Shown one piece after another: positions 1-64,000 of a stretch of 64,000 bases of DNA (the first letter of the stretch is position 1; each line of letters opens with the position of its first letter). The stretch is from positions 22,501,637 to 22,565,636 of the forward strand of contig NC_088654.1 in the NCBI RefSeq assembly GCF_964019385.1. Direction: 5' to 3'. This DNA is from Sycon ciliatum (lineage: Eukaryota > Porifera > Calcarea > Leucosolenida > Sycettidae). The translations under genes and the position numbers were made by a program. The notes beneath the pieces are model-generated. The model did not search any database. It was not told the origin of the DNA and saw only the letters and a program-made list of their open reading frames with translations.

Positions 1-2652
1 CTCTAAAGAACACGCCCAGGGCTGCTGAAAGCTGAAAAATAACCTATCTGACAGTTTGGGGCTTTTTACCCGTGAATCTTCACTTTGCGACTAAACTATT
101 CACAGCAGTGTCAAATTTTCTGGGTCACTGAATGTGGGTGCCAGCGCCCTACAAGCAAACCAAAAATCAAATCAATGCGACCACTGACATTACAGCTGGG
201 TCATGTTATAGAGAGGTACATTGAAATTCAAAGGTCAGCACAAATGGTCAAAATCCGACATTTTCTCACCTTTCTGCCCGTTCGCAGCTCAAAAAATGAC
301 AATGACCACCCTCATCTCTTTGTGTAGCTGGACATAGACAAGTACACCAAGAAAAACAGACACATATCTCTAAAGAACTCGCCCAGGGCTGCTGAAAGCT
401 GAAAAATAACCTATCTGACAGTTTGGGGCTTTTTACCCGTGAATCTTCACTTTGCGACTAAACTATTCAGAGCAGTGCCAAATTTTCTGGGTCACTGAAT
501 GAGGGTGCCAGCGCCCTACAAGCAAACCAAAAATCAAATCAATGCTGCCACTGACACTACAGCTGGGTCATGTTAAAGAGAGGTACATTGAAATTCAAAG
601 GTCAGCACAAATGGTCAAAATCCGACATTTTCTCACCTTTCTGCCCGTTCGCACCTCAGAAACAGACAATGACCATCCTCATATCCTTGTGTAGCTAAAC
701 ATAGACAAGTGCACGAAGAAAAACAGCCACATTTCTCTAAAGAACTTGCCAAGGGCTGCTGAAACCAGAAAAATATCCAATCTCACAGTTTGGGGCTTTT
801 TACCCGTGAATCTTCACTTTGCGACTAAACTATTCTCAGCAGTGTCAAATTTTCTGGGTCACTGCATGAGGGTGCCAGCACCCTACAAGCAGACCAAAAA
901 TCAAATCAATGCGACCACTGACATTACAGCTGGGTCATGTTATAGAGAGGTACATTGAAATTCAAAGGTCAGCACAAATGGTCAAAATCCCACATTTTCT
1001 CACCTTTCTGCCCGTTCGCACTTCAGAAACAGACAATGACCATCCTCATCTCCTTGTGTAGCTGGACATAGACAAGTGCACCAAGAAAAACAGCCACATA
1101 TCTCTAAAGAACTTGCCCAGGGCTGCTGAAACCAGAAAAATATCCAATCTCACAGTTTGGGGCTTTTACCCGTGAATCTTCACTTTGCGACTAAACTATT
1201 CACAGCAGTGTCAAATTTTCAGGGTCAGTGCATGTGGGTGGCAGCACCCTACAAGCAGACCAAAAATCAAATCAATTCGACCACTGACATTATAGTTGGG
1301 TCATGTTATAGAGAGGTACATTGAAATTCAAAGGTCAGCACAAATGGTCAAAATCCGACATTTTCTCAGCTTTCTGCCCGTTCCCAGCTCAGAAACAGAC
1401 AAAGAGCATCCTCATCTCCTTGTGTAGCTGGACATAGACAAGTGCACCAAGAAAAACAGCCACATTTCTCTAAAGAAATCGCCCAGGGCTGCTGAAAGCT
1501 GAAAAATAACCTATCTGACAGTTTGGGGCTTTTTACCCGTGAATCTTCACTTTGCGACTAAACTATTCACAGCAGTGTCAAATTTTCTGGGTCACTGCAT
1601 GTGGGTGCCAGCGCCCTACAAGCAAACCAAAAATCAAATCCATGCGACCACTGACATTACAGCTGGGTCATGTTATAGAGAGGTACATTGAAATTCAAAG
1701 GTCAGCACAAATGGTCAAAATCCGACATTTTCTCAGCTTTCTGCCCGTTCCCAGCTCAGAAACAGACAAAGAGCATCCTCATCTCCTTGTGTAGCTGGAC
1801 ATAGACAAGTGCACCAAGAAAAACAGCCACATTTCTCTAAAGAAATCGCCCAGGGCTGCTGAAAGCTGAAAAATAACCTATCTGACAGTTTGGGGCTTTT
1901 TACCCGTGAATCTTCACTTTGCGACTAAACTATTCACAGCAGTGTCAAATTTTCTGGGTCACTGCATGTGGGTGCCAGCGCCCTACAAGCAAACCAAAAA
2001 TCAAATCCATGCGACCACTGACATTACAGCTGGGTCATGTTATAGAGAGGTACATTGAAATTCAAAGGTCAGCACAAATGGTCAAAATCCGACATTTTCT
2101 CACCTTTCTGCCCGTTCGCAGCTTAAAAAATGACAATGACCACCCTCATCTCCTTGTGTAGCTGGACATAGACAAGTGCACCAAGAAAAACAGACACATA
2201 TTTCTAAAGAACTCGCCCAGGGCTGCTGAAAGCTGAAAAATAACCTATCTGACAGTTTGGGGCTTTTTACCCGTGAATCTTCACTTTGCGACTAAACTAT
2301 TCACAGCAGTGCCAAAATTTCTAGGTCACTGAATGTGGGTGCCAGCGCCCTACAAGCAAACCAAAAATCAAATCAATGCGACCACTCACAATGCAGCTGG
2401 GTCATGTTATAGAGAGGTACATTGAAATTCAAAGGTCAGCACAAATGGTCAAAATCCGACATTTTCTCACCTTTCTGCCCGTTCGCAGCTCAGAAAATGA
2501 CAATGACCAACCTCATCTCCTTGTGTAGCTGAACATAGACAAGTGCACCAAGAAAAACAGCCACATTTCTCTAAAGAACACGCCCAGGGCTGCTGAAAGC
2601 TGAAAAATAACCTATCTCACAGTTTGGGGCTTTTTACCCGTGAATCTTCACT

Positions 2653-5588
2653 TTGCAACTAAACTATTCACAGCAGTGTCAAATTTTCTGGGTCACTGAA
2701 TGTGGGTGCCAGCGCCCTACAAGCAAACCAAAAATCAAATCAATGCGACCACTGACATTACAGCTGGGTCATGTTATAGAGAGGTACATTGAAATTCAAA
2801 GGTCAGCACAAATGGTCAAAATCCGACATTTTCTCACCTTTCTGCCCGTTCGCAGCTCAAAAAATGACAATGACCACCCTCATCTCTTTGTGTAGCTGGA
2901 CATAGACAAGTGCACCAAGAAAAACAGACACATATCTCTAAAGAACTCGCCCAGGGCTGCTGAAAGCTGAAAAATAACCTATCTGACAGTTTGGGGCTTT
3001 TTACCCGTGAATCTTCACTTTGCGACTAAACTATTCACAGCAGTGCCAAATTTTCTGGGTCACTGGATGTGGGTGCCAGTGCCCTACAAGCAAACCAAAA
3101 ATCAAATCAATGCGACCACTCACAATGCAGCTGGGTCATGTTATAGAGAGGTAAATTGAAATTCAAAGGTCAGCACAAATGGTCAAAATCCAACATTTTC
3201 TCACCTTTCTGAGCGTTCGCAGCTCTAAAAACGGCAATGACCAGCCTCATCTCCTTGTGTAGCTGGACATAGACAAGTGCACCAAGAAAAACAGACACAT
3301 ATCTCTAAAGAACTCGCCCAGGGCTGCTGAAAGCTCAAAAATAACCTATCTGACAGTTTGGGGCTTTTTACCCGTGAATCTTCACTTTGCGACTAAACTA
3401 CTCACAGCAGTGCCAAATTTTCTCGGTCACTGAGTGTAGGTGCCAGCGCCCTACAAGCAATCCAAAAATCAAATCAATGCGACCACTCACAATGCAGCTG
3501 GGTCATGTTATAGAGAGGTACATTGAAATTCAAAGGTCAGCACAAATGGTCAAAATCCGACATTTTCTCACCTTTCTGCCCGTTCGCAGCTCAAAAAATT
3601 ATAATGACCAACCTCATCTCCTTGTGTAGCTGGACATAAACAAGTGCACCAAGAAAAACAGACACATATCTCTAAAGAACTCGCCCAGGGCTGCTGAAAG
3701 CTGAAAAATAACCTATCTGACAGTTTGGGGCTTTTTACCCGTGAATCTTCACTTTGCGACTAAACTATTCAGAGCAGTGCCAAATTTTCTGGGTCACTGA
3801 ATGTGGGTGCCAGCGCCCTACAAGCAAACCAAAAATCAAATCAATGCTGCCACTGACACTACAGCTGGGTCATGTTATAGAGAGGTACATTGAAATTCAA
3901 AGGTCAGCACAAATGGTCAAAATCCGACATTTTCTCACCTTTCTGCCCGTTCGCACCTCAGAAACAGACAATGACCATCCTCATATCCTTGTGTAGCTAA
4001 ACATAGACAAGTGCACGAAGAAAAACAGCCACATTTCTCTAAATAACTTGCCAAGGGCTGCTGAAACCAGAAAAATATCCAATCTCACAGTTTGGGGCTT
4101 TTTACCCGTGAATCTTCACTTTGCGACTAAACTATTCTCAGCAGTGTCAAATTTTCTGGGTCACTGCATGAGGGTGCCAGCACCCTACAAGCAGACCAAA
4201 AATCAAATCAATGCGACCACTGACATTACAGCTGGGTCATGTTATAGAGAGGTACATTGAAATTCAAAGGTCAGCACAAATGGTCAAAATCCCACATTTT
4301 CTCACCTTTCTGCCCGTTCGCACTTCAGAAACAGACAATGACCATCCTCATCTCCTTGTGTAGCTGGACATAGACAAGTGCACCAAGAAAAACAGCCACA
4401 TATCTCTAAAGAACTTGCCCAGGGCTGCTGAAACCAGAAAAATATCCAATCTCACAGTTTGGGGCTTTTTACCCGTGAATCTTCACTTTGCGACTAAACT
4501 ATTCACAGCAGTGTCAAATTTTCAGGGTCAGTGCATGTGGGTGGCAGCACCCTACAAGCAGACCAAAAATCAAATCAATTCGACCACTGACATTATAGTT
4601 GGGTCATGTTATAGAGAGGTACATTGAAATTCAAAGGTCAGCACAAATGGTCAAAATCCGACATTTTCTCAGCTTTCTGCCCGTTCCCAGCTCAGAAACA
4701 GACAAAGAGCATCCTCATCTCCTTGTGTAGCTGGACATAGACAAGTGCACCAAGAAAAACAGCCACATTTCTCTAAAGAAATCGCCCAGGGCTGCTGAAA
4801 GCTGAAAAATAACCTATCTGACAGTTTGGGGCTTTTTACCCGTGAATCTTCACTTTGCGACTAAACTATTCACAGCAGTGTCAAATTTTCTGGGTCACTG
4901 CATGTTAGTGCCAGCGCCCTACAAGCAAACCAAAAATCAAATCCATGCGACCACTGACATTACAGCTGGGTCATGTTATAGAGAGGTACATTGAAATTCA
5001 AAGGTCAGCACAAATGGTCAAAATCCGACATTTTCTCACCTTTCTGCCCGTTCGCAGCTTAAAAAATGACAATGACCACCCTCATCTCCTTGTGTAGCTG
5101 GACATAGACAAGTGCACCAAGAAAAACAGACACATATCTCTAAAGAACTCGCCCAGGGCTGCTGAAAGCTGAAAAATAACCTATCTGACAGTTTGGGGCT
5201 TTTTACCCGTGAATCTTCACTTTGCGACTAAACTATTCACAGCAGTGCCAAAATTTCTAGGTCACTGAATGTGGGTGCCAGCGCCCTACAAGCAAACCAA
5301 AAATCAAATCAATGCGACCACTCACAATGCAGCTGGGTCATGTTATAGAGAGGTACATTGAAATTCAAAGGTCAGCACAAATGGTCAAAATCCGACATTT
5401 TCTCACCTTTCTGCCCGTTCGCAGCTCAGAAAATGACAATGACCAACCTCATCTCCTTGTGTAGCTGAACATAGACAAGTGCACCAAGAAAAACAGCCAC
5501 ATTTCTCTAAAGAACACGCCCAGGGCTGCTGAAAGCTGAAAAATAACCTATCTGACAGTTTGGGGCTTTTTACCCGTGAATCTTCACT
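2653..5588 (+). repeat. Higher-order repeat unit, 8-monomer form (2,936 bp)
   Basis: Labelling monomers by diagnostic variants gives the order A-G-H-B-C-D-E-F here. G and H are two extra monomers between A and B; G has TGAGCGTTCGCAGC and H has TCGGTCACTGAGTGTAGG. The 8 x 367 = 2,936 bp unit is followed directly by 6-monomer units that lack G and H. The A-G-H order appears again at 9,993-11,093, 7,340 bp (20 monomers) away. Confidence 0.8.
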
Positions 5589-7790
5589 TTGCAACTAAAC
5601 TATTCACAGCAGTGTCAAATTTTCTGGGTCACTGAATGTGGGTGCCAGCGCCCTACAAGCAAACCAAAAATCAAATCAATGCGACCACTGACATTACAGC
5701 TGGGTCATGTTATAGAGAGGTACATTGAAATTCAAAGGTCAGAACAAATGGTCAAAATCCGACATTTTCTCACCTTTCTGCCCGTTCGCAGCTCAAAAAA
5801 TGACAATGACCACCCTCATCTCTTTGTGTAGCTGGACATAGACAAGTACACCAAGAAAAACAGACACATATCTCTAAAGAACTCGCCCAGGGCTGCTGAA
5901 AGCTGAAAAATAACCTATCTGACAGTTTGGGGCTTTTTACCCGTGAATCTTCACTTTGCGACTAAACTATTCAGAGCAGTGCCAAATTTTCTGGGTCACT
6001 GAATGAGGGTGCCAGCGCCCTACAAGCAAACCAAAAATCAAATCAATGCTGCCACTGACACTACAGCTGGGTCATGTTAAAGAGAGGTACATTGAAATTC
6101 AAAGGTCAGCACAAATGGTCAAAATCCGACATTTTCTCACCTTTCTGCCCGTTCGCACCTCAGAAACAGACAATGACCATCCTCATATCCTTGTGTAGCT
6201 AAACATAGACAAGTGCACGAAGAAAAACAGCCACATTTCTCTAAAGAACTTGCCAAGGGCTGCTGAAACCAGAAAAATATCCAATCTCACAGTTTGGGGC
6301 TTTTTACCCGTGAATCTTCACTTTGCGACTAAACTATTCTCAGCAGTGTCAAATTTTCTGGGTCACTGCATGAGGGTGCCAGCACCCTACAAGCAGACCA
6401 AAAATCAAATCAATGCGACCACTGACATTACAGCTGGGTCATGTTATAGAGAGGTACATTGAAATTCAAAGGTCAGCACAAATGGTCAAAATCCCACATT
6501 TTCTCACCTTTCTGCCCGTTCGCACTTCAGAAACAGACAATGACCATCCTCATCTCCTTGTGTAGCTGGACATAGACAAGTGCACCAAGAAAAACAGCCA
6601 CATATCTCTAAAGAACTTGCCCAGGGCTGCTGAAACCAGAAAAATATCCAATCTCACAGTTTGGGGCTTTTTACCCGTGAATCTTCACTTTGCGACTAAA
6701 CTATTCACAGCAGTGTCAAATTTTCAGGGTCAGTGCATGTGGGTGGCAGCACCCTACAAGCAGACCAAAAATCAAATCAATTCGACCACTGACATTATAG
6801 TTGGGTCATGTTATAGAGAGGTACATTGAAATTCAAAGGTCAGCACAAATGGTCAAAATCCGACATTTTCTCAGCTTTCTGCCCGTTCCCAGCTCAGAAA
6901 CAGACAAAGAGCATCCTCATCTCCTTGTGTAGCTGGACATAGACAAGTGCACCAAGAAAAACAGCCACATTTCTCTAAAGAAATCGCCCAGGGCTGCAGA
7001 AAGCTGAAAAATAACCTATCTGACAGTTTGGGGCTTTTTACCCGTGAATCTTCACTTTGCGACTAAACTATTCACAGCAGTGTCAAATTTTCTGGGTCAC
7101 TGCATGTGGGTGCCAGCGCCCTACAAGCAAACCAAAAATCAAATCCATGCGACCACTGACATTACAGCTGGGTCATGTTATAGAGAGGTACATTGAAATT
7201 CAAAGGTCAGCACAAATGGTCAAAATCCGACATTTTCTCACCTTTCTGCCCGTTCGCAGCTTAAAAAATGACAATGACCACCCTCATCTCCTTGTGTAGC
7301 TGGACATAGACAAGTGCACCAAGAAAAACAGACACATATCTCTAAAGAACTCGCCCAGGGCTGCTGAAAGCTGAAAAATAACCTATCTGACAGTTTGGGG
7401 CTTTTTACCCGTGAATCTTCACTTTGCGACTAAACTATTCACAGCAGTGCCAAAATTTCTAGGTCACTGAATGTGGGTGCCAGCGCCCTACAAGCAAACC
7501 AAAAATCAAATCAATGCGACCACTCACAATGCAGCTGGGTCATGTTATAGAGAGGTACATTGAAATTCAAAGGTCAGCACAAATGGTCAAAATCCGACAT
7601 TTTCTCACCTTTCTGCCCGTTCGCAGCTCAGAAAATGACAATGACCAACCTCATCTCCTTGTGTAGCTGAACATAGACAAGTGCACCAAGAAAAACAGCC
7701 ACATTTCTCTAAAGAACACGCCCAGGGCTGCTGAAAGCTGAAAAATAACCTATCTGACAGTTTGGGGCTTTTTACCCGTGAATCTTCACT
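5589..7790 (+). repeat. Higher-order repeat unit, 6-monomer form (2,202 bp), copy 1
   Basis: Monomers A-B-C-D-E-F repeat with exact 2,202-bp spacing. Diagnostic variants at 6,250 (C), 6,617 (D), 7,057 (E) and 7,605 (F) recur at 8,452, 8,819, 9,259 and 9,807. The two adjacent units are nearly identical, while A to F differ from one another much more. That is the signature of amplification of a multimer by unequal exchange. Confidence 0.85.
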
Positions 7791-9992
7791 TTGCAACTAA
7801 ACTATTCACAGCAGTGTCAAATTTTCTGGGTCACTGAATGTGGGTGCCAGCGCCCTACAAGCAAACCAAAAATCAAATCAATGCGACCACTGACATTACA
7901 GCTGGGTCATGTTATAGAGAGGTACATTGAAATTCAAAGGTCAGCACAAATGGTCAAAATCCGACATTTTCTCACCTTTCTGCCCGTTCGCAGCTCAAAA
8001 AATGACAATGACCACCCTCATCTCTTTGTGTAGCTGGACATAGACAAGTACACCAAGAAAAACAGACACATATCTCTAAAGAACTCGCCCAGGGCTGCTG
8101 AAAGCTGAAAAATAACCTATCTGACAGTTTGGGGCTTTTTACCCGTGAATCTTCACTTTGCGACTAAACTATTCAGAGCAGTGCCTAATTTTCTGGGTCA
8201 CTGAATGTGGGTGCCAGCGCCCTACAAGCAAACCAAAAATCAAATCAATGCTGCCACTGACACTACAGCTGGGTCATGTTATAGAGAGGTACATTGAAAT
8301 TCAAAGGTCAGCACAAATGGTCAAAATCCGACATTTTCTCACCTTTCTGCCCGTTCGCACCTCAGAAACAGACAATGACCATCCTCATATCCTTGTGTAG
8401 CTAAACATAGACAAGTGCACGAAGAAAAACAGCCACATTTCTCTAAAGAACTTGCCAAGGGCTGCTGAAACCAGAAAAATATCCAATCTCACAGTTTGGG
8501 GCTTTTTACCCGTGAATCTTCACTTTGCGACTAAACTATTCTCAGCAGTGTCAAATTTTCTGGGTCACTGCATGAGGGTGCCAGCACCCTACAAGCAGAC
8601 CAAAAATCAAATCAATGCGACCACTGACATTACAGCTGGGTCATGTTATAGAGAGGTACATTGAAATTCAAAGGTCAGCACAAATGGTCAAAATCCCACA
8701 TTTTCTCACCTTTCTGCCCGTTCGCACTTCAGAAACAGACAATGACCATCCTCATCTCCTTGTGTAGCTGGACATAGACAAGTGCACCAAGAAAAACAGC
8801 CACATATCTCTAAAGAACTTGCCCAGGGCTGCTGAAACCAGAAAAATATCCAATCTCACAGTTTGGGGCTTTTTACCCGTGAATCTTCACTTTGCGACTA
8901 AACTATTCACAGCAGTGTCAAATTTTCAGGGTCAGTGCATGTGGGTGGCAGCACCCTACAAGCAGACCAAAAATCAAATCAATTCGACCACTGACATTAT
9001 AGTTGGGTCATGTTATAGAGAGGTACATTGAAATTCAAAGGTCAGCACAAATGGTCAAAATCCGACATTTTCTCAGCTTTCTGCCCGTTCCCAGCTCAGA
9101 AACAGACAAAGAGCATCCTCATCTCCTTGTGTAGCTGGACATAGACAAGTGCACCAAGAAAAACAGCCACATTTCTCTAAAGAAATCGCCCAGGGCTGCT
9201 GAAAGCTGAAAAATAACCTATCTGACAGTTTGGGGCTTTTTACCCGTGAATCTTCACTTTGCGACTAAACTATTCACAGCAGTGTCAAATTTTCTGGGTC
9301 ACTGCATGTGGGTGCCAGCGCCCTACAAGCAAACCAAAAATCAAATCCATGCGACCACTGACATTACAGCTGGGTCATGTTATAGAGAGGTACATTGAAA
9401 TTCAAAGGTCAGCACAAATGGTCAAAATCCGACATTTTCTCACCTTTCTGCCCGTTCGCAGCTTAAAAAATGACAATGACCACCCTCATCTCCTTGTGTA
9501 GCTGGACATAGACAAGTGCACCAAGAAAAACAGACACATATTTCTAAAGAACTCGCCCAGGGCTGCTGAAAGCTGAAAAATAACCTATCTGACAGTTTGG
9601 GGCTTTTTACCCGTGAATCTTCACTTTGCGACTAAACTATTCACAGCAGTGCCAAAATTTCTAGGTCACTGAATGTGGGTGCCAGCGCCCTACAAGCAAA
9701 CCAAAAATCAAATCAATGCGACCACTCACAATGCAGCTGGGTCATGTTATAGAGAGGTACATTGAAATTCAAAGGTCAGCACAAATGGTCAAAATCCGAC
9801 ATTTTCTCACCTTTCTGCCCGTTCGCAGCTCAGAAAATGACAATGACCAACCTCATCTCCTTGTGTAGCTGAACATAGACAAGTGCACCAAGAAAAACAG
9901 CCACATTTCTCTAAAGAACACGCCCAGGGCTGCTGAAAGCTGAAAAATAACCTATCTGACAGTTTGGGGCTTTTTACCCGTGAATCTTCACT
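7791..9992 (+). repeat. Higher-order repeat unit, 6-monomer form (2,202 bp), copy 2
   Basis: Second tandem copy of the A-B-C-D-E-F block, differing from copy 1 at only a handful of bases. One example is that the B monomer has an intact TGTTATAGAG here but TGTTAAAGAG in copy 1. It is followed by an A-G-H run that copies the 8-monomer form. Confidence 0.85.
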
Positions 9993-11093
9993 TTGCAACT
10001 AAACTATTCACAGCAGTGTCAAATTTTCTGGGTCACTGAATGTGGGTGCCAGCGCCCTACAAGCAAACCAAAAATCAAATCAATGCGACCACTGACATTA
10101 CAGCTGGGTCATGTTATAGAGAGGTACATTGAAATTCAAAGGTCAGCACAAATGGTCAAAATCCCACATTTTCTCACCTTTCTGCCCGTTCGCAGCTCAA
10201 AAAATGACAATGACCACCCTCATCTCTTTGTGTAGCTGGACATAGACAAGTGCACCAAGAAAAACAGACACATATCTCTAAAGAACTTGCCCAGGGCTGC
10301 TGAAAGCTGAAAAATAACCTATCTGACAGTTTGGGGCTTTTTACCCGTGAATCTTCACTTTGCGACTAAACTATTCACAGCAGTGCCAAATTTTCTGGGT
10401 CACTGGATGTGGGTGCCAGTGCCCTACAAGCAAACCAAAAATCAAATCAATGCGACCACTCACAATGCAGCTGGGTCATGTTATAGAGAGGTAAATTGAA
10501 ATTCAAAGGTCAGCACAAATGGTCAAAATCCGACATTTTCTCACCTTTCTGAGCGTTCGCAGCTCTAAAAACGGCAATGACCAGCCTCATCTCCTTGTGT
10601 ACCTGGACATAGACAAGTGCACCAAGAAAAACAGACACATATCTCTAAAGAACTCGCCCAGGGCTGCTGAAAGCTCAAAAATAACCTATCTGACAGTTTG
10701 GGGCTTTTTACCCGTGAATCTTCACTTTGCGACTAAACTACTCACAGCAGTGCCAAATTTTCTCGGTCACTGAGTGTAGGTGCCAGCGCCCTACAAGCAA
10801 TCCAAAAATCAAATCAATGCGACCACTCACAATGCAGCTGGGTCATGTTATAGAGAGGTACATTGAAATTCAAAGGTCAGCACAAATGGTCAAAATCCGA
10901 CATTTTCTCACCTTTCTGCCCGTTCGCAGCTCAAAAAATTATAATGACCACCCTCATCTCCTTGTGTAGCTGGACATAGACAAGTGCACCAAGAAAAACA
11001 GACACATATCTCTAAAGAACTCGCCCAGGGCTGCTGAAAGCTGAAAAATAACCTATCTGACAGTTTGGGGCTTTTTACCCGTGAATCTTCACT

Positions 11094-11233
11094 TTGCGAC
11101 TAAACTATTTAGAGCAGTGCCAAATTTTCTGGGTCACTGAATGTGGGTGCCAGCACCCTACAAGCAAACCAAAAATCAAATCAATGCGACCACTATCTGA
11201 CAGTTTGGGGCTTTTTACCCGTGAATCTTCACT
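11094..11233 (+). repeat. Truncated satellite monomer (140 bp)
   Basis: The spacing between successive TTTGCGACTAAAC boxes drops to 140 bp. The unit runs normally to ATGCGACCACT and then jumps to ATCTGACAGTTTGGGGC, so 227 bp are missing. ACT-ATCTGACAG at the junction suggests a simple deletion at a short match. Confidence 0.85.
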
Positions 11234-14200
11234 TTGCGACTAAACTATTCACAGCAGTGTCAAATTTTCTGGGTCACTGCATGTGGGTGCCAGCGCCCTA
11301 CAAGCAAACCAAAAATCAAATCAATGCGACCACTGAAATTACAGCTGCGTCATGTTATAGAGAGGTACATTGAAAATCAAAGGTCAGCACAAATGGTCAA
11401 AATCCGACATTTTCTCACCTTTCTGCCCGTTCGCAGCTCAAAAAATGACAATGACCACCCTCATCTCCTTGTGTAGCTGGACATAGACAAGTGCACCAAG
11501 AAAAACAGACACATATCTCTAAAGAACTCGCCAAGGGCCGGTGAAAGCTGAACAATAACCTATCTCACAGTTTGGGGCTTTTTACCCGTGAATCTTCACT
11601 TTGCGACTAAACTATTCACAGCAGTGCCAACTTTTCTGGGTCACTGAATGTGGGTGCCAGCGCCATACAAGCAAACCAAAAATCAAATCAATACGACCAC
11701 TGACATTACAGTTGGGTCATGTTTTAGAGAGGTACATTGAAATTCAAAGGTCAGCACAAATGGTCAAAATCCCACATTTTCTCACCTTTCTGCCCGTTCG
11801 CAGCTCAGAAACAGACAATGACCATCCTCATCTCCTTGTGTAGCTGGACATAGACAAGTGCACCAAGAAAAACAGCCACATTTCTCTAAAGAACTTGCCC
11901 AGGGCTGCTGAAACCAGAAAAATATCCAATCTCACAGTTTGGGACTTTTTACCCGTGAATCTTCACTTAGCGACTAAACTATTCACAGCAGTGTCAAATT
12001 TTCTGGGTCACTGCATGTGGGTGCCAGCACCCTACAAGCAGACCAAAAATCAAATCAATGCGACCACTGGCATTACAGTTGGGTCATGTTATAGAGAGGT
12101 ACATTGATAATCAAAGGTCAGCACAAATTGTCAAAATCCCACATTTTCTCACCTTTCTGCCCGTTCGTAGCTCAGAAACAGACAATGGCCACCCTCATCT
12201 CCTGGTGTAGCTGGACATAGACAAGTGGACCAAGAAAAACAGCCACATTTCCCTAAAGAAATCGCCCAGGGCTGCTGAAAGCTCCAAAATAACCTATCTG
12301 ACAGTTTGGGGCTTTTTACCCGTGAATCTTCACTTTGCGACTTAACTATTCACAGCAGTGCCAAATTTTCTGGGTCACTGAATGTGGGTGCCAGCGCCCT
12401 ATAAGCAAACCAAAAATCAAATCAATGCGACCACTCACAATGCAGCTGGGTCATGTTATAGAGAGGTACATTGAAATTCAAAGGTCAGCACAAATGGTCA
12501 AAATCCGACATTTTCTCACCTTTCTGCCCGTTCGCAGCTCAAAAATTGACAGTGACCACCCTCATCTCCTTGTGTAGCTGGACATAGACAAGTGCACCAA
12601 GAAAAACAGAAACATATCTCTAAAGAACTCGTCCAGGGCTGCTGAAAGCTGAAAAATAACCTATCTCACAGTTTGGGGCTTTTTACCCGTGAATCTTCAC
12701 TTTGCGACTAAACTATTCAGAGCAGTGCCAAATTTTCCGGGTCACTGAATGTGGGTGCCAGCGTCCTACAAGCAAACCAAAAATCAAATCAATGCTACCA
12801 CTCACAATCCAGCTGGGTCATGTTGTAGAGGTACATTGAAATTCAAAGGTCAGCACAAATGGTCAAAATCCCACATTTTCTCACCTTTCTGTCCGTTCGC
12901 AGCTCAAAAAATGACAATGACCACCCTCATCTTCTTGTGTAGCTGAACATAGACAAGTGCACCAAGAAAAACAGCCACATTTCTCTAAAGAACTCGCCCA
13001 GGGCTGCTGAAAGCTGAAAAATAACCTATCTGACAGTTTGGGGCTTTTTACCCGTGAATCTTCACTTTGCGACTAAACTATTCACAGCCGTGCCAAATTT
13101 TCTGGGTCACTGAATGTGGGTGCCAGCGCCTTACAAGCCAACCAAAAATCAAATCAATGCGACCACTCACAATGCAGCTGGGTCATGTTATAGAGAGGTA
13201 CATTGAAATTCAAAGGTCAGCACAAATGGTCAAAATCCGACATTTTCTCACCTTTCTGCCCGTTCGCAGCTCAGAAACAGACAATGACCATCCTCATCTC
13301 CTTGTGTAGCTGGACATAGACAAGTGCACCAAGAAAAACAGACACATTTCTCTAAAGAAATCGCCCACGGCTGCTGAAACCAGAAAAATATCCAATCTCA
13401 CAGTTTGGGGCTTTTTACCCGTGAATCTTCACTTTGCGACTAAACTATTCACAGCAGTGTCAAATTTTCTAGGTCACTGCATGTGGGTGGCAGCATTCTA
13501 TAAGCAGACCAAAAATCAAATCAATGCGACCACTGACATTACAGTTGGGTCATGTTATAGAGAGGTACATTGAAATTCAAAGGTCAGCACAAATGGTCAA
13601 AATCCCACATTTTCTCACCTTTCTGCCCGTTCGTAGCTCAAAAAATGACAATGACCATCCTCGTCTCCTTGTGTAGCTGGACATAGACAAGTGCACCAAG
13701 AAAAAGAGCCTCATTTCTATAAAGAACTTGCCCAGGGCTGCTGAAACCAGAAAATATCCAATCTCACAGTTTGGGGCTTTTTACCCGTGAATCTTCACTT
13801 TGCGACTAAACTATTCACAGCAGTGTCAAATGTTCCGGGTCACTGCATGTGGGTGCCAGCACCCTACAAGCAGACCAAAAATCAAATCAATGCGACCACC
13901 GACATTACAGTTAGGTCATGTTATAGAGAGGTACATCGATAATCAAAGGTCAGCACAAATGGTCAAAATCCCACATTTTCTCACCTTTCTGCCCGTTCGC
14001 ACCTCAGAAACAGACAATGACCATCCTCATCTCCTCGTGTAGCTGGACATAGACAAGTGCACCAAGAAAAAGAGCCTCATTTCTCTAAAGAACTCGCCCA
14101 GGGCTGCTGAAAGGTGAAAAATATCCAATCTCACAGTTTGGGGCTTTATACCCGTGAATCTTCATTTTGCGACTAAACTATTCACAGCAGTGTCAAATTT

Positions 14201-17200
14201 TCTAGGTCACTGCATGTGGGTGCCAGCGCCCTACAAGCAAACCAAAAATCAAATCAATGCGACCACTGACATTACAGCTGGGTCATGTTATAGAGAGGTA
14301 CATTGAAATTCAAAGGTCAGCACAAATGGTCAAAATCCGACTTTTTCTCACCTTTCTGCCCGTTCGCAGCTCAAAAAATGACAATGACCACCCTCATCTC
14401 CTTGTGTAGCTGGACATAGACAAGTGCACCAAGAAAAACAGACACATATCTCTAAACAACTCGCCCAGGGCTGCTGAAAGCTGAAAAATAACCTATCTCA
14501 CAGTTTGGGGCTTTTTACCCGTGAATCTTCACTTTGCGACTAAACTATTCACAGCAGTGTCAAATTTTCTAGGTCACTGCATGTGGGTGGCAGCATTCTA
14601 TAAGCAGACCAAAAATCAAATCAATGCGACCACTGACATTACAGTTGGGTCATGTTATAGAGAGGTACATTGAAATTCAAAGGTCAGCACAAATGGTCAA
14701 AATCCCACATTTTCTCACCTTTCTGCCCGTTCGTAGCTCAAAAAATGACAATGACCACCATCATCTCCTTGTGTAGCTGGACATAGACAAGTGCACCAAG
14801 AAAAACAGACACATATCTCTAAAGAACTTGTCCAGGGCTGCTGAAAGCTGAAAAATAACCTATCTGACAGTTTGGGGCTTTTTACCCGTGAATCTTCACT
14901 TTGCGACTAAATTCACAGCAGTGCCAAGTTTTCTCGGTCACTGAGTGTGGGTGCCAGCGCCCTACAAGCAATCCCAAAATCAAATCAATGCGACCACTCA
15001 CAATGCAGCTGGGTCATGTTATAGAGAGGTACATTGAAATTCAAAAGTAAGCACAAATGGTCAAAATCCCACATTTTCTCGCCTTTCTGCCCATTCGCAG
15101 CTAAAAAAATGACAATGACCAACCTCATCTCCTTGTGTAGCTGGATATAGACAAGTGCACCAAGAAAAACAGACACATATCTCTAAAGAACTCGCCCAGG
15201 GCTGCTGAAAGCTGAAAAATAACCTATCTGACAGTTTGGGGCTTTTTACCCGTGAATCTTCACTTTGCGACTAAACTACTCACAGCAGTGCCAAATTTTC
15301 TCGGTCACTGAGTGTAGGTGCCAGTCCCCTACAAGCAATCCAAAAATCAAATCAATGCGACCACTCACAATGCAGCTGGGTCATGTTATAGAGAGGTACA
15401 TTGAAATTCAAAAGTCAGTACAAATGGTCAAAATCCGACATTTTCTCACCTTTCAGCCCGTTCGCAGCTCAAAAAAAGACAATGACCACCCTCATCTCCT
15501 TGTGTAGCTGGACATAGACAAGTGCACCAAGAAAAATAGACACATATCTCTAAAGAACTCGCCCAGGGCTGCTGAAACCTGAAAAATATCCAATCTCACA
15601 GTTTGGGGCTTTTTACCCGTGAATCTTCACTTTCCGACTAAACTATTCACAGCAGTGTCCAATTTTCTAGGTCACTGCATGTGGGTGCCTGCGCCCTACA
15701 AGCAAACCAAAAATCAAATCAATGCGACCACTGACATTACAGCTGGGTCATGTTATAGAGAGGTACATTGAAATTCAAAGGTCAGCACAAATGGTCAAAA
15801 TCCGACTTTTTCTCAATTTCTGCCCGTTCGCAGCTCAAAAAATGACAATGACCACCCTCATCTCCTTGTGTAGCTGGACATAGACAAGTGCACCAGGAAA
15901 AACAGACACATATCTCTAAAGAACTCGCCCAGGGCTGCTGAAAGCTGAAAAATAACCTATCTGACAGTTTGGGGCTATTTACCCGTGAATCTTCACTTTG
16001 CGACTAAACTATTCACAGCAGTGCCAAATTTTCTGGGGCACTGAATGTGGGTGCCAGCGCCCTACAAGCAAATCAAAAATCAAATCAATGCGACCACTCA
16101 CAATGCAGCTGGGTCATGTTATAGAGAGGTACATTGAAATTCAAAGGTCAGCACAAATGGTCAAAATCCGACATTTTCTCATCTTTCTGCCCGTTCGCAG
16201 CTCAGAAACAGACAATGACTATCCTCATCTCCTTGTGTAGCTGAACATAGACAAGTGCAGCAAGACAAACAGCCACACTTCTCTAAAGAACTCGCCCAGG
16301 GCTGCTGAAAGCTGAAAAATATCCAATCTCACAGTTTGGGGCTTTTTACCCGTGAATCTTCACTTTGCGACTAAACTATTCACAGCAGTGCCAAATTTTC
16401 TGGGTCACTGAATGTGGGTACCAGCGTCCTACAAGCAAACCAAAAATCAAATCAATGCGAACACTCACAATCCAGCTGGGTCATGTTGTAGAGGTACATT
16501 GAAATTCAAAGGTCAGCACAAATGGTCAAAATCCGACATTTTCTCACCTTTCTACCCGTTCGCAGCTCAGAACCAGACAATGACTATCCTCATCTCCTTG
16601 TGTAGCTGGACATAGACAAGTGCACCAAGAAATACAGCCACATTTCTCTAAAGAAATCGCCCAGGGCTGCTGAAAGCTGAAAAATATCCAATCTCACAGT
16701 TTGGGGCTTTTTACACGTGAATCTTCACTTTGCGACTAAACTATTCACAGCAGTATCAAATTTTCTGGGTCACTGCATGTGGGTGCCAGCGCCCTACAAG
16801 CAAACCAAACATCAAATCAAAACCACCACTGACATTACAGTTGGGTCATGTTATAGAGAGGCACATTGAAATTCAAAGGTCAGCACAAATGGTCAAAATC
16901 CCACATTTTCTCACCTTTCTGCCCGTTCGCACCTCAGAAACAGACAATGACCATCCTCATACCCTTGTGTAGCTGGACATAGACAACTGCACCAAGAAAA
17001 AAGGCCACATTTCTCTAAAGAACTTGCCAAGGGCTGCTGAAACCAGAAAAATATCCAATCTCACAGTTTGGGGCTTTTTACCCGTGAATCTTCACTTTGC
17101 GACTAAACTATTCACAGCAGTGTCAAATTTACTGGGTCACTGCATGTGGGTGCGAGCACCCTACAAGCAGACCAAAAATCAAATCAATGCGACCACTCAC

Positions 17201-20152
17201 AATGCAGCTGGGTCATGTTATAGAGAGGTACATTGAAATTCAAAGGTCAGCACAAATGGTCAAAATCCCACATTTTCTCACCTTTCTGCCCGTTCGCACC
17301 TCAGAAACAGACAATGACCATCCTCATCTCCTTGTGTAGCTGGACATAAACAAGTGCACCAAGAAAAAGAGACACATTTCTCTAAAGAAATCGCCCAGGG
17401 CTGCTGAAACCAGAAAAATATCCAAACTCACAGTTTGGGGCTTTTTACCCGTGAATCTTCACTTTGCGACTAAACTATTCACAGCAGTGTCAAATTTTCT
17501 GGGTCACTGCATGTGGGTGCCAGCGCCCTAAGAGCAATCCAAAAATCAAATCAATGCGACCACTCACAATGCAGCTGGGTCATGTTATAGAGAGGTACAT
17601 TGAAATTCAAAGGTCAGCACAAATGGTCAAAATCCCACATTTTCTCACCTTTCTGCCCGTTCGCACCTCAGAAACAGACAATGACCATCCTCATCTCCTT
17701 GTGTAGCTGGACATAGACAAGTGCACCAAGAAAAAGAGCCACATTTCTCTAAAGAACTTGCCCAGGGCTGCTGAAACCAGAAAAATATCCAATCTCACAG
17801 TTTGGGGCTTTTTACACGTGAATCTTCACTTTGCGACTAAACTATTCACAGCAGTATCAAATTTTCTGGGTCACTGCATGTGGGTGCCAGCACCCTACAA
17901 GCAGACCAAAAATCAAATCAATGAGACCACCGACATTACAGTAGGGTCATGTTATAGAGAGGTACATCGATAATCAAAGGTCAGCACAAATGGTCAAAAT
18001 CCCACATTTTCTCACCTTTCTGCCCGTTCGCAGCTCACATAACTACAATGACCATCCTCATCTATTGGTATAGCTGGACATAGACAAGTGCACCAAGAAA
18101 AACAGCCACATTTCTCTAAAGAAATCGCCCAGGGCTGCTGAAAGCTCAAAAATAACCTATCTGACAGTTTGGGGCTTTTTACCCGTGAATCTTCACTTTG
18201 CGACTAAACTATTCACAGCAGTGCCAAATTTTCTGGGTCACTGAATGTGGGTGCCAGCGCGCTATAAGCAAACCAAAAATCAAATCAATGCGACCACTCA
18301 CAATGCAGCTGGGTCATGTTATAGAGAGGTACATTGAAATTCAAAGGTCAGCACAAATGGTCAAAATCCCACATTTTCTCACCTTTCTGCCCATTCGCAC
18401 CTCAGAAACAGACAATGACCATCCTCATCTCCTTGTGTAGCTGAACATAGACAAGTGCACCAAGAAAAACAGCCACATTTCTCTAAAGAACTTGCCCAGG
18501 GCTGCTGAAACCAGAAAAATATCCAATCTCACAGTTTGGGGCTTTTTACCCGTAAATCTTCACTTTGCGACTAAACTATTCACAGCAGTGTCAAATTTTC
18601 TGGGTCACTGCATGTGGGTGGCAGCACCCTATAAGCAGACCAAAAATCAAATCAATGCGACCACTGACATTACAGTTGGGTCATGTTATAGAGAGGTACA
18701 TTGAAATTCAAAGGTCAGCACAAATGGTCAAAATCCCACATTTTCTCACCTTTCTGCCCGTTCGCAGCTCAGAAACAGACAATGACCATCCTCATCTCCT
18801 TCTGTAGCTGGACATAGACAAGTGCACCAAGAAAAACAGACACAAATCCCTAAAAAACTTGCCCAGGGCTGCTGAAAGCTGAAAAATAACCTATCTCACA
18901 GTTTGGGGCTTTTTACCCGTGAATCTTCACTTTGCGACTAAACTATTCACAGCAGTGCCAAATTTTCTGGGTCACTGAATGTGGGTGCCAGCGCCCTACA
19001 AGCAAACCAAAAATCAAATCAATGCGACCACTCACAATGCAGCTGGGTCATGTTATAGAGAGGTACAATGAAATTCAAAGGTCAGCACAAATGGTCAAAA
19101 TCCGACATTTTCTCACCTTTCTGCCTGTTCGCAGCTCAGAAAACGACAATGACCATCCTCATATTGTTGTGTAGCTGAACATAGACAAGTGCACCAAGAA
19201 AAACAGCCACATTTCTCTAAAGAACTCCCCCAGGGCTGCTGAAAGCTGAAAAATAACCCATCTGACAGTTTGGGGCTTTTTACCCGTGAATCTTCACTTT
19301 GCGACTAAACTATTCACAGCAGTGCCAAATTTTCTCGGTCACTGAGTGTGGGTGCCAGCGCCCTACAAGCAATCCAAAAATCAAATCAATGCGACCACTC
19401 ACAATGCAGCTGGGTCATGCTATAGAGAGGTACATTGAAATTCAATGGTCAGCACAAATGGTCAAAATCCCTAATTTTCTCACCTTTCTGCTCGTTCGCA
19501 GCTCAAAAAATGACAATGACCAACCTCCTCAGGTAGAATAAGGACACTTTTCTGGTGCCGCTGTACTTCAAGATCAGCGCTGCAACTCGCCATGGTGATA
19601 ATGTGGCTGACGTCATGTTACCAAGGAAAACATGGCGTTTGGCCGTGTTCGCCGCACTCGAGCGCTCAGCTTTTTTTCACAATCTTGTTTTGAAAAATAC
19701 TTCAAGTCTTTTGCAGCTCTTTTGGAGGCGAGTCACAGCACGATCTGTACGAGTATCTTTATCATGGCCATTGTCTTCAGGGCCTGCTGGAGAGCCGGGT
19801 CAGCCGGGTCACGCGCCCGGCTGGGGAACTGCACGACCTGGCTGAACAGATAACACCGGGTCCAGTCTGACCCGGCTGAAAAATGTCTCAAACTGACAAT
19901 AGATTCCTAAAATACCCGTATTTTACGACTCGCGGACCCCGTCTGTTGCAAATCTAGCGCAACCGTACAGACTACAGTCTACAAGCGACAGAAACTCGGC
20001 TAGGGTCAACTGGTTCGAGCGCGATCTGGCCAGCGGCGAGCAGGAAGTCAGGACATCACGCAGGAAGTCGATGGGGCAGGTAGTCAAAAGCGTAACTTTG
20101 GCTATAGCTTTTGACACAGTTGCAAGTTTTCAGCCGACTGGTGATTTGGACG

Positions 20153-20330
20153 ATGGAGCCCGCAGCGAAGAGAAAAAAAACTCACGCTTTCCAAGACTCA
20201 TGGGAGAAAGGTCGACCCTGGCTGGACTACGACCATGGCAGCCTATCCATGTCATGCGCCTTGTGCAAGACGCATTTCCAAAGGCAGACGAGCGGCGGTG
20301 GATTTGGTTGCGATGCGTGGTTGAAAGGTA
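20153..20330 (+). pseudogene. Possible TTF/BED-like zinc-finger exon fragment captured in the element
   Basis: An ATG at 20,153 opens a frame whose start is rich in Lys and Arg, followed by DSWEKGRPWLDYD and a CxxC pair (SCALC). The order basic stretch, F..SW, PWL.YD, C..C recalls the N-terminal zinc-finger region of ZNF862/hAT-related proteins; this is a resemblance only. A good splice donor (AAAG then GTAAGA) lies at about 20,328. Beyond it a shifted frame reads NYDKAMAAWHSE and then runs into Ala/Gln-rich repeats. The fragment is too short to be a working transposase. It may be a host exon picked up by the element or a decayed transposase 5' end. Confidence 0.35.
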
Positions 20331-20446
20331 AGAACTCACTGCTTCAACTACGACAAGGCTATGGCTGCATGGCATTCTGAGGTGACTCGGCGCACTACGA
20401 CTGCAACGTCAACCTCGTCTGAACGGAGGGACCTGGCCCGCACACC

Positions 20447-20570
20447 CAGAGCAGCAGCGGCAGCAGCAACACCAGCAGCAGCAGCAACAGCACCACCAGC
20501 AACAGCAGCGCCAGCAGCAGCTGCAGCAGCAGCGCCAGTAGCGCCAGCGCAAGCAGCAGCAGCAGTTGCA
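20447..20570 (+). repeat. CAG/GCA trinucleotide-rich tract
   Basis: Imperfect run of CAG triplets broken by CAA, CAC and CGC. One frame reads poly-Ala, another poly-Gln. It sits inside the 2.55-kb element just downstream of the zinc-finger-like fragment. Confidence 0.85.
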
Positions 20571-22076
20571 ACTCCACCAGTTCTCCAGTCTCCTGAAGCC
20601 TTTCAGCAGATGGTGCAGCAGATGCCAGTCGGCTTGGCCATGCAGGTGATTCAGTCGCAGCAAGCAGCCACTCCCCCCCCCCCAGTGCTCTATTATGTTA
20701 CTGCTTTGCATTCTTCACATAATGTCGTTTACCTTCTACGTTGCGGACTTTGATAGTTCGCCTTGTTCTCTAAAATTTCCGATTTCCGGTAATAGATTCG
20801 CCTTTCTGTTTCCCTGCGTTTTGAGCAGGCTTTTTGGTTGTTTTTCTGCAGGATGATCTGACTCTGACCCGGCTTGACCCGGCTGGCCTCCATGCGCCAG
20901 GACACTCTGACCGGGCTGAGTTGAATGTCTAGAGCAGGCCCTGGTCTTGTGTCGTGTTGAGCTCGAATAGCTTTCTCTGATGAAGGATTCAAATATTATG
21001 ACGTTCTCTTTTATCGTGGGCATGAAGCTCCCCACTCGCAGCGGGGATGACATCGGACGGAATAAATGTGTCGAGTCCCGAGCAGGAGTTCTGCTGAAAA
21101 AAGTGATTAGTCCTCGCGACCTGGGGCATGTGAGGACTACAGTTCTAGTTGGGCAATACACATCTAGCTCGAAGCGCGGAGTCGATTGAGAAAAATGACC
21201 AAGATCATAAAGAAGAGTTGTTTGCTTCCACAAAATGTTTTAGTAGCCGAGTCCACGCACTGAAAACTGCACTTGCATTGTTCCTGTCCAGTCATACAGT
21301 ACATCAGTGCAGTACAGAGTGCACTTGCAAGTCACAACGTCACGAGCACAGTCGCGTGTACAGACTCAGTTGTGACCAGCGATCGCGCGTGGGAGTCAAG
21401 CACCCTACTCAAGTGCGCATGCTCGGCTCGCTGCATGCACTGTCTGTAGATCTACAGCAGATTGCTGGTGTGATGCACTACATGCAGCGCAGTCATTTAT
21501 GTGTACCATGGTGTACCGGTAAGAGACAATGTCGGCTATTTTGAAAGGCAATGACAGCTTCATCCATAAACGCGGAGCGTGGGGAATGTCTTTGGCAAAT
21601 GAGAGCTGTTGCATTGGCTAGCTGTACATCCCAGCAAGCGGGAATGTGCTGGATATCGATACTAAACACCCGTTCATCGCGGTGGTGAGTCTGAACAGAC
21701 CCCGAGGTACGACAGCTTCGTATACTAAATGTGTACAGTGCGTATGGTGAAATAAGTCGATACTGGTTTCCAGCGAAATGGTGTTATCTATGTACAATAT
21801 CCACCAATATCCTTTATCTAGGGCCAAAAGGCTATCCAGTTCACCAGGATTTGTGGCCTTACTATTTTTCGTTTTCTCCGCGTTTTGGGTTGAAATCTGA
21901 ACATAAAAATAGCACTGATGACGTCATTCAGCTCATAATTTAAATTTGATATTGGAAATCGATAACAACTAACCCAATGTATCAACACAGAAAATTTGGT
22001 TGAAAAATATTCATGTATGCCAAAGTTATTACCAATACAAGTTTTGTACACACATGATCACCTTATTATACCTGAG

Positions 22077-25000
22077 TCATATCCTTGTGTAGCTGGACAT
22101 AGACAAGTGCACCAAAAAAAACAGACACATATCTCTAAAGAACTCGCCCAGGGCTGCTGAAAGCTGAAAAATAACCTATCTCACAGTTTGGGGCTTTTTA
22201 CCCGTGAATCTTCACTTTGCGACTAAACTATTCACAGCAGTGTCAAATTTTCTGGGTCACTGCATGTGGGTGCCAGCGCCCTACAAGCAAACCAAAAATC
22301 AAATCAATGCGACCACTGACATCACAGCTGGGTCATGTTATAGAGAGGTACATTGAAATTCAAAGGTCAGCACAAATGGTCAAAATCCCACATTTTCTAA
22401 CCTTTCTGCCCGTCCGCAGCTCAAAAAATGACAATGACCACCCTCATCTCCTTGTGTAGCTGGACATAGACAAGTGCACCAAGAAAAACAGACACATATC
22501 TCTAAAGAACTTGCCCAGGGCTGCTGAAAGCTGAAAAATAACCTATCTGACAGTTTGGGGCTTTTTACCCGTGAATCTTCACTTTGCGACTAAACTATTC
22601 ACAGCAGTGCCAAATTTTCTCGGTCACTGAGTGTGGGTGCCAGCCCCCTACAAGCAATCCAAAAATCAAATCAATGCGACCACTCACAATGCAGCTGGGT
22701 CATGTTATAGAGAGGTACATTGAAATTAAAAGGTCAGCACAAATGGTCAAAATCCGACATTTTCTCACCCTTCTGCCCGTTCGCAGCTCAAAAAATGACA
22801 ATGACCAACCTCATCTCCTTGTGTAGCTGGACATAGACAAGTGCACCAAGAAAAACAGACACATATCTCTAAAGAACTCGCCCAGGGCTGCTGAAAGCTG
22901 AAAAATAACCTATCTCACAGTTTGGGGCTTTTTACCCGTGAATCTTCACTTTGCGACTAAACTATTCACAGCAGTGCCAAATTTTCTGGGTCACTGAATG
23001 TGGGTGCCAGCGCCCTACAAGCAATCCAAAAATCAAATCAATGCGACCACTCACAATGCAGCTGGGTCATGTTATAAAGAGGTACATTGAAATTCAAAGG
23101 TCCGCACAAATGGTCAAAATCCCACATTTTCTCTCCTTTCTGCCCGTTCGCAGCTCAAAAAATGACAATGACCACCCTCATCTCCTTGTGTAGCTGGACA
23201 TAGACAAGTGCACCAAGAAAAACAGACACATTTCTCTAAAGAACTCGCCCAGGGCTGCTGAAAGCTCAAAAATAACCTATCTCACAGTTTGGGGCTTTTT
23301 CCCCGTGAATCTTCACTTTGCGACTAAACTATTAACAGCAGTACCAAATTTTCTGGGTAACTGAATGTGGGTGCCAGCACCCTACAAGCAAACGAAAAAT
23401 CAAATCAATGCGATCACTCACAATGCAGCTGGGTCATGTTATAGAGAGGTACATTGAAATTCAAAGGTCAGCACAAATGGTCAAAATCTGACATTTTCTC
23501 ACCTTTCTGCCCGTTCGCAGCTCAAAAACAGACAATGACCATCCCCATCTCCTTGTGTAGCTGGACATAGACAAGTGCTCAAACAAAAACAGCCACATTT
23601 CTCTAAAGAACTCGCCCAGGGCTGCTGAAAGCTCAAAAATTACCTATCTGACAGTTTGGGGCTTTTTACCCGTGAATCTTCACTTTGTGACTAAACTATT
23701 CACAGCGGTGTCGAATTTTCTGGGTCACTGCATATGGGTGCCAGCGCCCTACAAGCAAACCAAAAATCAAATCAATGCGACCACTGACATTACAGCTGGG
23801 TCATGTTATTGAGAGGTATATTGAAATTCAAAGGTCAGCACAAATGGTCAAAATCCCACATTTTCTCACCTTTCTGCCCGTTCGCAGCTCAGAAAATGAC
23901 AATGACCACCCTCATCTCCTTGTGTAGCTGGACATAGACAAGTGCACCAAGAAAAACAGCCACATTTCTCTAAAGAACTCGCCCAGGGCTGCTGAGAGCT
24001 GAAAAATAACCTATCTGACAGTTTGGGGCTTTTTACCCGTGAATCTTCACTTCGCGACTAAACTATTCACAACAGTGCCAAATTTTCTCGGTCACTGAAT
24101 GTGGGTGCCAGCGCCCTACAAGCAAACCAAAAATCAAATCAATGCGACCACTGACATTACAGCTGGGTCATGTTATAGAGAGGTACATTGAAATTCAAAG
24201 GTCAGCACAAATGGTCAAAATCCCACATTTTCTCACCTTTCTGCCCGTTCGCAGCTCAGAAAATGACAATGACCACCCTCATCTCCTTGTGTAGCTGGAC
24301 ATAGACAAGTGCACCAAGAAAAACAGCCACATTCCTCTAAAGAACTCGCCCAGGGCTGCTGAAAGCTGAAAATAACCTATCTGACAGTTTCAGGCTTTTT
24401 ACCCGTGAATCTTCACTTTGCGACCAAACTATTCCCAGCAGTGCCAAATTTTCTAGGTCACTTAATGTGGGTGCCAGCGCCCTACAAGGAAACCAAAAAT
24501 CAAATCAATGCGACCACTGACATTACAGCTGCGTCACGTTATAGAGAGGTGCATTAAAATTCAAAGGTCAGCACAAATGGTCAAAATCCCACATTTTCTC
24601 ACTTTTCTGCCCGTTCGCAGCTAAGATAACTACAATGACCATCCTCATCTCCTTGTGTAGCTGGACATAGACAAGTGCACCAAGAAAAACAGCCACATTT
24701 CTCTAAAGAACTCGCCTAGGGCTGCTGAAAGCTGAAAAATAACCTATCTGACAGTTTGGGGCTTTTTACTCGTGAATCTTCACTTTGGGACTAAACTATT
24801 CACAGCGGTGTCGAATTTTTTCGGTCACTGCATATGGGTGCCAGCGCCCTACAAGCAATCCAAAAATCAAATCAATGCGACCACTCACAATGCAGCTGGG
24901 TCATGTTATAAAGAGGTACATTGAAATTCAAAGGTCAGCACAAATGGTCAAAATCCAACATTTTCTCACCTTTCTGCCCGTTCGCAGCTCAAAAAATGAC

Positions 25001-28000
25001 AATGACCACCCTCATCTCCTTGTGTAGCTGGACATAGACAAGTGCACCAAGAAAAACAGACACATTTCTCTAAAGAACTCGCCCAGGGCTGCTGAAAGCT
25101 CAAAAATAACCTATCTCACAGTTTGGGGCTTTTTACCCGTGAATCTTCACTTTGCGACTAAACTATTAACAGCAGTACCAAATTTTCTGGGTAACTGAAT
25201 GTGGGTGCCAGCACCCTACAAGCAAACGAAAAATCAAATCAATGCGATCACTCACAATGCAGCTGAATCATGTTATAGAGAGGTACATTGAAATTCAAAG
25301 GTCAGCACAAATGGTCAAAATCTGACATTTTCTCACCTTTCTGCCCGTTCGCAGCTCAAAAACAGACAATGACCATCCTCATCTCCTTGTGTAGCTGGAC
25401 ATAGACAAGTGCACCAACAAAAACAGCCACATTTCTCTAAAGAACTCCCCCAGGGCTGCTCAAAGCTCAAAAATTACCTATCTGACAGTTTGGGGCTTTT
25501 TACCCGTGAATCTTCACTTTGTGACTAAACTATTCACAGCGGTGTCGAATTTTATGGGTCACTGCATATGGGTGCCAGCGCCCTACAAGCGAACCAAAAA
25601 TCAAATCAATGCGACCACTGACATTACAGCTGGGTCATGTTATTGAGAGGTATATTGAAATTCAAAGGTCAGCACAAATGGTCAAAATCCCACATTTTCT
25701 CACCTTTCTGCCCGTTCGCAGCTCAAAAATTGACAATGACCACCCTCATCTCCTTGTGTAGCTGGACATAGACAAGTGCACCAAGAAAAACAGACACATA
25801 TCTCTAAAGAACTCGCCCAGGGCTGCTGAAAGCTGAAAAATAACCTATCTCACAGTTTGGGGCTTTTTACCCGTGAATCTTCACTTTGCGACTAAACTAT
25901 TCACAGCAGTGCCAAATTTTCTTGGTCACTACATGTGGGTGCCATCACCCTACAAGCAAACCAAAAATCAAATCAATGCGACCACTCACAATGCAGCTGG
26001 GTCATGTTATAGAGAGGTACATTGAAATTCAAAGGTCACCACAAATGGTCAAAATCCGACATTTTCTCACCTTTCTGCCCGTTCGCAGCTCAGAAACAGA
26101 CAATGACTATCCTCATCTCCTTGTGTAGCTGAACATAGACAAGTGCAGCAAGACAAACAGCCTCATTTCTCTAAAGAACTCGCCCAGGGCTGCTGAAACC
26201 AGAAAAATATCCAATCTCACAGTTTGGGGCTTTTTACCCGTGAATCTTCACTTTGCGACTAAACTATTCACACCGGTGCCAAATTTTCTGGGTCACTGAA
26301 TGTGGGTGCCAGCGCCCTACAAGCAAACCAAAAATCAAATCAATGCGACCACTCACAATGCAGCTGGGTCATGTTATACAGAGGTACATTGAAATTCGAA
26401 GGTCAGCACAAATGGTCAAAATCCGACATTTTCTCACCTTTCTACCCGTTCGCAGCTCAGAACCAGACAATGACTATCCTCATCTCCTTGTGTAGCTGGA
26501 CATAGACAAGTGCACCAAGAAATACAGCCACATTTCTCTAAAGAAATCGCCCAGGGCTGCTGAAAGCTGAAAAATAACCTATCTGACAGTTTGGGGCTTT
26601 TTACCCGTGAATCTTCACTTTGCGACTAAACTATTCACAGCACTGTAAAATTTTCTGGGTCACTGCATGTGGGTGCCAGCGCCCTACAAGCAAACCAAAC
26701 ATCAAATCAAAACCACCACTGACATTACAGTTGGGTCATGTTATAGAGAGGCACATTGAAATTCAAAGGTCAGCACAAATGGTCAAAATCCCACATTTTC
26801 TCACCTTTCTGCCCGTTCGCACCTCAGAAACAGACAATGACCATCCTCATACCCTTGTGTAGCTGGACATAGACAACTGCACCAAGAAAAAAGGCCACAT
26901 TTCTCTAAAGAACTTGCCAAGGGCTGCTGAAACCAGAAAAATATCCAATCTCACAGTTTCGGGCTTTTTACCCGTGAATCTTCACTTTGCGACTAAACTA
27001 TTCACAGCAGTGTCAAATTTACTGGGTCACTGCATGTGGGTGCGAGCACCCTACAAGCAGACCAAAAATCAAATCAATGCGACGAGAGACATTACAGTTG
27101 GGTCAAGTTATAGAGAGGTACATTGAAATTCAAAGGTCAGTACAAATGGTCAAAATCCGACATTTTCTCACCTTTCTGCCCGTTCGCACCTCAGAAACAG
27201 ACAATGACCATCCTCATCTCCTTGTGTAGCTGGACATAGACAAGTGCACCAAGAAAAACAGCCACATTTCTCTAAAGAACTTGCCCAGGGCTGCTGAAAC
27301 CAGAAAAATATCCAATCTCACAGTTTGGGGCTTTTTACTCGTGAATCTTTACTTTGCGACTAAACTAGTCACAGCAGTGCCAAATTTTCTGGGTCACTGC
27401 ATGTGGGTGGCAGCACCCTACAAGCAGACCAAAAATCAAATCAATGCGACCACTGACATTACAGTTGGGTCATGTTATAAAGAGGTACATTGAAATTCAA
27501 AGGTCAGCACAAATGGTCAAAATCCCACATTTTCTCACCTTTCTGCCCGTTCGCACCTCAGAAACAGACAATGACCATCCTCATCTCCTTGTGTAGCTGG
27601 ACATAGACAAGTGCACCAAGAAAAAGAGCCTCATTTCTCTAAAGAACTTGCCAAGGGCTGCTGAAACCAGAAAAATATCCAATCTCACAGTTTGGGGCTT
27701 TTTACCCGTGAATCTTCACTTTGGGACTAAACTATTCACAGCAGTGTCAAATTTCCTAGGTCACTGCATGTGGGTGCCACCACCCTACTAGCAGACCAAA
27801 AATCAAATCAATGCGACCACTGACATTACAGTTGGGTCATGTTATAGAGAGGTACATTGAAATTCAAAGGTCAGCACGAATGGTCAAAATCCCATATTTT
27901 CTCACCTTTCTGCCCGTTCGCAGCTCAGAAACAGACAATGACCATCCTCATCTCCTTGTGTAGCTGGACATAGACAAGTGCACCAAGAAAAACAGCCACA

Positions 28001-31000
28001 TTTCTCTAAAGAAATCGCCCAGGGCTGCTGAAAGCTCAAAAATAACCTATCTCACAGTTTGGGGCTTTTTACCAGTGAATCTTCACTTTGCGACTAAACT
28101 ATTCACAGCAGTGCCAAATTTTCTCGGTCACTGAATGTGGGTGCTAGCGCCCTACAAGCAAACCAAAAATCAAATCAATGCGACCACTCACAATGCAGCT
28201 GGGTCATGTTATAGAGAGGTACATTGAAATTCGAAGGTCAGCACAAATGGTCAAAATCCGACATTTTCTCACCTTTCTGCCCGTTCGCAGCTCAGAAACA
28301 GACAATGACCACCCTCATCTCCTTGTGTAGCTGGACATAGACAAGTGCACCAAGAAAAACAGCCACATTTCTCTAAAGAAATCGCCCAGGGCTGCTGAAA
28401 GCTGAAAAATAACCTATCTGACAGTTTGGGGCTTTTTACCCGTGAATCTTCACTTTGCGACTAAACTATTCACAGCAGTGCCAAATTTTCTCGGTCACTG
28501 AGTCTGGGTGCCAGCGCCCTACAAGCAATCCAAAAATCAAATCAATGCAACCTCTCACAATGCAGATGGGACATGTTATGGAGAAGTACATTGAAATTCA
28601 AAGGTCAACACAAATGGTCAAAATCCGTCATTTTCTCACCTTTCTGCCCGTTTGCAGCTCAAAAAATGACAATGACAACCCTCATCTCCTTGTGTAGCTG
28701 GACATAGACAAGTGCACCAAGAAAAACAGACACATCTTTCTAACGAAATCGCCCAGGGCTGCTGAAAGCTGAAAAATAACCTATCTCACAGTTTGGGGCT
28801 TTTTGCCCGTGAATCTTCACTTTGCGACTAAAATATTCACAGCAGTGTCAAATTTTCTGGGTCACTGCATGTGGGTGCAACCGCCCTACAAGCAAACCAA
28901 AAATCAAATCAATACGACCACTGGCATTACAGTTGGGTCATGTTATAAAGAGGCACATTGAAATTCAAAGGTCAGCACAAATGGTCAAAATCCGACATTT
29001 TCTCACCTTTCTGCCCGTTCGCACCTCAGAAACAGACAATGACCATCCTCATCTCCTTGTGTAGCTGGACATAGACAAGTGCACCAAGAAAAACAGCCAC
29101 ATTTCTCTAAAGAACTTGCCCAGGGCTGCTGAAACCAGAAAAATATCCAATCTCACAGTTTGGGGCTTTTTACCCGTGAATCTTCACTTTGCGACTAAAC
29201 TATTCACAGCAGTGCCAAATTTTCTGGGTCACTGAATGTGGGTGCCAGCGCCCTACAAGCAAACCAAAAATCAAATCAATGCGACCACTCACAATGCAGC
29301 TGGGTCATGTTATAGAGAGGTACATTGAAATTCGAAGGTCAGCACAAATGGTCAAAATCCGCCATTTTCTCACCTTTCTACCCGTTCGCAGCTCAGAACC
29401 AGACAATGACTATCCTCATCTCCTTGTGTAGCTGGACATAGACAAGTGCACCAAGAAATACAGCCACATTTCTCTAAAGAAATCGCCCAGGGCTGCTGAA
29501 AGCTCAAAAATACCCTATCTGACAGTTTGGGGCTTTTTACCCGTGAATCTTCACTTTGCGACTAAACTATTCACAGCACTGTAACATTTTCTGGGTCACT
29601 GCATGTGGGTGCCAGCGCCCTACAAGCAAACCAAACATCAAATCAATACCACCACTGACATTACAGTTGGGTCCTGTTATAGAGAGGCACATTGAAATTC
29701 AAAGGTCAGCACAAATGGTCAAAATCCGACATTTTCTCACCTTTCTGCCCGTTCGCACCTCAGAAACAGACAATGACCATCCTCATACCCTTGTGTAGCT
29801 GGACATAGACAACTGCACCAAGAAAAACGGCCACATTTCTCTAAAGAACTTGCCAAGGGCTGCTGAAACCAGAAAAATATCCAATCTCACAGTTTGGGGC
29901 TTTTTACCCGTGAATCTTCACTTTGCGACTAAACTATTCACAGCAGTGTCAAATTTACTGGGTCACTGCATGTGGGTGCGAGCACCCTACAAGCAGACCA
30001 AAAATCAAATCAATGCGACCAGAGACATTACAGTTGGGTCAAGTTATAGAGAGGTACATTGAAATTCAAAGGTCAGTACAAAAGGTCAAAATCCGACATT
30101 TTCTCACCTTTCTGCCCGTTCGCACCTCAGAAACAGACAATGACCATCCTCATCTCCTTTTGTAGCTGGACATAGACAAGTGCACCAAGAAAAACAGCCA
30201 CATTTCTCTAAAGAACTTGCCCAGGGCTGCTGAAAGCTCAAAAATAACCTATCTGACAGTTTGGGGCTTTTTACCCGTGAATCTTCACTTTGCGACTAAA
30301 CTATTCACAGCAGTGTCAAATTTTCTGGGTCACTGCATGTGGGTGCCAGCGCCCTACAAGCAAACCAAAAATCAAATCCATGCGACCACTGACATTACAG
30401 CTGGGTCATGTTATAGAGAGGTACATTGAAATTCAAAGGTCAGCACAAATGGTCAAAATCCGACATTTTCTCAGCTTTCTGCCCGTTCCCAGCTCAGAAA
30501 CAGACAAAGAGCATCCTCATCTCCTTGTGTAGCTGGACATAGACAAGTGCACCAAGAAAAACAGCCACATTTCTCTAAAGAAATCGCCCAGGGCTGCTGA
30601 AAGCTGAAAAATAACCTATCTGACAGTTTGGGGCTTTTTACCCGTGAATCTTCACTTTGCGACTAAACTATTCACAGCAGTGTCAAATTTTCTAGGTCAC
30701 TGTATGTGGGTGCCAGCGCCCTACAAGCAAACCAAAAATCAAATCAAAGCGACCACTGACATTACAGCTGGGTCATGTTATAGAGAGGTACATTGAAATT
30801 CAAAGGTCAGCACAAATGGTCAAAATCCCACATTTTCTCCCCTTTCTGCCCGTTCGCAGCTCAGAAACAGACAATGACTATCCTCATCTCCTTGTGTAGC
30901 TGGACATAGACAAGTGCACCAAGAAAAAGAGCCACATTTCTCTAAAGAAGTCGCCCAGGGCTGCTGAAAGCTGAAAAATAACCTATCTGACAGTTTGGGG

Positions 31001-34000
31001 CTTTTTACCCGTGAATCTTCACTTTGCGACTAAACTATTCACAGCAGTGCCAAATTTTCTGGGTCACTGAATGTGGGTGCCAGCGCCCTACAAGCAAACC
31101 AAAAATCAAATCAATGCGACCACTCACAATGCAGCTGGGTCATGTTATAGAGAGGTACATTGAAATTCAAAGGTCAGCACAAATGGTCAAAATCCGACAT
31201 TTTCTCAGCTTTCTGCCCGTTCCCAGCTCAGAAACAGACAAAGAGCATCCTCATCTCCTTGTGTAGCTGGACATAGACAAGTGCACCAAGAAAAACAGCC
31301 ACATTTCTCTAAAGAAATCGCCCAGGGCTGCTGAAAGCTGAAAAATAACCTATCTGACAGTTTGGGGCTTTTTACCCGTGAATCTTCACTTTGCGACTAA
31401 ACTATTCACAGCAGTGTCAAATTTTCTGGGTCACTGCATGTGGGTGCCAGCGCCCTACAAGCAAACCAAAAATCAAATCCATGCGACCACTGACATTACA
31501 GCTGGGTCATGTTATAGAGAGGTACATTGAAATTCAAAGGTCAGCACAAATGGTCAAAATCCGACATTTTCTCACCATTCTGCCCGTTCGCAGCTCAGAA
31601 ACAGACAATGACTATCCTCATCTCCTTGCGTAGCTGGACATAGACAAGTGCACCAAGAAAAAGAGCCACATTTCTCTAAAGAATTCGCCCAGGGCTGCTA
31701 AAAGCTGAAAAATAACCTATCTGACAGTTTGGGGCTTTTACCCGTGAATCTTCACTTTGCGACTAAACTATTCACAGCAGACCAACTATAAAAATAGAAA
31801 CTAGAAAAGTATCCAATCTCACAGTTTGGGGCTTTTTACCCGTGAATCTTCACTTTGCGACTAAACTATTCACAGCAGTGTCAAATTTTCGGGGTCACTG
31901 CATGTGGGTGCCAGCACCCTACAAGCAAACCAAAAATCAAATCAATGCGACCACTCACAATGCAGCTGGGTCATGTTATAGAGAGGTACATTGAAATTCA
32001 AAGGTCAGCACAAATGGTCAAAATCCCACATTTTCTCACCTTTCTGCCCGTTCGCAGCTCAGAAACAGACAATGACCATCCTCATATAATTGTGTAGCTA
32101 GACATAGACAACTGCACGAAGAAAAACGGCCACATTTCTCTAAAGAACTTGCCAAGGGCTGCTGAAACCAGAAAAATATCCAATCTCATAGTTTGGGGCT
32201 TTTTACCCGTGAATCTTCACTTTGCGACTAAACTATTCACAGCAGTGTCAAATTTTCTGGGTCACTGCATGTGGGTGCCAGCACCCTACAAGCAAACCAA
32301 AAATCAAATCAATACGACCACTGACATTACAGTTGGGTCATGTTATAGAGAGGTACATTGAAATTCAAAGGTCAGCACAAATGGTCAAAATCCCACATTT
32401 TCTCACCTTTCTGCCCGTTCGCAGCTCAAAAAATCACAATGACCACCCTCATCTCCTTGTGTACCTGAACATAGACAAGTGCACCAAGAAAAACAGCCAC
32501 ATTTCTCTAAAGAACTCGCCCTGGGCTGCTGAAAGCTGAAAAATAACCTATCTGACAGTTTGGGGCTTTTTACCCGTGAATCTTCACTTTGCGACTAAAC
32601 TATTCACAGCAGTGCCAAATTTTCTGGGTCTCTGAATGTGGGTGCCAGCGCCCTACAAGCAATCCAAAAATCAAATCAATGCGACCACTCACAATGCAGC
32701 TGGGTCATGTTATAGAGAGGTACATTGAAATTCAAAGGTCAGCACAAATGGTCAAAATCCGACATTTTCCCACCTTTCTGCCGGTTCGCAGCTCAAAAAA
32801 TGACAATGACCACCCTCATCTCCTTGTGTAGCTGGACATAGACAAGTGCACCAAGAAAACCAGACACATATCCCTAAAGAACTCGCCCAGGGCTGCTGAA
32901 AGCTGAAAAATAACCTATCTCACAGTTTGGGGCTTTTTACTCGTGAATCTTCACTTTGCGACTAAACTATTCACAGCAGTGTCAAATTTTCTGGGTCACT
33001 GAATGTGGGTGCCAGCGTCCTACAAGCAAACCAAAAATCAAATCAATGCGACCACTGACTTTACAGTTGGGTCATGTTATAGAGAGGAAAATTGAAATTC
33101 AAAGGTCAGCACAAATGGTCAAAATCCCACATTTTCTCACCTTTCTGCCCGTTCGCAGCTCAAAAAATGACAATGACCACCCTCATCTCCTTGTGTAGCT
33201 GGACGTAGACAAGTGCACCAAGAAAAACAGCCACATTTCTCTAAACAACTCGCCCCGGGCTGCTGAAAGCTGAAAATAACCTATCTGACAGTTTGGGGCT
33301 TTTTACCCGTGAATCTTCACTTTGCGACTAAACTATTCACAGCAGTGTTAAATTTTCTGGGTCACTGCATGTGGCTGCCAGCGCCCTACAAGCAAACCAA
33401 AAATCAAATCAATACCACCACTGACATTACAGTTGGGTCATGTTATAGAGAGGTACATTGAAATTCAAAGGTCAGCACAAATGGTCAAAATCCGACATTT
33501 TCTCACCTTTCTGCCCGTTCGCACCTCAGAAACAGACAATGAATATCCTCATCTCCTTGTGTAGCTGGACATAGACAAGTGCACCAAGAAAAACAGCCAC
33601 ATTTCTCTAAAGAATTTGCCCAGGGCTGCTGAAACCAGAAAAATATCCAATCTCACAGTTTGGGGCTTTTTACCTGTGAATCTTCACTTTGCGACTAAAC
33701 TACTCACAGCAGCGCCAAATTTTCTCAGTCATTGAATGTAGGTTCCAGCGCCCTACAAGAAATCCAAAAATCAAATCAATGCGACCACTCACAATGCAGC
33801 TGGGTCATGTTATAGAGAGGTACATTGAAATTCAAAGGTCAGCACAAATGGTCAAAATCCCACATTTTCTCACCTTTCTGCCCGTTCGCAGCTCAAAAAA
33901 TGACAATGACCACCCTCATCTCCTTGTGTAGCTGGACATAGACAAGTGCACCAAGAAAAACAGACACATATCTCTAAAGAACTCGCCCAGGGCTGCTGAA

Positions 34001-37000
34001 AGCTGAAAAATAACCTATCTCATAGTTTGGGGCTTTTTACCCGTGAATCTTCACTTGTCGACTAAACTATTCACAGCAGTGTCAAATTTTCTGGGTCACT
34101 GCATGTGGGTGCCAGCACCCTACAAGCAAACCAAAAATCAAATCAAGGCGACCACTGACATTACAGCTGGGTCATGTTATAGAGAGGTACATTGAAATTC
34201 AAAGGTCAGCACAAATGGTCAAAATCCGACATTTTCTCACCTTTCTGCCCGTTCGCAACTCAGAAAACGACAATGACCATCCTCATCTTCTTCTGTAGCT
34301 GGACATAGACAAGTGCACCAAGAAAAACAGCCACATTTCTCTAAAGAAATCGCCCAGGGCTGCTGAAAGCTCAAAAATAACCTATCTCACAGTTTGGGGC
34401 TTTTTACCCATGAATCTTCACTTTGCGACTAAAGTATTCACAACAGTGTCAAATTTTCTCGGTCACTGCATGTGGGTGCTAGCGCCCTACAAGCAAACCA
34501 AAAATCAAATCAATGCGACCACTGACATTACAGCTGGGTCATGTTATAGAGAGGTACATTGAAATTCAAAGGTCAGCACAAATGGTCAAAATCCCACATT
34601 TTCTCACCTTTCTGCCGGTTCGCAGCTCAAAAAATGACAATGACCACCCTCATCTCCTTGTGTAGCTGGACATAGACAAGTGCACCAAGAAAAACAGACA
34701 CATATCTCTAAAGAACTTGCCCAGGGCTGCTGAAAGCTGAAAAATATCCAATCTCACAGGTTGGGGCTTTTTACCCGTGAATCTTCACTTTGCGACTAAA
34801 CTATTCACAGCCGTGTCATATTTTCTGGGTCACTGCATGTGGGTGCCAGCACCCTACAAGCAGACAAAAAATCAAATCAATGCGACCACTCACAATGCAG
34901 CTGGGTCATGTTATAGAGAGGTACATCGAAATTCAAAGGTCAGCACAAATGGTCAAAATCCGACATTTTCTCACCTTTCTGCCCGTTCGCAGCTCAAAAA
35001 ATGACAATGACCACCCTCATCTCCTTGTGTAGCTGGACATAAACAAATGCACCAAGAGAAACAGACACATATCTCTAAAGAACTCGCCCAGGGCTGCTGA
35101 AAGCTGAAAAATAACCTATCTCACAGTTTGGGGCTTTTTACCCGTGAATCTTCACTTTGCGACTAAACTATTCACAGCAGTGCCAAATTTTCTAGGTCAC
35201 TCCATGTTGGTGCCAGCGCCCTACAAGCAAACCAAAAATCAAATCAATGCGTCCACTCACAATGCAGCTGGGTCATGTTATAGAGAGGTACATTGAAATT
35301 TGAAGGTCAGCACAAATGGTCAAAATCCGTCATTTTCTCACCTTTTTGCCCGTTCGCAACGCAGAAACCGACAATGACTATCTTCATCTCCTTGTTTAGC
35401 TGGACATTGACAAGTGCACCGAGAAAAATAGCCACATTTCTCGAAAGAAGTCGCCCAGGGCTGCTGAAAGCTGAAAAATAACCTATCTGATAGTTTGGGG
35501 CTTTTTACCCGTGAATCTTCACTTTGCGACTAAACTATTCACAGCAGTGTGAAATTTTCTGGGTCACTGCATGTGGGTGCCAGCGCCCTACAAGCAAACC
35601 AAAAATCAAATCAATACGACCACTGACATTATAGTTGGGTCATGTTATAGAGAGGTACATTGAAATTCAAAGGTCAGCACAAATGGTCAAAATCCCACAT
35701 TTTCTCACCTTTCTGCCGGTTCGCACCTCAGAAACAGACAATGACCATCCTCTTATCCTTGTGTAGCTGGACATAGACAAGTGGACGAAGAAAAACAGCC
35801 ACATTTCTCTAAAGAACTTGCCAAGGGCTGCTGAAACCAGAAAAATATCCAATCTCACAGTTTGGGGCTTTTTACCCGTGAATCTTCACTTTCCGACTAA
35901 ACTATTCAGAGCAGTGTCAAATTTTCAGGGTCACTGCATGTGGGTGCCAGCACCCTCCAAGCAGACCAAAAATCAAATCAATGCGACCACTGACATTACA
36001 GTTGGGTCATGTTATAGAGAGGTACATTGAAATTCAAAGGTCAGCACAAATGGTCAAAATCCCACATTTTCTCACCTTTCTGCCCGTTCGCACTTCAGAA
36101 ACAGACAATGACCATCCTCATCTTCTTGTGTAGCAGGACATAGACAAGTGCACCAAGAAAAACAGCCACATTTCTCTAAAGAAGTCGCCCAGGGCTGCTG
36201 AAAGCTGAAAATAACCTATCTGACAGTTTGGGGCTTTTTACCCGTGAATCTTCACTTTGCGACTAAACTATTCACAGCAGTGTCAAATTTTCTGGGTCAC
36301 TGCATGTGGGTGCCAGCGCCCTACAAGCAAACCAAAAATCAAATTAATACGACCACTGACATTACAGTTGGGTCATGGTATAGAGAGGTACATTGAAATT
36401 CAAAGGTCAGCACAAATGGTCAAAATCCGACATTTTCTCACCTTTCTGCCCGTTCGCACCTCAGAAACAGACAATGACCATCCTCATCTCCTTGTGTAGC
36501 TGGACATAGACAAGTGCACCAACAAAAACAGCCACATTTCTCTAAAGAAGTTGCCCAGGGCTGCTGAAACCAGAAAAATATCCAATCTCACAGTTTGGGG
36601 CTTTTACCCGTGAATCTTCACTTTGCGACTAAACTATTCACAGCAATGTCAAATTTTCTGGGTCACTGCATGTGGGTGCCAGCACCCTACAAGCAGACCA
36701 AAAATCAAATCAATGCGACCACTGCCATTACAGTTGGGTCATGTTATAGAGAGGTACATTGAAATTCAAAAGTCAGCACAAATGGTCAAAATCCCACATT
36801 TTCTCACCTTTCTGCCCGTTCGCACTTCAGAAACCGACAATGACCATCCTCATCTTCTTGTGTAGCTGGCCATAGACAAGTGCACCAAGAAAAACAGCCA
36901 CATTTGTCTAAAGAACTCGCCCAGGGCTGCTGAAAGCTGAAAACAACCTATCTCACCAATTTGGGCTTTTCACCCGTGGATCTTCGCTTTGCGACTAAAC

Positions 37001-37021
37001 TATTCACAGCAGTGCCAAATT
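22077..37021 (+). repeat. 367-bp satellite DNA array, block 2 (about 41 monomers)
   Basis: Continuation of the block 1 satellite after the 2.55-kb insertion, same orientation and same phase. Local duplications are visible. A set with CTATTAACAGCAGTACC occurs at 23,330 and again about 5 monomers later at 25,166. A set with CAAACATCAAATCAA occurs at 26,620 and again exactly 8 monomers later at 29,556, with a third relative at 16,730 in block 1. The unit at 30,290 translates the same as the one at 1,552. These cross-matches show that the two blocks were one array. The last unit breaks off at about 37,021 into the diverged satellite. Confidence 0.96.
31757..31854 (+). repeat. Truncated and rearranged satellite monomer (98 bp)
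   Basis: After TTCACAGCAG the monomer jumps to ACCAACTATAAAAATAGAAAC, which is not satellite sequence, and then rejoins at ATCCAATCTCACAG. About 270 bp of the unit are missing and roughly 20 bp of filler sit at the junction, as in end-joining repair. Confidence 0.8.
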
Positions 37022-39399
37022 TGGCTGCTGAACCCTGAAAATAGCCTATCTCCAAGCTTGGGGCTTTTTGCCCATACATCCGGACTTGGAACCCAAACCA
37101 GTTACAGCAGGGTCTAATCTCCTGGGGCACTGCCTACGAGTGCAAGCGGCCTACTAGCAAACCAAAAATCTAAGCAATTCCTGCACACATATTGCAGCTG
37201 GGCCCATTTACCCACAGGTACATTGAACTGAATAGTTGCGCACAAATGGGTTAAAAATTCACCATTTCCCACCTTTCCGACTATTCACAGCTGCAACATG
37301 GACAGTGACCACCGTGAATTCCTGCAATAGGCACACAAAGGGTAGAGCACAACAGAAATGACACACATTGTCATAAACAACCTGCCCAGGGTTGCTGAAC
37401 CCTGAAAATAACCTATCTTCAAGTTTGGGGCTTTTTGCCTGTATATCCGGACTTGGAACTCAAACCAGCTACAGCAGGGTCAAATTTCCTGGGACACTGC
37501 CTACGAGTACATGCAAACCAACAAAAACCCACTAGCAAACCAAAAATCTAAGTAATTCCTGCATCCGTATTGCAGCTGGGCTCATTTACCCACAGTTACA
37601 TTGGAATGAACAGGTGCACGCAAATGGTTGAAATTCACCATTTCTCACCTTTCCGACTATTCACAGCTGCAACATGGACAGTGACCATCGTGAATTCCTG
37701 CAATAGGCACACAAAGGATATTGCACAACCAAAATGACACACATTTCTCACCTTTCCGACTATTCACAGCTGCAACATGGACAGTGACCACCGTGAATTA
37801 ATAGGCACACAAAGGATATTGCACAACCAAAATGACACACATTGTCATAAACGACCTGCCCAGGGCTGCTCAAACCTGAAAATAGCCTACCGTATTATCT
37901 CTAATATAAGCACGGTCCTTTATTTTTTCAATGTACCTCCGCCCCGTGCTATTAATGGAGACGTTCCTTTATTGGAGACTGTTCCATTATTATTTCAATC
38001 TCATTTCAGAGGCATGTTGCCATGCCAAATTCATGTATGACACACACATTTCAGGTTTTTTTTCGCCGGTACAGATAATGAATTTACACAGTGTGCTTAT
38101 AATGGAGACTGAGCACTTTATTTTTTGAATGCCGCCCCAATGTGTTCTATTATTGGAGACGTGCTATTATTAGAGACTGTGCTTATATCAGAGATAATAC
38201 GGTATCTCCAAGTTGGTCAAAAATTCACCATTTCTCACCTTTCCGAATATTCACAGCTGCAACATGGACAGTGACCGTCGTGAATTCCTGCAATAGGCAC
38301 ACAAAGTGTAGAGCACAACAGAAATGACACACATTGCCATAAACGACTTGCCCAGGGCTGCTGAACGCTGAAAATAGCCTATCTCCAAGTTTGGGGCTTT
38401 TTGCCCGTACATCCGGACTTGGAACTCAGGCCAGTTACAGCAGGGTCAAATGTCCTGGGGCACTGCCTATGAGTGCAAGCGGCCTGCTAGCAAACCAAAA
38501 ATCTAATCAATTTCTGCATCTATATTGCCGCTGGGCCCGTTTACCCACAGGTGCATTGAAATGAACAGGTGCACACACAATGGTCAAAAATTCACCATTT
38601 CTCACCATTGCGAATATTCACAGCTGTAACATGGACAGTGACCACCGTGAATTCCTGCAATAGGCACACAAAGGGTAGAGCACAACGGAAATGACACACA
38701 TTGTCATAAACAACCAGGGCTGCTGAACCCTGAAAATAGCCTATTTCCAAGTTTGGGACTTTTTGCCTATACATCCGGACTTGGAACCCAAACCAGTTAC
38801 AACAGGGTCTAATCTCCTGGGGCACTGCCTACGAGTGCAAGCGGCCTACTAGCAAACCAAAACGTAAGCACTACCCACACCCATATTGCAGCTGGGCCCA
38901 TTTACCCACAGGCACATTGAAATGAAAAATCGCGCACAAATGGTCAAAAATTCACCATTTCTCACCTTTCCGACTATTCACAGCTGTAACATGGACAGTG
39001 ACCACCGTGAATTCCTGCAATAGGCACACAAAGGGTAGAGCACAACAGAAATGACACACATTGTCATAAACAACCCGCCCAAGGCTGCTGAACCCTGAGA
39101 ATAACCTATCTCCAAGCTTGGGGCTTTTTGCCCATACATCCGGACTTGGAACCCAAACCAGTTACAGCAGGGTCTAATCATCTGGGGCACTGCCTACGAG
39201 TGCAAGCGGCCTACTAGCAAACCAAACATCTAAGCAATTCCTGCACACATATCGCAGCAGGGCCCATTTACCCACAGGTACATTGAAATGAACAGCTGCG
39301 CACAAATGGTCAAAAAATCACCATTTCTCACCTTTCCGACTATTCACAGCTGCAACATGGACAGTGACCACCGTGAATTCCTGCAATAGGCACACAAAG
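37022..39399 (+). repeat. Diverged relative of the satellite, about 360-bp period
   Basis: Units share the framework of the 367-bp satellite (GCCCAGGGCTGCTGAA, TTTGGGGCTTTTTGCCC, CTAGCAAACCAAAAATC, GCACAAATGGTCAAAA, CACCTTTC) but differ strongly in the rest. They have their own hallmarks, such as CATCCGGACTTGG and GTGAATTCCTGCAATAGG. Period boxes at 38,349, 38,706 and 39,069 give spacings of about 357-363 bp. A segment of about 100 bp (TCTCACCTTTCCGACTATTC to ACATTGTCATA) is duplicated around 37,640-37,850. Copies vary more from one another than in the main array, so this looks like an older, inactive edge of the satellite. Confidence 0.88.
37890..38202. mobile_element. 313-bp MITE with TA target duplication (Tc1/mariner-type)
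   Basis: The left end is CCGTATTATCTCTAATATAA and the right end is its imperfect reverse complement, each flanked by TA. Neighbouring satellite copies read GAAAATAGCCTATCTCCAAG, which matches the flanks with one TA removed. The insertion and its TA duplication are therefore directly proven. The inside contains repeats of ATTATTGGAGAC and no coding frame. Confidence 0.85.
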
Positions 39400-40363
39400 C
39401 GTCAGGCGAAATAGCACGTCATAGTACATTTGAGATCAGCGGGAAGAAGATGACGACGTCCACTAATTTAGTATCTGTCCACACGAAACTGCTGTGTGTG
39501 ACTCTGTGTGTCTGCTATGATAATCTTCTGTGGTTCCATGCCTAGCATGTACGTCTGAAGCATCCTGCAAAGTTTGAATGACGTAGGTTGAGCGATCGAT
39601 CCGCGAAACATACTTTTTGAAATTCTCTTCATAGTATATCTTCCACCATTGAAATTTCGAATTTCTTCAAAAAAAGTGCTGAGAGGGGTGGCTTGCAACC
39701 TCGATATGGCTTGTTCCAGGCAGGCTTTGGAGCCATCTTCTGTTGAAGTAGTGGCGGGGATCTGCCCTGCAACTGCTACAACAAAAAATGATTCGATCTG
39801 AGAAAGGGTGAGACCGCGAATCTCGGTTGAATATTGAGTATTTCAAGCCTTTTCACGACGAAGATGGAGTTCTTTTTGGAGATGGACGTCGCGGCAAAGG
39901 ACATGGTGTCCGACTTCTGGCGTCTGGTGAAGCCAGGGATCATTTGTCCAGTCAGGTCGGCAGCCTAACCATCGGTAAGCTTGTGTTTGGATCCCGTTCT
40001 GCTCGATGTGGTAGATCACAAACAATTTGATATCGCACAAATTGATCTCAGCATCGTGCGTACGGTATTTTGTATTCAGAAAATCCCAAAGTGTCTGTGT
40101 GTGGCCGTCCTATGCCACGAGAAACTCCAATCAGGCTCCTATGTCCTCTGCCTTCATGATTGAATGTCCACTTCGTTTGAACAAAGAACACAACAATCGA
40201 GGACGGCTTTGCAATGAAAAATACAGCTATACTGGAGCTGAAAAAAAGAAGAAAAAAACGTGCTCAGGATGAGACTCGAGTACACGCATACTCTCCCAGC
40301 AGGTGAAACGCAAATTTTTGTGAAAAATGCGTGTCGCCGACTGACCAGTAATTTCGCCTGACG
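39400..40363 (+). mobile_element. 964-bp inverted-repeat element, left copy
   Basis: The ends are GTCAGGCGAAAT and its reverse complement ATTTCGCCTGAC. It lies inside a diverged satellite monomer between CACACAAAG and GGTAGAGCAC, which are contiguous in other monomers. No base is lost and no target duplication is clear. It contains no recognisable protein. A short frame starting at the ATG near 39,864 (MEFFLEMDVAAKDM, 34 codons in all) is noted but unsupported. Confidence 0.78.
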
Positions 40364-40470
40364 GGTAGAGCACAACAGAAATGACACACATTGTCATCAA
40401 CAACCTGCCCAGGGCTGCTGAACCCTGAAAATAACATATTTCCAAGTTTGGGCTTTTTGCCTGTATATCC
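40364..40470 (+). repeat. 107-bp satellite spacer at the centre of the palindrome
   Basis: The spacer is ordinary diverged-satellite sequence (GGTAGAGCACAACAG to CTGTATATCC). It continues the monomer from the left flank of the left copy and leads into the right flank of the right copy. The two elements therefore landed as separate insertions 107 bp apart in one monomer. Confidence 0.85.
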
Positions 40471-41438
40471 CGTCAGGCGAAATTACTGGTCAGTCGGCGT
40501 CACGCAATTTTCACAAAAATTTGCGTTTCACCTGCGGGGAGAGTATGCGTGTACTCGAGTCTCATCCTGAGCAGGTTTTTTTCTCCGTTTTTTCAGCTCC
40601 AGTATAGCTGTATTTTTCATTGCAAAGCCGTCCTCGATTGTTGTGTTCGTTGTTCAAACGAAGTGGACATTCAATCATGAAGGCAGAGGACATAGGAGCC
40701 TGATTGGAGTTTCTCGTGGCATAGGACGGCCACACACAGACACTTTGGGATTTTCTGAATATAAAATACCGTACGCACGATGCTGAGATCAATTTGTGCG
40801 ATATCAAATTGTTTGTGATCTACCACATCGAGCAGAACGGGATCCAAACACAAGCTTACCGACGGTTAGGCTGCCGACCTGACTGGAAAAATGATCCCTG
40901 GCTTCACCAGACGCCAGAAGTCGGACACCATGTCCTTTGCCGCGACGTCCATCTCCAAAAAGAACTCCATCTTCGTCGTGAAAAGGCTTGAAATACTCAA
41001 TATTCAACCGAGATTCGCGGTCTCACCCTTTCTCAGATCGAATCATTTTTTGTTGTAGCAGTTGCAGGGCAGTTCCCCGCCACTACTTCAACAGAAGATG
41101 GCTCCAAACCATGCCTGGAACAAGCCATATCGAGGTTGCAAGCCACCCATCTCAGCACTTTTTTTGAAGAAATTCAAAATTTCAATGGTGGAAGATATAC
41201 TATGGAGAGAATTTCAAAAAGTATGTTTCGCGGAGCGATCGCTCAACCTACGTCATTCAAACTTTGCAGGATGGTTCAGACGCACATGCTTGGCATGGAA
41301 CCACAGAAGATGATATCATAGCTGACACACAGAGTCACACACACAGCAGATTCGTGTGCACAGATACTAAATTAGTGGACGTCGTCATCTTCTTCCCGCT
41401 GATCTCAAATGTACTATGACGTGCTATTTCGCCTGACG
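40471..41438 (-). mobile_element. 968-bp inverted-repeat element, right copy (inverted)
   Basis: Reverse-complement copy of the element at 39,400-40,363, differing by scattered substitutions and 1-2 base indels (by eye about 97% identical). It has the same GTCAGGCGAAAT ends. The flanks TATATCC and CGGACTTGG match an uninterrupted monomer apart from one extra C. Together the pair forms a palindrome of about 2 kb. Confidence 0.8.
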
Positions 41439-41925
41439 CGGACTTGGAACTCAAACCAGTTACAGCAGCGTCAAATTTCCTGGGGCACTGCCTACAAGTG
41501 CAAGCGGCCTACTAGCAAACCAAAAATCTAAGCAATTCCTGCACACATATTGCAACAGGGCCCATTTACCCACAGGTACATTGAAATGAACAGTTGCGCA
41601 CAAATGGTCAAAAATTCACCATTTCTCACCTTTCCGACTATTCACAGCTGCAACATGGACAGTGACCGCCGTGAATAGCTGCAATAGGCACACAAAGGGT
41701 AGTGCACAACAGAAATGACACACATTGCCATAAACGACCTGCCCAGGGCTGCTGAACCCTGAAAATAACCTTTTCCCAAGTTCGGGGCTTTTTGCCCGTG
41801 CTTCCGGACTTGGGACTCAAGCCGGTTAAAGCAGGGTCAAATTTCTTGGGCCACTGGCCACAAGTGCAAGCGACTTACTAAGAAACCAAAAATCTAAGCA
41901 ATTCTTGCACCCACATTGTAGTCCA
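41439..41925 (+). repeat. Diverged satellite, terminal segment
   Basis: About 1.3 further units of the diverged satellite follow the palindrome (CGGACTTGGAACTC, CCCATTTACCCACAGGTAC, GCCCAGGGCTGCTGAACCC). The last unit fades at CACCCACATTGTAGTCC near 41,925, which is the right edge of the satellite domain. Confidence 0.85.
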
Positions 41926-42254
41926 TCGGCCAAATCTCAGAAAAGGCCTCTTTCGGAGAAGGTGATGCACTGAAGCTCCAAGTAAACGCCCTTTGGCACA
42001 CTAGCTCATGAGACCCCATAGAATATGAATCCGATTGTTGGACGTTGCCAATCCAGTCCAGGATAGTCGAACTGGGTCGAATACCTTCTTCCGATTTTCG
42101 TAATTTCGGCCACCATTACATCTTTCTCATCGACTTTTTTCGCGTGGCGAATGTTCTTGAGCCGCTGAGCAGAATCTACGCACGCTTGATCACTTGAAAT
42201 GCCTGCATGTTGACGGTTCGCAAGATTCTAGCGAGCTTGGTGGAAATCTATTAT
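41926..42254. other. Non-repetitive DNA, nothing recognised
   Basis: Unique-looking sequence between the satellite edge and the foldback element. I see no long frame, RNA gene or repeat in it. Confidence 0.5.
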
Positions 42255-43103
42255 TTATTTGGACATTTAAACACACGGCGAGGAGACAACAATTTGATAG
42301 CCGCAATCAATAAAACTAGCTGAACCGACATTTGTGTACTTTATTCATGCAATGTAAAAAAACGGTGGAGACGATGTGCAATAAAACGATGAAAATATGA
42401 AGAAATGGTGTAGGGAAAAAAGAGCAGAGCAGTGATGGGAGTGATGGTGAGAGTGCCGGTGAGAGTGTTAGTGTTGTGCGTAGGTTTCGTGGTAGCAAGT
42501 CTTCAGTGTACAATCATCTGCTGGCTAGTCCTGATTGTTGCGGTGCGTATTCCGACTCTTCGTTCACTGTATTGTGCCGTGGTCGTCATGGTTATGGACT
42601 ACAGTTAAAAGTGTTGGAAGCTATCTATTAGCGTCTGTACAAGCCTAATTTGTGTGTACAGAAAGATAGTATAATTGGGTTGAAATTGTTCAAGTAACGT
42701 GTCGTGTTTAGTGCGGCCAAGCTTGGCCGTTAATGTTCTAGGTGTAATGTACTGCTGTTATGTGTTATCACGTTGTCTTTCCTTCCTTTCTCCTTTGTTC
42801 AGTTCTCGCTTTGATTGTTAAAATTCACACTTGTAAATTTCACTGTTGTTGCTCTTAGTGTTATTTCTCTAACTTAGATTTTCTATAATAGTTCAATTTT
42901 TGTTTCAGTGTCCTTTAGTACAACGACGATTCCTGATGAGTGTTGTACGAAAACTTGTTTGAATCCATATTTTTTCCCTACAGCATTTCTTCATATTTTC
43001 ATCGTTTTATTGCACATCGTCTCCACCGTTTTTTACATTGCATGAATAAAGTACACAAATGTCGGTTCAGCTAGTTTTATTGATTGCGGTTATTTGGACA
43101 TTT
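42255..43103 (+). mobile_element. Foldback repeat with 14-bp target duplication, Penelope-like or retrozyme-like remnant
   Basis: TTATTTGGACATTT flanks the insert at 42,255-42,268 and 43,090-43,103. The 821-bp insert has inverted arms of about 124 bp (42,297-42,420 and 42,969-43,092). The left arm carries CGCAATCAATAAAACTAGCT and the right its complement. About 28 bp lie between the left duplication and the left arm. A variable-length target duplication points to target-primed reverse transcription, not cut-and-paste transposition. Inverted terminal copies, a short extra tail and a hammerhead motif are known traits of Penelope-like elements. No reverse transcriptase frame remains. Confidence 0.6.
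42928..42965 (+). ncRNA. Hammerhead ribozyme motif, type I layout, conserved core intact
   Basis: In order: GATTC (stem I, 42,928-42,932), CTGATGA (42,933-42,939), stem II GTG-TTG-TAC, GAAA (42,949-42,952), a tiny stem III (AC-TT-GT), the cleavage triplet TTT and GAATC (stem I return strand, 42,961-42,965). Every invariant core base is present, the triplet fits NUH, and stem I pairs 5 of 5. Stem II is only 3 bp with a G-U pair. A competing hairpin, GTACAAC with GTTGTAC, overlaps it. It lies inside the foldback element just before its right arm. Short stem III is typical of hammerheads in Penelope-like and retrozyme elements. Confidence 0.6.
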
Positions 43104-43850
43104 CTTGGGGAATCTGAATTAGAACGGTAGAAGCTCATTCGGAGAAGACGGCGTGTCGCCGCTGTCGAATTGTCGCTACTGTGTTTCAGACGTATTTGCT
43201 TGAACGTGCTATTGAGGATGGACAGAAGATGAAGTGACGGCTTTCTTGAACACCGACGTTTTGTCTACATGTAGCTGAAACATCTCATCTGGCGTCTAGA
43301 ACGCAATTATTATGAGGTGTGAGTGCCAGCTGAGCTGAACACAAGCTGGACACCATTCGTCAGCTGGGAATTTGCATCGAAGCTCTTGATAGCCACGATA
43401 AGCATAATTATACAGAGGTAACATTGTTTGACTCAATACGCATGCAGGTGATACCACTAGTGGCACTACAATGTAAATTGTGCAAAATTGATGCAACAGC
43501 GAATATGTACTTCGTACAATCACGAACAATTGTAAGGCAAGTGTTCATGCCTGTCTTAGAAGAATTTCAGCCCGGAATACTTGTTGTCATGGTCATAAAT
43601 AATACAGGACTTGAGTTGGCTCTGGACATAAACACACTTGTGGTGAATACGGTCATTATTGCGAGAAAAATATTTAGCCATTGTATGTTAACACCTGATG
43701 CCGCTCTACAAGCAATATTTCATGTACATGTATGTGAGACTCGATTGCATCCACAAGGCCGTAGATGCATGTAAGTACACAATGCTGTACAGTATAAGTA
43801 GTAGTCGATATGCGGTGACTTCCTGCTGCACATGCGCATGCGGAAAGTTG
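43104..43850. other. Intergenic DNA, no recognised gene
   Basis: Only short frames are present. The longest, 116 codons on the plus strand at 43,424-43,774, has no recognisable motif and no convincing splice context. Confidence 0.45.
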
Positions 43851-44275
43851 ATGACCGCGATTGGCCCATATGTTGTAGTCTTTTGGACGCTGAGTCGACT
43901 GGTTTTGGTCCGAAAAGGCTGCGATGCGGCGTTCCTCCTTTATTCCCAATCGAACATGGTTGAAGAAGCGGTCACGTGCTCCTGCGTACACCAGTCACCT
44001 GGTCACCGTGCCTGCAGGGTACAACTTACTAGCCTGTTTGACCTTTTTTGGGTGCAGTCCTGTCACTCGAGTTGAACTCGAGTTGAACCTTGGTGTGAAA
44101 GTTGTCACCTGCTGGCGTGGTGACCAGGTGATTTGGGCACCCAGGACCACGTGACCGCTTCTTCAACCATGTTCGATTGGGAATAAAGGAGGAACGCTGC
44201 ATCGCAGCCTTTTCGGACCAAAACCAGTCGACTCAGCGTCCAAAAGACTACAACATATGGGCCAATCGCGGTCAT
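43851..44275. mobile_element. 425-bp foldback element with 128-bp inverted arms
   Basis: The left arm (43,851-43,978) starts ATGACCGCGATTGGCC and the right arm (44,148-44,275) ends GGCCAATCGCGGTCAT. The arms pair almost perfectly, and pairing resumes inside at CACCTGGTCACC with GGTGACCAGGTG. The short centre contains a direct repeat of CTCGAGTTGAA. No target duplication is evident. Confidence 0.8.
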
Positions 44276-44370
44276 CCGTGCTTTTATAAGAACGAAACGG
44301 CGCTTTTAGTGACATTTTGCATACAAATCCCCATCTAGTAGGGCGCAGTCACCCAGTTTCGGTGGAAGTG

Positions 44371-44455
44371 CGCGAGTTCGATTGGGATTCAAGTAGGAAG
44401 GGAGCGTCTCAGCTTCCTCGGACCAAGACCATTCGACTCAGCACCCCGAAGACTA
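44371..44455 (+). repeat. Diverged third arm of the foldback element
   Basis: GTTCGATTGGGAT, then CGGACCAAGACCA, CGACTCAGC and GAAGACTACAAC match the right arm of the neighbouring foldback element in order and orientation with many substitutions. It is an older relic of the same family beside the younger copy. Confidence 0.6.
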
Positions 44456-44512
44456 CAACTGGTGAAATTTTAATTTTTGCCTTAACTTCCCCTTTAAGCC
44501 GGTACACATGTA

Positions 44513-45062
44513 CAGTGCGCATCGGTTATAGTGTGGTCGTATACAAGAATACACTGCCTACAAGAATGAACACTCACTTTTTCATAATCATAACACCTAT
44601 TTTATGTGTATATTTATTCTTACAAGCAGTATTATCGCATAGTAGAATATATCGGCCCTAAGAATGGATTTTGTGTAGCAAAATATGCCAGATTAGTGCA
44701 AAGTGTATCGCCTGTAGTAATAACATCTGTGCTCTGTGCATGCTCAATACAATAATATTCAACACAAAAAGAGAGTTATGGCCAACTGAGCATTGGAGAA
44801 TCACTTTTTCTGTCCAGTCCGACTCTTTCTTCCGACTTCTCTCCTATCTGCTGCTCCGCAGTCGCCTAGCACGACCGCGAGTCTGATCCGTGTGTATCAT
44901 GATTGTTTAGACCTACATGATTGTACGTGTCCACATGCCAAACATGTATTATGTCACACGTGCATATGATATGTCACCCGTGATTTATCGTGTGTAAGAA
45001 ATATCGGCAATAAGAATCAAATGTCGTTTTTCAAACACCCGCGCTATAACCGATACCTACTG
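44513..45062. mobile_element. 550-bp MITE with TA target duplication
   Basis: The ends CAGTGCGCATCGGTTATAG and CTATAACCGATACCTACTG are imperfect inverted repeats (about 21 of 26 positions when extended). Each is flanked by TA (44,511-44,512 and 45,063-45,064). The CAG start and TA duplication fit the pogo/Tc1-mariner group. No transposase is inside. Confidence 0.65.
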
Positions 45063-45534
45063 TACTAGTATCCTTATACATGTACCTGGTCACTCGATAG
45101 GCGATGCCGACTGTACTAATCTTATCCATATTACCCGATAGGCTATAGCACACTGCGTCAGATCACTATGCAACAAAACAAGAGCTTTGGAGCGAATATA
45201 CACTGAAGCAAAGTAGGTTCAACGGTACAGCACTAGTCACAATGAGGGGAGTTACGAGGATGGTTGGGCCGTGACACATAGATGATGATTGTTAAATGAT
45301 TCATGCATGGTGGAAAATTACCACCAATTGCGATGATATTGCTTTCACAACAATGACATCAGTAGGAGCAGTGACACAACCTTGCTGCTCCAAGTAGGAT
45401 TTACAAGCGAGTGAAGGGAGAGCAGACTGGTCTAATAGCAGACAGGGTCTAAGCAAGGAAGTAATCGGCATCAGAGGTGAGCTTGCACATCAGAAAACAG
45501 ATGATGATCACCAAACACAGAGAAGTTGGCTATG

Positions 45535-45612
45535 GGTATGTGTGTGTCACTGTGTGTGCATGTGCGTGTGTCTGCATGTGCGTTTGTGTGTATGCGCGCA
45601 CACCTGTGTGTG
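45535..45612. repeat. TG-rich microsatellite
   Basis: Imperfect TG/CG dinucleotide run (TGTGTGTGTCACTGTGTGTG and onward), followed by a short GA run. Confidence 0.85.
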
Positions 45613-45944
45613 AGAGAGAGGCAGACAGACAGATAGCATATGGTGGGAGGGATCAAGGTCTGACCTCAGAGTTAAATGCTGACGGTGTGGAATAGCAACA
45701 GTGCGAAATCGGGCAGGGTGGTTAATGGCCCACACTGGAGCCGAGTAGGAGCGCCAGTGGTTGAGGGCTAGCACAGGAGTAGCAGCAGCTCCAGCCTAGG
45801 AAGATCAGCTTCTGGATGAAAATCTCCCGGACACAGTAGGTACCAAGCTTCACTAGCAGATTGCCGGCAGGGGCGCACGGCGAGCACCCGTACATCCCTC
45901 AAGCCACCAGAGCCGCAGTACTTGGACACGATCCAGGTGCTTAC

Positions 45945-46083
45945 CCGCCAACAATGCTGAGAAGCCACTGGATTCATACAGGAACTTATGATCGAGCATG
46001 ATCACAGACTTGAAATACAGGGTCCGGCTTTGAATACTGAGACAGCGGCGTCTCCTCCACAGAACACCACTCAGCCCCACCAT
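45945..46083 (-). CDS. Candidate coding exon, product unknown
   Basis: A minus-strand open frame starting MVGLSGVLWRRRR and containing RTLYFKSVIMLD ends at a good donor (GCGG then GTAAGC). It could follow the candidate exon at 46,154-46,247. Read together, NRLTEIQQ, then a spacer, then a basic strand and RTLYF weakly recall the DH-PH linker of Rho guanine-nucleotide exchange factors. This is unproven: the acceptor side is poor and open frames of this size also occur by chance. Confidence 0.22.
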
Positions 46084-46153
46084 TGCATTATTTTCGCTTT
46101 TTCATGATTTTTACAATTGTGTTAGAGCACACAGCACTCGATGCAACATTTAC

Positions 46154-46247
46154 CATTGACTAAATAACTCCGTGTCTCTGACCACAACTGCAGCGTCCCG
46201 TGGGCCTGCTGGATTTCCGTCAGCCTGTTGAGATTATCTTCATCTCG
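46154..46247 (-). CDS. Candidate coding exon, product unknown
   Basis: Minus-strand open segment reading DEDNLNRLTEIQQAHG and onward to YLVN. It is bounded by an in-frame TGA on the 5' side and a donor (AATG then GTAAAT) on the 3' side. A separate short frame just upstream starts with an ATG (MEKDDDSPSSHAA) one frame away. Composition looks protein-like, but no family is established. Confidence 0.22.
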
Positions 46248-46930
46248 TCACATGTGAGCCTGTGTGTTTCATCCGTATCGTGGCACAATTACACAGACAC
46301 GATTTCCAACACAGGCCGGTTCCGTTGCTCGAAGGGTTGGCGGTAAGAATTGCTACGCCGTCTGTTGCTGCATGGGAACTTGGCGAGTCGTCGTCTTTCT
46401 CCATAAATCCTGATCGTCACGCGAACAACAGCCACTATTGCCTAAAAACTACGACACAACAGTATCAAGCTCGTCCCAGCAGAAGGACACGAATGACGAG
46501 CGCTAAGATGGAGAAAGAGAGACAGGGTTAGCGAGAGCTGACTAGTGCAGGTACGCTGTCATCTCCTGAGGTGGTGGGCCAAGCAGCGAAGTGAAACGAA
46601 GGAAGATAGAAGGCATACGGAGGCACCAAAACCTATTGCCTGTCACATACTAAGTGCCATTTAGCATTGACAGCTGTCAGCTGACAGCCTCAAAAATTTG
46701 AAAATCTGCTCAAAAAATTCTCGATCAGAACTCTGCGCACTCTCAAATGGAGCGCACAGGAAAAAACTCGGCGACGAAGAACGCTTCGTATCGACGCCCT
46801 GGACTGAATTCGGCACGTCCAACAAACGGAATAGTGTTCTCTGATATGGTCTCTACGTGCCGGGTATGGTCGCGTTTACTTGGAAGCTCAGTGCATCACC
46901 ACTTTCGATTTTGAGACTTGGCCGATGGAC

Positions 46931-47183
46931 TATTGCAGCTGGGCTCATTTACACACACGTACATGAAAAGGAACAGTTGCGCACAAATGGTCAAAAATTC
47001 CTCATTTCCCACCGTGAATTCCTGAAATAGCCACACAAAGGGCAGTGCACAACAGAAACGACACACATGGTTATAAATGACCTGCCCAGGGCGGCTGAAA
47101 GCTGAAAATAGCCTATCTCTAAGTTTGTGGCTTTTGCCCGTGCTTCCAGACTTGGAGCCCAAGCCAATCAAAGCAGGGCCAAC
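46931..47183 (+). repeat. Solo relic of the diverged satellite
   Basis: One partial, inverted-order-free unit matches the diverged satellite in sequence order: TATTGCAGCTGGGCTCATTT, GCACAAATGGTCAAAA, CCGTGAATTCCTGAAATAG, CTGCCCAGGGCGGCTGAA and GACTTGGAGCCC. It lies 5 kb outside the array in the same orientation. Confidence 0.85.
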
Positions 47184-47494
47184 CACCGTGACTGCCTGTG
47201 ATTATGCTAACATGTCGCACAGGCCGTGGCGGACACAAGTGGTTGCAAAGAGCCAAGCAACTATGCAATCTTTCTAAGCCCGGCGCTCCGATTCCCGATC
47301 TGTGAAACGGAACTTTGACGGCTACACGTGGTGTAGAGAAGGCCGCCTTGCTAGCTCGCCTCTTCTCTCAATATTCTTCACCACCTTCTTAGCCCACGCA
47401 CTGCGTATGGCTACCCAATGTCACGCTTGCGGAGTTCTTCGAATTTCAACAATTCTAAAAGTACCATTAGTGTTCTTTGGACCCTATCAAGCGA
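47184..47494. other. No recognised feature
   Basis: Short stretch between the solo satellite relic and the 168-bp repeat. Only short random-looking frames are seen. Confidence 0.4.
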
Positions 47495-47945
47495 GAGAAC
47501 TGCATCTCAACTCGAAATTTGGTGTGTTCCACCAAATTTTGACCCATTTGCCGTGAAATTGCCCGTCACGCCGCAAATGACGTGCGCAACTACAAGTAAT
47601 AAGAGAGGTTAAGCTGTACATTATTTTGAGGTGACCAAAAAGTTGAGCTCGCAGTATTTGGCTCGAGCGTCGAAAAACGATGCGAACGACCTGCAGCTCA
47701 CTTCAAAAATTGGAGTTGTAAGCCAAATTTGAAGTGAAATTGCCCGTTACATCGGAAACAACGGTTAATATGCACGTTCTTTACGATGTGACGCGAAAGT
47801 TCAGCTCGCGTTACTTGGCACGCGTGTAAAAAAACAATGCGTGTGACCTACAGCTCGCGTCGAAAATTGGAGTTTTACGCCAGATTTGACGTGAAATTGC
47901 GCGTCACGTCGGACATGATGCGAAAGTTCAGGGCTCACAGTCCAA
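47495..47945 (+). repeat. Degenerate tandem repeat, about 168-bp period
   Basis: Units start at about 47,640 and 47,808, preceded by a partial one. The shared order is AGTT.AGCTCGC, TTGGC.CG.G, TGCAGCTC, AATTGGAGTT, CCAAATTTGA.GTGAAATTG and CGTCACGTCGGA. They are rich in TCGA, GCGC and CGTCACG words. Confidence 0.7.
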
Positions 47946-48695
47946 TACAAAAGCGTCGAGTCGCGCACGGCTTTGCGCGGATGTCACGTGATGACAACTG
48001 ACCAATCACAGGCCTCTATTCTCCTCTATTCTCAAATCTTTGATCTAGTCCACTACATCGGCCCTGATGTCCACGAAGCTGGGATTCGCTATGCTGATTC
48101 AAAACCCCCAAACTCAGTGATCTACCGCAGCGTTTCACCATTTTCCCTCCAGTTTTCCGGCACGGATTAGCCAAAGTCTGGTCGTTTTGGCTTCGATTTC
48201 GGCACAGCAATCGGAAAAGTGATCGGTAAATGTCTGGAGAATTCCACGCTGAAAAAAATAAGCCATAGATGATCAAAATCCGCCAAGAATGAGATGTAGT
48301 GGACATTTTTGAGTGAGTGCCACTCAGCGCGCAGAACGCCAAAAGTGCAAAAGCAGCACCAGATCAAACAACAAGAAAAACGCATGCATGCAGCGGAACA
48401 GCAACGCGCGCGCCGTCCAACAGAAAATCATTGCGCACAGATTATTCAGTGTTCTCTCCTCAGTTCGCCCGCGGAGTTGGTTGCTGTGCTTTCGTTCTCG
48501 CTGGAGTTCTTGTGGCAGCGCATTTCGCCATCATGGAGGAACTGGTACCTCTGGAAACCTGGCCTTCAGTGGCCCTCAACTAACGCCTGGCGGATTTGCT
48601 GGTCCCGTTCGCCTCCATCCGATCAGCAGCTCTGTGTGGTATGTTCTCGGCGTTACCTGCCTGGCGAGCTCTGACTCGTTTGTTTGTCTTCTTAC
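47946..48695. other. No recognised feature
   Basis: Contains the 12-base inverted pair GTCCACTACATC (48,049) and GATGTAGTGGAC (48,293), which could be the ends of a small MITE but is too short to claim. A plus-strand frame of 147 codons at 48,313-48,756 resembles nothing known. Confidence 0.4.
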
Positions 48696-48815
48696 CTGTG
48701 GAACATCGCGATCGCTCATTGTAGCATCAGCATTTGGTCGAACAGCGGCTACATGACATGAATTTCCTGGGACTAGCACAGGTTGCCTGTCGCCTTCTCC
48801 TTCGGTGGACCAATT
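48696..48815 (-). CDS. Candidate internal exon, product unknown
   Basis: A 120-base minus-strand segment is open for 40 codons, from a pyrimidine-led acceptor (TTTCACTGTGCCTTGTAG) to an excellent donor (CAG then GTAAGA). The peptide begins NWSTEGEGDRQPV and ends MSDRDVPQ. I recognise no family. Good splice signals on both sides and an open frame between them are suggestive only. Confidence 0.25.
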
Positions 48816-49204
48816 CTACAAGGCACAGTGAAAGGCAAGTCGTTGCCGAGGGCTGGCAGTAACTGTTCAGTGTTGCAGTGCAATTCCCAGTGCAAATAAT
48901 AAAGCAAACTATTTCCACTGGAGTATGCACGATCGTAAAAGCACAAGATCGAGACGAACGGAAACGAGAATGGTTTGACACTGCATGCCAAGAGAAGGCG
49001 AGGAAAGGACAGGTCCGACCAAAATATCGCGAACATCGGCTCTGCAAGACAAGAACAGGCTACTCAAGCCAAGGTTCTTTCTCTTCTTTGTTCTGTTGGG
49101 ATGCGTAGGATGTACACGATCGTGCTCTCGTGGGGTCACGCGACTCACGTGCACCAAACCCGCCCTCGCACGACGCTTTTGTCGATCCTGCATACCGACT
49201 GTGA

Positions 49205-49345
49205 GCCCTGAAGTTCAGCTCGCATTATTTGGCACGAGCGTCGAAAAACAACGCAAGTGACCTGCAGCTCAAGTCGAAATTTGGAGTTCTACGCCAAATT
49301 TGACGTGTAATAGCGCGTCACGTCGGAAATACCGTGGATCTTAGC
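49205..49345 (+). repeat. Dispersed copy of the 168-bp repeat
   Basis: GAAGTTCAGCTCGCATTATT, CGAGCGTCGAAAAACAACGC, CCTGCAGCTCAAGTCGAAAT and GCGCGTCACGTCGGAAAT match the units at 47.6-47.9 kb in order. Fragments of the same words (CGCGTCACGTCGAAAATAGC) recur at 49,438-49,460. Confidence 0.65.
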
Positions 49346-49778
49346 CTCTCTATTATAGCTAATGCCTACTTTCGACGTGAGTGGTAGCTCTCTCGCGTTG
49401 TTTTCTAACGCGCGAGCCAAATATCGCGATGGAACTTTCGCGTCACGTCGAAAATAGCGTGCAGCTCAACCTCTCTAGCGTGCCGAGTGCCTCAGCTTGC
49501 ACTCACCATGCTGTCATTCCTTTACTTCTCCTGTCTCCTAGTAACGGAGCTGTGAGCTTCAGCTGCGATTGAGAGAGGGATAGCGTCGGTGACCATTCTG
49601 AGAGCAATGTGTAAACGACACCGAAAATCGCAAAGAAACAAAATAATAACGGAGATGCCTGGCGGGCCACGTAAACGCTACAGCAGATCCATCACACTCT
49701 ACAATAATTCCCATCAGCTTTCCTGGCAAACTGTATAAACAGCTAGTGTTCGCAAGATGAGACACTTCCACGGCTTAC

Positions 49779-49931
49779 CCGAGAGAGAGAGAGCGAGACC
49801 AAGTCTTTGCGTTCATCACTGAAGTAAAGACGAAAAGAGTTTCCTATCATCCATGCCATGTTCCGAAGAACCTGCATGCACCGTTCTTGTACTGGCATGG
49901 TAGCTAACAACGTTACTAGCTGCACTGCCAT
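49779..49931 (-). CDS. Candidate first coding exon, product unknown
   Basis: An ATG at 49,931 (minus strand) is preceded in frame by a TAA and opens 51 codons. It begins MAVQLVTLLATMPVQERCMQ, later reads NSFRLYFSDERKDL, and ends at a good donor (CGG then GTAAGC). A possible next exon starts after CCCTCTCTCAATCGCAG near 49,571 (LKLTAPLLGDRRSKGM). The CCGGAAGT word upstream resembles an ETS promoter site. Frames of this size can be chance. Confidence 0.28.
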
Positions 49932-50821
49932 TCCGTTGGCAGGTTACTTCCGGATCGATCGCGGAGTGATGCATTTGTAGCTAGCTCCTCACACTATACT
50001 AAGTCACAGTGTTTTGGTCGTAGATCTACAAAAAAATTATTAATTTTATTGTCCACATACATGTACGTATGGCACACTCCTTCCCATTCTAAGTAGTTAG
50101 TTCTAGTCACACATGACATTGTCATTGTGTGGTTTCAGGTGCAGCGACTTGCGCGTAGTTCTACCACTACCAGGGAGTCGTATACGACTCCCTGGTTCTA
50201 CCTGACTCCTGAGGGAGCATGCATGGAAAGTAAGTATGTTTTGCCTTTGCCTTTGGTATGCAGATCAGGGACTCCCAGTCCCTGATACTGGTAAGTGATC
50301 ATGGTGATATAAGTAGAGTGTAGTCAAGACTCTACTGATATGAGAGACTCTACTGAGTAGATCTACTGACACATGACTGTCACCTGGTCACCGGGGCCGG
50401 CGCCCTCAGCGCGTACAGAACGCTGCGTGCAGTGCACATAGTCATTTTGATCCGATGCGACCATACCAGCGCGCATATTGGATGTGTCACTGTGTACATG
50501 GTGTACCATGGTACTACCGTAGTACCGGTAATACCGCTTATCCACGCGTGCACGGCTGCATAGCCAGCGGCCCAGCGCTCTGGGGCCGCTAGACGTGCGA
50601 CCGGATTTCCATGTCCACGACGTCAGTAGATGATGTAACATATTAAATAATATTATGTTATTATTTTTATTATGTCAATATAATAATATTGTTTAGTCAC
50701 GTGTTACTTTAGATCGGTACACGTAGATCTACACAGCAATCAGCATACAGCCATACACGATCAAACCGGGGTAGCTACGTTCTATTTTGAGTTTTGGGAG
50801 TTCGAGCGGTCGGTACTGGAA
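49932..50821. other. Intergenic DNA with palindromes and an AT-rich patch
   Basis: Holds the 28-bp palindrome listed separately, a 9-bp-stem hairpin ATCAGGGAC-TCCCA-GTCCCTGAT near 50,264, and an AT-rich stretch of ATAATATT words at 50,638-50,695. It holds no gene that I recognise. Confidence 0.5.
50169..50196. repeat. Perfect 28-bp palindrome
   Basis: ACCAGGGAGTCGTA is followed immediately by its reverse complement TACGACTCCCTGGT with no spacer. The next outer base pair does not match. Such a palindrome could form a cruciform. Confidence 0.95.
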
Positions 50822-51232
50822 ATGCGCAGTGTCCGTCACGGCGGAATGCCTCAGGAAGAGGCGATCATCCGATCGAACAGTAGTTTCGCCTCCCCTGAAA
50901 CTGCCCTCAATCCCTCGGACCCGTCTGAAGGTGATGACGCTGCCATGGAAGGGGCTGAGAAGAATGATATGGATCGTGAGTTGTTTGAGGTTGTGACGGA
51001 AGACGCACTCAATTTTACGGAAGCAGAGACGCTTGATAAGCCTGCGGCGTGCCCATCATTGCTGATGAGCTGGCGCGCGAGGCACAATCTGTGGCTTGTA
51101 GGTAGAGATGTCCCTGAGATGGACTGCGCAGTCGAGCTGCTCGATGATGACGACGAGCCCAGGCGCATAGATCTACGCGGTGGCAGGAGAGGAGCAGAAG
51201 CTTGCGTAGTTCATCACAGAGCTCAGTGCTGA
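50822..51232 (+). pseudogene. Possible decayed coding segment, acidic protein
   Basis: A 136-codon frame is rich in Asp and Glu (EGDDAAMEGAEKNDMDRELF, ELLDDDDEPRR) and ends abruptly. A second frame just beyond (about 51,209-51,292) reads FITELSAEFRLVGHLMERHV, an amphipathic stretch like those ending Myb/SANT-type transposon-derived proteins. This suggests that one gene was broken by frameshifts. The family is not established. Confidence 0.3.
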
Positions 51233-51582
51233 GTTCAGATTGGTGGGCCACTTGATGGAGCGCCACGTGGAGCGCTCGGAGCGCCTGCACTGAGGCTGCA
51301 GGTGTTGGAGGCTATGGGCATGGACTGGTGGTCGATGAGCAGCCAACGACGTCACGTGGCGATCCCCATGGCCAAGTGAATGTGACAAGGCTGATGACGG
51401 CGTGGCTAGAACTGAATTTCAGCATCAGGGGAAGCCAGGCTTGCACATGTCACTACAAAGTATTATGTGCCTACTCGAAGTATGAGTATTTGGATCCAAC
51501 TACAAAGTTAGTGCTCGGATTATTATTTTTACTAGGTCAATCCCAAAATCGTGGGAGTCCCATTGATTTTATGTACACTGTA

Positions 51583-51754
51583 CCATATTTCCCCGGGCCA
51601 ATTGTAAGTCACACTATTCCCGGTCTATGTCATATCGTTTCGATATAATTATGCACTTCAGTAGTGATCATGCTCGATTGTAAGTCACACCCCCTGTTGT
51701 TGGCCCTGAAGTTGAGTGTAAAAAGGTGTAAGACTTATATTCGGGGAAATACGG
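51583..51754. mobile_element. 172-bp MITE with TA target duplication
   Basis: The ends CCATATTTCCCCG and CGGGGAAATACGG are inverted repeats flanked by TA. The right-end consensus TACCGTATTTCCCCGAATAT resembles TACCGTATTATCTCTAATAT of the MITE at 37,890, so the two are probably related families. Confidence 0.7.
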
Positions 51755-51934
51755 TACATGCTAGTATGCGCCAACACTTGAAAATCTTTTGACCTGTGAA
51801 ATACGAAATGCGGACACGCTGGCGTGCCCACAGTATTGTGTTGCACTGATCTGACAAATGACAAAATCTAGACAGACATATTGACTGGGATTGGTAATGC
51901 ACTCTGTACCATTGCGTTATGCAGAGCTCACTGA

Positions 51935-52100
51935 CTTGTCAGTTTGAACAATCTGGCAAGGTACGTTCGGGTCTGGTTTAAATCTAGATTTGGAAAACAT
52001 ATTTTTCAGTGCTATCAGGTTCGGCCTTATTTTCTTTGTGCTGCGCTAATGAGTCCACAAAGGACGAAAGAGTTCTGTTCGCAGCTTGAGTATCATACAA
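51935..52100 (+). mobile_element. Fragment of a hammerhead-bearing repeat family, copy 1
   Basis: About 165 bp here match the reverse complement of 63,764-63,910. Shared words in order are CAGTTTGA, CTGG.AAGGTACG, CTGGTTTAAATCT, CAGGTTCGGCCT, TTTGTGCTGCGCT, ATGAGTCCACAAAGGACGAA and AGTTCTG. Downstream flanks differ. The family is probably a retrozyme or a Penelope-like terminal repeat. Confidence 0.65.
52040..52085 (+). ncRNA. Degenerate hammerhead ribozyme
   Basis: Stem I GCTGCG (52,040-52,045) pairs 6 of 6 with CGCAGC (52,080-52,085). Between them lie CTAATGA, where the consensus is CTGATGA, then stem II GTCC-ACAAA-GGAC (perfect 4 bp), GAAA, and a short stem III ending in the cleavage triplet GTT. 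The G-to-A change in the core is expected to abolish cleavage. The architecture is otherwise that of a type I hammerhead. Confidence 0.7.
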
Positions 52101-52654
52101 ATGAGAGTCCTCCATATTATGGTATTATTATAGTTTTCGTGGAGACAGAAGTTAGCACTGACACTTCTCACTTCACTTCACGACCTTTTGAATATTTATA
52201 TTGTGTTACTGGTTGAATTATCTTTGCCATTAAATTCCTTCTGAAGAGATGGCAACGAAAACATTCAAGGAAACGTAACCTGTGCAAATGGTGTGGGTAT
52301 TGAATACGCAATTTGCTTTACTTATTGCGTTGATATAATTATGGGATTGCGGGATTACGTACAGTAAGTGGACAGCCCAGCCCAGTCTTTACTGTTACTT
52401 GATCCACAGCATCAAACTCAAGAACTCGCTGCAAAAGCCGTGAGTGCTGTGACTGTTGGCTGGCATTATGGATCGCCGTATGTTAACATGAGGCAGACGT
52501 TAAAGAATCAGCTTGTTCTACTAGGTCACTCTTGTGGGGTGTATGTAGCAGGTTCCAGCGTATTTATAGCGGCGTGAGTGATGCTCAAGAAGACGGAACA
52601 CTGCACCCGGCAAGTGATATGATAACAGTCAAAGGGACGTGAAATACTTGCCTC
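52101..52654. other. No recognised feature
   Basis: AT-rich to mixed sequence with short frames only, lying between the hammerhead fragment and a diverged duplication. Confidence 0.4.
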
Positions 52655-53370
52655 TGTTGTAATTCGTTTGAGTGTAAAATGCGGAATATCGGGCAAAAGT
52701 CCGAAAGTTGGATACGTTGGTATTAACTTTAGGCAGCCTTTGGCAAGTTGATTATAGCAATGTTTCTCTTTCCTGTTTTGTAATCTCTTTACCCAGCAAT
52801 TCTTGGAGAGTGGTCACTGTCATTTTCGGAGGGGTACCCAGCAATGTGTGAAACCGTTGACTTTTGACAACGTGAGCAATGCTGTCACTTGGAAACGACC
52901 ACTGTATATGCGGATCCAGCTGCAACGCAAGACGGATTGATTTGATATTCAGTTTGCTGGTGGGGCGCCGGTGCCCGAATGTATTGACTTGTATAATTCG
53001 TCTGTGCTCAAATTGGTTTGAGTGTAAAGTCCGGAATCATGGGACAAGGCCCTAAATTTGGAGATAGGCTATTTTTTAGCAGTTTAGGCAGCCCAGGACA
53101 ACTTTAGGCAGCCCAGGACAAGTTGTTTCTAGCAATAATTATGTCTCTTTTCTTTTGTTGAATACCGGTACCTTTTGCCCTGCTATTCTTGGAATAAAGA
53201 ATAGTTACTGTCTTCCTGGGAGGCTTAAACAGCCAGGAATGCATGAAGACCTCGATTTTTGATGACTTGAGCTCTGCTGTCATTTGACAACGCACCTCTG
53301 TATTTCTGGACCTAGCTCCAAAGAGATTGGGTGGATTGATTTAATTTTGGTTTGCTTGTAGGACGATTGA
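52655..53370 (+). repeat. Two diverged tandem copies, about 345-350 bp each
   Basis: The series TTTGAGTGTAAA.TGCGGAAT, TTTAGGCAGCC, CAAGTTG.TT.TAGCAAT, ATTCTTGGA, TTGA.GACTT.AGC, TGCTGTCA, TTGGGTGGATTGATTT and GTTTGCT occurs from about 52,655 and again from about 53,005. A short direct duplication (ACTTTAGGCAGCCCAGGACA) lies at 53,085-53,120. Confidence 0.7.
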
Positions 53371-53401
53371 CCTAGAAAGAAAAGTTGGTTCAACTCATTT
53401 A

Positions 53402-53520
53402 TCTGCCTGTAGCCGCTTCTAAGATGAATCTGCCTCTAGCTGTCTCTAAGGTGTCTCTCTTGCTGCATCTAGCTGCCTCAAGTTGGCTTTAGCAGCCTTG
53501 AGCTGCCTGAAGCTTCCTCT
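53402..53520 (+). repeat. Degenerate short tandem repeat (AGCTGCCT-type)
   Basis: Roughly 10-14-bp units such as CTGCCTCTAGCTG, CTGCATCTAGCTG, CTGCCTCAAG and TTGAGCTGCCTGAAG are strung together imperfectly. Confidence 0.6.
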
Positions 53521-53599
53521 AATATGCCAGTGTACACATGTAGCAGAGCTACATTTAATGACTTTCATTTTCACACAAACACAACTTGTGGTGTGCACA

Positions 53600-53850
53600 G
53601 GTAGTCCCGTCTACCCGTGAGGACCTCGGGTAGACGGGTACAGAATAGTACCCGCAAACCCGAAGTCCCAGACGACATCATCTACAGTGCACGTGTACAA
53701 ATGAATACTCCGCATGTCTACCCAGTGTGTAAGAGAAGGCGTGCATTGTGGTGTTACCATGGAAACATTACCCGATCGGGTACCTGTGCTACCTGTGGGA
53801 AACTACCCGAACCCGATACCCGAAGAAAAAGGTACCCGACTCGGCCCTAA
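53600..53850. repeat. Short repeat rich in TACCCG/CGGGTA inverted words, possible MITE
   Basis: GTCTACCCG pairs with CGGGTAGAC across 12 bases at about 53,609-53,638. Further TACCCG and CGGGTA words continue to GGTACCCGACTCGG. The ends and target duplication are not clear. Confidence 0.4.
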
Positions 53851-54118
53851 ACGCAACCACCAACCAACCATATTTAGTGATTGAAATTACAAGTACACGA
53901 TTGTACTAATACAATCAGTGACTCTAGCTACACACTTACAATCACATAGGACTTGAACGTGTTTTAATTAATAGAAGTGTGTTTGATCTCGTCATACCAT
54001 CCTGACTGAAGTAGAAATCTTGGAATAGCACCCTACACAGTACACACTGACATGACAGTCGTAGAAATACACACATAGTTGCGGTACCAAAGCAGCACTA
54101 CACTCAACTACTACAGTG

Positions 54119-54190
54119 CTGGAAACTGAAATCCGACGACTCCCTTGGCGGCGCACCGCGCCACCAAAGGAGTCGGATTTCAGTTGCCAG
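54119..54190. other. 72-nt near-perfect hairpin (precursor-like or tiny foldback)
   Basis: The 5' arm CTGGAAACTGAAATCCGAC, then GACTCCCTTGGCGGCGC, pairs with the 3' arm ending GGAGTCGGATTTCAGTTGCCAG. There is one 3-base bulge, three mismatches and an ACC loop. Length and shape resemble a microRNA precursor, but a minimal MITE looks the same. Confidence 0.7.
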
Positions 54191-54631
54191 AACGGTAGTA
54201 CCACACACATGTGCCAATGCTAATCATGGAACACTCCAAACACCTCATCCACAAACGTACAACACAGTCATAACTAAATGAGTTATCACTGCTGAAGTTG
54301 AATAGAAAAATAATTGGGCCAACCCAAATATGACTGGAAACTGTTGCAAATAGCACTTGTGAAGATTCACATTGTTTGTACTGAAGTGTCTGCGAGTGTG
54401 CGTGCCTGCATGCCTGCGTGCGTATAACGTGTGTAAGGTATGTGTGCATACGTGCATATGTATGTATGTGTGTGTGGTATGTGTACAAGTATCATGACCG
54501 TAGGTATCAAAGTAATACTTACAGAAAATGCTCGGACCTACTGTACACTGCATTATTCAAGAATGACAACATGCAGTACAGAAGCACCTTGGACCAAAAT
54601 CAGCTGGGCTCCTTGTGCTCCAGCCGCTGCA

Positions 54632-54662
<31 letters not shown>

Positions 54663-55061
54663 TATATCAAGTTCTTGCTGTCACATAGCGCTGATCCGAT
54701 CAGTAAGAAGAATGTCATACTTAAGAAGGCAATGAAATAAAACTACCAGCAACAGTACCAGTAGTAGTGAGAACAGCAGTGAGAGAAATGATGAGAGTAA
54801 TTTAGTGTTCTCTTGATTGCCGAATTTCGGTTGTCTTTTTTGTGTTGGCTCTTACTTTACGGGATCCACAGGATTGGCTTTGTGAATAAACCCGTACTCA
54901 AGTAGTGATAGCGGTAGTGAGAGCGGTAGTGATAGCGGTAGTGAGAGCAGTAGTAGGTACCCAGTGCAGTGGCAGGCACAGCAGCAGCTTCAGTAACGAG
55001 ATGCCTTCTCATTATCACAAGCAGTGCCTGAAACTGGCTGTTGGAAAGGATACGTCTACAC
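54191..55061 (-). other. 3'-flanking DNA or 3' UTR of the phosphatase gene
   Basis: Lies downstream of the stop codon at 55,062. Contains a CAG tract (54,622-54,664) and a 24-bp imperfect repeat, AGTGATAGCGGTAGTGAGAG and similar (54,901-54,958). I see no clear AATAAA on the minus strand, so the end of the transcript is not placed. Confidence 0.4.
54622..54664 (+). repeat. CAG trinucleotide repeat
   Basis: CAGCAGCAGCAGCAGAAGCA and more CAG triplets in a run of about 40 bases. Confidence 0.9.
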
Positions 55062-55133
55062 TTATTTCGGCATTGCATCTAGAATGGAGCGAACTTCCAC
55101 CAGCAAAGCGCTGTATGCAAACTTGAACTGATC
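55062..55133 (-). CDS. Phosphatase terminal exon and stop codon
   Basis: Acceptor GTTATCATGTGTAG. The frame reads DQFKFAYSALLVEVRSILDA, then MPK and TAA. DQFKF...AL matches the DQYxFxxxAL helix that always follows MVQTE. The plus-strand 73-codon frame across this exon is only its shadow. Confidence 0.88.
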   Translation of the reverse strand, partial: DQFKFAYSALLVEVRSILDAMPK

Positions 55134-58100
55134 CTACACATGATAACACATGACACAGTCATGTGACACAGGCACACAACACGACACAGGCATATGACAC
55201 AGGCACATAAAGTGAATTTAGTAAAAGTAAATTATCGCCATATGTGTGTGTGGGAAACTACCAACTGAAGTCCTGACATGTGCAGGTCATGCCCAGCTAA
55301 CCACTTTTGTCAGTTGAACCCCTGCTCGCCACATTTCCTTTTGGTCACGTGTCCCGGCTGCAAGTGGGTAGTTTCACGGCCACAGATTGTTCCCTTGGTC
55401 ATGACAAGAGAATGCCATGATTTGTGAGCCCATCGCTGGTGCTAGCTAGCAGAATGGTGCTCAAAACGGTAAAAGAAACCAGATTGGGTACGGGTTGAGA
55501 TGTGACTCATCTATGAGCGCTGCAAAAAGACTGGATGAAAAATATTAAAAAAACTGCTGAATGCTGAGCGCTCGATCACGGCGGATGCAGACCAATGTCA
55601 TGTTTAAATGGCAACCGCATTATCACCATGGCGATAAACATCACTGATTATAAAGTACAGCAGCAGCAGCAGCGGAAAAAGGGTCCTAATTCCTAATTCT
55701 ACCTTAGCAGTACTAGTGAAGAGTTGGACACAAGCACAGTTCAGTGTATTTACTATGCTCACCTCAGTTTGAACCATGTGCATGCGCTGGTCTCTCAAAT
55801 GTTCCACACAAGCAGCCATGTCAATCTCCTTGACAAGATCTAAAACGAGCAAGGAGAGTACGTCAGACAACAACTTGCCACAATGTCCACGGAACTTGAG
55901 CAGGGTTTGTTGAGCAGGACTTGCTGCCGCAGCTGCGACGGTAGTCTCACTAATATGACATTACACATCGTATATTACACTGTTGTGAAGATGGTCTTAC
56001 TATCTTCATCGATAGCTGTTGTTTATGCTGAAATTGATTGCTGATTAGATATTGTCTTACTGCACTCAGAAAGTCATGGTCAATGCTGAGTATGCAATGC
56101 AGACGACAAAGCACTTGACATGAACCCTGACAAGACGCAGTTCTTGCTCCTTTGCCACCTACTGTAAAACGACAAACTTTCGCGGCGGCTAAATTTAGCG
56201 TTTTGGAAAACTGGACCAGTTAGCGGCGATTAATTTTAGCGATTTTTACCTTCCACCGAAAATCAAAGAATTTTATTTTACGAAACCTCGGAGTGCTGGG
56301 CGCAGAGTGCATGAAGAATGAGAGAAGAAATCAAAGAATGAAAGAAGGAATCAAGGAATGTAAGAAGGAATCAAGGCATCAAAGAGAACCATAAGGTAAG
56401 TACTAGTACTGAGAGAAATGATGGCACGTTCGAAGAGGGATCATCGGAAGACTTTCTCTTCGAACTGCTGAGCCACTGCGATACTCATCGCGATAAAATT
56501 CAGAAGACTTCTTCGAGCAGTACAACACTAAAATCTACGCAACAGCAAGCTGGCCAAACGCTCCAAGAAGTTCAACAACACTTTCCACAACACTGAGACA
56601 TTCTCCAGTCGATCGTTTTATTCTCTTCTGGTTCAAGTCGCCGTACTCCAACGACAACTAATGTCTGTTACTTGCAAGCCTGGTGAGTGGTGTTGGTACG
56701 TAACCCGTCGTTGCAACAGCTGCGTCCTTTGGTTGGACATAGCCGGCCGTGCAAGCATCGATCAGCGCTGTGAATGTACAGTCAGTGCAGTGAGTGATAC
56801 ATGCGCGCGCACGTAGACCTACTCGTACTGTACAGATCTGTTGCAAAACAATCGATCATCGACGCATCGATCGCGTAGTACACATATTCGCGTGTCAAAC
56901 TTTCGCGATTCGACCCTGCTCGCGAAAGTCGCGAAAGTTAATCGCTCGCGAAAGTTTGTCGTTTTACAGTATTCCAAACCATGCCACGTTCAGCGAGGCC
57001 CTAGTTATTTTTCAAGGTAAAAAGGTCAGCAAAAATCCCACTTTCTCTTCCATTCAATGCAAGCAGGTAAACATGGCCTCACTGAATGCGCGGTATTTAG
57101 TGCTCACGTACCAATTTGATTCAATGTATCATCACCGTCTTCAAATCTGAAGTGCCTCGCACCAGGTCCAAACAGTCACGGGTAAGATAGTTTACCCCCC
57201 CCCCCCCTCCCCCTCCTCTCCCAGTTTGCTGGATATATACTTCAACGACAATCGACCCTAATTCCAATTGCTTATATGGATCAGCTTTTGTGTCATTTCA
57301 GTGGCGAACTTTTGAGCGCCTCAGCCGCGCTCTTTCCGCTTGCGTTACCAATTTCTCCACAAATAAAGTGAACAGTTTTTTTCTCATGGTGTTACACTTG
57401 TCTCACTTTGGTATATTCAAGATTTCAAGACAATTGAAGGAGCCATCCACCAACATGACAAAGCTCAAAGACAGGTGTAAATTCCCTTAGCGTACTTCTC
57501 CTTGTGTCGTGACTGAGACTCATCAGGCAGAAACAACTTTAGCACCATCAGCCCTTGGGAGCGATTTTAAAGCTAGTTCTTTTTCGCCCAAGCCATGGAA
57601 GGGCTTCCCGGTAGCTCCTCTGAGTCAACACGAGTGTCGCACATGAAGTTGAGCGTCCTCCTAGTGCTTATTTCACTTCCACGCGTCCATTCCCATACAA
57701 ACTGAATGTGACACGGGCTTCGCTTGTTCACTAGCAATTAAAAAAAATCGCACGTGATCCGAAAACGTGACCGTTGGTCCGTCCTTCACAACGCTCTATC
57801 CACTCTAGTCAAGAGTACATAACCCCCCAGAGTGTGCAACTCCCACATACCCTGCTGTCCCGACAGAATTTCAAGTTGACGTCAATATTTATGACGCAAT
57901 GCTCCTTGCACCAGTGATTTACAACATGTGTACGGGTGTCAACGCATCACACGTTTTTTTTTCTTTGCAATAATTTGTACAGGATTGATCGGCTTCGGTC
58001 AACCACAGGTTCCGGATTCGTCTGATAATCCGTGTACGTACGGTGCGCATTGCATCATCAAAATGACGTCAACTTGAAATTCTGTCGGGACAGCACCCAT

Positions 58101-60577
58101 AGTGGAATTGCACACTCTGGGGGGTTATGTACTCTTGCTCTAGTACCGTCACAGGCAGAAAATTACCTGAGGCAGTTTTCCAAAAGGTGTGGAATTTAGT
58201 GAGGGGGTGGATCAACTGTACTTCATTCTACATGTCACTTACTTTCCGACAATCTCATCAGAAGAATATCTATCAAGATGTAGCAGCCAGCTCTTCCTAC
58301 ACCAGCACTGCAATAAACAATACAATACAGACGGTAGTTCAGTACAAGTATAATGTACTAGAGCATAGAGACAACACAGAGACAATAACCATCGGATGGC
58401 AATGAAAAAAATTGTTGTGCTATTATGCCTATAGGAAAAGAAGACCAAGGAGCTACAAGTTATGCTACAATACAGTCGTCCCTCTCTAATCCGGCACTTG
58501 TTTATCCAGCACCCTTGCAAACCAGCACACTTTCTGGCAAAGCGGATTTTTTCAGTTCATTTTCTACGCTTTAATCCGGCACTTGAATTCCGCCTCCGGC
58601 AGCGATTTTCTGCAACAAATCACTCAAACTGTACATAATTTGATTTTCTAATCCAGCAGTTGTACATCGCATACCGTACCAGTGCCAATATCCTATGCCA
58701 ATGCATAGGATTTGCATAGATATTCCCAAGTGTATGTTATAGACATGGCATGTTACAGACATGCATTCCACAAACTTGTGACAAAGTACTTGGATTGACA
58801 CAGAAAATCCCTACATTTTGACGTACGACACAAACATGTACGTTACTAGGTGAGCCGGGTTGGAGGACAGGATTTGATAATCCAGCACCCTTGTTTATCC
58901 GGCAGAAAATGCCGTTGCAAAAGGTGCCGGATTAGAGAGGGACGACTGTATTCACTAACACCACCAGTCTCCACCCGAGTCTAATTATTATGGCTATGGT
59001 CGGCATTCGTTGCAACAGTATAATTATGTTTGCGATGTAGGCGACAACAAAATATTACGAGACGGTGGTAGCGACTTCAGCGATGATTTCATAGGAAAGG
59101 TGCTGCCAACACCGGAGCTGGTGCTTTTCCGCTGACTGGCTTGACACTTGACTGACTCACGACTGCCAGCCAGAGCACACGAGTGGTGCAGGCTTGCCGA
59201 GTCGAAGGTTTGATGGACTTCTCGTGTGCTCTGGATGGCTGTCGTGAGGCAGTCAAGAATCAAGCCAAGGCGGCAGGAAAAGCACGAGCTCCGGTGTCTG
59301 GAGCACCTTTCCTACAAACCGAATTTGATCCAGTGCTACATTACTAGAACCCATAACACAAACAAAGCAGAGGTATTGACCAAAGCCAACACAGCTCCTC
59401 ACAAAAAAACAGAGGTATTGACCAAAGCCAACACAGCTCATCACAACCAAAACAGAGGTATTGGCCAAAGTCAACACAGCTCCTCACACACAAAACAGAG
59501 ATATCGGCCGAAGTCAACACAGCTCCTCACAAACAAAACAGAGATATCGGCCGAAGCCAACACAGCTCATCACAACCAAAACAGAGGTATTGGCCAAAGC
59601 CAACACAGCTCCTCACACACAAAAACAGAGATATCGGCCAAAGTCAACACAGCTCCCCACAAACAAAACAGAGGTATTGGCCAAAGCCAACACAGCTCCC
59701 CACAAACAAAACAGAGATATCGGCCGAAGTCAACACAGCTCCTCACAAACAAAACAGAGATATCGGCCAAAGTCAACACAGCTCCTCACAAACAAAACAG
59801 AGATATCGGCCGAAGTCAACACAGCTCATCACAAACAAAACAGAGATATCGGCTGAAGTCAACACAGCTCCTCACAAACAAAACAGAGATATCGGCCGAA
59901 GCCAACACAGCTCATCACAAACAAAACAGAGGTATTGGCCAAAGCCAACACAGCTCCTCACAAACAAAACAGATATATCGGCCGAAGTCAACACAGCTCA
60001 TCACAAACAAAACAGAGATATCGGCCGAAGTCAACACAGCTCCTCACAAACAAAACAGAGATACTGGCCGAAGTCAACACAGCTCATCACAAACAAAACA
60101 GAGATATCGGCCGAAGCCAACACAGCTCCTCACAAACAAAACAGAGATATCGGCCGAATCCAACACAGCTCCTCACAAACAAAACAAAGATATCGGCCGA
60201 AGTCAACACAGCTCCTCACAAATAAAACAGAGATATCGGCCGAAGCCAACACAGCTCCTCACAAACAAAACAGAGATATCGGCCAAAGTCAACACAGCTC
60301 CTCACAAATGATGTCGACTGTACTGGAACTGGTGGATGAATGTAGACATGTAGACAACGTAGTTTCTAGCCTACAATGTGTTGAATGATAGGATCAAACA
60401 CAGCACGCTGAACACTGGTGTCTGCTGGCTGTATACTTACTTGTCATGGACAATGATGGGTGCACTGACATCAGAATAACTTTTCTTTACTTTCCTACAG
60501 GAGAACACATACCCATACACCCACATGCACGCGCGCATGCACAGACGTGCGCAAACATGAACGTGCGCATGCACGGA

Positions 60578-60615
<38 letters not shown>

Positions 60616-61605
60616 AACACACACACACACACACACAAACGACAATGATGCAATTGGATTAAAAAATTCAGCGGTATTTAAGGGGTCGTCGCAAAAAAAA
60701 TTGTCATCCCTGAACCGAACATCGCTCATTTCGTACTCTCACTCCTTCCCATCCTCCAAAATGAACATAGCTTGATATGCTGGATGACGAGAAAACTGCA
60801 TGCTTTGTGTGGTATCCTGTGCAGATGTTCATGAGCATGTGCATGCTAAACACTAACAGTCGTGTTATTGCTGACTATACAGCTGCTCTTTCTTTGGATT
60901 ACTGTAAGCTGCCAACATCTTGCTCTTGCCCCTAGACTAGCCATTACAACCGTAGCTAGAGAGCTGTCTCTGTTGTTGCCATTCAGCTGTTCCTCTTGCT
61001 GCTTCCATGCACCATGGCATTAGCAGCAATACTTCAATACGATACTCTTTCCTAACGTTTGCACAGCTACCTGCTTGCTCTCCGCGCTGAGTCCATCGCT
61101 AAGCTTGCTTTGATAATTATAATATACTGCTCGCTGCATTTATCTCACACTTCAGTCTTCTCTTTTCAGCACAAGCAAGCCTTGCCGTTTTCACTTCCGT
61201 TTGATTGGAGTAAGTTCTCAAGAGTTCTCTATGTACCCCCCCCCCCCCTCCCCCTATGTACCCCCCCCCCTCCCCCTACCTCCCCACAATAAACACAAAC
61301 TATGCCTCTCCCCATACATACAAATTATACTTGAAATAAAAGAGTTTTGGCAGGTTACAGCATCATTTCAGAGGTGGCAGAATTAGCTCAGCAACATACC
61401 TCCTGAAGTCAAGCAATGCATGGGTTGTTGTTGCAATAGTTGGTACAGCAACATGAGTCCAGGATAGGAACTGATATTGAGTCACTGTGCGGCTCATCTT
61501 CGTCTAAACACACACCATGTATATACACGCAAACACACGCACACACATAAGCACGCATGCACGCGCGTGCGCGCGCACACACACACACACACATACACAC
61601 ACACA

Positions 61606-61649
<44 letters not shown>

Positions 61650-63291
61650 GCAGAACATGAGAGAAAAATTGATAAAGAAAATTTAACAGTGAAGGAAGTG
61701 AAGATATTAGGTAAAGATATTAGCAGGCCAAACAAAGAACAAAGGAAACCATTGCTACTCGGCAACGTGGGCTGGGTCCATTTTGCCAAAAAGAGGGAAA
61801 TGGTAATTGATAAAATATTTTAAAAAAATTCTTCGAAGTACTTTGCTCCGTATTTCTGCATTTCAGGTAATTCTTCAGCAGGAAAACATATGCATGCATG
61901 TACCGCTGTCCATACAGGCGTGCATCTATTATCACAGCTACGTTTCTCCAATCCCATTGGTAATCCACTCAACCACTCAACCACTGACCTTACGGGATGG
62001 TGGCAAGGAAATGGGGGGGGGGGGGGGGAGTCAGAGAGGGAGGAGAGTAGGAGGACGGGGGAGGGAGGGGGGGGGGGGTAGAGGGATGAGTGGGAGTAGA
62101 GGGAGGAGTGGGGGGGGGGGGGAGAGTAGAGGGAGGAGTGGGGGGGGGGGAGAGCAGAGGGAGGAGTGGGGGGGGGGGGGGAGTAGAGGGAGGAGTGTGA
62201 GGGGGGGGGGGGGGGAGAGAGTAGAAGACGGTAGCCGCCTATCTGAAATATGCGCCACATCATTTCAGGGGTTTTAGGCGGATGTTTTTCAACTGGGTGA
62301 TATTATACGGCTCGCACACTACTAAGCGCCTCAGCCAGTATTGCCGGAAGGACGGTATGTTTGTATTCTAAGCATTTGAGACACGTAGAGAGGAACCCTA
62401 GTATAGTGCAAACAGTGGTGTGTAGTGTGCATGCTATTACCGGTCTTACCTTCAAATTGACTAAATAGAAACTACGGACACAATAGTCATCTGACATGAC
62501 GTGCTCAGAAACTAGTTGTACCTTTACAAGGAAAGCACATGGCAATGGCACATGTATACACATACACATACATATACACACACACATACACACACACATA
62601 AAGGAAAAAGGAAAATAAATAAGCTAGCACCATAGCGTAACATGTACCTGCCTGTCAGTTAGAGCTTTGAGTTACGCATCTAAAGTTTCTTTTTTCAAAA
62701 CTAACTAAATTGGGAACGAGAGGGCTTGAAAGCCCAGGAGCCCTCGCTATGGTAAAAATAAAATAAATAAAAAAGCATAGCGAGGGTTCCTGGGCTGTCA
62801 AGCCCTCTTGTCAGTGGATCCGCAGGATCAGCGCCTCAGCGCGATTTGGCGCTCCAAGACCGGCACCATGAGCGTCTAACTCAAAATATCTGCCATTTCA
62901 ACAAATTGTATCGCAAATCGCTCAATTTATTTTACCAGGAAGCTAGTTGTATGCATTGGTATACGACTAGTGTGATTTCTATAACCAACCTCGAACATAT
63001 GATACACTTGCTGTCCGTGCTTGGGCCAATAACGGTGACACTGACTCTGTTAGGCACACACAGAAAACAAGCCCCCCCCCCCACACACACACATACACAC
63101 ACATACACACACACACACACGTGCACACAGCGTACACATGTGCATACACGCATACAATAGTCAGTCACACAGCAACGATGCAACATTGTCTCTCTTCGCT
63201 GTCACTCACTTGCTCTCTCTTTCTCATACACACACACACACACTCTGTACCTCTCTCACTCACTCACTCACTCACTCACTCACTCACTCAC

Positions 63292-63332
<41 letters not shown>

Positions 63333-63517
63333 CACACACACACACACTCTCACTCTCACTTACTCCACCCACCATGACCGAAATTAACAGGTTTGCTTGT
63401 CGCGTTTGGGAGGAATTCCAAGATGAGTGTTGCAAGATAGACATGAAAACTCACCATGCCACCTTCCGTTAGTTTGGTGAGCATAACGATGATGGTGGAA
63501 TTCATCTCCCATACCAT
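55062..63517 (-). CDS. Receptor-type protein tyrosine phosphatase, 3' part (degenerate D2 domain, 8 exons)
   Basis: The exons, in transcript order on the minus strand, are 63,517-63,455, 63,046-62,990, 62,521-62,450, 61,503-61,400, 60,494-60,441, 58,307-58,243, 55,839-55,763 and 55,133-55,062. Their lengths are 63, 57, 72, 104, 54, 65, 77 and 72, which sum to 564 nt = 187 codons plus TAA. Every junction is GT-AG and the phases agree. The peptide follows the tyrosine phosphatase fold in order: MVWEMNSTIIVMLTKL, QCHRYWP, VTQYQFLSW, APIIVHDNAGVGRAG and LRDQRMHMVQTEDQF. In active enzymes the WPD loop supplies the general acid and HCSAGVGRTG the nucleophilic Cys. Here they are WTH and HDNAGVGR, so the domain should be catalytically dead, as in D2 domains of receptor phosphatases. 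Cys-to-Asp is known in D2 of vertebrate PTPRG and PTPRZ. The C-terminal position supports D2. D1, the membrane segment and the ectodomain must lie beyond 64,000. A single-domain pseudophosphatase is the alternative. Confidence 0.9.
55763..55839 (-). CDS. Phosphatase exon with LRDQRMHMVQTE (Q-loop)
   Basis: 77 nt. Acceptor CTCCTTGCTCGTTTTAG, donor GAG then GTGAGC. The run MAACVEHLRDQRMHMVQTE matches the conserved LRxQRxxMVQT segment of receptor phosphatases. The Q-loop glutamine is retained. Confidence 0.9.
56162..56969. mobile_element. 808-bp MITE with TA target duplication, intronic
   Basis: CTGTAAAACGACAAACTTTC begins the element and its perfect reverse complement ends it, flanked by TA on both sides (about 23-bp terminal repeats, CTGTAAAACG to TTTCGCG). 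Subterminal CGCGAAAGT words recur near the right end. Tandem 20-bp words GAAAGAAGGAATCAAGGAAT occur at about 56,318-56,390. No transposase. It sits in the intron before the exon at 55,763. Confidence 0.85.
57196..57218 (+). repeat. Poly-C tract
   Basis: A run of 13 or more C followed by TCCCCCTCC, intronic. Confidence 0.9.
57810..58137. mobile_element. 328-bp MITE with long inverted ends and 7-bp target duplication, intronic
   Basis: CAAGAGTACATAACCCCCCA at the left pairs with TGGGGGGTTATGTACTCTTG at the right, and the match continues through CTGTCCCGACAGAATTTCAAGTTGACGTCA for about 70-75 bp with small differences. CTCTAGT flanks both sides (57,803-57,809; 58,138-58,144). A 7-8 bp duplication suggests a hAT-like group, though the ends are not typical. 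Confidence 0.85.
58243..58307 (-). CDS. Phosphatase exon with AGVGRAG (P-loop remainder)
   Basis: 65 nt. Acceptor TTGTTTATTGCAG, donor GGAAA then GTAAGT. It completes an Asn codon with the previous exon and reads AGVGRAGCYILIDILLMRL. Gly and Arg of the P-loop are kept, while Thr after Arg is Ala. Confidence 0.88.
58473..58948. mobile_element. 476-bp pogo/Tigger-like MITE, intronic
   Basis: CAGTCGTCCCTCTCTAATCC opens the element and its perfect complement closes it, flanked by TA. CAGT(C/T)G.CCCT and ATCCGGCA words are typical of pogo-type ends. Internal copies of AATCCGGCACTTG and ATCCAGCACCCTTG repeat the end motif. Non-coding. It lies in the intron upstream of the AGVGRAG exon. Confidence 0.88.
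59092..59314. repeat. Foldback repeat with about 92-bp arms, intronic
   Basis: The left arm 59,092-59,183 (TAGGAAAGGTGCTGCC to CAGAGCACACGAG) pairs with the right arm 59,221-59,314 with scattered mismatches. The loop is 37 bp. No clear target duplication. Confidence 0.8.
59370..60308 (+). repeat. 43-bp minisatellite, about 21-22 copies, intronic
   Basis: Units read GAGATATCGGCCGAAGTCAA, then CACAGCTCCTCACAAACAAA and ACA. Two main variants are GAGATATCGGCCGAAG and GAGGTATTGGCCAAAG, with CTCCTCAC or CTCATCAC later in the unit. Because 43 is not a multiple of 3 and no frame contains a stop, a long open frame (361 codons from 59,226) crosses the whole array. It lies antisense inside a phosphatase intron and is not a gene. 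Confidence 0.95.
60441..60494 (-). CDS. Phosphatase exon with APIIVHD
   Basis: 54 nt. Acceptor GTGTTCTCCTGTAG, donor ACAA then GTAAGT. It encodes KVKKSYSDVSAPIIVHD plus two bases of the next codon. The residue after the His of the signature is Asp instead of the catalytic Cys, encoded by GAC within one exon, so it is not a splice-site artefact. Confidence 0.88.
60582..60640. repeat. CA microsatellite
   Basis: (CA)n interrupted by CATACAAA. It reads as a UG repeat in the phosphatase pre-mRNA, about 90 nt before the acceptor of the exon at 60,441-60,494. Confidence 0.95.
61232..61285 (+). repeat. Poly-C tract with duplicated TATGTACCCCC unit
   Basis: Two runs of C separated by TCCCCCTATGTAC, intronic. 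Confidence 0.9.
61400..61503 (-). CDS. Phosphatase exon with the altered WPD loop (WTHVAVP)
   Basis: 104 nt, phase 0 in and 2 out. It contains RTVTQYQFLSW followed by THVAVP where active enzymes have PDHGVP, so the general-acid Asp is lost. The acceptor GTGTGTGTTTAG sits directly after a TG repeat and has a weak pyrimidine tract. The donor is GGAG then GTATGT. Confidence 0.87.
61512..61648. repeat. CA microsatellite next to an acceptor
   Basis: Imperfect then pure CA repeat. On the minus strand it is a TG tract ending within about 10 nt of the acceptor of the WTH exon. Confidence 0.95.
62007..62220 (+). repeat. Poly-G and polypurine minisatellite
   Basis: Runs of 10-17 G separated by AGAGGGAGGAGTG and GAGAGTA words, about 35-40 bp per unit. 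It has potential for G-quadruplex on the plus strand or triplex DNA, and lies within an intron. Confidence 0.95.
62450..62521 (-). CDS. Phosphatase exon with VQLVSEHV...VRSFYL
   Basis: Acceptor GCTTTCCTTGTAAAG, donor AAG then GTAAGA, 24 codons, phase 0-0. The pattern VxLVSE..., then Y.VRSFYLVN, matches the strands between YWP and the Q(F/Y)xF-SW motif. Confidence 0.87.
62548..62600. repeat. CA/TA-rich microsatellite
   Basis: ACACATACACATACATATAC and similar, 30-80 nt upstream (minus strand) of the acceptor at 62,521. Confidence 0.9.
62719..62808. repeat. Long hairpin, 33-bp arms around an AT loop
   Basis: AGAGGGCTTGAAAGCCCAGG, then AGCCCTCGCTATG, pairs with CATAGCGAGGG, then TTCCTGGGCTGTCAAGCCCT and CT, with two or three mismatches. 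The loop is A/T-rich, about 24 bases. Confidence 0.85.
62990..63046 (-). CDS. Phosphatase exon with QCHRYWP
   Basis: Acceptor TGTGTGCCTAACAG, donor GAG then GTTGGT (weaker at +3), 19 codons, phase 0-0. It holds SQCHRYWPKHGQQVYHMFE. The YWP core is conserved throughout tyrosine phosphatases. Confidence 0.88.
63081..63122. repeat. CA microsatellite after a C run
   Basis: CACACACACACATACACACA and similar, about 35 nt upstream (minus strand) of the YWP-exon acceptor. Confidence 0.95.
63220..63372. repeat. Compound CA, CACT and CT microsatellite
   Basis: (CA)n, then (CACT)n of about 9 units, (CT)n and (CA)n again, within the intron between the first two visible exons. Confidence 0.95.
63455..63517 (-). 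CDS. Phosphatase exon with MVWE...IIVMLT
   Basis: The acceptor is CCTTTCAACAAATAG and the donor ATG then GTGAGT. It has 21 codons, phase 0 on both sides. It carries MVWEMNSTIIVMLTKLTEGG, the conserved helix-strand that in active domains follows DFWR and precedes the KCxxYWP strand. The previous exon, expected to hold the phosphotyrosine loop and DFWR, is not in the 480 bp left in the window. Confidence 0.88.
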
Positions 63518-63680
63518 CTATTTGTTGAAAGGGTTTGCACAAGCAGAAGAGAACACATGCACATAACACATGTTACGCACGTTAAAGTGACATCATAGCT
63601 TTGTATTATTGCCAATATTTCAACCATGTTTATTGGCATACGCCATTGGGATAACATTGTGATTGGGAACTAAGCCAAAC

Positions 63681-63762
63681 AGGTACCGTCTAATACAGGT
63701 ACAGTCTAATACAGGTACAGTCTAATACAGGTACAGTCTAATACATAACAGTCTAATACTCA
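63681..63762. repeat. 17-bp tandem repeat beside the hammerhead
   Basis: About four units of GGTACAGTCTAATACAG, ending in ACAGTCTAATACTC directly beside the stem I strand of the hammerhead. Confidence 0.85.
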
Positions 63763-63763
63763 A

Positions 63764-63812
63764 TCTGCAGGCAGAACTGTTTCGTCCTTTGTGGACTCAT
63801 CAGCAGCGCAGC
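63764..63812 (-). ncRNA. Hammerhead ribozyme motif, near-complete, sense in a phosphatase intron
   Basis: On the minus strand: CTGATGA intact, stem II GTCC-ACAAA-GGAC (perfect), GAAA, short stem III around AGTTCT, then GCC where the cleavage triplet GUC is expected, and TGCAG as the stem I return strand. The U-to-C change at the cleavage triplet should impair self-cleavage. The 5' side reads GCTGCGCTG, with 3 extra bases relative to the copy at 52,040. The core lies at 63,779-63,803. It is on the same strand as the phosphatase gene. Confidence 0.72.
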
Positions 63813-63910
63813 ACAGAGGAAATGAGGCCGAACCTGGTAGCAATGAAAAATAGAATTTCCGAAGCCAGATTTAAACCAGGCCCGCGTACCTTACCAGAGT
63901 GCTCAAACTG
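63764..63910 (-). mobile_element. Fragment of the hammerhead-bearing repeat family, copy 2
   Basis: Reverse-complement match to 51,935-52,100 over about 145 bp. Shared words are CTGGTTTAAATCT, CAGGTTCGGCCTCATTT and CTGTGCTGCGCTG. The remainder up to 64,000 is unassigned. Confidence 0.65.
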
Positions 63911-64000
63911 TAACAATCTAATAGAGATAATTGAAACCTCGATTAGTTCTGGAGTAACCTCTCAATAACACTTAGAATTTCAAAGTATCCAAAACTGTAC

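Follow-up and report, generated by a model that had tools for sequence, protein, structure and literature searches.

The closest described relatives of the gene analysed here are the receptor pseudophosphatases of the R8 family, IA-2 (PTPRN, also called ICA512) and phogrin (PTPRN2, also called IA-2beta). IA-2 is a dense-core secretory vesicle protein and a type 1 diabetes autoantigen. R8 proteins are described as having no tyrosine phosphatase activity and as acting in neuroendocrine secretion (passages of PMC11802530, PMC2638020 and PMC7320164), and as carrying a single PTP domain (passages of PMC11802530 and PMC2638020). IDA-1 of Caenorhabditis elegans is described as related to IA-2 and IA-2beta and as residing on dense-core vesicles (a passage of PMC2657203). 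Ptprn and Ptprn2 are also listed among the genes for which orthologues were sought in placozoans (part of PMC10580291). Searches of the open-licence literature for PTPRN with sponge and dense core vesicle, or for PTP with Porifera and PTPRN, found no paper, although absence from print is not claimed.

The window, by which we mean the whole stretch of 64,000 nucleotides that was analysed, carries eight short exons on its minus strand. Very probably they are the 3′-terminal exons of an animal gene for a receptor pseudophosphatase of the R8 type (IA-2/PTPRN, phogrin/PTPRN2). The assignment is based on the C-terminal stretch of the PTP domain; the N-terminal part of that domain, the membrane segment and the ectodomain were not recognized in the readable right flank. 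Judged from its sequence, the gene adds one more member to this already described family, and its active site is changed in an unusual way.

Exon structure and phosphatase homology

The first-pass annotation had proposed that eight minus-strand segments bounded by GT and AG join in phase and end with a stop, and the segments, splice borders, phases and stop were all re-found. In 5′ to 3′ order on that strand, with tblastn scores, the exons are:

Exon a, 63455..63517, minus strand: 63 nt, phase 0, reading MVWEMNSTIIVMLTKLTEGGM; 32.3 bits with PTPRN, 37.4 bits with LAR D2
Exon b, 62990..63046, minus strand: 57 nt, phase 0, reading SQCHRYWPKHGQQVYHMFE; 33.9 bits with PTPRN
Exon c, 62450..62521, minus strand: 72 nt, phase 0, reading VQLVSEHVMSDDYCVRSFYLVNLK, with the R8-like VSEH..VRSFYL; 35.0 bits with PTPRN
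Exon d, 61400..61503, minus strand: 104 nt, phase 0, degenerate WPD loop and 3-residue insertion; 37.0 bits with PTPRN
Exon e, 60441..60494, minus strand: 54 nt, phase 2, stopping within the PTP loop (..IIVHD/N); 24.3 bits with PTPRN
Exon f, 58243..58307, minus strand: 65 nt, phase 2, remaining PTP loop AGVGRAG; 35.8 bits with PTPRN, 41.2 bits with LAR D1
Exon g, 55763..55839, minus strand: 77 nt, phase 1, reading LVKEIDMAACVEHLRDQRMHMVQTE, Q-loop Gln kept; 32.7 bits with PTPRN, 36.6 bits with PTPRN2
Exon h, 55062..55133, minus strand: 72 nt, phase 0, stop codon TAA, reading DQFKFAYSALLVEVRSILDAMPK*, an R8-like C-terminus; 28.1 bits with PTPRN

When joined, the exons amount to 564 nt, or 187 codons plus TAA, with intron phases 0,0,0,2,2,1,0. 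An AG acceptor precedes all eight, and GT opens each of the seven introns. The donors from exon a to exon g are, in order, gtgagt, gttggt, gtaaga, gtatgt, gtaagt, gtaagt and gtgagc, that of exon b (gttggt) being furthest from the usual GTRAGT. The introns measure 408-2403 nt and have a G+C content of 0.42-0.50, and each exon segment occurs exactly once on the minus strand between 63517 and 55062.

The Pfam search that the first-pass annotation had proposed as a check matched the joined peptide to Y_phosphatase with E=1.1e-47 (163.1 bits, cut-off 20.9), peptide residues 1-175 covering model positions 61-233 of 234; a second model, PTP-SAK, stayed under its own cut-off. A tblastn search with PTPRN, which uses no splicing model, gave eight minus-strand matches, one per exon and in the correct order. 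The noise level for tblastn was set at 26.6 bits: the region from 54.5 to 64 kb was dinucleotide-shuffled 100 times, and this was the highest score reached by any of six PTP queries. Seven of the eight exons exceed this maximum, and exon e (54 nt) lies under it at 24.3 bits. In none of 20,000 mononucleotide shuffles was the joined frame open. A chance assembly of GT-AG segments is ruled out by the Pfam match, the exon-wise tblastn results and the frame shuffles.

The claim that long plus-strand frames in the interval are repeats or antisense holds for both frames of at least 150 aa. The 361-aa frame (59226-60311) corresponds to a minisatellite with a 43-bp unit within intron 5, of which approximately 22 copies lie at 59357-60308, and the 156-aa frame (61807-62277) overlaps a G-run region in intron 3. 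Two MITE-like elements with inverted-repeat ends were also recognized by eye in introns, at approximately 56161-56971 and 58473-58949 (ACTGTAAAACGACAAA and CAGTCGTCCCTCTCTAATC). A real gene built of exons of 54-104 nt, invisible in a list of long open reading frames, is recoverable by reading the raw sequence.

The degenerate active site

Two changes lie in the catalytic motifs of the predicted protein:

61453..61461, minus strand: WTH (TGG ACT CAT), which replaces the WPD motif, with the general-acid Asp changed to His
60443..60445, minus strand: GAC (Asp), at the catalytic Cys position of the PTP loop

The PTP loop reads HDNAGVGRAG. An active classical PTP has a CX5R loop with the catalytic Cys and the general-acid Asp of WPD; here the first position is Asp, with the loop Arg kept, and the second motif is WTH. 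The longer WPDxGxP motif reads WTHVAVP and is followed by a 3-residue insertion relative to all six PTP domains compared. The Q-loop Gln (in VQTEDQF) is kept. These changes (Cys to Asp, WPD to WTH) are predicted to be inactivating changes in the catalytic motifs, as is characteristic of R8 proteins. On the basis of HDNAGVGRAG together with WTH, the PTP domain is predicted to be almost surely inactive, and with Asp instead of Cys the phospho-cysteine intermediate of PTPs could not form. Two PTPs of the same genome (L001 and L002) keep HCSAGVGRTG, and thus the change from Cys to Asp is not genome-wide.

The vertebrate proteins differ from the window gene at these positions. IA-2 has HCSDGAGRTG and WPA, and phogrin has HCSDGAGRSG and WYD, in place of the HDNAGVGRAG, WTH and insertion after the WPD position described above. 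The residue at C+2 of the PTP loop is Ala in the window gene, and the Asp that vertebrates carry there is absent. An inactivating role of Asp at C+2 is addressed in part of PMC2661844. Because IA-2 and phogrin keep the Cys and carry Asp at C+2, both they and the window domain look dead by sequence, via different residues. In the predicted peptide, the loss of Cys is a more radical change than that in IA-2, which keeps this residue.

Flanking DNA, related copies and gene integrity

The first-pass annotation expected D1, the membrane segment and the ectodomain to lie to the right of the window. A single PTP domain is the rule in R8, which makes a D1 upstream of the fragment unlikely. In the readable portion of the 60,000-base right flank (5,000 bases of which read N), tblastn and motif searches gave nothing over noise, and no exon was recognized for the N-terminal part of the PTP domain, the juxtamembrane region or the IA-2 ectodomain. 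In the part of the window downstream of the gene, tblastn gave no match to a PTP that rose over the shuffle level. Pfam searches of eight of the 45 listed right-flank open reading frames returned nothing bearing on the PTP gene. An acidic open exon candidate with AG/GT borders and no Pfam match lies upstream on the strand of the gene (L010 4050-4361, minus strand; LNDEKLFGVENVDRN...DEDDDEEVEEDD), and might belong to the PTP gene or to another. Vertebrate R8 proteins also carry RESP18 in their luminal ectodomain. The IA-2 ectodomain model PF11548 had no matches in the genome in an exon-by-exon search, a procedure that is weak for split or diverged domains.

The genome searched, in which the window lies at C13:22501637-22565636, comprises 538,412,230 bases in 313 contigs. 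Comparison of the peptide with this genome gave 18 matches from 42 candidates, only the best of which were scored. Seven of them fall on exons of the window itself (every one except e) and show only 61-86% identity, as the alignments extend beyond the exon boundaries; the remaining 11 are 28-46% identical. No close paralogue is present among the 18 matches, and in this respect the window gene can be likened by description to IDA-1, a single factor in the worm. An origin by recent duplication, or by decay of a copy of some other gene, was rejected, there being no more similar source among the same matches. No relatives of the peptide were confirmed in viral_contigs or genome_contigs. Three PTP domains elsewhere in the genome (L001, C10:3437613; L002, C3:41748801; L003, C4:37701091) are nearly whole in single open frames, spanning profile position 1-3 to 233 of 234; in contrast to the window gene, no intron interrupts the domain.

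Several of these observations could be accommodated if the fragment were a pseudogene, either decayed or an incomplete copy, lying close to a satellite array, since the catalytic residues are lost, no upstream part was found in the readable flank, and a 367-bp satellite occupies approximately 35 kb of the same window. We consider this improbable. All eight exons are open, every splice site is AG or GT and there is no frameshift; the R8-diagnostic residues are kept; no more similar parent copy was found among the genome matches; and the loss of catalysis is given as the rule in R8 proteins (part of PMC11802530).

The satellite itself fills most of positions 1-37745, with approximately 53 tandem copies at 1-19527 and approximately 40 at 22077-37022, and the stretch ends at 37745 in a diverged 376-bp pair. 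The ratio of observed to expected CpG is 0.46 over 1-37750 vs 0.67-0.90 in three other stretches. As a guess, this may be a centromeric or other heterochromatic array; a 29-mer of the satellite had no matches in genome_contigs, nor did a 27-mer in viral_contigs. An island at 19528-22076 inside the satellite carries open reading frames, one of which (20108-20377, plus strand) resembles zf-C17orf113 below threshold (E=0.05) and is perhaps a transposon-derived zinc-finger protein. This was the one match, and a sub-threshold one, obtained with Pfam for ten of the many listed window frames. An inverted repeat at 39520-41314 has 846-bp arms that are 98% complementary and 103 bp apart, and one open reading frame in its left arm had no Pfam match. 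Rfam and tRNA scans of the window found nothing.

Other features were observed in the course of the genome searches. An open reading frame at L014 568-1329, plus strand, has a marginal GIY-YIG match (5.4e-4, below cut-off) and may, as a guess, be a Penelope-like retroelement. The genome is rich in SRCR domains (108 matches). Among the 15 matches listed for the Antennapedia homeodomain, the best has 49% identity and none goes beyond 50%; in Hox-bearing animals far higher identity to this homeodomain is expected. Taken together, the SRCR and homeodomain results make a sponge the probable host, and a ctenophore a less likely one. Nine homeodomain matches, 44-50% identical to Antennapedia and several of equal score, fall within 0.2 Mb at C1:64401823-64600837 and perhaps represent a local homeobox amplification.

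Placement in the R8 family and possible role

The joined peptide shares with PTPRN, a pseudophosphatase, the segments LVSEH..VRSFYL, LLDFRRKV and KEID.AA..EH.RDQR as well as the C-terminus. In a phmmer search of the PDB (best 60 of 244 matches), entries 2i1y (209.4 bits) and 2qep (205.8 bits) each matched in one stretch; the next entry to match in this way scored 121.9 bits. We take 2i1y to be human PTPRN, its label in the PDB table being only ‘Receptor-type tyrosine-protein phosphatase’. Entry 2qep is PTPRN2 according to part of PMC2638020.

The first places in the raw phmmer lists are held by LAR and PTPRS entries (232-241 bits), and these bear on the alternative, implied by the first-pass annotation, that the fragment belongs to a tandem receptor phosphatase of the LAR/PTPRS (R2A) type and is its membrane-distal D2, preceded by an active D1. 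The D2 domains of LAR, PTPRS and PTPRG are likewise PTP domains with little or no activity, and D2 domains are called inactive or nearly so in part of PMC2638020. The high rank of these entries arises because two domains are summed; per domain, none goes beyond 120.6 bits in the four alignments shown, compared with 209.4 bits for 2i1y. When the query is cut to exons c-h, 2i1y reaches 147.1 bits in a single stretch, and the two PTPRS domains reach 80.2 and 67.1. Queries limited to exons f-h, or to the final 118 residues (part of d to h), place two-domain PTPRS/LAR entries first, again with two domains summed. The C-terminus of the peptide aligns through the final residue of 2i1y, which also argues against an R2A D2.

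Alignment of seven sequences (the window peptide, PTPRN, PTPRN2, and D1 and D2 of both LAR and PTPRS) gave 101/183 identical residues with PTPRN and 99/178 with PTPRN2. This is 55% for R8, whereas the four LAR/PTPRS domains share 65-74 of 170-171 residues with the peptide (38-44%). Thirty-five columns are common to the peptide and both R8 proteins and absent from all four LAR/PTPRS domains; six are common to the peptide and all four of those domains and found in neither R8 protein, a stricter criterion than that used for the 35. In a tree that included only two R8 sequences, together with four PTP loci of this genome out of eight that were retrieved, the peptide grouped with PTPRN and PTPRN2 at 96 ultrafast bootstrap and 0.983 in FastTree. 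It branches outside the PTPRN/PTPRN2 pair, as expected of an invertebrate single copy, a weak point with two R8 sequences only.

Six of the eight exons score best in tblastn with an R8 query, and the other two count against R8: exon a alone prefers LAR D2 (27 residues at 66.7% identity; 37.4 vs 32.3 bits with PTPRN) and exon f alone prefers LAR D1 (41.2 vs 35.8 bits). By phmmer, identity and tree, the peptide as a whole is nonetheless closer to R8 than to the other PTP domains compared, and neither identity nor tree groups it with R2A D1 or D2 domains, so that we give the R2A reading only a slight probability. A relationship to the D2 domains of PTPRG and PTPRZ (R5), which also have Asp at the Cys position and thus the same kind of substitution, is still more remote, as two-domain PTPRG (2nlk) scores 124.1 bits vs approximately 100 for D1 entries (best 60 of 244), which means that its D2 adds only approximately 24 bits, and PTPRZ likewise scores 130.1 vs 104.8, compared with 209.4 for 2i1y.

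The first-pass reading of the fragment as the end of a receptor-type PTP domain therefore stands as regards its C-terminal 187 residues, their splicing and the stop, and is amended in that the catalytic residues are lost and the type is R8.

By analogy with IA-2 and phogrin, the most likely product of the window gene is a granule-membrane protein with a PTP-like binding module. As in the R8 family, this protein would cross the membrane once and probably reside in secretory granules. The PTP-like domain would serve as a non-catalytic protein-binding module that, for example, binds signalling partners or pairs with active receptor PTPs, and such a module may help to control granule number and release.

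It is possible, if rather doubtful, that a nerveless animal, a sponge, has here one R8 pseudophosphatase in which catalysis was lost by its own route (Cys to Asp, WPD to WTH) and by another in vertebrates (C+2 Ala to Asp, plus WPD Asp to Ala in IA-2), that the R8 cytoplasmic module is older than neurons and than the granule-luminal ectodomain, and that the loss was selected more than once; the greater age relative to the ectodomain is suggested because no IA-2 ectodomain was detectable. In a sponge host, the gene would place the R8 module in an animal that lacks neurons, and it would offer a natural test of whether the dead phosphatase fold alone is maintained by selection.
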